Origin: Bordetella pertussis 18323
Lineage (GTDB): Bacteria > Pseudomonadota > Gammaproteobacteria > Burkholderiales > Burkholderiaceae_B
NCBI RefSeq assembly: GCF_000306945.1
Contig: NC_018518.1
Coordinates: 1,860,001 to 1,924,000 of the forward strand
Length of the DNA stretch: 64,000 nucleotides
Reading direction: 5' to 3'
Under the pieces are notes generated by a model. It had not been told where the DNA came from. It saw only the letters and a program-made list of their open reading frames with translations, and did no database searches. Both the position numbers and the translations under genes were made by a program. Shown in pieces: positions 1 to 64,000 of the stretch (its first letter is position 1; each line of letters begins with the position of its first letter).

Positions 1-2317
1 CGAGGCCATCCAGTACGCCTGGGAGCTGCTGACCCAGGTCTACAAGCTGCCGGCCGAGAAGCTGTGGGTCACGGTCTACCAGGAAGACGACGAGGCCTAC
101 GACATCTGGGCCAAGGAAGTCGGCGTGCCCGCCGAGCGCATCATCCGGATCGGCGACAACAAGGGCGCCCGCTATGCGTCCGACAACTTCTGGCAAATGG
201 CGGACACCGGCCCCTGCGGCCCGTGTTCGGAAATCTTCTACGACCATGGTCCGGAAATCTGGGGCGGCCCTCCGGGCTCGCCCGAGGAAGACGGCGATCG
301 CTACATCGAGATCTGGAACCTGGTGTTCATGCAGTTCGAGCGCGACGCCGCCGGCAACATGGAACGCCTGCCCAAGCCCTGCGTGGACACCGGCATGGGC
401 CTGGAGCGCATCGCGGCGGTGCTGCAGCACGTGCATTCCAACTACGAGATCGACCTGTTCCAGAAGCTGATCGCCGCCGCCGCGCGCGAGACCGGCGTGA
501 AGGATCTGGCCGATAACTCCCTGAAGGTCATCGCCGATCACATCCGCGCTTGCGCCTTTCTCATCGTCGACGGCATCATTCCCAGCAACGAAGGCCGCGG
601 CTACGTGCTGCGCCGCATTGTGCGCCGCGCCCTGCGCCATGGCTACAAGCTGGGCCAGACCAAGTCGTTCTTCCATCGCCTGGTGCCGGACCTGGTGGCC
701 GAGATGGGCGAAGCCTATCCCGAGCTGGCCCAGGTGGCCGAGCGCGTGGCGCAGGTGCTGCGCCAGGAAGAAGAACGCTTCGGCGAAACGCTCGAACACG
801 GCATGAAGATCCTGGACGGCGCGCTGGCCAAGGTCGCCAAGGGCGACCCGCTCGACGGCACCACGTTGTTCACGCTGTACGACACCTACGGCTTTCCGGT
901 TGATCTCACCGCCGACATCTGTCGCGAGCGCGAGGTCGAGGTGGACATGGCCGGCTTCGAGGCGGCGATGCAACGCCAGCGCGAGCAGGCGCGCGCCGCG
1001 GGCAAGTTCAAGATGGCCGAGGGCCTGAGCTACGAAGGCGCCGAGACGCGCTTCGAAGGCTACGAGAACCTCGAATTGAGCGGCGTCAAGGTGACGGCGC
1101 TGTATGTCGAGGGTACCCAGGTCGAGCAGGTGTCGGCGGGCCAGGACGCGGTCGTGGTGCTCGATGCCACCCCGTTCTATGCCGAGTCCGGCGGCCAGGT
1201 GGGCGACACCGGCCTGCTGGAGGCTGGCGGCGTGCGGTTCGCGGTGGCCGACACCCTCAAGATCCAGCCCGGCGTGTTCGGCCATCACGGCACGCTCGAG
1301 GCCGGCGCGCTGAAGGTCGGCGATACCTTGCTGGCGCGCGTGGATGCGGTGCGTCGCGCCCGCACGGTGCGCAACCACTCGGCCACGCACCTGATGCACA
1401 AGGCCTTGCGCGAAGTGCTGGGCGCCCACGTGCAGCAGCGCGGCTCGCTGGTCGACCCCGACAAGACCCGCTTCGACTTCGCGCACGACGCGCCCATGAC
1501 GGCCGAGCAGATCGCCCGCGTGGAAGCCATCGTCAATGCCGAGGTACTGGCCAACCAGGCCACAGAGGCCAAGATCATGGCCTACGACGACGCCGTCAAG
1601 GGCGGCGCGATGGCGCTGTTCGGCGAGAAGTACGGCGATACCGTGCGCGTGCTCGACATCGGTTTTTCGCGCGAACTGTGCGGCGGCACGCACGTGCGGC
1701 GCACCGGCGACATCGGCCTGTTCAAGGTGGTGTCCGAAGGCGGCGTGGCGGCGGGCGTGCGTCGCATCGAAGCGATTACCGGCGACAACGCGCTGGCCTG
1801 GGTGCAGGACCAGAACGCGCTGTTGCAGCGCGCCGCCGGTGTGCTGCGCGCCCCGGCGCACGAGCTTCCCGAGCGCATCGCCCAGGTGCAGGAACAGCTC
1901 AAGGCGCTCGAGAAAGAGCTCGAGCAGGCGCGCACCAAGCTGGCCGCCAGCGCCGGCAACGACCTGGCCGCCACGGCCACGGTCGAGGTCAAGGGCATCA
2001 AGGTGCTGGCCGCCAGCATCGGCGATGTGGATCCCAAGGCCTTGCGCGGCATGGTCGACAACCTGAAAGACCGCCTCAAGCCCGCCGTGGTCCTGCTGGC
2101 CGCCGGCTCGGCCGATGGCAAGATCAGCCTGGTGGGCGGCGTGACGGCCGATCTCACCGGCCGCATCAAGGCCGGCGATCTGGTTGGCTTCGTGGCCGGC
2201 CAGGTGGGCGGCAAGGGCGGGGGCCGTCCCGACATGGCGATGGGCGGCGGCACCGATCTGGCGGCTCTGCCGGCTGCCGTGGCCAGCGTACAGAAGTGGG
2301 TCGATGAGCGCCTCTGA
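1..2317 (+). CDS. alaS: Alanyl-tRNA synthetase, 5'-truncated by window edge
   Basis: Charges tRNA-Ala with alanine and clears misactivated serine and glycine in the cytoplasm. The frame is open from base 2, giving 771 visible residues; about 100 N-terminal residues lie outside the window (family size about 875). The later part of the catalytic domain is followed by the editing domain, with the zinc motif HSATH near base 1377 and the second half CGGTH near 1679. A coiled region (bases 1860-1960) and a C-terminal DHHA1-type domain with the glycine-rich [15 protein letters not shown] end the protein. The stop overlaps the start of the downstream TusA-like gene, so the two are probably co-transcribed. 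Identification is secure. Confidence 0.97.
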
Positions 2318-2558
2318 TACCGGCGGCCTGCCGTCCTACCAGCACGAAGTCGATGCCAGCGGGCTGACCTGTCCGCTGCCCATCCTGCGCGCCAAGAAGG
2401 CGCTGGCGCAAATGGAAAGCGGCCAGGTGCTGCGGGTGGTCACCACCGATCCCAACGCCATCCGCGATTTCCAGGCCTTCGCGCGCCAGACCGGCAACAC
2501 CTTGCTGGCGCAACGCGAGGCCGAGGGCCGCGGCGAGCACTTCCTGCAGCGGCGCTGA
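2304..2558 (+). CDS. TusA/SirA-family sulfur carrier protein
   Basis: An 84-residue protein of the TusA/SirA/YedF family, small proteins that carry persulfide sulfur on a conserved cysteine. The diagnostic motif [18 protein letters not shown] lies near residues 18-35, with the CPxP cysteine at about residue 24. I chose the ATG at 2304, 14 bp before the alaS stop, because it puts the first strand at the usual distance from the N-terminus; longer starts run back through alaS out of frame. TusA of E. coli serves tRNA thiolation, but several paralogues exist and the exact role here is not settled. A strong terminator follows. Confidence 0.85.
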
Positions 2559-2574
2559 GCGCCTGCCGGCAAGC

Positions 2575-2605
2575 AAACGGCCCGCGCAAGCGGGCCGTTT
2601 GTCTT
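2575..2605 (+). terminator. Rho-independent terminator after alaS-tusA
   Basis: A perfect 11-bp stem (2575-2585 with 2590-2600) closes a GCAA loop and ends in TTT followed by GTCTT. It lies 16 bases after the TusA-like stop codon. Confidence 0.8.
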
Positions 2606-2629
2606 GGCGCGAGCGTGCGTGGGGCTAGC

Positions 2630-3660
2630 TGTGATGTCTCAATAGGTTGTTCATCCAGGCCGGACCTGGGATGCTGTGGTTACCACGCCATCGCAACTCA
2701 GGGCAGGACACTGGATGAACAACCATAAGCATGCGCGATTGACCCGCCTAGGTCGAGCCCTTCTTGTTAACAGGGTGATGCAACAGAACTGGACGATGAG
2801 GCAGGCCAGCCAGGCGGCAGGGGTGAGCCTGCGCACCGGTTACAAGTGGCTTGCCCGCTTCCGAAGCGAAGGTCTGGACGGCCTGCTTGACCGCAGTTCT
2901 CGCCCGCACCGCAGCCCGAAGGCCTGTGCGCCCGAGCAGGTTGAGCACTTCGCCCAGCAGCGCCGCCAGCGTCTGCCGCTGTGGCGCATCGCGCGTGAAG
3001 CCGGCCGCAGCCTGGCCACCGTGGCGCGGTATATGGAACGCATCGGCCTGAGTCGACTCGCCTCGTTGGAGCCGCCGGCGCCGGTGCGCCGCTATGAACG
3101 CGCCAGCCCAGGCGAGCTGCTGCACATCGACACCAAGCGGCTGGGCCGCATCCGGGGCGTGGGCCATCGCATCACCGGCGATCGGGCCCAGAACCGCAAC
3201 CGCGGCATTGGCTGGGACGCTGTGCACCTGGCCATCGATGACTTCTCGCGCGTGTCCTTTGCTCGCATCCTCGACGATGAAGGCGGCGATCAGTGCGCTG
3301 AGTTCCTGCGCCAAGCCACCGCCTACTACGCCAGTCTGGGCGTGCGCATCGACCGCGTGATGACCGACAACGGCAGCGGCTACGTCTCCAGGACCTTTCG
3401 GGCGGTGTGCGTGGAGCTGGGAATCCGTCACATCCGCACCCGCCCCTACACCCCCAAGACCAACGGCAAGGCCGAGCGCCTCGTGCAGACCTGCTTACGG
3501 GAGTGGGCATACGCCAGGCCCTACACGAGCTCAGCCGAACGACAGGCTGCCTTGCAGCCCTTCATTGACCGCTACAACTGGTATCGGCCACACTCCGCTC
3601 TCGGACATCAGCCACCCATCACGCGTATCCCAGATGTGAATAACCTATTGAGAATCGACA
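2630..3660 (+). mobile_element. IS481-family element, IS1002-like
   Basis: A 1031-bp insertion sequence with imperfect terminal inverted repeats (left TGTGATGTCTCAATAGGTTG; right end complement TGTCGATTCTCAATAGGTTA). It is flanked by identical 6-bp target copies GCTAGC (2624-2629 and 3661-3666), so this insertion looks original and unrearranged. Its transposase is clearly related to but distinct from that of the six IS481 copies. Size and relationship fit IS1002, but IS1663 is an alternative I cannot exclude without a database. Its right-hand GCTAGC directly abuts an IS481 copy. Confidence 0.85.
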
Positions 3661-3665
3661 GCTAG
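2715..3665 (+). CDS. Transposase of the IS1002-like element
   Basis: A 316-residue DDE transposase of the IS481 family. An N-terminal helix-turn-helix part (about residues 1-110) precedes the rve-type catalytic core, with candidate catalytic residues D139 (LLHIDTKR), D218 (MTDNGS) and E254 (NGKAERL). The start chosen is ATG 2715, giving MNNHKHARL, which aligns with the start of the IS481 transposase. The stop codon TAG is not in the element: it is the TAG of the flanking CTAG target, so the last residue (Ser) is set by the insertion site. Confidence 0.92.
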   Translation: MNNHKHARLTRLGRALLVNRVMQQNWTMRQASQAAGVSLRTGYKWLARFRSEGLDGLLDRSSRPHRSPKACAPEQVEHFAQQRRQRLPLWRIAREAGRSLATVARYMERIGLSRLASLEPPAPVRRYERASPGELLHIDTKRLGRIRGVGHRITGDRAQNRNRGIGWDAVHLAIDDFSRVSFARILDDEGGDQCAEFLRQATAYYASLGVRIDRVMTDNGSGYVSRTFRAVCVELGIRHIRTRPYTPKTNGKAERLVQTCLREWAYARPYTSSAERQAALQPFIDRYNWYRPHSALGHQPPITRIPDVNNLLRIDS

Positions 3666-4612
3666 CTGTGAACTGTCAATAGGTTGTATTCGTCCAGGTT
3701 GAGTCTGGAGATGGGTACAGCGCGCCCGATGCCTTGGTGGGGTCGATGCCAGTTGTAGTGGTGTAGCCAGGATTTCATGGCATCGGCTCGGTGTTGGGAG
3801 TTCTGGTAGGTGTGAGCGTAAGCCCACTCACGCAAGGCCGACTGGATGAAGCGTTCGGCCTTGCCATTGGTCTGTGGGCGGTAAGGTCGGGTAAAGCGGT
3901 GCTTGATGCCCAGCTCATGGCACAGCGCGGCGAAGGCGCGGCTGCGAAAGGCCGAGCCATTGTCGGTGAGCAAGCGCTGGATGGTCACGCCCAGGCGCTG
4001 GTAGTAGGCCACTGCGTCCTTGAGGAACTGGACGGCGCTGGGGAAGCGCTCGTCGGGGTGGATGTCGGTGAAGGCCACGCGGGCGTGGTCATCGATGGCC
4101 ACGAAGACGAAGTCCCAGCCGGCCCCCTCAACGGTATCGCGTCGGTTGCCCGTGACCCGGTGGCCAGGGCGCTGGATACGTCCCAGCTTCTTGATGTCGA
4201 TGTGCAGCAGATCGCCGGGGGCCTGATGCTCGTAGCGCACCACCGGCTCGGCCGGCTCCAGGTCGGCCAGGTGCGACAGACCGGCGCGGGCCAGGACGCG
4301 GCTGACGGTGCTGGCTGACACGCCCAGCGCCTGGGCGATGCGCGCTTGGGTCAGCCGCTTGCGGCGCAGCTCCACGATAGCCAGCGCCTTGGCCGGCGCA
4401 ATCGCTCGGGGCGAGACCGTCGGGCGCGAGGACGCATCGGCCAAGCCCGCCTGGCCCTGAGCCAGGAAGCGGCCCAGCCATTTGCGCACAGTCGGCGCGG
4501 TGACCCCATAGGCGCGGGCCGCTTCAGGCACACAAACTTGATGGGCGATCAATTGCTGGACCATTTCGAGTCGACGTAGGAAGGTCAATCGGGCATGCTT
4601 ATGGGTGTTCAT
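3662..4612 (-). CDS. IS481 transposase (copy 1)
   Basis: An intact 316-residue transposase of the IS481/rve family. A helix-turn-helix pair (about residues 10-110) is followed by the DDE core with D139 (LLHIDIKK), D217 (LTDNGSAF) and E253 (NGKAERF); the D-to-E gap is 35 residues. The start MNTHKHARL lies about 97 bp inside the element. Its TAG stop is supplied by the CTAG target outside the element, leaving a C-terminal Ser. Confidence 0.96.
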   Translation of the reverse strand: MNTHKHARLTFLRRLEMVQQLIAHQVCVPEAARAYGVTAPTVRKWLGRFLAQGQAGLADASSRPTVSPRAIAPAKALAIVELRRKRLTQARIAQALGVSASTVSRVLARAGLSHLADLEPAEPVVRYEHQAPGDLLHIDIKKLGRIQRPGHRVTGNRRDTVEGAGWDFVFVAIDDHARVAFTDIHPDERFPSAVQFLKDAVAYYQRLGVTIQRLLTDNGSAFRSRAFAALCHELGIKHRFTRPYRPQTNGKAERFIQSALREWAYAHTYQNSQHRADAMKSWLHHYNWHRPHQGIGRAVPISRLNLDEYNLLTVHS

Positions 4613-4709
4613 CCGGCCGGGCTCCTTGAGTGAACTGGGGGGGTGGCGATTTCCAGTTTCTCAAATCCGGTTCGGATGAACCATGCATACAACCTATTGA
4701 ATCTTCACA
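3667..4709 (-). mobile_element. IS481: IS481 copy 1
   Basis: A 1043-bp IS481 in reverse orientation, with ends TGTGAACTGTCAATAGGTTG (left on the + strand) and TGTGAAGATTCAATAGGTTG (complement at right). The left flank is GCTAGC, shared with the preceding IS1002-like element; the right flank is ACTAGC. The outer bases differ, so the two flanks are not a clean 6-bp duplication. The element is otherwise intact. Confidence 0.97.
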
Positions 4710-4714
4710 ACTAG

Positions 4715-4833
4715 CCTTTCGATAATTCGCATAATGTATATTATGTAAAGTACGAGGTGGGCGCGCCGGCGGATCGACTGTTGCCCGCATGCATGCCGCT
4801 TCGCTGCCCGCCCTGGCCAGCCATCAGGCCCGG
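4715..4833. other. 118-bp orphan fragment between two IS481 copies, with promoter-like palindrome
   Basis: Unique sequence trapped between IS481 copies 1 and 2. Its left part is AT-rich and contains CATAAT-GTAT-ATTATG near 4730-4745, a 6-bp inverted repeat with a 4-bp spacer, typical of a regulator-binding site in a promoter. The right part is GC-rich. A short open stretch from ATG 4791 (beginning MHAASLPALASHQARL) runs into IS481 and could be the 5' stub of a truncated gene. No function can be assigned. The fragment is probably a leftover of a locus broken by IS recombination. Confidence 0.5.
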
Positions 4834-5785
4834 CTAGATGTGAACTGTCAATAGGTTGTATTCGTCCAGGTTGAGTCTGGAGATGGGTACAGCGCGCCCG
4901 ATGCCTTGGTGGGGTCGATGCCAGTTGTAGTGGTGTAGCCAGGATTTCATGGCATCGGCTCGGTGTTGGGAGTTCTGGTAGGTGTGAGCGTAAGCCCACT
5001 CACGCAAGGCCGACTGGATGAAGCGTTCGGCCTTGCCATTGGTCTGTGGGCGGTAAGGTCGGGTAAAGCGGTGCTTGATGCCCAGCTCATGGCACAGCGC
5101 GGCGAAGGCGCGGCTGCGAAAGGCCGAGCCATTGTCGGTGAGCAAGCGCTGGATGGTCACGCCCAGGCGCTGGTAGTAGGCCACTGCGTCCTTGAGGAAC
5201 TGGACGGCGCTGGGGAAGCGCTCGTCGGGGTGGATGTCGGTGAAGGCCACGCGGGCGTGGTCATCGATGGCCACGAAGACGAAGTCCCAGCCGGCCCCCT
5301 CAACGGTATCGCGTCGGTTGCCCGTGACCCGGTGGCCAGGGCGCTGGATACGTCCCAGCTTCTTGATGTCGATGTGCAGCAGATCGCCGGGGGCCTGATG
5401 CTCGTAGCGCACCACCGGCTCGGCCGGCTCCAGGTCGGCCAGGTGCGACAGACCGGCGCGGGCCAGGACGCGGCTGACGGTGCTGGCTGACACGCCCAGC
5501 GCCTGGGCGATGCGCGGCTTGGGTCAGCCGCTTGCGGCGCAGCTCCACGATAGCCAGCGCCTTGGCCGGCGCAATCGCTCGGGGCGAGACCGTCGGGCGC
5601 GAGGACGCATCGGCCAAGCCCGCCTGGCCCTGAGCCAGGAAGCGGCCCAGCCATTTGCGCACAGTCGGCGCGGTGACCCCATAGGCGCGGGCCGCTTCAG
5701 GCACACAAACTTGATGGGCGATCAATTGCTGGACCATTTCGAGGCGACGTAGGAAGGTCAATCGGGCATGCTTATGGGTGTTCAT
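4834..5785 (-). pseudogene. IS481 transposase (copy 2), frameshifted
   Basis: The same transposase as the other IS481 copies, but the extra base near 5516 (GCGCGGC where other copies have GCGCGC) breaks the frame at about residue 90, just after LRRKRLTQA. The N-terminal DNA-binding part is then separated from the DDE core, so the copy should be inactive unless ribosomes slip or the base is a sequencing error. The last codon reads ATC (Ile) because the flank is GCTAGA. Confidence 0.9.
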
Positions 5786-5882
5786 CCGGCCGGGCTCCTT
5801 GAGTGAACTGGGGGGGTGGCGATTTCCAGTTTCTCAAATCCGGTTCGGATGAACCATGCATACAACCTATTGAATCTTCACA
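4839..5882 (-). mobile_element. IS481: IS481 copy 2 (transposase frameshifted)
   Basis: A 1044-bp IS481 in reverse orientation, one base longer than copy 1 because of an extra G in the run at 5515-5518. Flanks are GCTAGA at left (4833-4838) and CCTAGT at right (5883-5888). Both outer bases disagree, so this is not a simple transposition product. Confidence 0.97.
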
Positions 5883-5883
5883 C

Positions 5884-6849
5884 CTAGTCGACCTTGGCTT
5901 TCGCCTGCCTGACGATGGGCACCCATTTGTCGATATCCGCGTTGACCCGCTTTGCCATATCGCCGGGCGAGCCCTGTTCGAAGACCTCGAATCCATAGTT
6001 CTTCAGGGTCTCTTGCAGCTTCGGCTGCGCCATGGCGGCGTTGGCGGCCCGGTTCAGCTTGAGAACGACGTCATCCGGCGTGCCCGCCGGCGCCAGCAGG
6101 CCGAAATCCACCGACATCACATAGCCGGCCACCCCCGCCTCCATCATGGTCGGGACCTCCGGCAGCATCGGCGTGCGTATCGTTCCGGTCGCCGCCAGCG
6201 CGCGCAGCTTGCGCTCCTTGACCAGGCTGGACACGCTGGGCGTGTTGTAGAACCCGAAGTCGGTTTCGCCCGCCATGACCGCGCTGACGCCCTGGGGCGC
6301 GCCGCCATACGGGATGTGCATGGCCTGCGTATCCGTCAGGGACTTCAGCAGTTCCGAGGATAGGTGATGGGTGGTGCCGTTGCCGCCCGAGGAATACGTC
6401 AGTTTCCCGGGCGCCGCCTTCATCGCGGCAATCAGCGCGGCGACCGAGGTGTACGGGCTGCTCGGCTTGACGATCAGGATGTTCGAGCCGCCCGCCAGAT
6501 ACGCGACCGGGGCGAAATCCTCGACCGGCCGATAAGGCAGCTTCTCGTACAGGCCCAGGTTGATCGCCCATGTGCCATTGGACCCCATGACGATGGTATA
6601 GCCATCGGCGGCCTGCTTGGCGACATAGCTCATGGCGAGCTGGCCGCCCGCGCCCGGACGGTTTTCCACCACCACGGTCTGGCCCAGCGCCTTGCTCAGG
6701 CCCGGCTGTATGGCCCGCGCCAGGATATCGGCCGTACTGCCCGCCGCCAGCGGCACGACCAGCGTCACCGGGTGGGTGGGAAACTCCGCGGCCAGCGCGC
6801 CTTCAGACAGGACGCTGGCCAGCAGCGCCATCCATAACACGTTCTTCAT
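5884..6849 (-). CDS. Bug-family (TctC-type) periplasmic solute-binding protein
   Basis: A 321-residue secreted receptor of the Bug/TTT family, which is greatly expanded in Bordetella and binds carboxylates for tripartite tricarboxylate transporters or acts without a known permease. A signal peptide (MKNVLWMALLASV to about ALAAE) is followed by FPTHPVTLVVPLAAGSTAD, the family's first strand and ligand loop, and by VVENRPGAGG. The start is ATG 6849, with AGGGGAAG upstream. The stop TAG lies in the CTAG beside IS481 copy 2; the length is normal, so the gene may be complete. The ligand is unknown. The divergent LysR/DUF3604 genes are possible partners. Confidence 0.88.
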   Translation of the reverse strand: MKNVLWMALLASVLSEGALAAEFPTHPVTLVVPLAAGSTADILARAIQPGLSKALGQTVVVENRPGAGGQLAMSYVAKQAADGYTIVMGSNGTWAINLGLYEKLPYRPVEDFAPVAYLAGGSNILIVKPSSPYTSVAALIAAMKAAPGKLTYSSGGNGTTHHLSSELLKSLTDTQAMHIPYGGAPQGVSAVMAGETDFGFYNTPSVSSLVKERKLRALAATGTIRTPMLPEVPTMMEAGVAGYVMSVDFGLLAPAGTPDDVVLKLNRAANAAMAQPKLQETLKNYGFEVFEQGSPGDMAKRVNADIDKWVPIVRQAKAKVD

Positions 6850-6986
6850 GCACTTCCCCTTGTTTGTCGTCGGGCGCCATCGCCGTATCGGGTGGCACGC
6901 CTGCAAGGCAGGTTATCCGAAGGTCTGTGCGTGAAATAGGCGTGAAGCGCTATAGCGTCATGTCGTCATGTAATGGCCCGGCTGCG

Positions 6987-7905
6987 TCAAAACCGGCGCA
7001 GCACGTCGCGCGCGATCGCGGCAAAGGCCTGCGCCGCCGGGGAAAGCGGATGGTTCGACAGCCGCACCAGCGAAATCGGCCAACTCAGGAACGGGTTGCG
7101 GATCGGCACCGCCCGCACGCCGCGCGGCGCCTGCGCCGCCGCCGCATGCGGCAGCATGGCCACGCCCATGCCCGCCTGGATCATGCCCACCGCGGTCGAC
7201 ACCAGCACGACGCGCTGGTCCACACGCGGGTGGATGCCGTTGGCCACCAGCAGGCGGCTGATCACCAGCCAGGGCGGCGCGTTGGGGTTGAGCTGGATAC
7301 AGGGCAGCTCGGCCAGTATCGCCGCGTCGATCGCTTCGCGGTCGGCCAGATAATGGTCGTCGCGCATGAACAGCGACACCCCGCCGTCCCACAGCAGCTC
7401 GGTCGACAGGCGCGAATCGTCGCTGCCGACCACGGCGCCCAGGCCGACGTCGGCCTCGTGGGACAGCAGCTTGTTGCGGATCTGTTCGACCACGCAATCG
7501 ACCACGATCAATTCGATATTGGGGTGCCGCTGATTGAAGGCCACCAGGATGCGCGGCAGCAGCGTGGCGGCGCTGACGTGGCCGACGGCGACGCTGACCG
7601 AGCCGGACTTGAGCGCCGACTGGTCGCGCGATTCGCGCACCGCGCCGTCGATGGAGAGGATCGCCCGGCGCGCGATATCGGCCAATGCCTGGCCCTGGCC
7701 CTGGCCCTGGCGCGTCAGCGTCACCTCGCGGCCGCGCACCACCAGCGTTTGCCCCACCTCGGCCTCGAGGCGCCGGATGAGATGGCTGACGGACGGCTGC
7801 GACATGCCGAGCTGCTCGGCCGCGCCGGTGAAGCTGGCCGTATCCCCCGATGGAGACCAGGGCGCGCAACTGACGCAGGGAAACCGTTTCGATAGCATCC
7901 ATCAT
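6987..7905 (-). pseudogene. LysR-type regulator, frameshifted near its start
   Basis: A LysR-family regulator: winged HTH (AAEQLGMSQPSVSHLIRRLE) and a periplasmic-binding-protein-like effector domain running to about residue 300. The natural N-terminus MMDAIETVSLRQLRALVSIG starts at 7905, but a run of five C (7844-7848; G on the coding strand) shifts the frame before DTASFTGAAEQLG. Four bases there would restore one continuous protein. As read, the HTH is split, so the gene is probably inactive or phase-variable. It lies between a Bug receptor gene and a divergent DUF3604 gene, which it would be expected to control. A hexamer repeat (about 7687-7705) encodes QGQGQGQ after the HTH. Confidence 0.85.
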
Positions 7906-8000
7906 AACGTCGCATCATGCAGGAATAGCTCGAATACTATAGCAATATGGGCGTGACCTCCATAGCATGGCAAAAACCCCTCCTGTACACCGAGACCGCC
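7906..8000. promoter_or_regulatory. Divergent promoter region, LysR-box candidate
   Basis: The 95-bp gap between the divergent LysR and DUF3604 genes contains ATAG-N8-CTAT (7925-7940), an inverted repeat of the size and AT-richness of LysR-type recognition sites. Its position between regulator and target is typical for the family. Binding is inferred only. Confidence 0.4.
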
Positions 8001-10252
8001 ATGCCGCACTCCAACTACGCCCGCCACCTCATGGGCTCCGCCACCATAGATCCCACCGGCGCCTTCGAGGCGGGCAGCTTCGCCAGCTTCACCCTCACCT
8101 ACACCGCCGGCTACTTCGGCATCGACGACACCGGCTCGATCAAGATCGTGCACCGCTTCGCCAGCGACATGGGCAAGCCGCAGTTCACCGATCCGCAGGG
8201 CTGGAACTACACCACCGTCGAAGCCGGCAATGGCGCGGTGCTGCACGTCGAGTACGACGGCAAGCGCAATATCCGCCCGTGGGACAAGACCCTGTTCATC
8301 CGCGTCGTGCGCGGCTATCTCGAGGAAGGCGAACAGATCATCGTGCGCTTCGGCGATACCCGCCAAGGCTCGCCCGGCATGCGCGTGCAGACCTTCCACG
8401 AGCCGACCTTCGAATTCAAGGTGCTGTGGTGGACGCTTTCGCCACGTACAACTATGTCGAGATCGAGGCCTCGCCGACGATCTCCGTGGTGGCCGGCCCC
8501 CCTGTCCGGTACAAGGCCGTGCTGCCCAGTCTGTCGCTGGCCGGCCAGCCGCTGCGCCTGGGCTTCAAGGGCGAGGACAAATGGGGCAACCCCTCCGACC
8601 AGGCGCAGAGCCGCTACACCCTGCGCAGCAACCTGCGCATGGCGCGGATGCCCGAGTCCTTCGAAATGGCCGCCGGCGCCTATGCCCACGCGATCGAAGG
8701 CATCGTCGCCGCCGAGACCGGCGACCTGCGCCTGGAAGTCCTGCACGGCGACCGGGTCGTGGCGCGCAGCAACCCGTGCCGCGTCGCCGCGCAGGCGGCG
8801 CGCAACCACTACTGGGCCGACCTGCACGGCCAGTCGGAAGAGACCATCGGCACCAACTCCGCCGAGGAGCTCATCCTGTTCGCGCGCGACCGCGCCTTCC
8901 TGGACGCGATGAGCCACCAGGGCAACGATTTCCAGATCACCCAGGAATTCTGGGAGCACCTGAACGCCCTGACCGCCCGCTACGACGAACCCGGCCGCTT
9001 CGTGATCTTCCCCGGCTACGAATGGTCGGGCAATACCGGCCTGGGCGGCGACCGCAACGTGCTGTACCTGCACGAAGGCCGTCCGCTGCACCGTTCGTCC
9101 CACGCCCTGGTGGACGACCTGTCCGACCTGGACTCCGACGCCAACAGCGCCGATGCGCTGTTCCAGGCCATCAAGGACGAGGACGCCGTCGTCTTCGCGC
9201 ACATCGGCGGCCGCTACGCCGACATCACGCTGTCGCACGACCCGCGCATCGAACGCTCCATCGAAATCCACTCCGACTGGGGCACGTTCGAATGGCTGCT
9301 CGAGGACGCCTTCAAGCAGGGCTACCGTGTCGGCATCCTCGCCAACAGCGACGGCCACAAGGGACGCCACGGCGCCAGCCATCCCGGCGCCTCGCTGTTC
9401 GGCGCCTACGGCGGACTGAGCTGCCTGATCGCCGACACGCTGAGCCGCCAATCGCTGGCCGAGTGCCTGCGCCAGCGCCGCCACTACGCCACCACCGGCT
9501 GCCGCGCCTACCTGGACGTGGCGGCGCACTTCGATGCGCCGGCGCGCCGCTACGCCGAAGATCCCAGGCTCGCCCCCGATGCCGCGAGCACGCAGGTGCG
9601 CAGCGCGGACATGGGCGCCATCCTCGCCTGCGACACCGGCATGGTCGAGTTCGAATTCGACCTCGCCACCGAGGCGCCGATCGAATCGGTGGAAGTGCGC
9701 AACCGCATGGACGTGGTCCAGACCCTGCGTCCCTTCAAGCCAGCCGACCTGGGCCGCCGCATCCGCATCGTCTGGGAAGGCTCGGAGTACCGCGGCCGCG
9801 GCCGGCAGACCGTATGGGACGGCAGCGCCACGCTGCAAGACAACGCCTTTGTCGACCCCAAACCCATCAATTTCTGGAACCTCGACAAGACGCTGCAACA
9901 GCCGCAGCCCAACCACCTGTGCTGGCAGTCGCTGACCACGGGCGGCTTCAGCGGCGTGGACGTGATGCTCGAAGACGCCGGGCGCGGCACGCTGTGCATC
10001 GACACCGAACTGATCCAGGCGCGCATCCCGGTGGCCGACATCGGCCTGGAGCCGCTGGTCTTCGAGAACGGCGGCATACGCCGGCGCCTGCAAGTGTTCC
10101 GCCTGCCCGACGAAAACCCCGCCTGCCACCTGAAGGCGCGCGTGCAGGTCCCCTTGCATACGGGACAGGACAACGCCCTGTACCTGCGCGCCACGACGGA
10201 AGACGGGTTCTTCATCTACTCCAGCCCGATCTATATAGAACGAAAGGCGTAA
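8001..10252 (+). pseudogene. DUF3604-type metallophosphoesterase-like gene, frameshifted
   Basis: The protein would be about 750 residues. Residues 1-142 read from ATG 8001 (MPHSNYARHLMGSATIDPTG); the rest is in another frame from about 8430, beginning VDAFATYNYVEIEASPT. Removing two bases in GTGCTGTGGTGG (8421-8432) would join them. The second part has PHP-like metal-binding motifs: NHYWADLHGQSEETIGTN, FPGYEWSGNTGLGGDRN and ANSDGHKGRHG. DUF3604 proteins are poorly characterised and often sit with transporters. Here it adjoins a LysR gene and a Bug receptor. The frameshift would cut the protein before its catalytic domain. Confidence 0.8.
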
Positions 10253-10264
10253 CGCCGCCCCGCC

Positions 10265-10285
10265 CGGCCGCCGCCCCGGCGGCCG
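10265..10285 (+). terminator. GC-rich hairpin after the DUF3604 gene
   Basis: A perfect 9-bp stem (CGGCCGCCG / CGGCGGCCG) with a 3-base loop starts 13 bases after the stop codon. No U tract follows, so it is only a possible transcription stop. Confidence 0.4.
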
Positions 10286-10466
10286 CGGCATTGCCGCGCA
10301 TCCGCGCCGACCGGCGCGGCGCCACGGCCATCGTTTCCGCGCCTGGTCGGCACGGGATTTCCAGGCGGCCATCGGCGCGCCCGCCGGGCGCCGCACGCAC
10401 CGGGTCCGGCCCGCCCCCCCCCATTCAAATTTCTTTCTTCCCGATTCCGTTTCCTGTATTATTAAT

Positions 10467-10476
10467 TGACCGGTCA
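10467..10476. promoter_or_regulatory. Palindromic operator candidate TGACCGGTCA
   Basis: A perfect 10-bp palindrome in an AT-rich stretch (10450-10495) about 20 bp before the first possible start of the catabolic operon. Palindromes of this kind are common TetR-family operators. Related sites lie at 20359, 20422 and 20622, near the other two promoters of the locus. Confidence 0.5.
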
Positions 10477-10493
10477 TTCTGACTATTATTTAA

Positions 10494-11981
10494 ATGGATG
10501 TGCTGCCAGGCCGCCCTCGCGCCCGGCGGCGCCGACGCAGGAGACAATCGCGTGCCAACATTCTGGCTATCGGGGTCCATCTCCCGCGGCTGCGCCTGTC
10601 CCGCGGGGCCATGGCAAACGCGCTGGGCTGGCTGAGCGGCGGCGCGGGCGCCGGCAAAGGCAGCCGCACCCTGGCCTACTGGGACGAAGACAGCGTCACC
10701 ATGGCCGTGGCCGCGGCGCGCCACGCCCTGGCCCGCCAGGCCGCCCCCGCCATCGACGCCTTGCAGTTCGCCAGCACCACGCCGCCGTTCGCCGAACCGC
10801 AGAACGCGGCCTTCGTGCGCGCCGCCTTGCGCCTGCCGGCGACCACCCTGACCCAGGATGTCCACGGCACGCCGCGCGCCGGCCTGCTTGCCTTGCACAT
10901 GGCCCTGGAGAGCGGCACGCGGACCCTGGTCGCGGCGGCGGACCTGCCCACGGCGCTGCCGGGCAGCACGGCCGAGGCGCGCGCCGGCGATGGCGGCGCC
11001 GCAGTGCTGACCGGCGACGAACCGGGGCTGTTGCGCTACCTGGGCGGCGCCAGCCTGAGCGCGCCGTTCACCGACCGCTACCGCGCCGCCGGCCACGACT
11101 ACCCGCAGGAATGGGAGGAGCGCTGGCTGCGCGAAGCCGGCTACCTGGAGCTGGTCCATGACGCCATCGGCCGTGCGCTGCAGGCGGCGTCGCTGCGGCC
11201 CGAACAGGTCGACCATTTCGTGCTGCCGTGCCCGGTGCCCGGCGTGGCGGCGGCCGTCGCCGCCAAGGCCGGCCTGGGCCAGGCGCGCCTGGCCAGCGCC
11301 CTGGCCGAGAACTGCGGCGACACCGGCGCGGCGCATGCCTTCGTCATGCTGGGCCGCGCGCTCGAAGATGCCGCGCCCGGCCAGAAGGTGCTGGTCGCCC
11401 AGTTCGGCCAGGGCGCGACCGCGCTGCTGTTCGAGGCCGACGAGGCGGTGGCCGGCCTGGCCGCGCCGGTCTCGCCCGCCCTGCGGGACGGGCTGGCCGA
11501 GGACAACTACATGAAGCTGCTGGCCTTTCGCGGCCGCATCGCCTGGGACCGCGGCCTGCGCGGCCGTTTCCTGGTCAACGAAGCCTTGAGCACGGCCTGG
11601 CGCAACGCCGATGCCTTGCTCGGCTTCGTGGGCGGACGCTGCCGCGAAACGGGCCAGGTCCAGTTCCCGCCCACGCGCCTGGCCGCCACGGGCGGCTTCC
11701 ATCTCGATACCCAGGAACCCTGGCCGCTGGCGGACCGGGGCGGACGCATCGCCACCTTCACCGCCGACCTGCTGGCATTTTCGCCGTGCCCGCCGAATTG
11801 CTACGGGCTGGTCGACATCGATGGCGGCGGGCGGGTGCTGATGGAGTTCACCGACCCGCAGGCCAGCCAGCTCGAGGCCGGCGCGGCCGTGGCGTTCGCC
11901 TTGCGCATCAAGGATCTCGACCCGCAAACCGGCTACCGCCGCTATTTCTGGAAAGCGCTGGCCGCGCCGACGGCCGACTGA
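10494..11981 (+). CDS. Thiolase-fold (HMG-CoA synthase-like) protein fused to a DUF35 OB-fold domain
   Basis: Up to 495 residues. The N-terminal two-thirds is thiolase-fold, like HMG-CoA synthase/ketoacyl synthase III (ILAIGVHLPRLRL; DIDALQFASTTPPF-like segments; AENCGDTGAAHAFVMLG; VAQFGQGATALLF). The last ~130 residues resemble the DUF35 OB-fold partner of thiolases (GQVQFPPTRL). Where relatives carry the acylated cysteine this protein reads TQDVHGTPRAGLLAL, with no Cys, and the usual His region reads VLPCPVPG, so it may not be a standard synthase. The start is uncertain: ATG 10494 gives an Arg-rich leader, whereas GTG 10552, seven bases after CAGGAGA, is out of frame by one base. It is first in an operon with a thiolase, a CoA ligase and a hydrolase. 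Confidence 0.75.
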   Translation: MDVLPGRPRARRRRRRRQSRANILAIGVHLPRLRLSRGAMANALGWLSGGAGAGKGSRTLAYWDEDSVTMAVAAARHALARQAAPAIDALQFASTTPPFAEPQNAAFVRAALRLPATTLTQDVHGTPRAGLLALHMALESGTRTLVAAADLPTALPGSTAEARAGDGGAAVLTGDEPGLLRYLGGASLSAPFTDRYRAAGHDYPQEWEERWLREAGYLELVHDAIGRALQAASLRPEQVDHFVLPCPVPGVAAAVAAKAGLGQARLASALAENCGDTGAAHAFVMLGRALEDAAPGQKVLVAQFGQGATALLFEADEAVAGLAAPVSPALRDGLAEDNYMKLLAFRGRIAWDRGLRGRFLVNEALSTAWRNADALLGFVGGRCRETGQVQFPPTRLAATGGFHLDTQEPWPLADRGGRIATFTADLLAFSPCPPNCYGLVDIDGGGRVLMEFTDPQASQLEAGAAVAFALRIKDLDPQTGYRRYFWKALAAPTAD

Positions 11982-11991
11982 GGACAGACTG

Positions 11992-13188
11992 ATGGCTACA
12001 GGAATCAAGGATCGCGTCGCCATTCTGGCGATGGGCTGTTCCCGTTTCGGCGAACGCTGGGACGTGGGCCAGGAAGAATTGATGGTCGAGGCCTACGCCG
12101 AGGCGCTCGCGAGCGCCGGCATCGAGCCGCGCGCCATCGAGGCGGCCTGGTACTCGTCGCACTATGACGACATCGGCGCGGGCAAGGCCGGCACGCCCAT
12201 GGCCATGGCCCTGCGCCTGCCCGACATCGGCGTGACGCGCGTGGAGAACTTCTGCGCCGGCGGCACCGAGGCGTTTCGCGGCGCCGTCTACGCGGTCGCC
12301 TCCGGCGCCGCGGACATCGCGCTGGCGCTCGGGGTGGAAAAGCTGAAAGACACCGGCTTCGCCGGTCTGCCGCTGGCCTCGCGCGGCACGCTGGCGCCCA
12401 TGTACCTGCCCACGCACAGCAACCCGGGCAACTTCGCGCAGCTGGCCCGTGCCTACCAGGCCCGCCACGGCGTGGCCCGGGAGGACCTCAAGGCGGCCAT
12501 GGCCCATACCTCGATGAAAAGCCATGCCAACGCCTTGCACAATCCCAAGGCGCACCTGCGCAAGGCCATCAGCCGCGAACAGGCCGCCGGCGCGCCGCTG
12601 GTGGCCGACCCCATCGGACTGTTCGATTGCTGTCCGGTGTCGGACGGCGCCGCCTGCGCCATCGTCACCACCCCCGAGATCGCCCGCAGCCTGAACCGCG
12701 GCCCGCTGGTCCTGGTCAAGGCCATCCAGCTGGCCACGTCCAACGGCTGGGAGCTGCAGCAATCGGACTGGGACGGCTCGTACGTGCACACCACCCGCGT
12801 GGCGGCGCGCAAGGCGTACGCCGAAGCGGGCATCGACGATCCGCGCGCGCAGCTCAGCCTGACCGAATTGCACGACTGCTTCTCGATCACCGAACTGGTG
12901 ACGCTGGAGGACATCGGCCTGGCCGAGCCCGGCACGGCCTGGCGCGGCATGCTCGACGGCCGCTTCGATGCCGACGGGGCGCTGCCCTGCCAGATAGACG
13001 GCGGCCGGAAATGCTTCGGCCATCCCGTGGGGGCCTCGGGGCTGCGCATGCTCTACGAGGCCTGGCTGCAACTGAGCGGCCGCGCCGGCGCGCGCCAGCT
13101 GCCCGCGCCCTCGCTGGCCCTGACCCACAATCTGGGCGGCGCGCCCGCGCAGAACGTGTGTTCGATCACAATACTCGGCGCGGCTTGA
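11992..13188 (+). CDS. Thiolase-family protein (SCP-x/acetyl-CoA acetyltransferase type)
   Basis: A 398-residue thiolase of the SCP-x/lipid-transfer type, which cleaves or forms 3-ketoacyl-CoA bonds. Visible active-site elements are C88 in VENFCAGGTEA, the HDCFS segment near residue 295 and GHPVGASG near residue 346. It starts 10 bp after the thiolase-fold/OB fusion, so the two proteins probably form a complex, as thiolase, HMG-CoA synthase and DUF35 do in archaea and as thiolase-like/DUF35 aldolases do in steroid breakdown. That comparison is family knowledge; the reaction here is inferred. Confidence 0.88.
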   Translation: MATGIKDRVAILAMGCSRFGERWDVGQEELMVEAYAEALASAGIEPRAIEAAWYSSHYDDIGAGKAGTPMAMALRLPDIGVTRVENFCAGGTEAFRGAVYAVASGAADIALALGVEKLKDTGFAGLPLASRGTLAPMYLPTHSNPGNFAQLARAYQARHGVAREDLKAAMAHTSMKSHANALHNPKAHLRKAISREQAAGAPLVADPIGLFDCCPVSDGAACAIVTTPEIARSLNRGPLVLVKAIQLATSNGWELQQSDWDGSYVHTTRVAARKAYAEAGIDDPRAQLSLTELHDCFSITELVTLEDIGLAEPGTAWRGMLDGRFDADGALPCQIDGGRKCFGHPVGASGLRMLYEAWLQLSGRAGARQLPAPSLALTHNLGGAPAQNVCSITILGAA

Positions 13189-13260
13189 CACCGGGCCGCG
13201 CCGGCCCGCGGGGGCCGCGCACAATTATCAACACCATCCTGCCCACAGGAGGAGACTGAC

Positions 13261-14580
13261 ATGCTTCACCCTGAGATAGAACTGCTGGACCGAGACGGCA
13301 TCCTCAAGATCCAGCGCGAGCGGCTGGCCCGATTGGGCCAGCGCCTGCAGCACAGCCCGCAATGGCGCGAGCATTTCGCCAGCGTCGGCATGACGCCCGG
13401 CGACCTTGCCTCGCCGGACGCCTTCGAACACCTGCCCTTCCTGCAGAAGGCCGACCTGCGCCAGCAGTATCCCTACCCGTTCCTGACCGTTCCCCTCGAA
13501 GACGTGGAGCGGTTCGTCGCCACCTCGGGCACCACCGGCCTGCCGGTGATGTTCGGCCTGACGCGGCGCGACCTGCACGAGCTGCTGCCCAGCCAGACCG
13601 CGCGCCTGCTGGCCGCGGCGGGCGTGCGCCGCGGCGCGCGCGCCTACCAGGGCTACGGCTACGGCCTGTGGATCGGCGGCCTGGCGCTGGACCAGGGCTT
13701 CAAGGCAATGGACTGCGTCAACTTCCCGCTGGGCCCGGGCCGCGGCGACCTGGCGGCGCGCTGGATGCGCGACCATGCCTACGAAGTGGCCTCGATGTCG
13801 CCGCTGTGGCTGATGAGCCTGGCGCAGGCCGCGCGCGCCCAGGGCATCAACCCCAAGACCGACTGGGCGCTGCGCACCGCCATCCTGGGCGGCCAGTCGG
13901 TCTCGGCCGAATTCCGCGCCCAGCTGGAAGCGGAAATGCCCGAAGGATTCGTGTCGCACAACATCTACGGCACCACCGAGGCGGGCGGCCCGATCCTGGC
14001 CATCTCGACGCCGTACACGCACGCCGACGACGAACTGCATCTCATCAATGAAGACACGGTGCTGACCGAGATCCTGGATCCGGTCACGCTCAAGCCGGTC
14101 TCCGAAGGGGAAGTGGGCGAGATCGTCATCACCACCCTGACCAAGGAAGCCTCGCCCGTGATCCGCTGGCGCACGCATGACCTGGTCAGGCTGTCGTCGC
14201 ACCCCTACGACTGCCCGTCGGGACGGCGCGGCATGCGCAAGATCGGACGCATCATCGGGCGCTCCGACGACATGATCAAGTTCAAGGGCGTGATCGTTTT
14301 CCCGTCGCAGATCGAGGACGTCATCACCGGCGTCGCCGGCGTGGTCAAGGAAGCCTGGCAGATCTATATCGACAAGGAATGCATGACCATCGGCACCATG
14401 ACCGTGGCGATCGAGGCGTCCGCCCAGGCCGGCCGCCCGGCCGAACAGCTCAGCAATGAAGTGGGCCGGGAAATCCACGCGCGCCTGGGCATGAAGGTCT
14501 GCGTCGAATGCCATCCCGAAGGCACGCTGCCGCGCTACGAAGCCAAGGCCGTGCGCGTACTGCATCGTCCCGAAGCATGA
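13261..14580 (+). CDS. Phenylacetate-CoA ligase family (PaaK-like) acyl-CoA ligase
   Basis: A 439-residue adenylate-forming ligase that activates a carboxylic acid to its CoA thioester with ATP. The phosphate-binding motif ATSGTTGLPV is at residues 87-96, the second signature YGTTEAGGP near 236-244, and a C-terminal domain begins around GRSDDMIKFKG (about 336). The length matches PaaK, but no phenylacetate genes (paaABCDE) are nearby, so the substrate is probably another aromatic or cyclic acid. AGGAGG lies 6 bases before ATG 13261. Its stop overlaps the next start (ATGA). Confidence 0.88.
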   Translation: MLHPEIELLDRDGILKIQRERLARLGQRLQHSPQWREHFASVGMTPGDLASPDAFEHLPFLQKADLRQQYPYPFLTVPLEDVERFVATSGTTGLPVMFGLTRRDLHELLPSQTARLLAAAGVRRGARAYQGYGYGLWIGGLALDQGFKAMDCVNFPLGPGRGDLAARWMRDHAYEVASMSPLWLMSLAQAARAQGINPKTDWALRTAILGGQSVSAEFRAQLEAEMPEGFVSHNIYGTTEAGGPILAISTPYTHADDELHLINEDTVLTEILDPVTLKPVSEGEVGEIVITTLTKEASPVIRWRTHDLVRLSSHPYDCPSGRRGMRKIGRIIGRSDDMIKFKGVIVFPSQIEDVITGVAGVVKEAWQIYIDKECMTIGTMTVAIEASAQAGRPAEQLSNEVGREIHARLGMKVCVECHPEGTLPRYEAKAVRVLHRPEA

Positions 14581-15452
14581 CCGCGCGCGATCCGCTGGCC
14601 GCCATCCGCGCCCGCCTGGCCGAGGTCACGGCCTGCTGGCAGGCGGCCGAGTCGCTGGCGCAGATCCGCGCCAGCTTCGCCGACTACCTGGCCGAGGTGG
14701 GGCCGCGCGGCGCGGCGATGGCCCGCCCCCGGCCCCAACCCCTGGCGCCGGCGCTGGCCGGCGCCTGGATCGGCCAGGGTGCGCGGCGCGCGCTGTACTG
14801 CCATGGCGGCGGTTTCCAGATCGGCGGCATCGCCTCGCACGCCAGCCTGATCGCCCGGCTGGCCGAGGCCGGCCAGGCCCGCATCCTGGCCGTCGAGTAC
14901 CGGTTCGCGCCCGAACACCGCTATCCGGCGGCGATCGACGACGCCTTCGCGGCCTACCAGTGGCTGCTGGCCAACGACGGCGCGCCAGCGGCCATCATCG
15001 GCGACTCCGCGGGCGGCGCCCTGGCGTTGCAGACCGCGCAGCGCGCGCGCGATGCCGGCCTGCCGCTGCCGCGCTCCCTCGTGCTGCTCTCCCCCTGGCT
15101 CGATCTGTCCATGCAAGGCCGCAGCTACGTGGAGCTGGCCGAACAGGACATTTTCTCCAAGCCGGCACAGCTGCGCGCGATGGCGCGCAGCTATCTGGGA
15201 CACCTCGGCCCGCCGCCGGCCTCGCCGCTCTGGGACGATCTGTCAGGCTTGCCGCCCATCGTCGTGCACGCCGGCGCGCACGACATCACGCTGGACGACT
15301 CGCATACGCTGGCCGCACGCGTGCGCGCCGCCGGCGGGCAGGTGCAACTGCAGGTCTTTCCCGGCATGTGCCATCACTTCCAGATCTACGAAGCGCTGGC
15401 CGAAGCGCAGGAGTCGATCGACGCGCTGGGCCGCCATCTGCGGCAGGACTAG
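14577..15452 (+). CDS. Alpha/beta hydrolase, hormone-sensitive-lipase family
   Basis: A 291-residue esterase-like protein with the oxyanion motif HGGG at residues 76-79, nucleophile S144 in GDSAGG, and probable partners D235 (GAHDITLDD) and H265 or H266 (GMCHHF). The start chosen is ATG 14577, which overlaps the PaaK-like stop in ATGA, indicating translational coupling. In the operon it could release an ester, lactone or CoA thioester during breakdown of the imported compound. The substrate is not predictable. It ends 30 bp from the convergent CoA-transferase gene. Confidence 0.87.
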   Translation: MTARDPLAAIRARLAEVTACWQAAESLAQIRASFADYLAEVGPRGAAMARPRPQPLAPALAGAWIGQGARRALYCHGGGFQIGGIASHASLIARLAEAGQARILAVEYRFAPEHRYPAAIDDAFAAYQWLLANDGAPAAIIGDSAGGALALQTAQRARDAGLPLPRSLVLLSPWLDLSMQGRSYVELAEQDIFSKPAQLRAMARSYLGHLGPPPASPLWDDLSGLPPIVVHAGAHDITLDDSHTLAARVRAAGGQVQLQVFPGMCHHFQIYEALAEAQESIDALGRHLRQD

Positions 15453-15482
15453 CGCCAGGCGGCGCGCAAGGCGCGCCGCTCC

Positions 15483-16631
15483 TCATGCCTGGACGATCAG
15501 CCCGCTATCGAGCGCGCCGGCCACGCGCTCGGGCGCCAGGCCCCATTCGTGCAGCACCTCGACCAAATGCGCGCCCACTGCGGGCGCGGCGGCGGGCTGG
15601 CGCGCCGGCGTGGCGCTCAGGCGCGGCGCCGGCGCCGGCTGCGTCACCCCCTCGACGTCGATATAGCCCGCGCGGGCCGCCGCATGCGGATGATGGGCGG
15701 CTTCGCGCCAATCCAGGACGGGCGTCACGCAGGCGTCGCTGTCCTCGAACAGCGCCGCCCAATGGTCGCGCGGCCGGGTGGCGAACAGCGCCGCCAGCCG
15801 CGCGCGCAAGGCCGGCCATTGGGCAGGATCGCGATCGTGGGTATACACGGCCGGGTCCAGGCCCAGCCGTTCGACCAGCAGGTCATGAAAGCGCCGTTCG
15901 ACGCAGGCCACGGCCAGAAAGCGCCCGTCGGCGCAGGCATAGGTGGCGTAGAAATAGGCGCCGCCGTCCAGCAGGTTGCCCTCGCGCCGGTCGGACCAGC
16001 CGCCGCCGGCGCGAAAGCCCCAGAACATCGCAGCCAGCAGGCCCGCCCCGTCCACCATGGCGGCGTCGACGACCTGGCCCGGCGCCCCGCCACGCACCGC
16101 CAGCAAGGCGGCCAGCATGCCGAACGCCAGCAGCATGCCGCCGCCGAAATCCGCCACGTAGTTCAGCGGCACCGACGGCGGACGGTCGGCCGGCCCGATG
16201 GCGTGCAGCGCCCCGGTCAGGCCCAGGTAGTTCAGATCATGTCCGGCCTGGCGGGCCAGCGGTCCCTGCTGGCCCCAGCCCGTCATGCGCCCGTACACCA
16301 GCCGCGGCTGGCGCCGCAGGCATTCCTCGGGCGCCAGGCCCATGCGCTCCATCACGCCGGGCCGGAAACCTTCGATCAACCCATCGGCGGCGCCGACCAG
16401 CTCCAGCAGCAGATCGCTGGCGCCGGGCGCGCGCAGATCCAGCGCCAGCGAGCGGCGGCCGCGCGCCAGCACGTCGAAGCGGCTGTCCAGCAAGGGGAAG
16501 TCCCCCTTCCTGTGCGCCGCATGGACGCGCACCACGTCGGCCCCGTGATCGGCCAGCATCATGGCCGCGAACGGCGCCGGCCCCAGTCCCACCATTTCGA
16601 TGATGCGCAAACCCTGTAAGGCCGGCGCCAT
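15483..16631 (-). CDS. Class III CoA-transferase / alpha-methylacyl-CoA racemase family
   Basis: A 382-residue family III CoA-transferase (CaiB/BaiF type). The start MAPALQGLRIIEMVGLGPAP has GGAGAGGGC before ATG 16631. The family motifs ADHGADVVRVH, SLALDLRAPGASD, GLIEGFRPGVMERMG and GHDLNYLGLTGAL are present. GHDLNYLGLTGAL resembles the racemase subgroup (AMACR/Mcr), which carries its catalytic His and Asp in this region, so racemisation of a 2-methylacyl-CoA is as likely as CoA transfer. A racemase would fit beta-oxidation of a methyl-branched side chain. Last gene of the leftward operon. Confidence 0.85.
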   Translation of the reverse strand: MAPALQGLRIIEMVGLGPAPFAAMMLADHGADVVRVHAAHRKGDFPLLDSRFDVLARGRRSLALDLRAPGASDLLLELVGAADGLIEGFRPGVMERMGLAPEECLRRQPRLVYGRMTGWGQQGPLARQAGHDLNYLGLTGALHAIGPADRPPSVPLNYVADFGGGMLLAFGMLAALLAVRGGAPGQVVDAAMVDGAGLLAAMFWGFRAGGGWSDRREGNLLDGGAYFYATYACADGRFLAVACVERRFHDLLVERLGLDPAVYTHDRDPAQWPALRARLAALFATRPRDHWAALFEDSDACVTPVLDWREAAHHPHAAARAGYIDVEGVTQPAPAPRLSATPARQPAAAPAVGAHLVEVLHEWGLAPERVAGALDSGLIVQA

Positions 16632-16648
16632 GCCCTCTCCTTGCGCCG

Positions 16649-16963
16649 TCACTGCGGCGCGACCCTGACGGTCAGCCCTTCCAGCGCCGGCGCGACCGTA
16701 ATCTGGCAGGAAAGACGCGACTCGGCGCGGACATCGTTGGCGAAGTCCAGCATGTCGCGCTCCATGTCGCCGGGTTCGCCCACGGCCTGCATCCATTCCT
16801 GTCCCACATGCACATGGCAGGTGGCGCAGGTGCACGCGCCGCCGCACTCGGCCGCGATGCCCGGCACATTGGCGCGCCGGGCGCACTCCATCAGGCTCAA
16901 TCCGTCGTCCGCCTGGACGATGTGGCGAGCCTCATTGGAGGCGATGAAAATAATCGTTGTCAT
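16649..16963 (-). CDS. [2Fe-2S] ferredoxin, adrenodoxin type
   Basis: A 104-residue ferredoxin with the C-X5-C-X2-C-X36-C pattern of vertebrate-type/adrenodoxin ferredoxins (C40, C46, C49, C86; C44 is extra). It lies between the CoA-transferase and SDR genes in the operon that encodes a Rieske oxygenase. It is the obvious electron donor for that oxygenase. No flavin reductase gene is present in the cluster, so the reductase must come from elsewhere. Confidence 0.9.
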   Translation of the reverse strand: MTTIIFIASNEARHIVQADDGLSLMECARRANVPGIAAECGGACTCATCHVHVGQEWMQAVGEPGDMERDMLDFANDVRAESRLSCQITVAPALEGLTVRVAPQ

Positions 16964-16984
16964 ACGAGGCGTTCCCGTCGTGTA

Positions 16985-17707
16985 TCAAGCGCCGCAGCCC
17001 ATCCCGCCGGAGACGCCCAGCGCCTCGCCGGTGATGAAGCCGGCGGCTTCGGAGCATAAAAACGCAATCGCCGCGGCGACCTCCTCGGGCCGGCCCAGGC
17101 GGCGCAGCAGCGTCAACGCCTCCAGGTCGGCGCGCATCTGCGCGCCCGCGACGTCGACGGCGCGCGCCAGCATCGGCGTGTCGACCGGTCCAGGCAGCAC
17201 GGCATTGGCGGTCACGCCGTAGCGCGCGTTCTCGCGCGCAATCGAGCGGGTGAATCCGAGCAGGCCCGCCTTGGCGGCGGCGTAGACCGCCCCGCCGCGC
17301 GAACCCAGGCGGCCCGCCTCGGACGACACATTGACGATGCGGCCGAAGCGCGCCGCCTGCATGCCGGGCAGCACGCCCAGCGTGAAGGCGAACGCACTCT
17401 CCAGGTTGACGGCCAGCAGCGCGCGCCAGTCCTGCGGGGTCGTCCGGGAAAAGAACGCGTGCTGGTCGGCGCCGACATTGTTGACCAGGATGTCGAACGG
17501 CGCGGCGCCGGCGCAGAATCCGGCCACCGCCTCGGCGTCCGTGGCGTCGAGCGCGACAAAGCGGGCGCCGGTGGCCTCGGCCACGCTGGCGCCCGCCTGC
17601 GCGTCGCGATCGCAGAACGTGACGCGCAGGCCGTCGCGGCATAGCTGCGCGACGGTGGCCGCGCCGATGCCGTTGGCGCCGCCGGTAACGAGCGCGTGCC
17701 GCGGCAT
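16985..17707 (-). CDS. Short-chain dehydrogenase/reductase
   Basis: A 240-residue classical SDR, NAD(P)-dependent. The cofactor motif TGGANGIG is at residues 8-15, NNVGA near 76-80, catalytic Ser in NVSSEAG (about 128-129) and YAAAK at 142-146. An acidic residue after the second strand (CDRD) favours NAD. Start ATG 17707 overlaps the hydratase stop by one base (TGATG). It could oxidise either a cis-diol made by the Rieske oxygenase or a 3-hydroxyacyl-CoA made by the hydratase; the sequence does not decide. Confidence 0.92.
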   Translation of the reverse strand: MPRHALVTGGANGIGAATVAQLCRDGLRVTFCDRDAQAGASVAEATGARFVALDATDAEAVAGFCAGAAPFDILVNNVGADQHAFFSRTTPQDWRALLAVNLESAFAFTLGVLPGMQAARFGRIVNVSSEAGRLGSRGGAVYAAAKAGLLGFTRSIARENARYGVTANAVLPGPVDTPMLARAVDVAGAQMRADLEALTLLRRLGRPEEVAAAIAFLCSEAAGFITGEALGVSGGMGCGA

Positions 17708-18519
17708 CAGTGCCTCCGGAAAACCGGCTGGCGCTTCCCGATCACCGCCGCCAGCCCTTCCCGGCTGTCGGCCGTGGCCGACAGGGTCGATACGGTACGG
17801 GCCTCCTCGGGCAGGGCCCGTTCGACCTGCAGCGTGTTCCACAACAGGCGCTTGGTCGCCGCCTGCGCCAGCGGCGCTCCGGCGGCGTAGGTCGCGGCCA
17901 GGCGGGCTGCGCTCTCGTCCAGCTCGGCGTCGGCGACCACCTGGTTGACCAGGCCCATCTCGAGCGCCTCGTCGGCGCCCACCGTGCGGTTCGACAGCAT
18001 CATTTCCATGGCGCGGCGAAAACCGATCAGATGCGGCAGGATGACCGAGCTGCCCGCGTCCGGCGCCATGCCCACGCGCGTGGCGCCGGCCAGGAACCTG
18101 GCGCCCTGCGCGGCGACGACGATGTCGGCCGCGCATACCAGGCCCAGGCCGCCGCCGCCGGCCGCGTAGCCCTGCACCTGCGCCACCACGACGGCGTCCA
18201 GCCTGATCAGCGCGCCGATGGCCATTTGCAGCCAGGCGGTCACTTCGCGCAGGAAGTCGCCCAGGCCCTCGCCCTTGCTGGCGAACTCGCGCACATCGCC
18301 GCCGGCGCAGAAATGCTTGCCCGCGCCGCGCAACAGCACCACGCGCACATCGGGCTCGCGGTGGCAGCGCATCACCGCTTCGTGGAAAGCCTTCATAAAT
18401 TCGATATTCATGCCGTTGGCCGCATCGGGGCGGTTCAACGTGATGCGGGCCACATGGTCCGCATAGTCCAGCAGCACAGGACCCTCGCCAATCCAGGTCT
18501 CGGGGTTTGCAGTCGTCAT
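17707..18519 (-). CDS. Enoyl-CoA hydratase/isomerase family protein
   Basis: A 270-residue crotonase-fold protein. Oxyanion-hole segments are GKHFCAGGDVREFA and VQGYAAGGGLGL-like residues near 110-118. An acidic residue in GMAPDAGSSVILPHLIG occupies the second catalytic region. I prefer the ATG at 18519, which has AGGAG six bases upstream; the ATG at 18525 sits directly on that AGGAG. Likely hydrates an enoyl-CoA intermediate in the same pathway as the thiolase and SDR. Confidence 0.9.
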   Translation of the reverse strand: MTTANPETWIGEGPVLLDYADHVARITLNRPDAANGMNIEFMKAFHEAVMRCHREPDVRVVLLRGAGKHFCAGGDVREFASKGEGLGDFLREVTAWLQMAIGALIRLDAVVVAQVQGYAAGGGGLGLVCAADIVVAAQGARFLAGATRVGMAPDAGSSVILPHLIGFRRAMEMMLSNRTVGADEALEMGLVNQVVADAELDESAARLAATYAAGAPLAQAATKRLLWNTLQVERALPEEARTVSTLSATADSREGLAAVIGKRQPVFRRH

Positions 18520-18529
18520 CGTCATCTCC

Positions 18530-19057
18530 TCATACCAGGAAGGACAGGGTGAAAATCGGTTTGGCGCTATTGACCAGGGCAATCTTCTTGCGCACCAGGC
18601 GGAAGGCGCCATCGACCAGCCGGAGCCGGTACTCGTTGCGCGCGGCCCAATGCGTTTCGCCGCGCAGGTTGTCCTCGTAGATCAGCACATTGGCCAGCGC
18701 CGTCACTTCCTGCCCCGCGACATCGACGATCTCGATGTTGGAAATCAGGCGCGCCAGCGCCGAGCGCGGCGTCTGCGTATGGCGGCGGCCGGTCAGCAAC
18801 TGTTCGATGCGGACACGGATGCGCGACCGGTTGTCGTAGATCACCGACATCTTCTGCTCGGGATCGATATCGTCGCCATTGGCCGGGATCCAGTAGATGG
18901 CGTCGTCCTCCCAGAGCGACTCCCAGCCCTGGTAGTCGTGCGTGTCCTGCAGCCGGGCCTCGTGATAGAGAAACTGCGACACCCGATGGTGCAGCGTCAG
19001 TTCGTCCAGCGCCTGCAGATCGTCAGCGGCCGGACGGGTTTCGGGACGTGCGGTCAT
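18530..19057 (-). CDS. Aromatic-ring-hydroxylating dioxygenase, beta subunit
   Basis: A 175-residue small subunit of a Rieske oxygenase (SnoaL/NTF2-like fold), structural rather than catalytic. Recognisable features are VSQFLYHEARLQDTHDYQGW, WESLWEDDAIYWIPA and the end FRLVRKKIALVNS. It starts 5 bp after the alpha subunit gene, as usual for an alpha3beta3 enzyme. Start ATG 19057. Confidence 0.93.
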   Translation of the reverse strand: MTARPETRPAADDLQALDELTLHHRVSQFLYHEARLQDTHDYQGWESLWEDDAIYWIPANGDDIDPEQKMSVIYDNRSRIRVRIEQLLTGRRHTQTPRSALARLISNIEIVDVAGQEVTALANVLIYEDNLRGETHWAARNEYRLRLVDGAFRLVRKKIALVNSAKPIFTLSFLV

Positions 19058-19062
19058 CCGGA

Positions 19063-20319
19063 TTACTCCTGCATCAGCTTGAAATAGTGGCGCCAGATCC
19101 CGCGCTGCGGGACCTCGTCGGTCGAATGCCCGACGGTGTAGCCGTTCTCGTCCTTGCGCTCGCGATGCAGGCCGCGGGTCAGCATCAGCCATTCGGGGTC
19201 GCGGATCTTCGCGCCGCGGTGGTTGCGCTCGTACATCTCCGTATCGTCGGCCAGCAACAGGCCGGCCGGCCCGACCGAACCCATGGTCTGCTGGCGCAGC
19301 CGGCGGTTGATGTCGGGCGCGTCCTTGAACTGCACCGCCGTCACGTGCTGGATGGTTTCCTCCACCGACACCGGCTGCAGCACGAAGATCTGGATCTCCG
19401 CGATGAACAGATTGGGGAAGATCATCGTGTGCGGCGAGCCGTCGATCATGATCTGGCGCGCCCGCTCGGCGCCGTAGGCCTGGTCCATCGCGACGGCGTA
19501 GTCCGCCATCCGCTCGACCGACGAGCCGAACCAGTACAGCGGCTTGTCGATGCGCCGCCACTCCGGCCGCAGATCGAACTCGGTATGGCCATTGCCGTAG
19601 TCGCGCGTCAGCGCGGTCGAATCCTTGCCGTAGAGATTGGCGATCGGACTGTTGGTGACCTGGAAGATGGAACCATGCACGAAACCGGGGTGGTAGCCGT
19701 CGGTCTCGTTCTCCAGCATGAACTTCCAGTTGGCCTTGGCCCGGTGCTGCAGGAACCCGGCGCGCAGGTCCAGCTCGCCGTTGGGCGAGTTGTCGCACAA
19801 CTGGTCGATGGCGGCCTTGGCCCCGCCCAGGTGCTCGTCCAGGCTCGGGCCGGTTTCGGCGAACGATCCGAACACGAAGCCGCGATAGATGCCGATCCGC
19901 GCCACCTTGCCGAGCCCGACGCCGGCCTTGGAGGCGCCCTCGTAGCCGTCGGCCAGCGCGTACCCCATCAGGTCGCCGGTGTTCGAGAAAGTCCACGAGT
20001 GGTACGGGCACGTGAAAGTGCTGCGGTTGCCTTCCTTGTAGGCGCACAGCTGGTTGCCCCGGTGCGGACACTTGTTCAGCAACAGGCGGATCTCGCCGTC
20101 CCGGTCCCGCAGCAACAGCACGGGCGTCGTGCCGATGCTCTTGGTCACGTAGTCGTTCTTGTTGGGCACTTCGCTGACGTGACCCACGTATACCCAGGTC
20201 CTGTGCCAGATCTTGTCCAGCTCCTCCTGGAAGATCTCCGGATCGACGTACAGGCGGCTATTGATCCGCGTGGGCTCGATCAGCGCCCGGTAGTCGATCT
20301 CGTTCCTGATGAAAGACAT
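19063..20319 (-). CDS. Aromatic-ring-hydroxylating dioxygenase, alpha subunit (Rieske)
   Basis: A 418-residue catalytic subunit. Rieske [2Fe-2S] ligands are C84, H86 (CPHRG) and C104, H107 (CPYHSW). The mononuclear iron site is in ETDGYHPGFVH, with H210 and H215 and the bridging D207. Start ATG 20319 has GGAGGT seven bases upstream. The family activates O2 to hydroxylate or demethylate ring compounds; substrate class cannot be read reliably. First gene of a six-gene leftward operon (alpha, beta, hydratase, SDR, ferredoxin, CoA-transferase). Confidence 0.95.
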   Translation of the reverse strand: MSFIRNEIDYRALIEPTRINSRLYVDPEIFQEELDKIWHRTWVYVGHVSEVPNKNDYVTKSIGTTPVLLLRDRDGEIRLLLNKCPHRGNQLCAYKEGNRSTFTCPYHSWTFSNTGDLMGYALADGYEGASKAGVGLGKVARIGIYRGFVFGSFAETGPSLDEHLGGAKAAIDQLCDNSPNGELDLRAGFLQHRAKANWKFMLENETDGYHPGFVHGSIFQVTNSPIANLYGKDSTALTRDYGNGHTEFDLRPEWRRIDKPLYWFGSSVERMADYAVAMDQAYGAERARQIMIDGSPHTMIFPNLFIAEIQIFVLQPVSVEETIQHVTAVQFKDAPDINRRLRQQTMGSVGPAGLLLADDTEMYERNHRGAKIRDPEWLMLTRGLHRERKDENGYTVGHSTDEVPQRGIWRHYFKLMQE

Positions 20320-20358
20320 CGCCCTCACCTCCGATGGTTTGTGAATTATTTAATAATC

Positions 20359-20372
20359 CGAATGATCGTTCG
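20359..20372. promoter_or_regulatory. Near-palindromic operator candidate at the oxygenase promoter
   Basis: CGAATGATCGTTCG, a 14-bp palindrome with one mismatched pair, 40 bp upstream of the oxygenase alpha start in AT-rich DNA. It shares CGAA-N6-TTC with the site at 20621-20634 in front of the transporter gene. The 358-bp divergent gap (20320-20677) holds no gene; its AT-richness contrasts with all flanking DNA and marks it as a double promoter region. Confidence 0.55.
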
Positions 20373-20421
20373 ATTTATAAATGAGGAGGCGGCGGCATGT
20401 CAAGCACAGATTTTTATAACC

Positions 20422-20437
20422 AACCGACTATTCGGTT
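20422..20437. promoter_or_regulatory. Inverted repeat AACCGA-N4-TCGGTT
   Basis: A perfect 6-bp inverted repeat with a 4-bp spacer, in the middle of the divergent AT-rich promoter region between the oxygenase operon and the transporter operon. A second regulator site or a variant of the neighbouring palindromes. Confidence 0.45.
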
Positions 20438-20621
20438 TTTACAACAATTTCCAGGAATCGAATCAGGGGAAACCATTAGGGCGTTTTCTTAAAATCACCT
20501 TAAAAGAAAACATATCCAATTGATTTATAAGTGTTTTTACAAAACACCAGGCCGCCGACAGGGTGTCGGAAAAGCGCGGAACCGGCTATAGCCAAGCCTC
20601 TCAAGCCCTGATAAATTACAC

Positions 20622-20633
20622 GAACGGTTGTTC
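20622..20633. promoter_or_regulatory. Operator candidate GAAC-GGTT-GTTC before the transporter genes
   Basis: A perfect 4-bp inverted repeat that aligns with the palindrome at 20359 as CGAA-N6-TTC. It lies 44 bp upstream of the solute-binding-protein start, where a repressor would block transcription. Confidence 0.5.
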
Positions 20634-20677
20634 AATAATAGGCTCAGACCATATCGAGCCGCCACACAGGAGGAGTC

Positions 20678-21817
20678 ATGAACACAAGCAAGGCAATCGT
20701 CGCGGGCTTGCTCGCACTGGGCTGCGCCCTGCCCGCCGCGGCCGAGATCCGGCTCGGCGCCTCGGTCTCGGCCACCGGCCCGGCCGGCATCCTGGGCGAC
20801 CCCGAAGCCCGCACCCTGGAACTGCTCGTGCAGGAACTGAACGCGCGCGGCGGCGTCAAGGGCGAGAAGATCAAGCTGGTGCTCTACGACGACGGCGGCG
20901 ACGCCAACAAGGCGCGCACCTTCGCCACCCGGCTGGTCGAGGACGACGAAGTGCAGGCCATCATCGGCGGCACCACCACCGGCACCTCGATGTCCATCCT
21001 GTCGGTCGCCGAAGAAGCCAAGGTGCCGTTCATCTCGCTGGCCGGCGCCATCGACATCATCGACCCGGTCAAGCCCTATACCTTCAAGACGCCCCATACC
21101 GACCGCATGGCATGCCAGAAGGTGTTTGCCGACATGCGCAAGAACGGCTGGACCAAGGTGGCGCTGATCGGCTCCACGGACGGCTTCGGCGCTTCCATGC
21201 AGGCGCAGTGCAAGGCCGTGGCCGGCCAGTACGGCATCGAACTGGTGGGCAGCGAAACCTACGAGCCCAAGGACGCCGACATGACGGCGCAGCTGACCAA
21301 GATCCGGGGCATCCCCGGCGTGCAAGCAGTCCTGAACCCGGGGTTCGGCCAAAGCGCGGCGGTGCTGGCGCGCAACTACCGCCAGCTCGGCATGAGCCTG
21401 CCGTTCTACGCCTCGCACGGCGTCGCCTCGCAAGGCTATATCGACCTGGCCGGCGCCGACGTCGTCGAAGGCTTCCGCCTGCCGGGAACCGCGCTGCTGG
21501 TGGCGGACCTGCTGCCCGCCAGCGACCCCCAGGCCGCGCCGTCCATCGCCTACAAGAAGGCCTTCGAAGCCAAGACCGGCGCCCCCGTGGGCACCTTCGG
21601 CGGCTATGCGCACGACGCCTTCCTGATCCTGGTCGATGCGCTGAACCGCGCCGACTCGACCAAGCCCACCGCGATCCGCGACGCGATCGAGAAAACCAGC
21701 AAGCTGGCCGGCACCACCGGCGTCTATACCTTCTCGCCGACCAATCACCTGGGCCTGGACCTCTCGGCCTTCCGCGTGCTCGAGATCCGCGGCGGCAAGT
21801 GGAAAGTCGTCGACTGA
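20678..21817 (+). CDS. Branched-chain-type ABC transporter, periplasmic substrate-binding protein
   Basis: A 379-residue periplasmic receptor of the LivK/HAAT family. Signal peptide MNTSKAIVAGLLALGCAL to AAAE, then EIRLGASVSATGPAG, the usual first strand and ligand loop. GGTTTGTSMSIL and FGGYAHDAF are family segments in the two lobes. CAGGAGGAG lies just before ATG 20678. This family transports amino acids and also aromatic acids such as benzoates; its position next to a Rieske/CoA-ligase pathway favours an aromatic or cyclic acid. Confidence 0.9.
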   Translation: MNTSKAIVAGLLALGCALPAAAEIRLGASVSATGPAGILGDPEARTLELLVQELNARGGVKGEKIKLVLYDDGGDANKARTFATRLVEDDEVQAIIGGTTTGTSMSILSVAEEAKVPFISLAGAIDIIDPVKPYTFKTPHTDRMACQKVFADMRKNGWTKVALIGSTDGFGASMQAQCKAVAGQYGIELVGSETYEPKDADMTAQLTKIRGIPGVQAVLNPGFGQSAAVLARNYRQLGMSLPFYASHGVASQGYIDLAGADVVEGFRLPGTALLVADLLPASDPQAAPSIAYKKAFEAKTGAPVGTFGGYAHDAFLILVDALNRADSTKPTAIRDAIEKTSKLAGTTGVYTFSPTNHLGLDLSAFRVLEIRGGKWKVVD

Positions 21818-21894
21818 GCGCCTGAACGGCGGCCCGTCGCCGGCGCACCGAGCGCGGGCCCGCCATCCCAGTCCAGACAAACGCCGGAGTGCCC

Positions 21895-22767
21895 ATGTCG
21901 GAATTCATGCAGTTCATTTTCTCGGGGGTGACCGTGGGCGCGGTCTACGCGCTCGTCGCCCTCGGGTTCGCGATCATCTTCAACGCGACCGGCGTGGTGA
22001 ACTTTGCCCAGGGCGAGTTCGTCATGCTGGGTGGCATGATCACTGTCTTCGCGCACGGCGCGGGCCTGGCGCTGCCGCTGGCCGCGCTGCTCGCCATCGC
22101 CGTGACCGCCGCGACAGGCGTGGCGTTGAACCGCCTGGCGATCGAGCCGGCGCGCGGCGCCCCCGTCGTCTCGCTCATCATCATCACCATCGGCGCCTCG
22201 ATCTTCATCCGGGGCGCGGTGCAAAGCCTGTTCGGCAAGCAGATCCACAGCCTGCCCGCGTTCTCGGGCGACGACCCGATACACGTGCTGGGCGCCACCA
22301 TCCTGTCGCAAAGCCTGTGGATGATCGGCGGCGCGGTGGCGGTATTCATCGTCCTGTGGCTGTTCTTCACCAGGACACTGATAGGCCGCGCGGTGCTGGC
22401 CACCTCGAACAACCGCCTGGCGGCCCGCCTGGTCGGGATCAACACCCGATTCATCATGACCCTGTCGTTCGCGCTGTCGGCGGCCATCGGCGCCCTGGCC
22501 GGCGTGCTGATCACGCCGATCACGCTGACCTCGTACGACGTGGACCTGACCCTGGCGCTCAAGGGCTTTGCCGCCGCCATGCTGGGCGGCATGGGCAGCC
22601 CCAAGGGCGCGCTGGCCGGCGGCATCCTGCTCGGCCTGCTGGAATCCCTGACCGCCGGCTACCTGTCGTCGCAGTACAAGGACGCGGCGGCCTTCCTCAC
22701 CATTCTCGCGGTGCTGTTCTTCATGCCGCAGGGACTGTTCGGACACAAGTCCACGGATCGCGTATAA
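21895..22767 (+). CDS. Branched-chain-type ABC transporter permease, LivH family
   Basis: A 290-residue inner-membrane permease with about eight hydrophobic segments. Typical LivH elements: FSGVTVGAVYALVALGFAII, NATGVVNFAQGEFVMLGG and KGFAAAMLGGMGSPKGALAG near the C-terminus. ATG 21895 is preferred over GTG 21889, because GGAG (21886-21889) then has a 5-base spacer. Partner of the neighbouring receptor and the truncated LivM. Confidence 0.92.
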   Translation: MSEFMQFIFSGVTVGAVYALVALGFAIIFNATGVVNFAQGEFVMLGGMITVFAHGAGLALPLAALLAIAVTAATGVALNRLAIEPARGAPVVSLIIITIGASIFIRGAVQSLFGKQIHSLPAFSGDDPIHVLGATILSQSLWMIGGAVAVFIVLWLFFTRTLIGRAVLATSNNRLAARLVGINTRFIMTLSFALSAAIGALAGVLITPITLTSYDVDLTLALKGFAAAMLGGMGSPKGALAGGILLGLLESLTAGYLSSQYKDAAAFLTILAVLFFMPQGLFGHKSTDRV

Positions 22768-22770
22768 GCC

Positions 22771-23556
22771 ATGCGGATATCATCGAAACACTGGACGCTG
22801 ATCGTCCTGGCCGCGCTGATCGCCATCGCCCCGCTGTTCTTCCCCTCCGGCTATTACTTCCGCGTGGGCTCGACGATTTTCGTCAACGCGCTGGCGGTCA
22901 CCGGCATCGTCATCCTGACCGGCTACGCCGGCCAGATCAGCCTGGGACACGCGGGATTCGCCGGCATCGGCGGCTATGCCTGCGCGCTGGCGCCGGTGCA
23001 CCTCGGGCTGCCCTCGGCGCTGTCGGTGGTGCTGGGCGCGGCCGTCTCGGGCGCGCTGGCGTGGCTGGTCGGCCGCCCCATCCTGCGCCTGAAGGGCTAC
23101 TACCTGGGCGTGGCCTCGCTGGGCTTCGGCATCCTGGTGGCCATGGTGCTGAACAACGAACGCCAGCTCACCAAAGGGCCGGACGGCATCGCCGTGCCCG
23201 ACCCCGGCCTGCGCAGCCTGATCAAGGGCTGGGGCCTGGACCTGTCCAATGGCCAGTTCTGGTACGCCATGACGGGCATCGCGCTGGTGATCGGCGCCTG
23301 GCTCGCGCTCAACCTCTACCACAGCCCGACAGGGCGGGCGCTACGCGCGCTGCACGGTTCGGAGATCGCCGCCGGCACCGTCGGCATCGACGTGGCGGGC
23401 GCCAAGCTCAAGGCGTTTGTCGTATCGGCCGTGTACGCCTCGGTCTCGGGCTCGCTGCTGGCGCTGCAGAACCGCTTCATCACGCCGGACATCGCGGGCT
23501 TCATGCACTCGATCGAAATGGTGACCATGGCGGTGCTAGTTGTGAAGATTCAATAG
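22771..23556 (+). pseudogene. Branched-chain-type ABC permease LivM, truncated by IS481
   Basis: Begins as a normal LivM (ALAVTGIVILTGYAGQISLG, HAGFAGIGGYACA, LKGYYLGVASLGFGIL), 3 bp after livH. After about 255 residues (IEMVTMAVL) it runs into the IS481 end, which adds VVKIQ and a stop. Family members are about 310-340 residues, so the last membrane segments are missing. The flank beyond the IS is unrelated sequence, not the rest of livM, so the ATP-binding genes (livG, livF) have been separated from this operon. The transporter is probably non-functional here. Confidence 0.9.
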
Positions 23557-24583
23557 GTTGTATGCATGGTTCATCCGAACCGGATTTGAGAAACTGGAAA
23601 TCGCCGATCCCCCAGTTCACTCAAGGAGCCCGGCCGGATGAACACCCATAAGCATGCCCGATTGACCTTCCTACGTCGACTCGAAATGGTCCAGCAATTG
23701 ATCGCCCATCAAGTTTGTGTGCCTGAAGCGGCCCGCGCCTATGGGGTCACCGCGCCGACTGTGCGCAAATGGCTGGGCCGCTTCCTGGCTCAGGGCCAGG
23801 CGGGCTTGGCCGATGCGTCCTCGCGCCCGACGGTCTCGCCCCGAGCGATTGCGCCGGCCAAGGCGCTGGCTATCGTGGAGCTGCGCCGCAAGCGGCTGAC
23901 CCAAGCGCGCATCGCCCAGGCGCTGGGCGTGTCAGCCAGCACCGTCAGCCGCGTCCTGGCCCGCGCCGGTCTGTCGCACCTGGCCGACCTGGAGCCGGCC
24001 GAGCCGGTGGTGCGCTACGAGCATCAGGCCCCCGGCGATCTGCTGCACATCGACATCAAGAAGCTGGGACGTATCCAGCGCCCTGGCCACCGGGTCACGG
24101 GCAACCGACGCGATACCGTTGAGGGGGCCGGCTGGGACTTCGTCTTCGTGGCCATCGATGACCACGCCCGCGTGGCCTTCACCGACATCCACCCCGACGA
24201 GCGCTTCCCCAGCGCCGTCCAGTTCCTCAAGGACGCAGTGGCCTACTACCAGCGCCTGGGCGTGACCATCCAGCGCTTGCTCACCGACAATGGCTCGGCC
24301 TTTCGCAGCCGCGCCTTCGCCGCGCTGTGCCATGAGCTGGGCATCAAGCACCGCTTTACCCGACCTTACCGCCCACAGACCAATGGCAAGGCCGAACGCT
24401 TCATCCAGTCGGCCTTGCGTGAGTGGGCTTACGCTCACACCTACCAGAACTCCCAACACCGAGCCGATGCCATGAAATCCTGGCTACACCACTACAACTG
24501 GCATCGACCCCACCAAGGCATCGGGCGCGCTGTACCCATCTCCAGACTCAACCTGGACGAATACAACCTATTGACAGTTCACA
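23541..24583 (+). mobile_element. IS481: IS481 copy 3, at a rearrangement junction
   Basis: A 1043-bp forward IS481. Left flank GCTAGT (23535-23540) is inside livM; right flank CCTAGG (24584-24589) is inside an antitoxin-like gene. The flanks do not match, and the two sides belong to unrelated loci. The leader carries CGATCCCCC where the other copies have CACCCCCCC. Confidence 0.97.
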
Positions 24584-24588
24584 CCTAG
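23638..24588 (+). CDS. IS481 transposase (copy 3)
   Basis: An intact 316-residue IS481 transposase, identical in sequence to copy 1 except for the last residue, Thr, which is set by the flanking CCTAGG. The stop TAG is in the target, not in the element. Catalytic D139, D217 and E253 are present. Confidence 0.96.
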   Translation: MNTHKHARLTFLRRLEMVQQLIAHQVCVPEAARAYGVTAPTVRKWLGRFLAQGQAGLADASSRPTVSPRAIAPAKALAIVELRRKRLTQARIAQALGVSASTVSRVLARAGLSHLADLEPAEPVVRYEHQAPGDLLHIDIKKLGRIQRPGHRVTGNRRDTVEGAGWDFVFVAIDDHARVAFTDIHPDERFPSAVQFLKDAVAYYQRLGVTIQRLLTDNGSAFRSRAFAALCHELGIKHRFTRPYRPQTNGKAERFIQSALREWAYAHTYQNSQHRADAMKSWLHHYNWHRPHQGIGRAVPISRLNLDEYNLLTVHT

Positions 24589-24955
24589 GCGGCGCCGGCG
24601 ACCGGATCAAACTTTCGGCCGGGATGCCCAATTCGGTATGCAAGCGCCAGATCATGGGCAAGGTAAGACCGCGCTTGCGGTTCAAGACCTCGTAGACCCG
24701 GTTGCGCTTCCCGATCATGGGCTCCAGGCCCTTGGGAGTCAGGCCACCCTGCTCCATGCGGAACTTGATCGCCTCGACCGGATCCGGCAGGTCGATCGGG
24801 TAATGCCGCGCCTCATAGGCCTGCACCAGCGTGGCCAGCACGTCCAGCCGATCGCCATCGGGCGTACCCAGCTCAGGGTCCGACTCCATGAGCCGAGAAA
24901 TTTCCTTCAGAGCCGACTTGTAATCGGCCTCGGTGCGTACGGGGCGGATTTCCAT
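24548..24955 (-). CDS. HigA-type antitoxin-like HTH protein, 3' end replaced by IS481
   Basis: The start MEIRPVRTEADYKSALKEIS and the segments FRMEQGGLTPKGLEPMIGKR and GLTLPMIWRLHTELGIPAE are typical of HigA/XRE-type antitoxins that pair with RelE-like toxins. ATG 24955. Native sequence ends at about SPAPPR (24590); the remaining residues up to the stop at 24548 are read from IS481, so only the last few residues are lost. The HTH is complete and could still bind DNA. No recognisable toxin gene is present; a 49-residue reading frame lies just upstream. Confidence 0.75.
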   Translation of the reverse strand: MEIRPVRTEADYKSALKEISRLMESDPELGTPDGDRLDVLATLVQAYEARHYPIDLPDPVEAIKFRMEQGGLTPKGLEPMIGKRNRVYEVLNRKRGLTLPMIWRLHTELGIPAESLIRSPAPPRCELSIGCIRPG

Positions 24956-24965
24956 GTTCACTCCA

Positions 24966-25115
24966 TCAGGCCACCTTGTACTGGGCGCTCGGTCCCTTGA
25001 AGAAGAAGGCCAGCAATCCAGCACGATCAAATGCCGTACCGAATTCGTCGCAGGCTTGCCCCAGTTGCGCCACGGCCTTCTTGCGCCGCACTTTTCTGGC
25101 AAATCTAGTTCGCAT
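24966..25115 (-). CDS. Small unknown ORF upstream of the antitoxin-like gene
   Basis: A 49-codon frame beginning MRTRFARKVRRKKAVAQLGQ, 10 bp upstream of the antitoxin-like gene on the same strand. Toxin genes usually occupy this place, but it is too short for HigB and shows no motif I recognise. It is basic at its N-terminus. It could be a toxin remnant, an unrelated small protein, or non-coding. Confidence 0.35.
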   Translation of the reverse strand: MRTRFARKVRRKKAVAQLGQACDEFGTAFDRAGLLAFFFKGPSAQYKVA

Positions 25116-25245
25116 TTCCTAGGGCAGCGCGAGATAGAACGTCTTGAAGTCGGGAGCAGGTGTGGATATCTCCATTGAGACGGCCGCCCCCAATCGGATA
25201 GGATCGAAATCCCACATACCAACCATTTCCGAGAGAAGATTGGCC

Positions 25246-25545
25246 ATGAATCGAATTGGCGGCGTCGGTATCGCCTGGTACCGAAAAGAGGATTACGAGC
25301 GGGTGCGCGCTATCTCGAACGACGTCCATACATTCCCCGATACCTTCGAGGACTGGGAGAAGCGTGCCGAGGAAAGGAGGGAAGAAATTCTCAAGCTGGG
25401 ACACGTCGTCATCAAGGCATACATCGACCCAGATACATTCCCCGCCTGGTGCCGCGCCAACAGATACAAAGTCGACGCCAAAGGACGTATGGCATTCGCA
25501 TCCGCCGAGGCGCATCGGGTCACGTCGCACGTGCACAAGGACTGA
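25246..25545 (+). CDS. Hypothetical protein, 99 residues
   Basis: Starts at ATG 25246 (MNRIGGVGIAWYRKEDYERV), with GAGAGAAG upstream. Charged and soluble, without membrane segments or signal peptide. The mid-part (EDWEKRAEERREEILKLG) is predicted helical. The end is VTSHVHKD. It resembles small proteins of unknown role found on phage-like or plasmid-like islands, and it sits between an antitoxin-like gene and an integrase remnant. I do not recognise the family. Confidence 0.55.
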   Translation: MNRIGGVGIAWYRKEDYERVRAISNDVHTFPDTFEDWEKRAEERREEILKLGHVVIKAYIDPDTFPAWCRANRYKVDAKGRMAFASAEAHRVTSHVHKD

Positions 25546-25680
25546 TATCGACATCACGCGCCGCCTCCTGCCACTCTGCCAACTCGGCCCAGACGCGGGA
25601 CCAATCGTCACGCAAGGCCTAACGGCGGATCTGCCTGGCGGTGCCCCCCCAAAGCCTCCCGCAGCTGTCCGGCGAAGAGA

Positions 25681-25866
25681 CACGCCCTTTGTGGCGCATC
25701 CGCCATTGGCGGATCAACACAGAGTACAAAACGCTATGCCCACTTGGCCACGGACAGTTTGCGGGATGCGCTGGTGAGAATCGGAGCTACCAAGAGGCCT
25801 GCCCAAAAATCCCCCACCACCAAAACAAAACGGGCCTCGGATTGCTCCGAGACCCGCATGTTTACT

Positions 25867-25872
<6 letters not shown>
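25681..25872 (+). pseudogene. C-terminal remnant of a tyrosine recombinase (integrase) at the tRNA end
   Basis: One frame across 25681-25872 reads GGSTQSTKRYAHLATDSLRD followed by ALVRIGATKRPAQKSP. The pattern T-x-R-Y-A-H-L followed by about 20 residues is the usual C-terminus of phage-type integrases, with the nucleophile Tyr in KRYAHL. The upstream catalytic R-K-H-R residues are not recognisable and there is no start codon, so only a fragment remains. The frame ends inside the 3' end of the tRNA gene, the classic integration site for such elements. 25546-25680 holds no gene I can support. Confidence 0.6.
25822..25856 (-). terminator. Rho-independent terminator after the tRNA / rpoD transcript
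   Basis: On the minus strand, an 11-bp stem (25831-25841 with 25846-25856, one wobble pair) closes a GCAA loop and is followed by TTTTGTTTT (25822-25830). It lies 10 bases beyond the tRNA CCA end, so it would end an rpoD-tRNA transcript. Confidence 0.8.
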
Positions 25873-25945
<73 letters not shown>

Positions 25946-25954
25946 AGGAAATGT

Positions 25955-28237
25955 TTACTGCCCTTCGAGGAAGCTCTTCAGCTTGTCGGCGCGGCTGGGG
26001 TGGCGCAGCTTGCGCAGCGCTTTGGCCTCTATTTGACGGATGCGCTCGCGCGTGACGTCAAACTGCTTGCCCACCTCTTCCAGCGTCTGGTCGGTGCTCA
26101 TTTCGATGCCGAAACGCATGCGCAGCACCTTGGCCTCGCGCGGGGTGAGCGAGTCTAACACTTCTTTGACCACATCGCGCATCGAGCCGTGCAGCGCCGC
26201 GTCGGAAGGCGCCAGGGTGGCGGTGTCTTCGATGAAATCGCCCAGGTGCGAGTCGTCGTCGTCACCGATGGGCGTTTCCATGGAGATCGGCTCCTTGGCG
26301 ATCTTCAGGATCTTGCGGATCTTATCCTCGGGCATGTCCATCTTCTGCGCCAGGGTCGCGGGATCCGGCTCGGCGCCGGTTTCCTGCAGGATCTGGCGGC
26401 TGATCCGGTTCATCTTGTTGATCGTTTCGATCATGTGGACCGGAATCCGGATGGTGCGCGCCTGGTCGGCGATGGAGCGCGTAATGGCCTGGCGGATCCA
26501 CCACGTGGCGTAGGTCGAGAACTTGTAGCCGCGCCGGTATTCGAACTTGTCCACCGCCTTCATCAGGCCGATGTTGCCTTCCTGGATCAGGTCCAGGAAC
26601 TGCAGGCCACGGTTGGTGTACTTCTTGGCGATGGAGATCACCAGGCGCAGGTTGGCCTCGGTCATTTCGCGCTTGGCCTTGCGGGCCTTGGCTTCGCCGG
26701 TGGCCATGCGCTTGTTGACGTCCTTGAGGTCCTTCAGCGGCAGCACGACGCGCGTCTGCAGGTCGATCAGCTTCTGCTGCAGTTCCTGTACGGCCGGGAT
26801 CTGGCGTTCGAGGGTTTCGCTGTAGGCATGGGCGGCGGCGACTTCGTCCAACACCCACTGCAGGTTGGTCTCGTTGCCGGGGAAGGCCTTGAGGAAGTGC
26901 GAACGCGGCATGCCGGCGCGGTCGACGCAGGTATGCAGCACCGCGCGTTCGAGCTGGCGTACTTCCTCGACCTGGGCGCGCAGGGTGTCGGCCAGCTTCT
27001 CGACCATCTTGGCCGTGAAGCGGATGCCCATGAGTTCGGTCTGGATGATGTCCTGGGCCTTGAGATAGGCGTCCGACTTATAGCCTTCCTTCTCATAGGA
27101 CTGGCGCATCTTCTCGAACTGCTTGCTCACCTCGTCGAACTTGGCCAGGGCCTTGACGCGCAGGTCTTCCAGCTGCTTGCTGGACATGCCGCCGGCCGGG
27201 CCGTCATCGCCTTCGTCCTCGTCGGCGGTCACGCCGGCGCCGGCGTATTCCTCGCCGTCTTCGGGGTCGACCAGGCCATCGACCACTTCGTCGATCTGGG
27301 CCTGGCCTTCACGCACGCGCGTGATGTGGGCGAGGATTTCGTTGATGGTGGTGGGACAAGCCGAGATGGCCATCACCATGTGCTTGAGGCCGTCCTCGAT
27401 CCGCTTGGCGATTTCGATTTCGCCTTCGCGGGTGAGCAGCTCGACCGAGCCCATTTCGCGCATGTACATGCGCACGGGGTCGGTGGTCCGGCCGAAGTCG
27501 GAGTCCACGGTGGTGAGGGCAGCCTCGGCCTCGTCCTCGACATCGTCGTCGTTCGAGGCAACCGGCGCGTTCTCGCTCATCAGCAGGGTTTCGGCGTCGG
27601 GGGCCTGGTCATAGACCGCGATCCCCATGTCGCTGAAGGTGCTGATGATGCCGTCGATCGCTTCGGCGTCGACCAGGTCGTCGGGCAGGTGGTCGTTGAT
27701 TTCGCCGTAGGTCAGGTAGCCGCGGTCCTTGCCCAGCTTGATCAGCTGCTTGAGGCGATTGCGGCGCGCTTCGTATTCTTCGGGCGAGACGGGGCCACGG
27801 GCGATCAGATCCTTGGGATCGGCCTTGCCGCGCTTGCCGCCGCGCTTGGGCGGCTTCAGGTCGGGCAGCACTTCGCCTTCGCCGTCCATGGAGTCGTCGA
27901 AAGCATCGCTATCGTTGTTGGCGTTCTTCGCGGGGCGGCCGGGACGGCGGCCGCTGGGCGCCGGACGCGCGGCGCCGACCAGGTCGGCCAGCTTGTCTTC
28001 GGCCTTCTTGGCGCGCGCCTTGGTGGTCTTGGCCGGCTTGTCGGCGGCAGCCGTCTTGGCCGCGACCGTCTTGGTGGCCGTCTTCTTGGCGGCCGTCTTG
28101 GCAGCGGGCTTGGCGACCTTCACCGCAGTCTTGGCAGGGGCCTTTTCCGCCGCCATGCTTGCAGCACGCTTGGCCGTCGTGGATTGGGCAGTTGCCGCAT
28201 CGATTGCAGAGGGGGATTTGCCTGTGGATTTGGTCAT
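25955..28237 (-). CDS. rpoD: Primary RNA polymerase sigma factor (sigma-70)
   Basis: A 760-residue vegetative sigma factor. After an unusual Lys/Ala-rich N-terminal tail (about residues 15-85, repeated AAKT-like units), region 1.1 follows. Region 1.2 is at [20 protein letters not shown], then a long non-conserved insert. Regions 2.1-2.4 include [20 protein letters not shown] and [20 protein letters not shown], and regions 3 and 4 end with [20 protein letters not shown]. Length exceeds E. coli RpoD (613), mostly through the N-terminal extension. Third gene of the rpsU-dnaG-rpoD cluster. Confidence 0.98.
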
Positions 28238-28922
28238 AGTCGCTTCCGTGGTCGTCGCAACCCATTGGGGTCATTGCACCGCATGAACGCGTTTTCGAGC
28301 ATCGCACGAAACACGTTGACATCGGGTAAAACAAGGCCGGTTCGCCGGCACGACGCGCTGCGCTGGTGTCGCAGCCCGGCCCGCCTGCGGGCCGTGGCGC
28401 GTCCTTTCTGGCCCTTGGGCCCAAAGACGCGCCGGTACGCCATGCCACCTGGCGGGCATGCCGGGCAACGCGCGGGGTTGTCTCGCCTGTTACAGGCCTG
28501 GTCAGCTCAATGGGCACTGCCCTTCGCTGCTCTCCAAACACAACACCCGACTGCAATGCCGCGGGACGATGTCCACGCCAGACTGCTTAACCTGCCTCCT
28601 GCTAATACGTTTGTAACATATCAGGGACGGACCTCAGGGCTGCCGCGCCGCAAACCGCAAAAGGCCATGCGCCGGCCCGGCACATGCATGCCGCCACCCG
28701 CCATGACCCTGCGCACCGCGCGTCAGCCGGTACTCGTCCATCCCTGCACACCCGCGCCAGACGCCAAGCGCCCGCTCGCCAGTGCCATGCATTCCATTCA
28801 ATTCGATGCCGCCACTTCCGTCCGCATTCCGCGGGTCAGAAAAACACCCGGCGCGGCACCCGAAGGGCAACACTCAAAACCGCAATTTCGCCTTTAAGCG
28901 AAAACCCTCGATCTTACCGCAA
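28238..28922. other. 685-bp dnaG-rpoD intergenic region
   Basis: No supportable gene on either strand. Only frames lacking start context or family resemblance are seen. The region is long for this operon and probably carries rpoD promoters; the AT-rich stretch near 28600-28622 and the TTGACA at 28316-28321 (plus strand) are the only promoter-like features noticed. Confidence 0.6.
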
Positions 28923-30974
28923 TTACTGTGCCCCGGCATTCTTTAAGACCATGATTCTGCTCGACAGTTCCAGGTAGCGACGGCGCGCCTCGTCGGTCGC
29001 CAGGCCGCTTTCGGCCAGTTTCGCCATTTCGGCGCGAGCCGCGTCGAACTCCATGCGCCGCAGCGCGTCGTCCCATTCGGTCTGCGGGTGCGGCAGGTCT
29101 TCCTGGGCCAGGACATCGGCGCGCAGGCCCTTGAGCACCACGTAGAGATCGGAATCCGGGTCGGCAGCCTCCATCAGCGCGCCCACATGGCGCGCGCCAC
29201 TGGTCTGCGCCAGCAGGATCAGGTCCCTTACCAGTCCTAAATGGGGGCCATGGTCGATAACTTCAAGCTGCTGGTCACCCATGGTATCGACCAGCTCGGG
29301 GTGGGCCAGCAGCAGGCACAGCAGCCGCCTGGCCAGCGACGGCATGGTACGGCGGCCTTCGTAACCACCCGTATCATTGTCGCGGCGCCCCTTCCAGTCG
29401 CCCTTCTTGCCTTTCCAGTCGCCCTTCTTGCCTTTCCAGTCGCCCTTCTTGCCCTTCCAGTCGCCGCCCTGCCTGCCCTTGCGCTCCTGCCAGCCGCCCG
29501 CGGCCGGCATGCTCGGCTCCCCGTCGACGGCGCCAACGGAATAGGCATCGGGTTCGAAGTCGTGCACCGGCTCGAACGCCCAGTCCGGCGGCGCCTCGTC
29601 GGCATGCCCCGGCCCGCCCTCGCGGCCAGCAGCCGGCGCGGACGCCTGGGCCGGCGCGGCGGCCGAAGCGAGCGGCCGGGCGGGTTGCTGGGCCAGCACC
29701 TGGGCCATTTCCTCGGGCGTGAGCTGCACCAGGCGCGCCAGCTCGCGTTCGATCTGCACGCGCAGCGCGCACTCGGGGATGGCGGCCAGCAGCGGCTTGG
29801 CCTCGTGCAGGCAACTGGCCCGCCCCTCGGCCTCGCCCATGGTATGGCGCGAGGCCAGCTCGTCGAGCAGAAAGCGCGACAGCGCCACGGCTTCGCCCAG
29901 GCGGGTACGAAACGCTTCGGCGCCCAGCTCTCGCACATACGAGTCCGGATCGTGCTCGGCAGGCAGGAACAGGAAGCGGATGGCGATATCGTCGCGCAGC
30001 ACCGGCAGGCAGGCCTGCAGGGCCCGCCAGGCGGCACGCCGGCCGGCGGCGTCGCCGTCGAAGCTGAAAATCACCTTGTCGCTGGCGCGCAGCAGCTTCT
30101 TCACATGGTCGGGCGTGGTCGACGTGCCCAGCGTGGCCACCGCGTTGGCGATGCCCTGCAGCGCCAGCCCCACGACGTCCATGTAGCCCTCGACCACCAC
30201 GACCTGGCCCTCCTGGCGTATGGCCAGGCGAGCCTCCCACAGGCCATAGAGTTCATGGCCCTTGGAAAACAGCGGGGTCTCGGGCGAGTTGAGGTATTTG
30301 GGCTCGCCCTTGCCGATGATGCGCCCGCCAAAGCCGATCAGGCTGCCGCGCGCATTGCGGATGGGAAACATCACGCGTTCGCGGAAGCGGTCGTAGCGCC
30401 GCCCGTCCTCCGACTCGATCACCAGGCCGGCTTCCACCAGCACGGGATCCTCGTAGTTGTCGAACACATGGGACAGGCCATGGCGGTCGGTGCCCGACCA
30501 GCCCAGCCCGAAATGGGCGGCGATCTCGCCGGTCAGCCCGCGCTGCTTGAGGTAGGCAATGGCTTGCGGCGAGCCGCGCAACTGGCGCAGGTAGTGCGCC
30601 TGCGCGGCGTCGAGCACCTGCGTATGGCGCGACACCTCGGCCTTGCGGCGGGCCGATTCGGCCTGCTGGCGAGGACTGCGGTTTTCTTCGGGAACCGTGA
30701 GCCCCACGGCGGCCGCCAACGTGCGTACGGCCTCGGGGAAACTCGCGCCCGTATGCTCCATCAGGAAGGTGATGGCACTGCCGTGGGCGCCGCAACCGAA
30801 ACAGTGATAGAACTGCTTGGTCGGACTGACAGTGAACGACGGGCTTTTTTCGTTGTGAAACGGGCAAAGACCAAGCAGGTTGGCCCCACCCTTGCGCAGC
30901 TGCACATATCGCCCGACGACGTCAACGACGTCGACCCGGGCGAGCAAATCCTGGATGAATGATTCTGGAATCAA
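28923..30974 (-). CDS. dnaG: DNA primase
   Basis: A 683-residue primase that makes RNA primers at the replication fork. CHC2 zinc finger C37-H40-C58-C61 (GLCPFHNEKSPSF; FYHCFGCGAHGSA), then the TOPRIM domain (VVVEGYMDVVGLA; FSFDGDAAGRRA) and a C-terminal DnaB-binding region. The start codon is TTG at 30974, giving (M)IPESFIQDLLARVD, which matches the family start. A linker near residue 505-535 contains a repeated GDWKGKK unit (see repeat). Downstream of rpsU, upstream of rpoD. Confidence 0.97.
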   Translation of the reverse strand: MIPESFIQDLLARVDVVDVVGRYVQLRKGGANLLGLCPFHNEKSPSFTVSPTKQFYHCFGCGAHGSAITFLMEHTGASFPEAVRTLAAAVGLTVPEENRSPRQQAESARRKAEVSRHTQVLDAAQAHYLRQLRGSPQAIAYLKQRGLTGEIAAHFGLGWSGTDRHGLSHVFDNYEDPVLVEAGLVIESEDGRRYDRFRERVMFPIRNARGSLIGFGGRIIGKGEPKYLNSPETPLFSKGHELYGLWEARLAIRQEGQVVVVEGYMDVVGLALQGIANAVATLGTSTTPDHVKKLLRASDKVIFSFDGDAAGRRAAWRALQACLPVLRDDIAIRFLFLPAEHDPDSYVRELGAEAFRTRLGEAVALSRFLLDELASRHTMGEAEGRASCLHEAKPLLAAIPECALRVQIERELARLVQLTPEEMAQVLAQQPARPLASAAAPAQASAPAAGREGGPGHADEAPPDWAFEPVHDFEPDAYSVGAVDGEPSMPAAGGWQERKGRQGGDWKGKKGDWKGKKGDWKGKKGDWKGRRDNDTGGYEGRRTMPSLARRLLCLLLAHPELVDTMGDQQLEVIDHGPHLGLVRDLILLAQTSGARHVGALMEAADPDSDLYVVLKGLRADVLAQEDLPHPQTEWDDALRRMEFDAARAEMAKLAESGLATDEARRRYLELSSRIMVLKNAGAQ
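29392..29466. repeat. 21-bp tandem repeat inside dnaG
   Basis: Three near-identical 21-bp units (starting at 29392, 29413 and 29434) and a fourth partial unit, encoding repeats of GDWKGKK in the linker before the C-terminal domain. The units differ by one base at most, so the array is likely to vary in copy number between strains. Confidence 0.9.
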
Positions 30975-30993
30975 TAGATTCGGGAATCAGGCA

Positions 30994-31206
30994 TCAATAC
31001 AGGCGCGGGGGCAGTTGCTGGCTACGAATCCGCTTGTAGTGGCGCTTCACCGCGGCGGCGTGCTTGCGCTTGCGCTCGGCCGTGGGCTTCTCGTAGAACT
31101 CGCGCGAACGCAGTTCGGTGAGCAAGCCGGTTTTCTCGATGGTGCGCTTGAAGCGACGCAGCGCGGCTTCAAACGGTTCGTTTTCCTTCAGTCGAACGAT
31201 AGGCAT
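30994..31206 (-). CDS. rpsU: 30S ribosomal protein S21
   Basis: A 70-residue basic protein: [20 protein letters not shown] at the start, [16 protein letters not shown] and the tail [12 protein letters not shown]. Small-subunit protein involved in mRNA engagement during initiation. ATG 31206. First gene of rpsU-dnaG-rpoD; the 277 bp upstream (31207-31483) hold no gene and should contain the operon promoter. Confidence 0.97.
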
Positions 31207-31483
31207 AAAGTGGTTGGCCTTTATGGATAGCAATAAGTGGGTAACGGGTTGACCACTAACCTGGCTTGGCTGCCGCGGCTATGCGCCCATGGCGACAAGC
31301 TAAGACAACTTGCCGCATCAGTAGCACAGCCCAACCAGCGTTTCCCGCCACCCCTGGTATTACCAGGAAACAAGACGCCAGGTTCGGTTTAGCGATAACC
31401 AGCGATTCTAGCACGATTGACGCCATTCTGCCCAGGGGCAGCCCCTGAGGGGCCCTGGCTGGGCGGCCCGGCCGGGCCGCCTT

Positions 31484-32023
31484 CTATTTGTAGCCTTTCC
31501 GGATCCAGGCTTCAAGCTGGTGCGGACGCAGGCTGTCGTAGTCCTCGAATGGCTGGTGGATCCACGGGTTGGTGGGCAATTTGTCGACAAAGTAGTCGGG
31601 CGTGGCCTGCGAATGCCCCTTCCACCACAGCACGGCGCTGCGCAACTCGGAAATGGCGGGGAACTGCTCGCTCAGATGGGTATGCACTTTGTTGAAGGTA
31701 TGGCCGGTATCGACCATGTCGTCCACCAGCAACACCCGCCCGGACAAGGTGCCGCGCGTGATGGTGATGAACTGGGCGATATCCAGGTCGCCCTGCTTGG
31801 TGCCGGCCGCCTCGCGATAGCTGCTGGTGGCCAGAATGCCCAGCGGCACGTCGAAAATCCGGGACATCACATCGCCGACCCGCACGCCGCCGCGCGCCAG
31901 GCACAGGATCTGGTCGAATTGCCAGCCGGACTGGTACACCTGCAGCGCCAGACGCTCGATCAGGCGGTGGTAATCATCCCAGGTCACCCACAAATGGCTA
32001 TCGTCACTGCTCGGCGAGCTCAT
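31484..32023 (-). CDS. Phosphoribosyltransferase family protein
   Basis: A 179-residue PRTase-fold protein. The PRPP-binding motif VLLVDDMVDTGHTF lies near residues 97-110, and LCLARGGVRVGDVMSR near 41-56 forms the other part of the site. It resembles xanthine/hypoxanthine-type PRTases; the position 113 bp downstream of purA suggests purine salvage, but base specificity is unproven. GGAGA precedes ATG 32023. Confidence 0.85.
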   Translation of the reverse strand: MSSPSSDDSHLWVTWDDYHRLIERLALQVYQSGWQFDQILCLARGGVRVGDVMSRIFDVPLGILATSSYREAAGTKQGDLDIAQFITITRGTLSGRVLLVDDMVDTGHTFNKVHTHLSEQFPAISELRSAVLWWKGHSQATPDYFVDKLPTNPWIHQPFEDYDSLRPHQLEAWIRKGYK

Positions 32024-32041
32024 AGGCGGATATCTCCCTGC

Positions 32042-32086
32042 AAAAGAAAATGACAAGGCCGCCTGCGGAACGACCCGCGGCGGCCT
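32042..32086 (-). terminator. Terminator between purA and the phosphoribosyltransferase gene
   Basis: Minus-strand hairpin with AGGCCGCC/GGCGGCCT arms (32056-32063 and 32079-32086) plus inner GCGG/CCGC pairs, followed by TTGTCATTTTCTTTT. It would end the purA transcript, fully or partly. Confidence 0.6.
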
Positions 32087-32136
32087 GGCGAATAATAACC
32101 GAGGCCGCGCCACAACGGGGCGCGGCCCGCGGCGCC

Positions 32137-33504
<1,368 letters not shown>

Positions 33505-33508
33505 TTAG

Positions 33509-34666
33509 TCACAGCGTTCTGACCGTCCAGGCGCCATCCTGCAGCGCCAGCTCGCGATCGCAAACGAATTCGTCCAGGCCCTGCTCGTGACCGGGCAGTA
33601 CCTGAACGACGATTTCGCCCGACCGGCGCAAACGACGCACCGCGTCGGTCAGGGCGGGGTCTTGTCCCCAAGGGGCGCGCACGGCGCGCGCCGGCTCGGC
33701 AGGCGTCAGGCCCGCCGCCAGCTTGCGCAGGTCGAGACTGAAACCGGTGGCCGGACGGGCCCGGCCGAAAGCGCAGCTGACATCGTCGTAGCGGCCGCCG
33801 CGCACCAGCGCGTCGTGCCAGTCTTCGCCGTACACCGCGAAGGTCACGCCGGAGTGATAGCCATATCCGCCGACGTCGGCCAGGTCCACGCTGAGCGTGA
33901 CGCCAGGCATGGCATCGACCAGGGCCTGCAGGGCGTCCAGCGCCTGCGCCATGCCGGGCACCGCCGGCAGCTCGCGCCGCGCCCGGGCGATGATCTCGGG
34001 CCCGCCATACAGCGTGGCCAGCGCCTGCAGCGCGCGCACGGTATCCTCGCCCAGCCCGTCGACACGGCTCGCCAGTTCGGCCAGCCCCGGCACGTCCTTC
34101 TCGCGCAGCAGCGTGCACAGGTCGCCGGCATGGCGCGAGGCCTGCGGGTCGGCGTCGAAAATGGCGCGCATCACACCCGAATGGCACAGGTCCAGGCGGG
34201 CATTGCGCACGCCGGCGGTGGCCAGCGTGTCCATGACCAGCTGGATGATTTCCAGGTCGGCCTCGAAGCCGGCATGGCCGTAGATTTCGGCGCCGATCTG
34301 CAGCAATTCGCGGCTCGACAGCAGGTCGGCCGGACGCGCGTGCAGGACGCTGCCGCAGTAGCACAGGCGCGTCACGCCGGCACGGTTGAGCAGATGGGCG
34401 TCGATGCGCGTGACCTGCGAGGTCATATCCGCGCGTACGCCCAGGGTGCGACCGGACAGCTGGTCGACCAGCTTGCAGGTGCGCAGATTCAGATCGCTGC
34501 CGGTACTCGACAGCAGCGAATCGATGTATTCGACCAGCGGCGGCGCGACCAGCTCGAAACCGTAGGTACGGTAGAGATCGAGCAATTCGCGACGCAGTTC
34601 CTCAATGCGCCGGGCCTCGGCCGGTAGAACGTCGGCAAGGCCTTCGGGCAGCAACCAGTTACCCAT
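33509..34666 (-). CDS. hisZ: ATP phosphoribosyltransferase regulatory subunit
   Basis: A 385-residue class II aminoacyl-tRNA-synthetase-like protein that forms the regulatory part of short-form HisG, the first enzyme of histidine synthesis. [20 protein letters not shown] is the typical HisZ start; motif-2-like residues occur around [12 protein letters not shown] and a motif-3-like GRYDD segment ([14 protein letters not shown]). It differs from the true HisRS encoded at 42866-44161. hisG is not in the window. Confidence 0.93.
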
Positions 34667-34714
34667 GGATTTCTATACCTGAATCACGCCCGGAACATGC
34701 GCGGGCGTTGCCCA

Positions 34715-34753
34715 AACGAAAAACGGCTGAGAGGGCGTAAGCCCGCTCAGCCG
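34715..34753 (-). terminator. Rho-independent terminator after hflX-hflK-hflC
   Basis: Minus strand: a 14-position stem (34723-34736 with 34740-34753; one mismatch) with a short loop, then TTTTTCGTTT. It stands between hflC and hisZ, so hisZ-purA has its own promoter or depends on read-through. Confidence 0.75.
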
Positions 34754-34849
34754 TATGCGGAATGTTTTCTAGCTTACGCGGTATTGTACATGGATCGGCA
34801 CCCTGTTCCTAGGGGTTGTCCCGAACCGCCCTACTTTACCGCGCCGGCG

Positions 34850-35749
34850 TCAATTCGCCGGTGCCGGGGCGCCCGCCGCGCCCTTGCCGGGGTTCTTGAA
34901 GAACTGGAAGAACTCCGACGTCGGATCGACCACCAATACGTCACCGGTTTTGCCGAACGCGGCGCGATAGGCTTCCAGGCTCTTGTAATAGGTGTAGAAC
35001 TCGGTATTGCGGCCGAAGGCCTGGGCGTAGATGCTGCCGGCCTGGGCGTCGCCCTCGCCCATGATGCCCTGGGCGCGCGCATAGGCCTGGGCCACGATGA
35101 CCTCGCGCTGGCGGTCGGCCTCGGCGCGGATCTTCTCGCTTTCGGCCGCGCCGATCGAACGCAGCTCGTTGGCCACGCGGGTGCGCTCGGCTTCCATGCG
35201 GCGATAGACCGACTCGGAAATCTCGGGCGCGAACTCGATGCGGCGCAGGCGCACGTCGACCACCTGCACGCCCAGCGGCTCGGCGCGCTTGACGACGTTG
35301 GTGAGGATTTCGGCCATGACCTTGTCACGCTCGGCCGAGACCACGTCCTTGACCGTGCGCACGTTGACCGCCGCGTTCAGCGCGTCGCGGATCTGCGCCT
35401 GCAGACGCTCCTGGGCGGCGCGCTCGTTGCCGCCGAAGGTCACGTAGTACAGGCGCGGATCGGCGATGCGCCACTTGACGTACGAGTCGATCAGCAGGTT
35501 CTTCTTCTCGGAGGTCTGGATGCGCTCGGCATCGCTGGACTCGATGGTGAGGATGCGCTTGTCCAGCGTGACGACGTTCTGGAACGGCGGCGGCGCCTTG
35601 AAATACAGGCCAGGCTCGCTGATGACCTGGCGCACCTCGCCCAGCGAGAACACCAGGGCGTAGTCGCGCTCGCGGACCACGAAGACGCATGAAGACAGGA
35701 CGGCCAGGACGACGAGCAGTCCGACCAGGATGGGCATGAGACGTTGCAT
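34850..35749 (-). CDS. hflC: FtsH protease regulator HflC
   Basis: A 299-residue SPFH/prohibitin-family membrane protein with an N-terminal anchor (LMPILVGLLVVLAVLSSCVF) and a large periplasmic domain. With HflK it forms a cage around FtsH. Family features: VVRERDYALVFSLGEV, GVQVVDVRLRRIEFAPEISE and the Ala/Glu-rich coiled region. It starts 18 bp after the hflK stop. Confidence 0.97.
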   Translation of the reverse strand: MQRLMPILVGLLVVLAVLSSCVFVVRERDYALVFSLGEVRQVISEPGLYFKAPPPFQNVVTLDKRILTIESSDAERIQTSEKKNLLIDSYVKWRIADPRLYYVTFGGNERAAQERLQAQIRDALNAAVNVRTVKDVVSAERDKVMAEILTNVVKRAEPLGVQVVDVRLRRIEFAPEISESVYRRMEAERTRVANELRSIGAAESEKIRAEADRQREVIVAQAYARAQGIMGEGDAQAGSIYAQAFGRNTEFYTYYKSLEAYRAAFGKTGDVLVVDPTSEFFQFFKNPGKGAAGAPAPAN

Positions 35750-35767
35750 GTTGGGGACTCCTCCGGG

Positions 35768-37072
35768 TTAGCGCGACATGCGGTCGCGAGGCAGCGTGTT
35801 GCTGGTGCTGCTGCCGGATGAAGACTGGCCGCTGGCCGAACCGCGCGCCGGCGCCTGCGGAATCGCCGGCTGGTTCGCGCCGGGCAGGCCCAGGCTGGAG
35901 GAGGACGGCTTGCCGGCGTCTTGCGCGGCCTGCTGCATGATCTTGTCCAGCGGCAGGTACAACATGTTGTTGCCGCCCTTAGTATCGACCATGACCTTGC
36001 TGGCGCGAGTGAAGACTTCCTGCATGGTTTCCAGGTACAGGCGTTCACGCATGACCTGGGGCGCCTTCTCGTACTCGTTGAGGATGGACGAGAAGCGCGA
36101 GGCATTACCCTGCGCATCGCCGATCACCTTGGCCTTGTAGCCCTCGGCCTGCTCGATCATGCGCGAGGCCTGGCCGCTGGCCAGCGGCACGACCTGGTTG
36201 GCGTACGCCTGGCCTTCGTTGATCTGGCGCTCGCGGTCCTGACCCGCCTTGACGGCGTCGTCGAACGCGGTCTGCACCTGTTCGGGCGGCTGGACGTTCT
36301 GGATGGCGACCGTGCTGATCTGGATGCCGGCGCTGTAGCGGTCCAGGATCTGCTGCATGAGATTCTGCACTTCGGTGGCGACTTCGGTACGGCCTTCATA
36401 GAGCACGAAGTCCATCGGCTTCTTGCCGACGATTTCGCGCATGGCGGTCTCCGCCGCCTGGCGCACGGACTCGTCCGGGTCGCGCATCTTGAACAGGTAG
36501 TCGGGCGCGCCGTCGGCGCGCAGGCGGTACTGCACCACGAATTGCATGTCGACGATGTTCTCGTCGGTGGTCAGCATCAAGGCCTCAGGCAGCACCTTGT
36601 TGCGCGAACCGCCGCGAAAACCCACCTCGAACGTGCGCAGCTGCGACACGTTGACCATTTCGTGGTTCTGGATCGGGTAAGGCATGCGCCACTGGAAGCC
36701 CGCCGGCGCGGTGCTCTTGTACTTGCCGAACTGGGTAACGACCGCGACCTGGCCTTCCTGGACGATGAAGAATCCGCTGGCCAGCCACAGCAGCACCAGC
36801 ACCAGGGCGATGATGCCCAGGCCGATGCGGGCGCCGCGCGGCGAAGGCGGCGTCATGCCGCCGCGGTTGTTGGGACGATTGTTGCCCCCTCCGCCCTTGC
36901 GGCCGAACAATGCGCCTATGCGATTGTTGAAGTCGCGCCAGACCTCGTCGAGATCGGGTGGACCGTCGCCGCCGCCCTGTGGACGTCGCGGCGGCTCGGA
37001 GCCGTTGCCGTTATTGTTGCCACGGCCCCAGCCGGGGTCATTCAGATTGAAGAGTTTGGTGATTCGAGACAT
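35768..37072 (-). CDS. hflK: FtsH protease regulator HflK
   Basis: A 434-residue SPFH-family partner of HflC. A Gly/Asn-rich cytoplasmic head (residues 1-90) precedes the membrane anchor IGLGIIALVLVLLWLASGFF, then VVTQFGKYKSTAPAGFQWRMP. The C-terminus is Ser-rich and low-complexity. ATG 37072 lies inside the end of hflX (35-bp overlap). Confidence 0.96.
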   Translation of the reverse strand: MSRITKLFNLNDPGWGRGNNNGNGSEPPRRPQGGGDGPPDLDEVWRDFNNRIGALFGRKGGGGNNRPNNRGGMTPPSPRGARIGLGIIALVLVLLWLASGFFIVQEGQVAVVTQFGKYKSTAPAGFQWRMPYPIQNHEMVNVSQLRTFEVGFRGGSRNKVLPEALMLTTDENIVDMQFVVQYRLRADGAPDYLFKMRDPDESVRQAAETAMREIVGKKPMDFVLYEGRTEVATEVQNLMQQILDRYSAGIQISTVAIQNVQPPEQVQTAFDDAVKAGQDRERQINEGQAYANQVVPLASGQASRMIEQAEGYKAKVIGDAQGNASRFSSILNEYEKAPQVMRERLYLETMQEVFTRASKVMVDTKGGNNMLYLPLDKIMQQAAQDAGKPSSSSLGLPGANQPAIPQAPARGSASGQSSSGSSTSNTLPRDRMSR

Positions 37073-38144
37073 TGTTTCCCACAATCTGGCCGATCTCTGC
37101 AATTGCCCCGCGCAACGCATCCAGACCGGCGCGCTCGGTAGCGCTTACGAATACTCGCGCAATCGTACCATGGGCGTCGCGGTCGACCCGTGGCTCCAGG
37201 CCCGCGCGGTCAATCTTGTTGTATACCAGAATGGTCGGAATCTGCGCCGCGCCGATCTCGGCCAGCACTTTGTCGACCTCGGCGATCTGCTCGTCGCGCT
37301 GCGCGCTGGCCGCGTCGACCACGTGCAGCAACAGGTCGGCATACACGGTTTCCTCGAGCGTGGCACGGAATGCCGCGATCAGGTTGTGAGGCAGGTCGCG
37401 GATGAACCCGACCGTGTCCGACAGCACCACCGACCCGGCGCCGTCGATCCAGATGCGCCGCGTGGTGGTATCCAGGGTGGCGAACAGCTGGTCTGCGGCA
37501 TAGGCGCCGGCGCGCGTCATGGCGTTGAACAGCGTGGACTTGCCGGCGTTGGTATAGCCCACCAGCGAGACCGACAGCGCGCCGCCGCGCGCCCGCGCCC
37601 GGCGCTGCGTGACCCGCTGGCGCTCGACCCGATCCAGGCGCTCGCGCAGCACCTTGACCTTGGCGCCGATCATGCGGCGGTCCATTTCGAGCTGCGCCTC
37701 GCCCGGGCCGCGCATGCCGATACCGCCGCGCTGCCGCTCCAGGTGGCTCCACATGCGCGTCAGGCGCGTGGCCAGGTGCTGCAGCTGGGCCAGCTCGACC
37801 TGCAGCTTGCCTTCGTGGCTCTTGGCGCGCAGCGCGAAGATATCCAGGATCAATGCCACGCGATCGACCACGCGCAGGTTGAATTCGCGCTCGAGGTTGC
37901 GCTGCTGCGCCGGCGACAGCGGCTGGTCGAACAGGATGATGTCGGCCAGCAGCGCGCCGGCCATCGCCACGCCCTCCTCGACCTTGCCTGAACCGATGAA
38001 GAACTTGGCGTCGGGCCGGTCGCGCCGCGCCGTCAGCGTGCCGACGATCTCGGCGCCGGCGCCCTTGGCCAGCATGGCGAACTCCTCGGCGTGGGCCGGG
38101 TAGTCAGGATTGCCGAGATCGACGCTGATGATCAGTGCGCGCAT
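37038..38144 (-). CDS. hflX: Ribosome-associated GTPase HflX
   Basis: A 368-residue TRAFAC-class GTPase that splits stalled or stressed ribosomes. HflX-specific N-domain (FIGSGKVEEG, FDQPLSPAQQRNLE, GGIGMRGPGEAQLEMDRR) then G1 GYTNAGKSTLFN, G3 DTVGF and G4 YNKID. Overlaps hflK by 35 bp and follows hfq, the classic order. Confidence 0.97.
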   Translation of the reverse strand: MRALIISVDLGNPDYPAHAEEFAMLAKGAGAEIVGTLTARRDRPDAKFFIGSGKVEEGVAMAGALLADIILFDQPLSPAQQRNLEREFNLRVVDRVALILDIFALRAKSHEGKLQVELAQLQHLATRLTRMWSHLERQRGGIGMRGPGEAQLEMDRRMIGAKVKVLRERLDRVERQRVTQRRARARGGALSVSLVGYTNAGKSTLFNAMTRAGAYAADQLFATLDTTTRRIWIDGAGSVVLSDTVGFIRDLPHNLIAAFRATLEETVYADLLLHVVDAASAQRDEQIAEVDKVLAEIGAAQIPTILVYNKIDRAGLEPRVDRDAHGTIARVFVSATERAGLDALRGAIAEIGQIVGNNVSNHQTLQSE

Positions 38145-38170
38145 ACATGCACCATTTTGGAGCCAAAGCG

Positions 38171-38203
38171 AAAATGCCCGCCGGCGCTGGCCGCGCGGCG
38201 GGC
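38171..38203 (-). terminator. Hairpin with short U tract after hfq
   Basis: Minus strand: GCCCGCCG/CGGCGGGC arms (38176-38183 and 38196-38203) followed by ATTTTCGCTTT. Probably attenuates transcription from hfq into hflX. Confidence 0.55.
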
Positions 38204-38231
38204 AATCAAGGGTAATGCTGGAGCGAGGCGA

Positions 38232-38468
38232 TTATTCAGCGGGAACTTCCACCTGGAAATTGACGGCGCGCGCCGGCACCACGGTGGAGATGGCATGTTT
38301 GTACACCATCTGGGTCACGGTATTGCGCAGCAGCACGACATACTGGTCGAACGATTCGATCTGCCCCTGAAGCTTGATGCCGTTTACCAGGTAGATGGAC
38401 ACGGGCACGTGTTCCTTGCGCAGCGTGTTCAGAAACGGATCTTGCAAAGTTTGCCCTTTATTGCTCAT
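38232..38468 (-). CDS. hfq: RNA chaperone Hfq
   Basis: A 78-residue Sm-like hexameric RNA chaperone used by small regulatory RNAs. [20 protein letters not shown] covers the N-terminal helix; [15 protein letters not shown] is Sm1 and YKHAIST is the diagnostic Sm2 segment. The C-terminal tail is very short. ATG 38468. Confidence 0.98.
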
Positions 38469-38606
38469 TGGCCAGGCTCCATTTGTTTGTTTTAAGTGAC
38501 GGCACAGTGCGCCGAAATCAGTACTCTACAGGGTTTTCCCGGGCGGTGCCACTTGCGATATACGCAAATATGACACCAGAGTTTTCAGGAAATTCCCCGG
38601 TGCGTG

Positions 38607-39677
38607 TCACAACGAAAAAATTTTCTTCAGCGCGCCGATCAACGCCTCGCATTGGGCGTCCGTACCCACCGTGATACGCAGGAATTGATCGATACGGGCC
38701 TGCCGGAAGTAGCGCACCAGGATGCTGCGCTCGCGCAGCCGGGCGGCCAGTTGCGCCGCGTCATGCTCCGGGTGCCGCGCAAACACGAAATTGGCCGCCG
38801 AAGGCAGCACGTCGAAACCCAGCGCCCGCAGATCGGCGCTCATGCGCTCGCGCGTGGCCATCACGGCCTGACGCGTCCGGTCGAAATACGCCTGGTCCTG
38901 CATGGCGGCCTGCGCGCCCGCCGACGCCAGCCGGTCTATGGGGTAGGAATTGAAGCTGTTCTTGACCCGCTCCAGGCCGTCGATAAGCGCCCGGTTGCCC
39001 ACCGCGAAACCGACGCGCAGGCCGGCAAGCGAGCGCGACTTGGACAGGGTCTGGACCACCAGCAGGTTGTCGTGGCGATCGACCAGCGGCGCGACCGACT
39101 CGGCGCCGAAGTCGACATAGGCCTCGTCCACCACCACGACGGTATCGGGGTTGGCGGTCACGATGCGCTCGACCTCGTCGCGCGTGAGGGCGCGTCCGGT
39201 CGGGGCATTGGGATTGGGGAAGATGATCCCGCCCGCGGCCTGGCCGCCGGGCTGGTAGTCGGCCGGATCGATGCGGAAGTCATCGGTCAGCGGCACGACC
39301 TGATAGGGAATCTCGTACAGGCCGCAGTAGACGGGATAAAAGCTGTAGCTGATATCCGGGAAACGCACCGGCCGGCCGTGCCTGAACAGCGCCATGAAGA
39401 CGTGCGCCAGCACCTCGTCCGAACCATTGCCCACGAATACCTGGTCGGCCTGCACCCCGACGGCCGCGGCAATCGCGCCGCGCAGCTCGTCCGAGGCCGG
39501 ATCCGGATACAGCTTGAGCGTGTCGCCGGCCGCCGCGGCGATGGCCTGCAGCACCTTGGGCGACGGCCCGTACGGGTTCTCGTTGGTATTCAGCTTGATC
39601 AGGTCCGGCAGCTTGGGCTGCTCGCCTGGGACATAGGGACTGAGCGTCCCGACCACGGGACTCCAGTAGCGGCTCAT
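38607..39677 (-). CDS. hisC: Histidinol-phosphate aminotransferase
   Basis: A 356-residue PLP-dependent class I/II aminotransferase in histidine synthesis. [15 protein letters not shown] at residues 28-42, GNGSDEVLA binding the PLP phosphate, [16 protein letters not shown], and the PLP lysine in [13 protein letters not shown]. It is separate from other his genes here, apart from hisZ 4 kb away. Only 3 bp separate it from der. Confidence 0.95.
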
Positions 39678-39680
39678 GGA

Positions 39681-41036
39681 TCAGTTTTCCTGGACGTAGG
39701 GGTTGCGCGACGACTTGAACTCGATGCGCAGCGGCGTACCGGCCAGGTCGAAGGCATTGCGAAAGCGCGTCTCCAGATAGCGGCGGTACGAATCGGGCAC
39801 CGCGTCCAGCGCGTTGCCATGGATCACGATCAGGGGCGGGTTCTGTCCGCCCTGGTGCGCGTAGCGCATCTTGGGCCGGAAAATACCCTTGCGCGGCGGC
39901 GGCTGCTGCTCGACGGCGGCCTGCAATTCGCGCGTCAGCCGCGGCGTGGACAGTTTGGCGAAAGCCGCCGCGTGCGCGGCGTTGACGGACTTCAGCAAGG
40001 GCTTGACGCCCTGCCCCTTGAGCGCCGAAATGGTGTGCATGCGCGCAAAGCCGAGGAAGCGCAGCTTGCGCTGGAATTCCCGTTCGATGCGCTCGCGCTG
40101 GTCGCTGTCCAGGCCGTCCCACTTGTTGATGGCCACCACCACGGCGCGGCCGGTCTCCAGCACGAAGCCGGCGATGTGGGCGTCCTGTTCGGACACTTCG
40201 GCCTGCGCGTCGATCATCAGCAGCACCACGTTGCTGGCCTCGATGGCCTGCAGCGTCTTGATGACCGAGAACTTCTCGATCGCCTCGAACACCTTGCCGC
40301 GCTTGCGCAGGCCGGCGGTGTCGATCAGGGTGTACTTCCTGCCGTCGCGCTCGAAGTCGATCTCGATCGCGTCGCGCGTGGTGCCGGGCATGTCGAAGGC
40401 GATCACGCGCTCTTCGCCCAGCAGCGTATTGATCAGGGTGGACTTGCCCACGTTGGGCCGGCCGACGATGGCCAGCTTGATGCGGTGGTCGACGACATCC
40501 TGCTCGAGCTGTTCGCCGGTGTCGGCCGGCGGCGCGACCAGGCCGCTCAAGGCGATCTCGATCAGGTCGACGATGCCGTCGCCGTGCGCGGCAGAAATCG
40601 GATGCGGCTCGCCCAGGCCCAGCTCGTGGAAATCGCCGGTGGCATTGCCCACGCCCATGCCTTCGGCCTTGTTGACCGCCAGCAGCACGCGCTGCTGGCC
40701 GGACTTGCGCAGCAGGCGCGCGATCTCGTGGTCGTGCGCATTGACGCCCGCCCGCGCATCGACCAGGAACACCACCACGTCGGCTTCGGCGATGGCCTGG
40801 CGCGTCTGGCGCGCCATCTCGGCCAGGATGCCGTCCTTGGCGACCGGTTCGAAGCCGCCCGTGTCGATCACCAGGAAGGGCGTGTCGCCCACCCTGCCCT
40901 CGCCGTAGTGGCGGTCGCGGGTCAGGCCGGAGAAATCGGCCACCAGCGCCGCGCGAGAGCGCGTCAGGCGGTTGAAGAGGGTCGACTTGCCCACATTGGG
41001 ACGGCCGACCAGGGCAACGACAGGCTTGAAAGACAC
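39681..41036 (-). CDS. der: Ribosome-biogenesis GTPase Der (EngA)
   Basis: A 451-residue double-domain GTPase essential for 50S assembly. Two G domains: [12 protein letters not shown] near residue 11 and [12 protein letters not shown] near 190, each with DTGG/DTAG and NKxE/NKWD motifs, then a KH-like C-terminal domain. The start codon is GTG at 41036. Between bamB and hisC, as in related bacteria. Confidence 0.98.
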
Positions 41037-41062
41037 GGTATGAGGCTTGCTATAGGAAAAGT

Positions 41063-42220
41063 TCAGTTGGCGCGAACCATCACCAGGCTGCCATTGCCGG
41101 TTTGCACCAGCACGCCCTGGGAGGTGGTCTGCGGCGGCGAGACGATGGCGCCCCCGCCCACCGACAGCCGCGCCAGCAGGCGGCCGTCGCTACGCGACAG
41201 GAAATGGACATAGCCTTCGAAATCGCCCACCGCCACGGCCTCGCCGAGCAAGGCCGGCGCGGTCAGCAGGCGATTCTTCAACTCGGCCTGTTTCCAGACG
41301 TTGTTGCCGCTGTCCAGCGCGAAGGCGCTGACCACGCTGCCCTGGTCGGGCGCGTAGGCGAAGCGGTCGTCGATGACCATGCCGCTGGCGCTGGAGAAAT
41401 CCTTGGCCCAGATGGGGCGTCCGCCCGCCGACACGTCGAAGCACACGATACGGCCCTGGTAGGCGACCGCGCACATCAGGCGGCCGGCGATGCGCGGCGC
41501 GCCCACCACGTCGGTCAGGCGCTCCAGGTCACTGGCGCCGCGCGGCGTGGCCACCGTGCCTTCCCATTGGACGTTGCCGGTGGCGCTGTTGATGGCCAGC
41601 AGCTTGCCGCCCGGCAGGCCGCTGATGACCAGGCCTTCGGCCAGCACCATCTGCGCGGCGCTGCGCAGCGCCAGCGCCGGACCCGGCCGCTGCATGCTCC
41701 ACATGCGCTCGCCGTTCTCGGCGTTGAAGGCCTGGATGCGGTAATCGCCGCTGCGCACCACGACCACCCCATAGCCGACCACCGGCGGGATGGCGACGTC
41801 GCTGGTGGCGCGGGCGCGCCATTTGATCTTGCCCGTATCGTCGAAGGCGATGACCTCGCCGTCGGGCGTGGCCACCGCGGTGGTCTGGCCGTCGCTGCCG
41901 GCGCCCGCCGACAGCTTGGCGTCGGCCGAGGACTTCCAGATGGCCCGGCCGCTGAGCAGGTCGAACTTGCCGACCGACCCGTCAGGCGTGGCGGCGTAGA
42001 TCGACTCGCCCAGCACCGTGGGCGCGAAGCCCAGGCCCGAGCCGCTGCCGACCGAGGCCGTCCAGGCGGTGCGCACCGACATGCCGGGCGCATATTGCGT
42101 GAGCTCGGCCGGTTTGTAGCGATCGTCGTCGCTGGAGAACATCGAGCAGCCGCTCAGGGCCAGCAGGCCCGTCAGCACGACGGCGCCGCGCCATGCGCGG
42201 CCGGGGCGGGAATTACGCAT
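41063..42220 (-). CDS. bamB: Outer-membrane protein assembly lipoprotein BamB
   Basis: A 385-residue beta-propeller lipoprotein of the Bam complex, which inserts outer-membrane beta-barrels. Signal peptide with lipobox LSGC ([12 protein letters not shown] to [10 protein letters not shown]). Repeated PQQ-like blades follow (for example [33 protein letters not shown]). ATG 42220 places the signal peptide correctly. Five bases after yfgM. Confidence 0.95.
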
Positions 42221-42225
42221 CAAGA

Positions 42226-42864
42226 TCAGGCTCCGCTCAAGGCATCGAGTTTCAGTTGCACGACCTGCGTCAACGGGTTGCTGGTTCCCAGCCCGTCGAT
42301 CGCGCTTTGCCACGCCGCGCGCGCTTCATCGCGCTTGCCCTGCGCGGCCAGCACGTCGCCGCGCCGGTCGGCGAACAAGGCCGCGAAGGACGCCGGCGGG
42401 TTGTTCAGCTGCGCGAGCGCAGCGTCGTACTGCTTCTGGTCCAGCAGGATGCCGGCCAGGCGCAAGCGGGCCACCGGCTGCAGGGCCAGCTGCTTGGCCT
42501 GCGCGGCCAGCCATTCGAGCTGCTCGCGCGCGCCGTCGACGTCCTGCTGGCTCTGCAGCGCCTGGGCCGCGATCAACGCGCCGCGGCCGGCGTAGCCGGT
42601 GGCCGGATAGTCGGTGCGCAGCGTGGCGGCCGCGGCCTTGATGCGCGTGGCGGCATCGGCGCCGCCCAGGCGGGCGGCGTCCTCGAGCGCCTCGAAATAG
42701 CCCATGGCCTGGTTGGCGCGGTAGTTCTGGTAGGCCTTCCAGCCCGACCAGCCGCCCCATGCCAGCACCACCAGCGTGGCCAGCGTCAGGATCAGCGTGC
42801 CGTAACGCGCCCACCAGGCCCGGATTGCGTCGAGTTTTTCCTGTTCTTCGAGATCGTATGCCAT
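42226..42864 (-). CDS. yfgM: YfgM/AncA-type TPR membrane protein
   Basis: A 212-residue inner-membrane protein with a short cytoplasmic start (MAYDLEEQEKLDAIRAWWAR), one membrane segment (YGTLILTLATLVVLAWGG) and a periplasmic TPR-like domain (DUF2133). Family members associate with the SecYEG translocon and periplasmic chaperones. One base after hisS and 5 bases before bamB. Confidence 0.92.
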   Translation of the reverse strand: MAYDLEEQEKLDAIRAWWARYGTLILTLATLVVLAWGGWSGWKAYQNYRANQAMGYFEALEDAARLGGADAATRIKAAAATLRTDYPATGYAGRGALIAAQALQSQQDVDGAREQLEWLAAQAKQLALQPVARLRLAGILLDQKQYDAALAQLNNPPASFAALFADRRGDVLAAQGKRDEARAAWQSAIDGLGTSNPLTQVVQLKLDALSGA

Positions 42865-42865
42865 G

Positions 42866-44161
42866 CTAACCCTTGGATTTCAAAACATCGGCCAACTGCG
42901 CCAGCGGCACCTGCTGCTGCGCCGCGTCGGCGCCGACCGGCCCGCGCAAGTGCTTGATGCTGGCGGTGCGGCTGGCCACTTCGTCGCCGCCAAGAATAAC
43001 CGCAATACGCGCGCCGCTGGCGTCGGCGCGCTTGAATTGCGCCTTGAAGCCGGCCGCGCCCGCGTGCACGATGACATCCAGGCCGGCGTCGCGCAGCTGT
43101 TCGCCCACCCGGGCCGCCAGCCGCTGGCCTTCCTCGCCCTGGTGCACGATGTAGACCTCGCACTCGGCCGGCTGTTCGATCTCGACGCTTTGCTCCCAGA
43201 GGTCGAGCAGGCGCTCCATGCCGATGGCGAAGCCCACCGCCGGCGCCGGCTTGCCGCCCAGCAGCTCGACCAGGCCGTCATAGCGCCCGCCCCCGCAGAC
43301 CGTGCCTTGCGCGCCCAGGCGATCGGTCACCCACTCGAACACGGTCAGGTTGTAGTAATCCAGCCCGCGCACCAGGCGCGGATTGAGGCGGTATTCGATA
43401 CCCGCGTCGGCCAGGCGCTGGCACAGGCCGTCGAAATGGCTGCGCGATGCCTCTCCGAGGAAATCGAACAAGCGCGGAGCGCTATCAGCCATTTCCTGCA
43501 TGGCAGGGTTCTTGGTGTCCAGCACCCGCAAGGGGTTGCTGTACATGCGGCGCCGGCCGTCCTCGTCGAGGACGTCCTGGTGGCGCTCCAGATGCTCGAT
43601 CAGTGCGGCGCGGTGGGCGGCGCGCTCGGCCGGCTGGCCCAGCGAGTTCAGCTCCAGGCGCACGTCCTGCAGGCCCAGCAGCTTCCAGAGCCGGGCCAGC
43701 ATGACGATCATTTCGGCATCGACATCGGGGCCGGCAAAGCCCAGCGCCTCGACATCGATCTGATGGAACTGGCGGTAGCGCCCCCGCTGCGGACGCTCGT
43801 GGCGGAACACGGGGCCGATCGCGTAGACCCGGTGCGGCCGGTCGTACAGCATGTTGTGTTCGATGCTGGCGCGCACGATGCCGGCGGTCATCTCGGGACG
43901 CATCGTCAGCGAGTCGCCGTTGAGCGCGTCCGTGAAGGTGTACATCTCTTTTTCGACGATGTCCGTGACTTCGCCGATGCCCCGGGCAAACAGCCTGGTG
44001 TGCTCGAGCACCGGCGTGCGCACATTGCGATAACCGTAGCTGCGCAGCCAGCCACGCACGATCTCTTCGAATTTTTCCCAGCGGGCGCTGGGCCCGGGCA
44101 GCACGTCGTTCATGCCCCGGATGGCGGAGACTTTCTGGAAAACTTGCGTCATCTTCGTCAT
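42866..44161 (-). CDS. hisS: Histidyl-tRNA synthetase
   Basis: A 431-residue class II synthetase. Family motifs: [20 protein letters not shown], motif 2 around [20 protein letters not shown], the histidine motif [15 protein letters not shown], and motif 3 [11 protein letters not shown], then an anticodon-binding domain. The start is ATG 44161 or ATG 44152; both are plausible and differ by three residues. ispG lies 49 bp upstream. Confidence 0.97.
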
Positions 44162-44210
44162 GCCCACCACACCCGCATCGAAGAGGGCCTGGCTGCTTGG
44201 TCCCTTATTC

Positions 44211-45497
44211 CTAATGAGTGATGCCGGCGCCGTAGCGGCGCGCGACGTAGTCTTCGACGATGGCCTGGAATTCTTCGGCGATATGGTCGCCCTTGAGCGT
44301 GACCGTGCGCTCGCCGTCGATGAAAACCGGCGCGGCGGGCACCTCGCCCGTGCCGGGCAGGCTGATGCCGATGTCGGCGTGCCGGCTCTCGCCCGGTCCG
44401 TTGACCACACAGCCCATCACCGCGACATTCATGCTCTCGACGCCGGGGTAGCGCGTGCGCCACAGGGGCATCTGCCGGCGCAGGAACGACTGGATGCTGT
44501 CGGCCAGTTCCTGGAAGAAGGTGCTGCTGGTACGCCCACAGCCCGGACACGCCACGACCATGGGCGTAAACGCGCGCAAGCCCATGGTCTGCAGGATTTC
44601 CTGCGCCACGATGACTTCGCGGGTCCGGTCTCCGCCCGGTTCGGGCGTGAGCGAGATGCGGATGGTATCGCCGATGCCCTCTTGCAGCAGCACCGCCAGC
44701 GCCGCCGTGGAAGCGACGATGCCCTTGCTGCTCATGCCGGCTTCGGTCAGGCCCAGGTGCAGCGGATAGTCGCAGCGCGCGGACAGGTCGCGGTAGACGG
44801 CGATCAGGTCCTGCACATGGCTGACCTTGCACGACAGCACGATGGCGTCGGAGCGCAGGCCGAGCTCCTCGGCGCGGCGCGCATTGCTGATGGCCGACAC
44901 CACCAGGGCGTCGCGCATGACGGCCTGGGCTTCCCAGGGCTGCGCGCGCCGGCTGTTCTCGTCCATCTTGCGCGCCATCAGCTCGTGATCGAGGCTGCCC
45001 CAGTTCACGCCGATGCGCACGGGCTTGTCGTGGCGGCACGCCACTTCGATCATCTGGGCGAAATTGTCGTCGCGTTGCTTGCCGCCGCCCATGTTGCCCG
45101 GGTTGATGCGGTACTTGGACAGCGCCTGCGCGCACTCGGGAAACTGCGTCAGCAGCTTGTGGCCGTTGTAGTGGAAATCGCCCACCAGCGGCACCTCGAC
45201 GCCCATGCGATCGAGCTGTTCGCGGATGGCGGCGACTTCGCGCGCGGCCTCGGGAGTGTTGACGGTAATGCGCACGATCTCGGAGCCGGCCTGGGCCAGT
45301 TCCTTGACCTGGATGGCGGTGGCCACCGCATCGGCGGTGTCGGTATTGGTCATGGACTGCACGACCACGCTGGCATTGCCGCCCACGGTGACCGTGCGCC
45401 CGCCCCACTGCACCCGCACGGCGCGCGTGGCGCGGCGCGGCGCCGCGCCGACGTCCGGCGGCGACGCGTCCTGGCAGGGCATAGAGCTATCTTGCAT
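44211..45497 (-). CDS. ispG: 4-hydroxy-3-methylbut-2-enyl-diphosphate synthase
   Basis: A 428-residue [4Fe-4S] enzyme of the non-mevalonate isoprenoid pathway. TIM-barrel start [35 protein letters not shown], and cluster cysteines in ACPGCGRT and [11 protein letters not shown] 45497 is chosen; GTG 45506 and ATG 45482 are alternatives. 15 bp after the RodZ-like gene. Confidence 0.97.
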
Positions 45498-45512
45498 GTA
45501 TCGCACCCGTTG

Positions 45513-46019
45513 TTACTGGGTCACCGGAGAAAACCATTGCGCCGGCAGCCACTCCTGCGGCAGCCAGCCTTGCCAAAAAGCATAGGCCACTGCGGCGGCG
45601 ACCACCACGAGGATGGCGAGCAGCCATCCCCAGGAGCCGGAGGAGCGCTCGTCGTCGACGGAGATGTTGACGCCAGCCGGACGCAGGCCTTGTCCGCCAC
45701 GCGGCGCCGGCCGGGCCGGCGCGGGCGTGCGTGCCGCCTCGAGATCGAGCGAATCGACCACGGCCTGGGCGTCGGCGCCCAGCATGCGGGCGTAGTTGCG
45801 CACCAGGCCGCGCAGCGACACGCCCTTGGGCAGGGATTCCCAGCGCTCTTCTTCGAGCGCCTGGATCATGCGCGTCGAGAACTTGATGCGGCTGGAGACC
45901 TCTTCGAGCGACCACCCCTTGGCCTGGCGCAGCGCCCGCAGCGCCGAACCCACCGTAGGCGCCGCGGCACCGGGAGCGATTGCGGCGGGCGAAGCGGCCG
46001 AAGCGGGATCCTGCGTCAT
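45513..46019 (-). CDS. RodZ-like HTH membrane protein, short form
   Basis: A 168-residue protein with an N-terminal Xre-type HTH (about residues 23-85: [33 protein letters not shown]), a Pro-rich linker and one membrane segment ([19 protein letters not shown]). RodZ links MreB to the cell-wall machinery. Only about 20 residues follow the membrane span, so the usual periplasmic DUF4115 domain is missing. It overlaps rlmN by 4 bp (ATGA). Confidence 0.85.
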
Positions 46020-47164
46020 GCGTGCACCTGTTGAATGGGAATGGTTCGGGTGGCGTTGCGTTCAGTGATGCGCGTGCGATCGCGCACTTCGCCGGCCAGC
46101 TGGCCACAGGCCGCGTCGATATCGTCGCCGCGCGTCTTGCGCACCGTGGTGACGATGCCGGCATCCATGAGGCGCTGGACGAATACCCTGACGCGCGCCG
46201 ACGGCGAGCGCTTCAGGCCGGAGGCCGGGAAAGGATTGAAGGGAATCAGGTTCAGCTTGCAGCGCACCTGGCGCGCCAGCTGGATCAGTTCCCGGGCGTG
46301 CTGGTCGGTATCGTTGATGCCGTCCAGCATGCAGTATTCGAAGGTGATGAAGTCGCGCGGCGCATGGGCGAGATAGCGCTCGCAAGCAGCCAGCAGCGCG
46401 TTCAAGGGGTATTTCTTGTTGAGCGGGACCAGCTCGTCGCGCAGCGCATCGTTGGGCGCGTGCAGGGACACGGCCAGCGCCACCGGGCAATCCTGGGACA
46501 GGCGGTCCATCATGGGCACCACGCCCGAGGTCGAGACAGTGACGCGCCGCCGCGACAGGCTATAGGCGTTGTCGTCGAGCATCAGGCGCAGCGCGGGCAG
46601 GACCTGGTCGTAGTTGAGCAGGGGTTCGCCCATGCCCATCATGACCACGTTGCTGATGACGCGCGTGTCCTCGCCGGCCTTGCCGCCGGGCAGCCGGGCG
46701 GTATCCGCCGCCGCCTCGAGCACGCGCTTGGCCCACCACAGCTGGCCGATGATCTCGCTGGCGCGCAGGTTGCGGTTGAAGCCCTGGTGGCCCGTGGAGC
46801 AAAAGCGGCAGTTCACCACACAGCCGGCCTGGCTGGAAATGCACAGGGTGCCGCGGTCGTCTTCGGGGATGAAAACGGTTTCGATGGCATTGCCCTGGCC
46901 GACATCGAACAGCCACTTGCGCGTGCCGTCGGACGAACGCTGCTCGGTATTGACCGGCAGCGCCTCGATCACGCAGTCCCGCGCCAGTTGCGCGCGGAAA
47001 TCGCGCGCCAGGTCGGTCATGGCATCGAACGAATCGGCGCCGCGCTGGTGCACCCAGCGCTGCAATTGCCGGGCGCGAAACGGCTTGCCGCCCCACTGCC
47101 CCACCAGCTCGGACAATGCGGCGCCATCCAGGCCCAGCAAATTGACGCGTTCGACGGCTTCCAT
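46016..47164 (-). CDS. rlmN: Dual-specificity 23S rRNA/tRNA A2-methyltransferase
   Basis: A 382-residue radical-SAM enzyme methylating A2503 of 23S rRNA and A37 of some tRNAs. Cluster motif C-X3-C-X2-C in [13 protein letters not shown]; catalytic Cys in [22 protein letters not shown] and [10 protein letters not shown] are family segments. ATG 47164. Confidence 0.97.
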
Positions 47165-47191
47165 GATCGGTTCAGGCGTTATATCCGGGAA

Positions 47192-47617
47192 TCAACGGCT
47201 GTGGATGTTGATTTCGGGAAAGAAGAAAGCCACTTCGACGGCGGCCGTCTCGGGCGCGTCCGAGCCGTGCACGGCGTTGGCATCGATGCTGTCGGCGAAG
47301 TCGGCGCGGATGGTGCCCGGCGCGGCCTTCTTGGGATCGGTGGCGCCCATCAGGTCGCGGTTCTTCTGGATGGCGCTTTCGCCTTCGAGCACTTGCACGA
47401 AGACCGGGCCCGAGACCATGAAGTCGACCAGGTCCTTGAAGAAGGGGCGCTCTTTGTGCACGGCGTAGAAACGCTCGGCGTCGGTGCGCGACAGTTGCTG
47501 CATGCGGGCGGCAATCACTTTCAGGCCGGCCTGCTCGAAGCGGGCGACGATCTGGCCGACGACGTTCTTGGCGACGGCATCGGGCTTGATGATCGAAAGG
47601 GTGCGTTCGATGGACAT
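47192..47617 (-). CDS. ndk: Nucleoside diphosphate kinase
   Basis: A 141-residue kinase balancing NTP pools. [15 protein letters not shown] at the start and the phosphohistidine in [10 protein letters not shown] (about residue 117). 27 bp upstream of rlmN; first gene of the ndk-rlmN-rodZ-ispG-hisS block. Confidence 0.98.
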
Positions 47618-47939
47618 GAAAACTCCAGGATCTGACTAAAGAATATATTTCCGAGGGGCTATGACGCTCAAATCCGCGCAGCCTGCTGCCCGGGCACCCG
47701 GGGCGCGCCGCCGCGGGCGGCCTGCGCTATGGGCGCGCGAAACGCCCGAAAGGCTCGGGCCGAACGTCAAAGCAAGGATTCGCGACTGCATACCGATCAG
47801 ATTTTCCCAATGAAAACAGGCACTTCTAAAAGGTTTACAGTAACCGGGTATTCTAACACGCCGGCAAGAACGTATTACATCTTAAAATCGACCGTTTGCT
47901 TGCCCCCTATTCTTCCCAGGCTGACCGCCGGAACCCGCA
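47618..47939. other. 322-bp divergent ndk-valS promoter region
   Basis: No gene seen. The part nearest valS (47800-47905) is AT-rich relative to its surroundings and should contain the valS promoter; the ndk promoter should lie near 47618-47660, where GAATATATTT is found. Confidence 0.6.
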
Positions 47940-50822
47940 ATGACTGACGCCGCACCCAATCAACCCGTGAACGAATCCCAGGAACTGTCCAAGAGCTTTG
48001 AACCCGCCGAAATCGAAACCCGCTGGTACGACGAGTGGGCCAAGCGCGGCTACTTCGACGCCGGCCGGCACGTAGAAACGGGGACCGACCCCCAGCCCTA
48101 CGTCATCCAGTTCCCGCCCCCCAACGTCACGGGCACCCTGCACATGGGCCATGCCTTCAACCAGACCATCATGGATGGCCTGGTGCGCTACCACCGCATG
48201 CTGGGCGACGACACCGTATTCGTGCCCGGCACCGACCACGCCGGCATCGCCACCCAGATCGTGGTCGAGCGCCAGCTCGATGCCCAGAAGGTTTCGCGCC
48301 ATGACCTCGGCCGCGAGAAGTTCGTGGAAAAGGTCTGGGAGTGGAAAGAACAGTCCGGCAGCACGATTACCGGCCAGGTGCGCCGCCTCGGCGCCTCGGC
48401 CGACTGGCCGCGTGAGTATTTCACGATGGACGCGCGCATGTCGCGCGGCGTGGCCGAGACGTTCGTGCGCCTGTATCAGCAAGGGCTGATCTACCGCGGC
48501 AAGCGCCTGGTCAACTGGGATCCCAAGCTGCTGACGGCCGTGTCGGACCTTGAAGTACAGTCCGAGGAGGTGGATGGCCACATGTGGCACATCCTCTACC
48601 CCTTCGTCGACGGCCCGCAGACCATCACCGACCAGGACGGCAACACCGTCACGCTGCGCGGCATGACCATCGCCACCACGCGCCCGGAAACCATGCTGGC
48701 CGACGGCGCGCTGTGCGTGCACCCCGACGATCCGCGCTACAAGCACCTGCTCGGCAAGCTGGTCGAGCTGCCCCTGTGCGACCGCAACATTCCCATCATC
48801 GCGGACGACTTCGTCGACCCCGATTTCGGAACCGGCTGTGTCAAGATCACCGGCGCGCACGACTTCAACGACTACGCGTGCGCGCTGCGCCACGACATTC
48901 CGCTGATCGTCATCTTCACGCTCGACGCCCACATCAACGAGAACGGCCCCAAGCAGTTCCAGGGACTGGAGCGCTACGAAGCGCGCCAGGCCGTGGTGGC
49001 CGAGCTGCAGGCGCAGCAGTACCTGGTGAAGGTCGAGCCGCACAAGATGATGCAGCCCAAGGGCGATCGCACGGGCGTCGTGCTCGAGCCCATGCTGACC
49101 GACCAGTGGTTCGTCGCCATGAGCAAGCCCGCCCCGGCCGGCACGCTCAACCCCGGCAAGAGCATCACCGAAGTGGCGCTGGAGGCGGTGGCCGACGGCC
49201 GCATCGCCTTCTACCCCGAGAACTGGACCACGATCTACAACCAGTGGCTCAACAACATCCAGGACTGGTGCATCTCGCGCCAGCTCTGGTGGGGCCACCA
49301 GATCCCGGCCTGGTACAGCGAAGACGGCCAGGTGTTCGTGGCTCGCTCCGAGGAAGAGGCGCAGGAGCAGGCGCGCGCCGCCGGCGTGAGCGGCCCGCTG
49401 ACGCGCGACCCGGACATCCTCGACACGTGGTTCTCGTCGGCCCTGGTGCCCTTCACCACCTTCGGCTGGCCCGAGGACACGCCCGACCTGCGCCGCTACC
49501 TGCCCTCCAGCGTACTGGTCACCGGCTTCGACATCATCTTCTTCTGGGTCGCGCGCATGGTCATGCTGACCATGCACATGACCGGCAGCGTGCCGTTCAA
49601 GCATGTGTACGTGCACGGACTGATCCGCGACGCCGACGGCCAGAAGATGAGCAAGTCCAAGGGCAATACGCTCGACCCGGTCGATCTCATCGACGGCATC
49701 GATCTGAAAGGCCTGGTGCGCAAGCGCACCTTCGGCCTCATGCACCCCAAGCAGGCCGGCGCCATCGAGAAGGCCACGCGCCGCCAGTACCCGGACGGCA
49801 TTCCCGCGTTCGGCACCGACGCGCTGCGCTTCACCATGGCGGCCTATGCCACCCTGGGACGCAACATCAACTTCGACCTGAAGCGCTGCGAAGGCTACCG
49901 CAACTTCTGCAACAAGCTGTGGAACGCCACCCGCTTCGTGCTGATGAACACCGAAGGACACGCGCTGGACGGCGACGGCGGCGAACTCTCGTTTGCCGAC
50001 CGCTGGATCGTCAGCCAGCTGCAGGCGCTGGAAGCCGAGGTCGAGCGCGGCTTCGCCGACTACCGGTTCGACAACGTGGCCAACGCGCTGTACCGCTACG
50101 TGTGGGACGAATACTGCGACTGGTACCTGGAGCTGGCCAAGGTGCAGATCCAGCAGGGCACGCCGGCCCAGCAGCTGGGCACCCGCCGTACGCTGATCCG
50201 CGTACTGGAGGCGGTGCTACGCCTGGCCCATCCGGTCATCCCGTTCATCACGGAAGAACTGTGGCAGAAGGTTGCGCTGGTCGCCGGCAAGCGGACCGCC
50301 GGCGCCGTGGCCAGCGTCAGCGTGCAGCCCTACCCGCGCGCCAATCCGCAGGCCGTCGACGCCGAGGCGGAAGCCGCGGTGGCCGAACTGAAGTCCCAGG
50401 TCGAGGCCGTGCGCGCGCTGCGCGGCGAAATGAACCTGTCGCCGGCCCAGCGTGTCCCGCTGGTCGCCGAAGGCCCCACCGACGTCCTGTCGCGCAATAC
50501 CCCTTACCTGGCGGCGCTGGCCAAGCTGAGCGAGGTCGAGGTGGTGGCCGCCCTGCCCGACGCCGGCGCGCCGGTGCAGGTAGTGGGCGACGCGCGCCTG
50601 ATGCTGCATGTCGAAATCGACGTGGCGGCCGAATGCGCGCGCCTGGACAAGGAGATCGCGCGCCTGGAGGGCGAAATCGCCAAGGCGAACGGCAAGCTGG
50701 GCAACGCCAGCTTCGTCGAGCGCGCGCCGGCGGCCGTGGTCGAACAGGAGAAGGCGCGCCTGGCGCAGTTCAGCGAAACGCTGGAGAAGGTACGCGGCCA
50801 GCGCGTCAAGCTGGGCGTCTGA
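47940..50822 (+). CDS. valS: Valyl-tRNA synthetase
   Basis: A 960-residue class I synthetase. Signature HMGH ([15 protein letters not shown], about residue 65) and KMSKSKGN (about residue 570), an editing domain between them with [16 protein letters not shown], and a C-terminal coiled coil ([20 protein letters not shown]). ATG 47940 gives [14 protein letters not shown]. Confidence 0.98.
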
Positions 50823-50832
50823 ACGCAAGGGC

Positions 50833-50851
50833 CCCCCGGCGCGGCCGGGGG
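50833..50851. terminator. Bidirectional hairpin between convergent valS and mipA
   Basis: An 8-bp perfect GC stem (CCCCCGGC/GCCGGGGG) with a 3-base loop in the 92-bp gap between convergent genes. U tracts are weak on both sides. Confidence 0.5.
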
Positions 50852-50914
50852 TTCCTGCCCATGGCAAGCGCAATGGACACAGCGGCGCGAGCGCACAGGC
50901 GGCGCCGGCACGGT

Positions 50915-51670
50915 TCAGAACGCGTAGGTCAGGCCCACGCCGCCGAAGTAGTTGGTCGAGCGCTCGCTCACGGGGCTGTCGCGCGCATCGCCGAACAGGG
51001 TATTGACCCCCGCCGTGGCGTTGACGGCCCAGCTCTGGTCCAGGCGGTGCGTCCAGGACGCGAAGATCCCGCCGGACTTGAATCCCGACGAGGCCGAGTA
51101 GCGGCGCAACCCGGCCTCGCTGCGGGCGGCCTGGGAGGCGCTGATGCCGTACCAGGTGCGCATGTAGTCGTCGCTGGCCCACTCGGTGCGCGCGCCCACC
51201 GAGACGCTGTCGCGCCCGGTCTGCCACACGCGGTAGGTAGCGCGCAGCTCCCCCACGCCGCCGTAGCCGCTGCGCGCGGCCTGGCGGTATGCGGCGCCCA
51301 GGCCCAGCGCGCCATACTGCCATTCGATGTAGGCGCCGTAGGTCGCGTGCATATCGATGTCGTCCAGGCCATGGAGAATGTCCGAATCGTCGGCGTCACG
51401 CCCCAGGTGCGCGCCGACGAACACGCCGGCATGCACATGTTCGCCGAGCTGCCACTTCAGGCCGGCGCTGGGCAGCCCGGCGCGCGGCGAAATGAAGAAA
51501 GGCCCGTTCTCGTAATGGATGAGCGGCACCGGCAGGAAGCGGTAGTCCTTGGCGCCCTCGTAGCGCGGCGCCACCGCCGCCGATATGCCGATGTAGTTCT
51601 GGGCCTGCGCCGCCGTGCCCAGCGTGCCGGCCAGGCACACGACGGTCGCGCGCCACCATGCGTGCTTCAT
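50915..51670 (-). CDS. MipA/OmpV-family outer-membrane protein
   Basis: A 251-residue beta-barrel protein. Signal peptide MKHAWWRATVVCLAGTLG to AQAQ, then NYIGISAAVAPRYEGAKDYR, the usual MipA/OmpV opening, alternating strands, and a terminal aromatic (VGLTYAF) as required for outer-membrane insertion. ATG 51670 has AAGGA seven bases upstream. Divergent from a two-component system and sharing its promoter region, so it is a likely target. Confidence 0.88.
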   Translation of the reverse strand: MKHAWWRATVVCLAGTLGTAAQAQNYIGISAAVAPRYEGAKDYRFLPVPLIHYENGPFFISPRAGLPSAGLKWQLGEHVHAGVFVGAHLGRDADDSDILHGLDDIDMHATYGAYIEWQYGALGLGAAYRQAARSGYGGVGELRATYRVWQTGRDSVSVGARTEWASDDYMRTWYGISASQAARSEAGLRRYSASSGFKSGGIFASWTHRLDQSWAVNATAGVNTLFGDARDSPVSERSTNYFGGVGLTYAF

Positions 51671-51739
51671 TGTCATTCCTTGGGAAACCGGGGCGCCGCC
51701 CAGGCGGCCTGCCCCAACGGCGCGATTGTGCGCGCCGCG

Positions 51740-51756
51740 TTTTAAATTCTTTTTAA
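51740..51756. promoter_or_regulatory. Direct-repeat response-regulator box TTTTAA-N5-TTTTAA
   Basis: Two TTTTAA hexamers at 51740-51745 and 51751-51756, 11 bp apart start to start, in the gap between mipA and the two-component genes. The spacing is that of PmrA/PhoP/QseB-type OmpR-family regulators. It could control both directions. Confidence 0.6.
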
Positions 51757-51799
51757 TCGGCGGCTGCGACACTGGACGCGGATAGCCCGGCGACACGAC

Positions 51800-52439
51800 A
51801 TGACTCATTTGCTATTGGTGGAAGACGACCCGATGCTGGGCGACGCGCTGCAGACCGCGCTGCAGCGCGAACTCGGCGCGCGGGTCGATTGGGTGCAGGC
51901 GCAGCTTGCGCTGGTCGACCACGCCTACCAGCTGATCCTGCTGGACATCGGCCTGCCCGGCCAGTCCGGCTTGGCGCTGCTGCGCGCGCTGCGCGAGGGC
52001 TACGACACCACCCCGGTGCTGCTGGTGACCGCGCGCGACCAGCTCAGCGACCGCATCCGCGGCCTGGACGGCGGCGCCGACGACTACATCGTCAAGCCGT
52101 TCGAACTGGACGAACTGCTGGCGCGCCTGCGCGCCGTGCTGCGCCGCAGCCACAACCAGGTGGCGCCGCTCATGCGGCATGGCGAGCTACTGGTGGACCC
52201 GGCGGCGCGCCAGCGTCGCGCTCAGCCAGAGCGAATACCGCACGCTGCTGGCGCTGATGCAGCGGCGCGGCCGCACGGTCTCGCGCGAGCAGCTGGAGCA
52301 CGATGTCTACGGCGCCAGCGTGGCGCTGGAAAGCAACACGGTCGCCGTGTACGTGCACCAGTTGCGGCGCAAGCTGGGCGACGACCTGATCGAGACGGTG
52401 CACGGCTACGGCTATCGCATCGGCCAGGAAGGCGCATGA
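51800..52439 (+). pseudogene. OmpR-family response regulator, broken between domains
   Basis: The receiver domain is intact (LLLVEDDPMLGDALQTAL, phospho-acceptor D49 in LLLDIGLPG, K in DDYIVKPFELDE). The winged-helix output domain (VALSQSEYRTLLALMQRRG to HGYGYRIGQEGA) lies in another frame. The break is near 52200-52225; only about one residue separates DPAARQ from VALSQ where family members have roughly ten, so a short deletion (not a multiple of three) seems likely. The regulator cannot be made as one protein. The downstream kinase start overlaps its stop (ATGA). Confidence 0.85.
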
Positions 52440-53785
52440 AATCGCTCAAGCGACGCATCCTGACCGCGGTACTGGCCGCGCTGCTGCTGAACTGGGAAGT
52501 CTGGCTGGGCTGGCAGACCTTCGAAATGGGCCGGCGCGAAACCGGCACCTGGGACGCCCGGCTGCGCGATGTCGCCAGCCAGGCCGTGCTGTCCATGCCG
52601 CTGGACATCATGGAGCGTTCGGAGCCGACCGGCTTTCGCCTGCCCGAGCCGGTGCAGACCAGCGAGCTGCGCATGAGCTTCCAGATCTGGAGCATGGCGT
52701 CGCGCCGCCAGATCGTGCACAGCGTCAACGCGCCGCCCGGCCCGCTCAACCCGGCCTTCGCCGACGGCTATGCCGACGTCGAACTGGATGGAGAGCCGTG
52801 GCGCGTCTACAGCGTGACCGACGCCGAGGGCCGGATACAGGCGCAGGCCGGCCATTCGCTGGCCGCGCGCCGCGGCGACATCCTGCAATGGCTGGGCGCC
52901 AGCCTGAAGGCCTCGGCCCTGCTGTTCCTGTTCCTGGCCCTGAGCATCCTGCTGGCGATCGACCGCGCCATGCGGCGCCTGGACCGTGTCGGCCGCGCCG
53001 TCCAGCAACGCGATCCGCTGGATCTCGCACCCCTGCCCGACGGCGACGTGCCGGCGGAACTGCGGCCGCTGATCACGGCGATCAACCGGCAGTTCGGGCG
53101 TGTGCACACGGCGCTGGCGCGCGAACGGCGCCTGATCGCCGACGCGGCCCACGAACTGCGCACGCCCCTGGCCGCGCTGAAGATGCAGGCGGAAGTCGCG
53201 CTTGGCGCGCGCCACGCCGACGAACGGCACAGCGCGCTGTGCAAACTGCTGGACGCGGCGCGGCGCGCCGCCCGCCTGTCCGAGCAGTTGCTCGACCAGG
53301 CGCGCCTGGACGCCATGGAAGCCACCGTGCCTGGCGGCGAAGTGGATCTGGCCACGCTGACCGCCATGATCATCGCCGACCACCAGGCGCGCGCGCAGGC
53401 GCGCCATCAACGCATCCAGCTCGACGCCCGGCCCGCCTTCGTGAGCGGCGACCTGGATTCGCTCGGCATCCTGGTGAGCAACCTGGTCGACAATGCCCTG
53501 CGCTATACGCCCGAGGGCGGCCGGGTCGTCGTGTACTGCGGCCCGCTGGAGAACGGCGCGGTCGGCCTGCGCGTGCTGGACAACGGGCCTGGCGTGCCCG
53601 CCGACCGGCACGAGCGCATCTTCGAGCGTTTCTATCGCCAGCCGGGCCAGGCGCAGCGCGGCGGCGGCATCGGCCTGTCGCTGGTGGCCCAGATCGCCCG
53701 CCTGCATCGTGCCCGGATCGACTGCGGCGCCGGCCTGGACGGCCGCGGCTTCGGCATCGCCGTGGGCTTCGCGCCGCGCGGCTAG
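52436..53785 (+). CDS. Sensor histidine kinase of the mipA-linked two-component system
   Basis: A 449-residue membrane kinase: first span about residues 6-25 (ILTAVLAALLLNWEVWLGW), a periplasmic sensor of about 130 residues, second span (LKASALLFLFLALSILLAI), a HAMP-like linker, H-box AAHELRTPLAALK, N-box NLVDNALRYTPEGG and G-boxes DNGPGVP and GGGIGLSLV. Its TAG stop lies exactly in the GCTAGC where IS481 copy 4 inserted, so the gene is intact. Its regulator partner is broken. Confidence 0.92.
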   Translation: MKSLKRRILTAVLAALLLNWEVWLGWQTFEMGRRETGTWDARLRDVASQAVLSMPLDIMERSEPTGFRLPEPVQTSELRMSFQIWSMASRRQIVHSVNAPPGPLNPAFADGYADVELDGEPWRVYSVTDAEGRIQAQAGHSLAARRGDILQWLGASLKASALLFLFLALSILLAIDRAMRRLDRVGRAVQQRDPLDLAPLPDGDVPAELRPLITAINRQFGRVHTALARERRLIADAAHELRTPLAALKMQAEVALGARHADERHSALCKLLDAARRAARLSEQLLDQARLDAMEATVPGGEVDLATLTAMIIADHQARAQARHQRIQLDARPAFVSGDLDSLGILVSNLVDNALRYTPEGGRVVVYCGPLENGAVGLRVLDNGPGVPADRHERIFERFYRQPGQAQRGGGIGLSLVAQIARLHRARIDCGAGLDGRGFGIAVGFAPRG

Positions 53786-53786
53786 C

Positions 53787-54829
53787 TGTGAAGATTCAAT
53801 AGGTTGTATGCATGGTTCATCCGAACCGGATTTGAGAAACTGGAAATCGCCACCCCCCCAGTTCACTCAAGGAGCCCGGCCGGATGAACACCCATAAGCA
53901 TGCCCGATTGACCTTCCTACGTCGACTCGAAATGGTCCAGCAATTGATCGCCCATCAAGTTTGTGTGCCTGAAGCGGCCCGCGCCTATGGGGTCACCGCG
54001 CCGACTGTGCGCAAATGGCTGGGCCGCTTCCTGGCTCAGGGCCAGGCGGGCTTGGCCGATGCGTCCTCGCGCCCGACGGTCTCGCCCCGAGCGATTGCGC
54101 CGGCCAAGGCGCTGGCTATCGTGGAGCTGCGCCGCAAGCGGCTGACCCAAGCGCGCATCGCCCAGGCGCTGGGCGTGTCAGCCAGCACCGTCAGCCGCGT
54201 CCTGGCCCGCGCCGGTCTGTCGCACCTGGCCGACCTGGAGCCGGCCGAGCCGGTGGTGCGCTACGAGCATCAGGCCCCCGGCGATCTGCTGCACATCGAC
54301 ATCAAGAAGCTGGGACGTATCCAGCGCCCTGGCCACCGGGTCACGGGCAACCGACGCGATACCGTTGAGGGGGCCGGCTGGGACTTCGTCTTCGTGGCCA
54401 TCGATGACCACGCCCGCTTGGCCTTCACCGACATCCACCCCGACGAGCGCTTCCCCAGCGCCGTCCAGTTCCTCAAGGACGCAGTGGCCTACTACCAGCG
54501 CCTGGGCGTGACCATCCAGCGCTTGCTCACCGACAATGGCTCGGCCTTTCGCAGCCGCGCCTTCGCCGCGCTGTGCCATGAGCTGGGCATCAAGCACCGC
54601 TTTACCCGACCTTACCGCCCACAGACCAATGGCAAGGCCGAACGCTTCATCCAGTCGGCCTTGCGTGAGTGGGCTTACGCTCACACCTACCAGAACTCCC
54701 AACACCGAGCCGATGCCATGAAATCCTGGCTACACCACTACAACTGGCATCGACCCCACCAAGGCATCGGGCGCGCTGTACCCATCTCCAGACTCAACCT
54801 GGACGAATACAACCTATTGACAGTTCACA
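53787..54829 (+). mobile_element. IS481: IS481 copy 4, clean insertion
   Basis: A 1043-bp forward IS481 with identical flanks GCTAGC (53781-53786 and 54830-54835). This is a simple transposition at the stop codon of the histidine kinase gene. Confidence 0.98.
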
Positions 54830-54834
54830 GCTAG
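53884..54834 (+). CDS. IS481 transposase (copy 4)
   Basis: Intact 316-residue transposase with one substitution relative to the other copies: Val179 is Leu (ARLAFTD for ARVAFTD; GTG to TTG). DDE residues are present. TAG stop provided by the target. Confidence 0.96.
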   Translation: MNTHKHARLTFLRRLEMVQQLIAHQVCVPEAARAYGVTAPTVRKWLGRFLAQGQAGLADASSRPTVSPRAIAPAKALAIVELRRKRLTQARIAQALGVSASTVSRVLARAGLSHLADLEPAEPVVRYEHQAPGDLLHIDIKKLGRIQRPGHRVTGNRRDTVEGAGWDFVFVAIDDHARLAFTDIHPDERFPSAVQFLKDAVAYYQRLGVTIQRLLTDNGSAFRSRAFAALCHELGIKHRFTRPYRPQTNGKAERFIQSALREWAYAHTYQNSQHRADAMKSWLHHYNWHRPHQGIGRAVPISRLNLDEYNLLTVHS

Positions 54835-54907
54835 CGCATGAGGAATTGGCCAGCATGCGCCGCAACCGCTAGGATGTAGGACTCACTCTCTGAACAGGTG
54901 TACGACA

Positions 54908-55381
54908 ATGACTGCTTCGATCTCCGTCCGCGTCGCCGAACTCGGCCTGACTCTCGAGCCGGCCAACGCCCCGGCCGCCAATTACGTGCCGTTCGTGCGC
55001 GACGGCAACCTCCTGTACATCTCGGGGCAGGTGCCGCGCGTGGACGGCAAGCCCGTCCACCTGGGCCGCCTTGGCGACAGCGTGAGCGACGAAGAAGGCG
55101 TGCAGGCCGCGCGCCAGGCCGCGCTGGGCGTGCTGGCGCAACTGGCCGCCGCCACCGGCGACCGCCTGCAGGGCGTGGCGCGCATCGTGCGCCTGGGCGT
55201 ATTCGTGGCCGCCGCGCCGGACTTCAATCGCCACAGCGCCATCGCGAACGGCGCGTCGGACCTGATGGTCAATGTGTTCGGCGAAGCCGGCCGCCATGCG
55301 CGCAGCGCGGTGGGCGTGGCCTCGCTGCCCAACGGCGTCGCCGTCGAAGTCGAGGCCGTGGTCGCGCTGGCGCAGGCCTGA
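54908..55381 (+). CDS. RidA-family (YjgF/UK114) protein
   Basis: A 157-residue RidA-like protein. RidA proteins hydrolyse reactive enamine/imine intermediates from PLP enzymes. Segments: NYVPFVRDGNLLYISGQVPR, VARIVRLGVFVAAAPDF, VGVASLPNGVAVEVEAVVAL. It is of the longer subfamily common in Proteobacteria and lacks the RidA arginine context I would expect, so the activity is uncertain. The next gene encodes a PLP enzyme, 25 bp downstream, which fits a detoxifying role. Confidence 0.85.
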   Translation: MTASISVRVAELGLTLEPANAPAANYVPFVRDGNLLYISGQVPRVDGKPVHLGRLGDSVSDEEGVQAARQAALGVLAQLAAATGDRLQGVARIVRLGVFVAAAPDFNRHSAIANGASDLMVNVFGEAGRHARSAVGVASLPNGVAVEVEAVVALAQA

Positions 55382-55406
55382 GCCGCCCCGACGCCAGGAT
55401 CGCACC

Positions 55407-56615
55407 ATGCCCGCCACGCTGACCGATGAGCTCGTCGCCGCCCTGCGTGCCCGCACACCGGGCGCGCAAGGCGCATTCATCCACTTCAACCACGCGGGCG
55501 CTTCGCTGCCCTCGGCCGGCACCTTGCAGGCCATCAAGGCGCATCTGCGCCTCGAGGCCACGCAGGGGCCCATGGAGGCCGGCGTACAGGCGCGCGAACA
55601 GGCCGAGCGCGCACGCCTGCTGGCCGCGCGCCTGCTCAACGCCCAGCCAGCCGAGGTTGCGCTGACCACGGGCAATTCGGCGGGCTGGGGCGCGGCCTTC
55701 GCCGCGCTCGGACCCTGGCGGGCCGGCGACCGCATCCTGGTCGCCCGCCACGAATGGGGCGGCAACCTGGCGGCCATGCGCCTGGCCGCGCAGCGCGCCG
55801 GCGCGACGATCGGAACCATTGCCTCGGACGAGAGCGGCGCGGTGGACCCCGGCGCCTTGCAGGCCATGCTGGACGAGCGGGTGCGCCTGATCGCGCTGAC
55901 ATGGCTGCCGGCCAATGGCGGATTGGTCAATCCGGCTGCCGCCGTCGGGCGCATTGCGCGGCGCCACGGTATCGCCTATTTCGTCGATGCCGCGCAGGCC
56001 GTCGGACAATTGCCCATCGATGTCGCCGAGGTCGGGTGCGACGTCCTGAGCGGCGCGGGCCGCAAGGCCTTGCGCGGACCGCGCGGCACCGGGCTGCTGT
56101 ATGTGCGCCAGGCCTTCCTGGAGCGGCTGGCGCCGGCCTGGGTCGATACCTGGTCGGCGCCGCTGGGCGAGGATGGCTGCCCCATCGTGCGCGGCGACGC
56201 CGCCCGTTTCGAGTCGGCCGAAAACAGCGTGGCGCTGCGCTGCGGACTGGCCCACGCGCTGCACGAAGCGCTGGAGCTGGACATCGCGTCGATCCGCGCG
56301 CGCATCGACGCCGTGGCCACGCGCCTGCGCACGCGCCTGGCCGCGCTCGACGGCATCACGCTGCTGGACCAGGGACGGGTGCGATCCGGGCTGATTGCCT
56401 TCGATGTGGCAGGCTGGCAGGCCGACGCGGTGCAACGCGAGCTGGCGCGCCAGGGAATCGCGCTGGGCTGCAACGGGGTGGCCTATACGCCGCTGGACAT
56501 GCAGGCGCGCGGGCTGCGGCAAATCGCCCGCGCTTCGGTCAGCTACCTGACCACCGAGGCCGAGATCGATGCGCTGCTCGACGCGCTGGCCGCGCTGGCG
56601 CGCCGCGCGCCCTAG
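55407..56615 (+). CDS. Class V aminotransferase-like PLP enzyme
   Basis: A 402-residue PLP enzyme of the cysteine-desulfurase/class V fold. [13 protein letters not shown] at the start, [53 protein letters not shown] (Asp binding PLP) and the probable PLP lysine in [15 protein letters not shown]. Substrate unknown. It shares its stop CTAG with the convergent trmD. Confidence 0.85.
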
Positions 56616-57385
56616 CTTTCGCGCTCGCCCGCCAGGCTGGCCAGGAAGCGTTCGTCGGCCTTGCTGAGCCGGCCCTCGCCGCGCGCGCGCTCGATCAGCT
56701 CGGGGCGGCGGCTGGCGGTCAGCCGCAGGGACTGCTCGCGGCGCCAGCGCGCGATGTTGGCATGATGGCCGCTGAGCAACGGCTGCGGCACCGGCACGCC
56801 TTCGTAGACTTCCGGACGGGTGTAATGCGGGCTGTCGAGCAGGCCGTCGAGCGCCGCGTTGAAGGAGTCCTGCAGCGCGGAGTCGCCATCGTTGAGCACG
56901 CCGGGCAGCAAGCGCACCGCAGCGTCCATCATGGCCAGGGCGGCCAGTTCGCCGCCCGACAGCACGAAATCGCCCAATGACAGCTCATGCGTGACACAGC
57001 GCTCGATGAAGCGCTGGTCCACGCCTTCGTAGCGTCCGCAGATGAAAATCGCGCCCGTGCCCGCCGCCAGCGTGGTGGCTTCGGCCTGGTCGTAGCGCCG
57101 ACCTGCCGGCGACAGCAGGATCACCGGCGCGGCCTGCAGGCCCTGCGCGGCGCGGGCGGCCTGTGCGGCCGCCACCGCGGCTTCCAGCGGCGCGGCCATC
57201 ATCACCATGCCTGGGCCGCCGCCGTAGGGGCGGTCGTCGACCGTGCGATGCACGTCGTGGGTGAAATCGCGCGGGTTCCAGGCGTGCAGCGCCCACAGGC
57301 CCTGCGCATGGGCGCGCCCCGTCACGCCCTGGTCGCGCACCAGGCCGAACATGTCGGGAAACAGCGTGACGACGTCGAAGCGCAT
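56612..57385 (-). CDS. trmD: tRNA (guanine-N1)-methyltransferase
   Basis: A 257-residue SPOUT-class enzyme making m1G37. [13 protein letters not shown] at the start, [11 protein letters not shown], and the knot region [14 protein letters not shown] and [16 protein letters not shown] 57385 overlaps the rimM stop (TGATG). Ends at a CTAG shared with the convergent aminotransferase gene. Confidence 0.97.
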
Positions 57386-58008
57386 CAGTAGTCCAGTGGC
57401 CAGTCGCTGTCGATGCGGCGCGCGGCCAAGTCGACATGCCGGATATGGGCGCGCACGAACGGCACCAGCTCTTCGAGCGGCCGGCCCTTGGGGTCGAGTA
57501 GCGGCACCGGCCCGGGCTGGCCGGGCTGGATCTGCTGGCGCAAGACCTTGAGGACCGCGTGCGCGCCGTTGTCGAACACCTCGTCGACCACGCCCAGCAA
57601 GCGGGGCTCGCCGTCCGCATCGCTGTAGAGCGCGCAGCCGATCAGGTCGACCCAATAGTATTCGTCGTCGGCGGGCGCCGGAAAGGCGCTGCGCGCCGCC
57701 TGGACGAAGCAACCGCGCAAGGCCTCGGCCTGATCGCGGTCGTCGATGCCTGCCAGCTGGGCCACCACCGCGCCGCCATGGACGCGCGCCTGCAGCACCT
57801 GATAGGCGCGCGGCACGGACGCGACAACGCCCCGGGCCGCTTGCGGCGCGGGGCGAGTCAGCCACCAGTGAGAGACGGTGCGCAACACTTCGGCCTGCGC
57901 CGAGTGGGGCTGCACCTTTACCCAGCCTTTGACACCGTAGGCCGATGCAATGCGGCCCAGCTCGACCAGATCCGCGGGCGCCGCGCCGGAATGTGCGGCT
58001 TCAGACAT
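57385..58008 (-). CDS. rimM: 16S rRNA processing protein RimM
   Basis: A 207-residue 30S maturation factor with an N-terminal beta-barrel ([20 protein letters not shown]) and a PRC-barrel ([30 protein letters not shown]). Between rpsP and trmD, as expected. Confidence 0.95.
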
Positions 58009-58173
58009 GTGTCGTGTGTAGCAAAGTTGCGGACAAAGAAAGCGCTGGCATAGGCAGCGCTTTCAAGAAATGCAGGCGCTGGCGGGCATGGCAAAGCCCC
58101 GGCCAGACGCGCACGGGGGCACGGCCGGGGGTACGCTTACGCGCGCCCGCACCCGCCGCACCCGGCAGCGGGC

Positions 58174-58434
58174 TCAGGCAGCAGCCGAAACCTTGGCCGA
58201 GTATTCCTTGACCAGGCGCTCGACGGCGGGCGACAGCAGCGCGCCGTTGCCGGTCCAGTATTGCACGCGGTCCAGGGCGATGCGCAGATTCTCGGTGCCT
58301 TCAGCGGCAACCGGGTTGTAAAAGCCAACGCGCTCGACGAAACGGCCATCGCGACGATTGCGCGAATCGGTAGCTACCAGGTTGTAAAACGGACGCTTCT
58401 TCGAGCCACCGCGGGCCAGACGAATCACCAGCAT
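58174..58434 (-). CDS. rpsP: 30S ribosomal protein S16
   Basis: An 86-residue small-subunit protein: [42 protein letters not shown] 58434. First gene of rpsP-rimM-trmD; rplS does not follow trmD here. Confidence 0.98.
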
Positions 58435-58737
58435 AGGTAATCCCTTGAATTGGTTGTGAAAAATGGGAAATTCTAGCACTTAAAGTTGCCTGGTGGCAAC
58501 TGAAGTTGCGTTTTTCCCCTATGGACAGACAAAAAAATGGGACGAATGCCCAACTGCGCTGAACGCCGCCCGCGCCACAGGCGTATGCTTGCGTGACGCA
58601 ATCGGGGGGCGGCCACGCGGGCGGCCCGAAGGCCCCTCGCAAGCGGCGCGCCGGCCTGCCTGCAAAGGCAGCCGGCCCGGCAGGTATGCAAGCATACACC
58701 GCCCGCTGTTTCATCGCATCGACAGGAGCTTTCCATC
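58435..58737. other. 303-bp divergent region upstream of rpsP
   Basis: No gene seen. The AT-rich end near 58440-58510 should hold the rpsP promoter. The GC-rich remainder precedes the exported-protein gene, which has AGGAG eleven bases before its ATG. Confidence 0.55.
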
Positions 58738-59319
58738 ATGAAGCATTGTTCGATTCTTGCCCCGCTTACCCGCCTGGCCGCCTGCGGCGCCCTGGCCGCC
58801 GTCCTGGCGGTGCCCCTGCCGGCGGCCGCCCGGGTCGGCGACGCCGCCCTGGTTTCGGTCACAGGCCAGATCACCGCGGTGGACCCCGCCACGCGCACGG
58901 TGACGGTGCGCGGCCCGCAAGGCAACGAAGTTCCCCTGCAGGCCGGCCCCGACGTGCGCAATTTCGACCGCATCAAGGTAGGCGACACCATGCGTGTGGA
59001 CTACTACGAATCCGTGTCGATCGCCACGCGCGCCAAGGGCAGCGGTGTACCGGAAGTCCGCAGCGAGACCGTCGCCACCCGCGCCAAGGAAGGCGCCCTG
59101 CCGCAAGGCGCGGTGGGCCGCAGCACGACCATCACGGCCGAAATCTGGCACATCGCCAAGGACGGCCGCACGGTCATCCTGCAAGACCCGCAGGGCGGCC
59201 GCGAGACCTTCCATTTGCGCAGCGCCGCGGCGCAGGAAAAACTGCGTACCCTCAAGGAAGGCGACCTGGTCGACTTCACGGTGACGCGGGCGCTGGCCGC
59301 CGCCGTGCGCAGCCGCTAG
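58738..59319 (+). CDS. Exported protein with two OB-like repeats, function unknown
   Basis: A 193-residue protein with a signal peptide (MKHCSILAPLTRLAACG to AAAR). Two similar blocks follow: VTGQITAVDPATRTVTVRGP with GNEVPLQ, and AEIWHIAKDGRTVILQDPQG with RETFHL, each followed by a lysine-rich KVGD or KEGD turn and DYYES/DFTVT. This looks like duplicated small beta-barrel units. No catalytic motif is visible. The stop TAG is in the GCTAGC used by IS481 copy 5. Confidence 0.8.
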   Translation: MKHCSILAPLTRLAACGALAAVLAVPLPAAARVGDAALVSVTGQITAVDPATRTVTVRGPQGNEVPLQAGPDVRNFDRIKVGDTMRVDYYESVSIATRAKGSGVPEVRSETVATRAKEGALPQGAVGRSTTITAEIWHIAKDGRTVILQDPQGGRETFHLRSAAAQEKLRTLKEGDLVDFTVTRALAAAVRSR

Positions 59320-59320
59320 C

Positions 59321-60364
59321 TGTGAAGATTCAATAGGTTGTATGCATGGTTCATCCGAACCGGATTTGAGAAACTGGAAATCGCCACCCCCCCCAGTTCA
59401 CTCAAGGAGCCCGGCCGGATGAACACCCATAAGCATGCCCGATTGACCTTCCTACGTCGACTCGAAATGGTCCAGCAATTGATCGCCCATCAAGTTTGTG
59501 TGCCTGAAGCGGCCCGCGCCTATGGGGTCACCGCGCCGACTGTGCGCAAATGGCTGGGCCGCTTCCTGGCTCAGGGCCAGGCGGGCTTGGCCGATGCGTC
59601 CTCGCGCCCGACGGTCTCGCCCCGAGCGATTGCGCCGGCCAAGGCGCTGGCTATCGTGGAGCTGCGCCGCAAGCGGCTGACCCAAGCGCGCATCGCCCAG
59701 GCGCTGGGCGTGTCAGCCAGCACCGTCAGCCGCGTCCTGGCCCGCGCCGGTCTGTCGCACCTGGCCGACCTGGAGCCGGCCGAGCCGGTGGTGCGCTACG
59801 AGCATCAGGCCCCCGGCGATCTGCTGCACATCGACATCAAGAAGCTGGGACGTATCCAGCGCCCTGGCCACCGGGTCACGGGCAACCGACGCGATACCGT
59901 TGAGGGGGCCGGCTGGGACTTCGTCTTCGTGGCCATCGATGACCACGCCCGCGTGGCCTTCACCGACATCCACCCCGACGAGCGCTTCCCCAGCGCCGTC
60001 CAGTTCCTCAAGGACGCAGTGGCCTACTACCAGCGCCTGGGCGTGACCATCCAGCGCTTGCTCACCGACAATGGCTCGGCCTTTCGCAGCCGCGCCTTCG
60101 CCGCGCTGTGCCATGAGCTGGGCATCAAGCACCGCTTTACCCGACCTTACCGCCCACAGACCAATGGCAAGGCCGAACGCTTCATCCAGTCGGCCTTGCG
60201 TGAGTGGGCTTACGCTCACACCTACCAGAACTCCCAACACCGAGCCGATGCCATGAAATCCTGGCTACACCACTACAACTGGCATCGACCCCACCAAGGC
60301 ATCGGGCGCGCTGTACCCATCTCCAGACTCAACCTGGACGAATACAACCTATTGACAGTTCACA
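59321..60364 (+). mobile_element. IS481: IS481 copy 5, first of a tandem pair
   Basis: A 1044-bp forward IS481 with GCTAGC on both sides (59315-59320 and 60365-60370). It has eight C in the leader run instead of the seven in copies 1, 2, 4 and 6. The right GCTAGC is also the left flank of copy 6. Confidence 0.97.
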
Positions 60365-60369
60365 GCTAG
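59419..60369 (+). CDS. IS481 transposase (copy 5), with possible longer start
   Basis: Intact 316-residue transposase. Because of the extra C in the leader, an upstream ATG at 59338 becomes in-frame, which could add 27 residues (MYAWFIRTGFEKLEIATPPS and on). GGAGCCCGG before 59419 makes the usual start likelier. Confidence 0.95.
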   Translation: MNTHKHARLTFLRRLEMVQQLIAHQVCVPEAARAYGVTAPTVRKWLGRFLAQGQAGLADASSRPTVSPRAIAPAKALAIVELRRKRLTQARIAQALGVSASTVSRVLARAGLSHLADLEPAEPVVRYEHQAPGDLLHIDIKKLGRIQRPGHRVTGNRRDTVEGAGWDFVFVAIDDHARVAFTDIHPDERFPSAVQFLKDAVAYYQRLGVTIQRLLTDNGSAFRSRAFAALCHELGIKHRFTRPYRPQTNGKAERFIQSALREWAYAHTYQNSQHRADAMKSWLHHYNWHRPHQGIGRAVPISRLNLDEYNLLTVHS

Positions 60370-60370
60370 C

Positions 60371-61413
60371 TGTGAAGATTCAATAGGTTGTATGCATGGT
60401 TCATCCGAACCGGATTTGAGAAACTGGAAATCGCCACCCCCCCAGTTCACTCAAGGAGCCCGGCCGGATGAACACCCATAAGCATGCCCGATTGACCTTC
60501 CTACGTCGACTCGAAATGGTCCAGCAATTGATCGCCCATCAAGTTTGTGTGCCTGAAGCGGCCCGCGCCTATGGGGTCACCGCGCCGACTGTACGCAAAT
60601 GGCTGGGCCGCTTCCTGGCTCAGGGCCAGGCGGGCTTGGCCGATGCGTCCTCGCGCCCGACGGTCTCGCCCCGAGCGATTGCGCCGGCCAAGGCGCTGGC
60701 TATCGTGGAGCTGCGCCGCAAGCGGCTGACCCAAGCGCGCATCGCCCAGGCGCTGGGCGTGTCAGCCAGCACCGTCAGCCGCGTCCTGGCCCGCGCCGGT
60801 CTGTCGCACCTGGCCGACCTGGAGCCGGCCGAGCCGGTGGTGCGCTACGAGCATCAGGCCCCCGGCGATCTGCTGCACATCGACATCAAGAAGCTGGGAC
60901 GTATCCAGCGCCCTGGCCACCGGGTCACGGGCAACCGACGCGATACCGTTGAGGGGGCCGGCTGGGACTTCGTCTTCGTGGCCATCGATGACCACGCCCG
61001 CGTGGCCTTCACCGACATCCACCCCGACGAGCGCTTCCCCAGCGCCGTCCAGTTCCTCAAGGACGCAGTGGCCTACTACCAGCGCCTGGGCGTGACCATC
61101 CAGCGCTTGCTCACCGACAATGGCTCGGCCTTTCGCAGCCGCGCCTTCGCCGCGCTGTGCCATGAGCTGGGCATCAAGCACCGCTTTACCCGACCTTACC
61201 GCCCACAGACCAATGGCAAGGCCGAACGCTTCATCCAGTCGGCCTTGCGTGAGTGGGCTTACGCTCACACCTACCAGAACTCCCAACACCGAGCCGATGC
61301 CATGAAATCCTGGCTACACCACTACAACTGGCATCGACCCCACCAAGGCATCGGGCGCGCTGTACCCATCTCCAGACTCAACCTGGACGAATACAACCTA
61401 TTGACAGTTCACA
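60371..61413 (+). mobile_element. IS481: IS481 copy 6, second of a tandem pair
   Basis: A 1043-bp forward IS481. Left flank GCTAGC (60365-60370), right flank CCTAGC (61414-61419), differing at the first base. Head-to-tail with copy 5, sharing one target copy. Confidence 0.97.
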
Positions 61414-61418
61414 CCTAG
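60468..61418 (+). CDS. IS481 transposase (copy 6)
   Basis: Intact 316-residue transposase ending in Thr, set by the CCTAGC flank. One silent change (GTA for GTG in APTVRKW) distinguishes it from copy 5. Confidence 0.96.
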   Translation: MNTHKHARLTFLRRLEMVQQLIAHQVCVPEAARAYGVTAPTVRKWLGRFLAQGQAGLADASSRPTVSPRAIAPAKALAIVELRRKRLTQARIAQALGVSASTVSRVLARAGLSHLADLEPAEPVVRYEHQAPGDLLHIDIKKLGRIQRPGHRVTGNRRDTVEGAGWDFVFVAIDDHARVAFTDIHPDERFPSAVQFLKDAVAYYQRLGVTIQRLLTDNGSAFRSRAFAALCHELGIKHRFTRPYRPQTNGKAERFIQSALREWAYAHTYQNSQHRADAMKSWLHHYNWHRPHQGIGRAVPISRLNLDEYNLLTVHT

Positions 61419-61750
61419 CCGCCGTGCTGCGCGTCTTCGCGCGCCAATCGCCGCAGGAAAACCTGCAATTCCTTGACCACTTGCTGGTCGCCGCGCGACT
61501 GCGCGGCCGCCAGTCCGCTTTCCCAGGCCTGGCGCGCGCCGGCGCGGTCGCCCTGTCCCTGCAGCGTCTTGCCCAGCCACTTCCAGGCGACCGAGTACGT
61601 GGGATCGAAATCGAGCGCCGCGCGCAGGTGCGGCAAGGCCGCGTCGAATTGTTCGTGTTCGGCGTAGGTCTTGCCCAGCGTGAAACGCAACAACATGTTG
61701 TCGGTACCCTGCGCCAGCATGGCTTCCAGGCGCTCGGTCATGGCTTGCAT
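61415..61750 (-). CDS. Small TPR protein
   Basis: A 111-residue soluble protein of TPR-like helical pairs: NMLLRFTLGKTYAEHEQFDA, ALPHLRAALDFDPTYSVAWK, and WLGKTLQGQGDRAGARQAW. Probably a small protein-interaction module. ATG 61750. Its stop (TAG on the minus strand) is in the CTAG flanking IS481 copy 6, so it may once have been convergent with the exported-protein gene, sharing CTAG. Confidence 0.8.
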   Translation of the reverse strand: MQAMTERLEAMLAQGTDNMLLRFTLGKTYAEHEQFDAALPHLRAALDFDPTYSVAWKWLGKTLQGQGDRAGARQAWESGLAAAQSRGDQQVVKELQVFLRRLAREDAQHGG

Positions 61751-61925
61751 AAGGCCCTCTCCGGCAAAGGCGCCCCAAGGCGCCGCGTTCGTTCATGATA
61801 GGCCAGCTCCCGCCGCGACGCCCGCATGTCCGCGTTCCGACAGGGGAAAACCGTCTGTGTCGGTGCGTATCAAATCGATGTGCAGGGCGAATTATTCCGC
61901 CATAGTGCGATCCGATACCTGAACA

Positions 61926-63354
61926 ATGCAGGAACCCACTGTGCCATCGATCGTGCTGTTTCCATCGTGGATGAAAGTCTGGCGCCGGCTGGCCTGCGCC
62001 GCCGCCAGCGCGCCGGCCGCGCCGGCCGCCGCGCAAGCCGCCCCGGCCGGCCCGCAACGCCTGGCCGCCCAGGTCGACCGCGTCAGCTGGGGCGTCACCC
62101 CCGCCGAACTGGCCCGCGCGCAGCGGCTGAGCTGGACCGTCTATCTGCAGGAGCAGTTGCGGCCGCGGCCGGCCGCGCTGCCGCCGGCGGTGCAGGCCCG
62201 GATCGACGCGCTGTCGATCACGCGCGTGCCGGCGCGCGACGCGCTGCTGGCGCAACGCGCGCGGACCGCGAAAATCCGCCAGATCGAAGATCCCGCCCGC
62301 AAGCTGGCGGCCTCGCGCGAGAACCGCATGGTGTCGCGCCAGCGCGCCAACGAAACCATGCAGCGCGCCGTCTGGCTGGCGCTTTATTCCCCCAACCAGT
62401 TGCAGGAGCAGATGACCTGGTTCTGGATGAACCACTTCAGCGCCTACGAAGACCAGGCCATACGGCCGCATGCGCTGGGCAAGTTCCGCGACCTGCTGGC
62501 CGCCACCGCCCGTTCGCCCGCCATGCTGATCTACCTGGACAACATCCGCAACAGCGCCGGCCACATCAACGAGAACTACGCGCGCGAACTGCTGGAGCTG
62601 CACACCCTGGGCGTGCAAGGCGGCTACAGCCAGCGCGACGTGCAGGAACTGGCGCGCGTGCTCACGGGCGTGGGCCTGAACCAGACCGGCGAGGCGCCGC
62701 GCGTCAAGCCCGCGCAGCGCGAGCAGCTGGTCGAAGACGGCCTATTCCTGTTCGAACCGGGGCGCCATGACCACGGCGACAAGACCGTGCTGGGCCACAC
62801 CATACGCGGCGGGCGCGGCCTGGCCGAACTGGACGAGGCGCTCGACCTGCTGGCGCGCCATCCCGCCACGGCCCGCCACGTCAGCCGCAAGCTGGCGCAG
62901 TACTTCGTGGCCGACCAGCCGCCCGATGCGCTGGTGCAGCGACCCGGCCCACTACCTGTACTCGGCCCTGCGCCTGGCCTACGACGGCAGGGAACCGCTG
63001 CGCAATCCCGACGCCGCGCTGGACTGGCTCAAGCGCATGGGCCAGCCGCTCTACCAGCGGCTGACGCCGGACGGCTATCCCATGAACGAATCCGATTGGG
63101 CCGGTTCCGGACAGATGACCACGCGCTTCGAGGCGGCGCGCGCCATTGCCGCCGCACCCGCGACCTTCTACCGCGCCGACCGCGACGACAGGCCGCGCGT
63201 GCCGCCCCTGCCGCCCCTGGTCCAGGCCTATGGCGCCGGCGCGGGGCCGTTCTCGGCGCTGTCGCCGGCCACGCGCCGCGCCATCGAATCGGCCCCCAAC
63301 GTCCGCGACGCCAATACCTACCTGCTGGCCTCGCCGGAATTCATGCGCCGCTGA
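61926..63354 (+). pseudogene. DUF1800 protein gene, broken by an internal frameshift
   Basis: DUF1800 proteins are uncharacterised secreted proteins that nearly always pair with DUF1501 proteins. Frame 1 starts at ATG 61926 (MQEPTVPSIVLFPSWMKVWR) and shows VDRVSWGVTPAELARAQRL, MTWFWMNHFSAYEDQ, NYARELLELHTLGVQGGYSQ. Near 62935-62945 it reads PPDALVQRPGP, while the continuation CSDPAHYLYSALRLAYDGRE to the stop at 63354 is in another frame. Related proteins have roughly 20-30 residues between these parts, so a short deletion is likely. Confidence 0.85.
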
Positions 63355-63377
63355 ACGCCCGCATTCCAGGAATCGCC

Positions 63378-64000
63378 ATGCACCGACGCCAACTGCTCAA
63401 ACTGGCCGCCGCCGCCCCGCTCACCCTGTACGGCACCCGCCTGCTGGCCGCCGGCCCGCCCGACACCCGCCTGCTGGTGGTGTTCATGCGCGGCGCCTAC
63501 GACGCCGCCAGCCTGCTCGTGCCCACGACCAGCGAGTTCTATTACGAGTCCCGTCCGCACATCGCCATTGCCCGCGACGCCGCCGCCGCGCTGTCCGACG
63601 GCTGGGCCCTGCACCCGGCCGTCAAGGACAGCCTGCTGCCGTTCTACCAGCGCGGCGAGCTGGCCTTCGTTCCTTTCGCCGGCACCGACGACGCCAGCCG
63701 CAGCCACTTCGAGACCCAGAACCGCATCGAGCTGGGCCGCGCCGGCGGCAGCGGCGCCGCGCCCGCCTCCGGCTTTCTCAACCGGCTGGCCGCCCAGCTC
63801 GACGGCAAGGCCGGCAGGCCGGCGGCCTTCACCGAGGACGTGCCGCAGATCTTCCGCGGCCAGGCGCGCGTGCCCAATATCGACCTGGGCGGGGCCAAGC
63901 GCAAGTCGCGCCTGACGGCCGACAGCAGTAGCGCCATCGCCCAGATGTACCAGGGCACCGGCCTGGATGCCTCGGTCAACGAAGGCCTGGCCGCCATGGG
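63378..64000 (+). CDS. DUF1501 protein, 3'-truncated by window edge
   Basis: Starts at ATG 63378 with a twin-arginine-like signal (MHRRQLLKLAAAAPLTLYG), then TRLLVVFMRGAYDAASLLVP and HFETQNRIELGRAG, typical of DUF1501 (sulfatase-like fold, function unknown). 207 residues are visible of about 380. It follows the DUF1800 gene by 23 bp, the usual pairing. Confidence 0.9.
   Translation, partial: MHRRQLLKLAAAAPLTLYGTRLLAAGPPDTRLLVVFMRGAYDAASLLVPTTSEFYYESRPHIAIARDAAAALSDGWALHPAVKDSLLPFYQRGELAFVPFAGTDDASRSHFETQNRIELGRAGGSGAAPASGFLNRLAAQLDGKAGRPAAFTEDVPQIFRGQARVPNIDLGGAKRKSRLTADSSSAIAQMYQGTGLDASVNEGLAAM

Follow-up and report, generated by a model that had tools for sequence, protein, structure and literature searches.

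A probable two-protein thiolase with a fused, inactive HMG-CoA synthase-like/DUF35 scaffold in Bordetella pertussis

Two adjacent genes in the window, a 64,000-nucleotide stretch of Bordetella pertussis 18323 (NC_018518.1, positions 1,860,001 to 1,924,000), probably encode a single two-protein thiolase, in which an SCP-x-type thiolase works with a fused inactive synthase/DUF35 scaffold in the manner of PhlA plus PhlB with PhlC, and probably in the degradative direction. The features of the pair, numbered from the first letter of the window, are as follows:

10494..11981, + strand: fusion gene (gene 1), 495 aa, HMG-CoA-synthase-like domain (about residues 21-330) and DUF35 OB domain (about residues 374-490), both limits approximate (Pfam, NCBIfam)
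10860..10886, + strand: former nucleophile motif VHGTPRAGL, residues 123-131; P127 stands at the archaeal Cys position, with R128 next (aligned with archaeal HMG-CoA synthase, HMGCS, and PhlA)
11220..11243, + strand: former histidine motif VLPCPVPG, residues 243-250; the archaeal His position is P245 (alignment)
11730..11894, + strand: OB-fold domain PF01796 (OB_ChsH2_C), residues 413-467, 28.6 bits against a cut-off of 27.1 (Pfam)
11992..13188, + strand: SCP-x-type thiolase (gene 2) of NCBIfam PRK06157 (NF004810), 398 aa, catalytic residues intact, 681 bits against a cut-off of 403
12253..12258, + strand: codons for C88 and the next Ala within NFCAGG; C88 is found in 76/76 aligned thiolases

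The sequence-only reading had described gene 1 as an HMG-CoA-synthase-like domain joined to a DUF35 OB domain, and the profile searches agree. The HMG-CoA synthase model PRK04262 matched residues 21-313 with 130 bits (cut-off 244), TIGR00748 matched with 73 bits (cut-off 353) and Pfam ACP_syn_III_C covered residues 229-309 with 33.7 bits. Because the two synthase scores fall under their curated cut-offs, gene 1 is, as judged by profile, a relative of the archaeal-type HMG-CoA synthase and not a member of that family. The OB domain passed its curated cut-off, with a weak match in the window copy, while zf-ChsH2 (PF12172) stayed below it (18.5 against 23.2 bits). The Cys set of the DUF35 zinc ribbon is absent from the window copy, and a CxxC followed by a third Cys occurs in 3/120 homologs, 22/81 loci and 10/11 plasmid copies of the fusion. 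The folds of both proteins and of their complex are predictions from sequence.

Both catalytic residues that the sequence-only reading took to be replaced are indeed gone. In an alignment with 120 archaeal HMG-CoA synthases, all of which keep Glu, Cys, His and Asn, the window fusion carries T95, P127, P245 and D276 at these sites, and the two motifs lie where they had been placed. A search for a conserved active-site Cys/His pair among the relatives found no Cys at the old nucleophile site in 120 homologs (3 gapped), 81 loci or 11 plasmid copies (1 gapped), and no His at the old His site in the same three sets (1 gap). As the relatives examined share this loss, local pseudogenization was rejected as the reason for the absent Cys, and the loss of Cys and His is, as read from these alignments, a trait of the fusion family and not local decay. 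The losses of Glu and Asn are not universal across the family: the old Glu is retained in 1/120 homologs, and the old Asn in 3/120 homologs, 2/81 loci and 3/11 plasmid copies. Other Cys residues were considered as conserved substitutes and set aside, C129, C246 and C274 occurring in 29, 63 and 80 of 121 sequences, none of them generally.

The old active site has its own conserved pattern. Residue 126 is Thr or Ser in 107/120 homologs, 80/81 loci and 9/11 plasmid copies, and residue 128 is Arg or Lys in 115/120 homologs (2 Leu, 3 gaps), 81/81 loci and 11/11 plasmid copies. This [Thr/Ser]-x-[Arg/Lys] turn would be the center of a new activity of the synthase-like domain itself, a reading to which the Cys found two residues past the old nucleophile in about a quarter of relatives (29/120 homologs, 20/81 loci) also lends itself. 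However, Ser and Thr are frequent helix caps and the residue after the Cys of archaeal synthases is already a Lys, which allows a structural reason for the pattern. The fusion also evolves ~2.3 times faster than the thiolase; we regard a new activity as very improbable.

Gene 2, which begins 10 bp after gene 1, is the normal thiolase that had been reported from sequence, with C88 in NFCAGG, H294 in HDCF and H344 in GHP. HDCF and GHP are each present in 75/75 non-gapped aligned thiolases, and all three motifs in 10/10 plasmid thiolases from Proteobacteria, Rhodococcus, Streptomyces and haloarchaea. Across the thiolase superfamily, these residues are the acyl-accepting Cys and the two assisting His. 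The 398-aa protein would thus be the catalytic subunit, C88 taking the acyl group with the help of H294 and H344. Although gene 2 belongs to PRK06157, the family name, acetyl-CoA acetyltransferase, is silent on the fused partner.

An analogy with the steroid side-chain aldolases Ltp2-ChsH2 and Sal-Shy, also raised from sequence, fared less well. In these catabolic systems an SCP-x-type thiolase fold is bound to DUF35 (PMC12329534), and the window pair has the two parts of this architecture as well. A retro-aldolase of this kind would split a beta-hydroxyacyl-CoA into an acyl-CoA and either a ketone or an aldehyde, for which the locus offers a hydratase-family gene. By contrast with the window pair, the known aldolases use a Tyr in YDHF or YDCY (PMC12329534) and have a partner fused to a hydratase domain, whereas the relatives of gene 2 carry HDCF and retain the Cys nucleophile. 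The SDR gene in the locus could in turn supply the ketone that a thiolase needs. With Cys kept and His in place of Tyr, ordinary thiolysis fits better than retro-aldol cleavage, which we rejected on these motifs and consider most unlikely.

The proposed partnership with a thiolase held up in other genomes, and the same two-gene pair recurs in many bacteria and some archaea. A thiolase lies near the fusion in 75/81 loci, on the same strand in all 75 and no more than 150 bp away in 67 of them. In a sample of 398 genomes of the phylum, full-length fusions were found in 10, and the 10 genomes with PRK06157 above its cut-off are the identical ones, from nine families; one genome, G249, has two fusions and two PRK06157 thiolases. 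In the B. pertussis genome of the window, each of the 6 thiolase matches with E up to 0.001 has a DUF35 match no more than ~330 bp away. Tree distances of fusion and thiolase correlate at 0.915 over 85 pairs, a value reached in 0/999 permutations and confounded by shared species history. Among the exceptions, the fusion at locus L091 has no thiolase gene up to 10 kb away, though one is present in the same genome, the L046 genome yielded no thiolase, and that of L047 yielded only a 26-residue thiolase end piece and weak matches. Co-occurrence is thus near-obligate, and we infer from co-occurrence, adjacency and tree agreement that the proteins associate physically; the thiolase protein probably does not work alone.

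Three known assemblies indicate how such a pair may be built. In the archaeal thiolase/HMGCS/DUF35 complex (PDB 6esq), which has the same three folds and builds mevalonate precursors, the catalytic Cys, His, Glu and Asn of the synthase are all intact and the parts are separate subunits; the window pair does not have two coupled active sites, since only the thiolase residues are kept. Among solved structures gene 2 scores best against 7yvy (159 bits) and second best against the archaeal acetoacetyl-CoA thiolase (157 bits), which, with the 110 bits of the fusion profile against archaeal HMGCS, upholds the kinship to the archaeal parts that had been supposed. The benzoylsuccinyl-CoA thiolase BbsAB (Geobacter; PDB 7pxp) is a degradative thiolase with a Zn-finger/OB partner; that partner, unlike the window fusion, is not known to have an HMG-CoA-synthase-like domain.

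The closest parallel in parts is the Friedel-Crafts acyltransferase PhlACB (Pseudomonas protegens, Chromobacterium; PDB 5m3k, 9skh), which like the window combines a Cys-less HMGCS-like part (PhlA), a DUF35 part (PhlB) and a catalytic thiolase-fold part with Cys88 (PhlC). It has been described as a three-part acylase with a Cys-less HMG-CoA-synthase-like subunit (PMC6392133), PhlA lacking Cys and Glu and C88 of PhlC being essential (PMC6392133, PMC12955522). PhlACB is, however, encoded by three separate genes, biosynthetic and CoA-independent, whereas the PhlA- and PhlB-like parts of the window form one chain. Could the pair likewise transfer an acyl group onto an aromatic carbon without free CoA? 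Among solved chains PhlA gives the fusion profile its highest score (133 bits), and by alignment it too is without Cys, His, Glu and Asn. By contrast, the thiolase scores far lower against PhlC (70 bits) than against the archaeal thiolase, SCP2 thiolase (141 bits) or BbsB (139 bits), which by score puts it on another branch than PhlC. Annotated neighbors are degradative CoA enzymes, with no polyketide synthase in the annotation tables consulted (L111 is unannotated). A C-acyltransferase is therefore an unlikely reading. For a two-protein degradative thiolase, the 495-aa protein would be the non-catalytic partner, its synthase-like half probably retained to line one side of the CoA/acyl cavity, on the model of PhlA in PhlACB and of the synthase in the archaeal complex. 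The OB half would act as a DUF35 staple binding the thiolase, in line with the published role of DUF35 in tying thiolase and synthase to each other (PMC12329534).

The pair lies in a catabolic neighborhood with the following genes:

13261..14580, + strand: PaaK-like acyl-CoA ligase, part of the conserved catabolic cluster (TIGR02155, 268 bits, under the cut-off of 646)
14577..15452, + strand: HSL-type alpha/beta hydrolase (Abhydrolase_3); inferred start, with the ORF as listed opening at 14508
15483..16631, - strand: class III (CaiB-type) CoA transferase; inferred start, with the ORF as listed extending to 16886
16649..16963, - strand: 2Fe-2S ferredoxin
16985..17707, - strand: SDR dehydrogenase; inferred start, with the ORF as listed extending to 18136
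17707..18525, - strand: enoyl-CoA hydratase/isomerase family protein; inferred start, with the ORF as listed extending to 18612
18530..20328, - strand: Rieske ring-hydroxylating oxygenase, beta subunit 18530-19003 (start inferred), alpha subunit 19063-20328

The acyl-CoA ligase recurs with 75-79% identity in loci L014-L020. Given a locus of Rieske oxygenase, CoA ligase, hydratase and dehydrogenase, the window pair would most likely cut the beta-ketoacyl-CoA of a ring-derived acid. For the Rieske subunits, the nearest matches were 9o71 and 7yls, the latter taken to be IadDE. Despite this likeness, we did not assign the locus to indole-3-acetate, because neither a thiolase nor a CoA ligase was found in the iad (auxin) papers searched. 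In addition, locus contexts vary among relatives, so no single substrate follows.

A further possibility, compatible with the other readings, is that in the window genome the fusion gene or the locus is decaying and the pair is a nonfunctional relic. The first ~20 fusion residues find no match among relatives, the DUF3604 gene upstream looks frameshifted, and in the Bordetella parapertussis ortholog (P0002) 61 residues are missing from the synthase-like core. However, the window ORF stays open from one end of the conserved region to the other, and the reading frames of the thiolase, ligase and Rieske genes are likewise uninterrupted and as long as is usual in their families. We hold decay to be rather unlikely, yet a serious contender.

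More tentatively, we suggest that the family may be an old, widespread class of degradative thiolase in Proteobacteria, Actinobacteria and haloarchaea, a scenario to which we give slightly less than even weight. The archaeal-type synthase of a thiolase/synthase/DUF35 complex would have lost its chemistry, been fused to DUF35 and become the CoA- and substrate-holding half, so that a complex that once condensed its substrates came to cut instead, acting on bulky ring-derived acids.

The suggestion that such a complex was not yet described stands in part. The Cys-less PhlA and partnerships of DUF35 with thiolases are already published, and fusions of DUF35 to thiolase-superfamily domains were noted in 2010 (PMC2954200); the fused two-gene form would be the new part, no description of it having been found in the literature searched, which covered few subscription papers. 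With the fusion family one could readily test what an inactive HMG-CoA synthase contributes to a thiolase, the same question being posed by PhlA, and the pair can serve as a marker for Rieske/CoA catabolic clusters. Automatic annotation names the thiolase 'acetyl-CoA acetyltransferase' and the fusion 'HMG-CoA synthase', 'OB-fold domain-containing protein' or '3-oxoacyl-ACP synthase III C-terminal domain protein'; the first of these fusion labels is misleading where the catalytic residues are absent, as here.

The two genes are separated by 10 bp and read in the same direction:

10494-11981, + strand, fusion gene, 495 aa, HMG-CoA-synthase-like domain joined to a DUF35 OB domain
11992-13188, + strand, thiolase gene, 398 aa, SCP-x type

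The thiolase is a full member of NCBIfam family PRK06157 (681 bits against a cut-off of 403), and the motifs picked out in the sequence-only reading are present in both products, VHGTPRAGL at residues 123-131 and VLPCPVPG at residues 243-250 of the fusion, and NFCAGG with C88 in the thiolase.

That reading noted that the catalytic residues of the fusion appear replaced, and alignment with HMG-CoA synthases bears this out, indicating that they are really gone. We compared the best 120 of 301 matches among 8000 scored candidates, 81 loci (80 of at least 581 confirmed relatives, plus L011) and 11 annotated plasmid copies (from 12 regions; 38 plasmid records had a match) with 120 archaeal HMG-CoA synthases and two stretches of PhlA, a subunit of the Friedel-Crafts acyltransferase PhlACB; the homolog and locus sets partly overlap and are thus not independent samples. 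Cys, His, Glu and Asn were all kept in 120/120 archaeal synthases, while the window fusion carries T95, P127, P245 and D276 at the Glu, Cys, His and Asn sites, respectively. No Cys was found at the Cys site in the 120 best-listed homologs (3 gaps), the 81 loci or the 11 plasmid copies (1 gap); the His site likewise lacks a His in the same homologs (1 gap), loci and plasmid copies. PhlA aligned with Cys, Gly, Gln and Asp at the Glu, Cys, His and Asn sites, and the PhlACB paper describes its Cys and Glu as missing (PMC6392133). A simple loss is complicated by Glu being retained in one of the 120 homologs and Asn in three, as well as in 2/81 loci and 3/11 plasmid copies. A Cys lies two residues past the Cys site in 29/120 best-listed homologs and 20/81 loci, and none lies there in the window. 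The basic residue adjoining the lost Cys is R in 115/120 best-listed homologs (2 Leu, 3 gaps) and 11/11 plasmid copies, R or K in 81/81 loci and Lys in 120/120 archaeal synthases.

The thiolase is intact, with C88 in 76/76 aligned sequences and HDCF and GHP each in all 75 non-gapped ones. All ten plasmid thiolases in the comparison likewise keep the Cys, HDCF and GHP; they come from Proteobacteria, Rhodococcus, Streptomyces, Halorubrum and Natrinema. At an eleventh plasmid locus (L112, Paraburkholderia sp. PGU19, 9434-10705), the partner thiolase is unannotated and in two pieces in different frames. The analogy once drawn with steroid retro-aldolases does not extend to this motif, as the steroid side-chain aldolases Ltp2 and Sal carry a Tyr there (YDHF and YDCY; PMC12329534) that is missing from this thiolase family, which reads HDCF.

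The fusion and the thiolase belong together, and a search for the same two-gene pair elsewhere found it widely. A thiolase lay near the fusion in 75/81 loci, on the same strand in 75/75 and within 150 bp in 67. For five of the six loci without one, a contig end lies <1.6 kb away; the sixth, L091, had 10 kb without one; the genomes of L038, L081, L089 and L091 carry a thiolase of 66-67% identity on a different contig, that of L047 a 26-residue thiolase piece at 81% plus weaker matches, and in that of L046 no thiolase was found. Co-occurrence, a stronger test than adjacency, was assessed in 398 genomes sampled evenly across the phylum, with a full-length fusion defined by E < 1e-70 and the thiolase by the PRK06157 cut-off. 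Ten genomes had a full-length fusion (24 had any match, the other 14 being weak, with E 1e-10 or worse), and ten had PRK06157 above the cut-off (top sub-cut-off score 289 bits, with 353 of the 398 genomes showing weaker thiolase matches). The ten were identical: the window's own genome (G000), G130, G198, G206, G249, G299, G342, G406, G429 and G432, spanning nine families. One internal stop was counted in the fusion match of G198 and G406 and in the thiolase match of G299. The genes adjoin in eight of the ten, with two complete pairs in G249; in G342 the fusion is at a contig end, with the thiolase located on another contig, 478 bases in, and in G206 the two lie on different contigs, neither at a contig end. 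Tree distances of the two proteins correlated at 0.915 over 85 pairs (the window, 74 loci after exclusion of seven of 81 whose thiolase was missing or partial, and 10 plasmid pairs), partly owing to shared species history, and 0/999 permutations were as high. The fusion evolves ~2.3 times faster than the thiolase, as a scaffold might.

According to two reports, PhlACB has a continuous cavity lined by Cys-less PhlA, the DUF35 protein PhlB and the thiolase-fold PhlC, and acyl transfer uses residues of PhlC only, its C88 being essential (PMC6392133, PMC12955522). In the archaeal complex, as described in PMC12329534, thiolase and synthase are tied by DUF35 and have a common CoA site. Among solved chains, the fusion family profile matched PhlA first (133 and 125 bits) and the archaeal synthase next (110 bits), with no DUF35 chain among the best 60 of 91 matches; a single-sequence search with the fusion picked up the archaeal DUF35 chain (E 0.018). 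The nearest solved chains to the thiolase were 7yvy, archaeal thiolase, SCP2 thiolase and BbsB, a benzoylsuccinyl-CoA thiolase subunit. PhlA is the best solved relative of the synthase-like half of the fusion; PhlC is distant from the thiolase (70 bits). Taking these precedents and profile matches together with the observed architecture, residue status and partnership of the two proteins, we infer a complex acting as a two-protein thiolase, in which the synthase-like partner would form a cavity wall, the OB domain would serve as a staple within the same chain, and the reaction, whatever its presumed substrate, would run in the cutting direction.

The claim that such an assembly was not yet described holds for the fused two-protein form, since the open-licence literature searched contained no description of a fused Cys-less synthase-DUF35 with PRK06157 as a two-protein thiolase. 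It does not hold for the components: PMC2954200 describes DUF35 fused to domains of the thiolase superfamily as well as the phlABC pair of one active and one inactive thiolase, and the PhlACB structures and the archaeal complex are already published.

In the window's own genome, six DUF35 matches and six thiolase matches form six neighbouring pairs within ~330 bp (G000:C1, near 1806400, 2159500, 2265000, 2390300 and 3621300, plus the window locus), so that a DUF35 partner seems to be the rule there for such thiolases, in agreement with a gene-neighbourhood remark in PMC2954200. The thiolase match at 2390373-2390684 is a weak one (37 bits), overlapping an ACP_syn_III match (25.1 bits). The fusion protein matched only itself in this genome, with no further whole-fusion copy.

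The entire window gene set recurs at three loci (L014, L017 and L018), with ligase and hydrolase on the opposite strand: Rieske alpha/beta, hydratase, SDR, ferredoxin, CoA transferase, hydrolase, PaaK-like ligase, fusion and thiolase. On a Variovorax plasmid, ferredoxin, Rieske alpha/beta, hydratase, SDR, hydrolase, fusion and thiolase lie close together, in a group also holding two hydratases, 3-hydroxyacyl-CoA dehydrogenase, FAD oxidoreductase, acyl-CoA dehydrogenase and CoA transferase. Much the same group is found on a Rhodococcus plasmid. Elsewhere the pair accompanies MaoC, acyl-CoA dehydrogenase, ETF or acyl-CoA synthetase genes, and in Parvibaculum- and Caulobacter-like genomes it lies near genes recognised by eye as glmU, glmS and recG. 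Given these varied neighbourhoods, which name no single substrate, the pair seems to be a thiolase module for degradation that serves several settings. The window's Rieske alpha/beta genes (18530-20328) have 9o71 and 7yls as closest solved structures, the latter of which we take to be the auxin oxygenase IadDE. No thiolase or CoA ligase was seen in the iad papers searched.

By record title, Alphaproteobacteria account for most of the 80 loci (Xanthobacter, Azorhizobium, Parvibaculum, Caulobacter, Bradyrhizobium and unnamed bins), and the Betaproteobacteria among them include Sterolibacterium, Azoarcus, Thauera and Caenimonas. Plasmid records extend the range to Rhodococcus, Streptomyces and haloarchaea, with the thiolase gene ahead of the fusion. 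The fusion was found in 0/14 other genomes of the window's genus, and among 22 additional genomes from its family no full-length one was seen. Among the loci listed, the same seven (L014-L020) are the nearest named ones for fusion and thiolase alike, and closer homologs occur among proteins without genomic context (for example P0005, Pusillimonas sp., 72%, within the best 120 of 301). The cluster is thus patchily distributed within its family and could represent an island that was acquired or selectively retained.

The first ~20 residues of the window fusion (10494-10556) match no relatives, many of which start at about residue 21; this copy may have a disturbed start. The B. parapertussis ortholog (P0002, 433 aa) is without window residues 259-319 (61), a gap flanked by two short direct repeats (AGL), and another homolog (P0008, 376 aa) is without residues 162-278 (117), both within the synthase-like domain. 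Intact copies of the fusion are present elsewhere, and the locus may be decaying in Bordetella pertussis/parapertussis while functional in other species.

The upstream DUF3604 gene (7947-10252) is protein-like in ORF 7947-8912 and then in another frame (7967-10252), and so appears frameshifted. Full-length and partial IS481-family transposase genes also occur:

2676-3665, IS481-family transposase gene
3662-4612, IS481-family transposase gene
4834-5493, IS481-family transposase gene
23638-24588, IS481-family transposase gene

The ORFs at 53884-54834 and 60468-61418 have the same 316-aa length as the IS481-family transposase.
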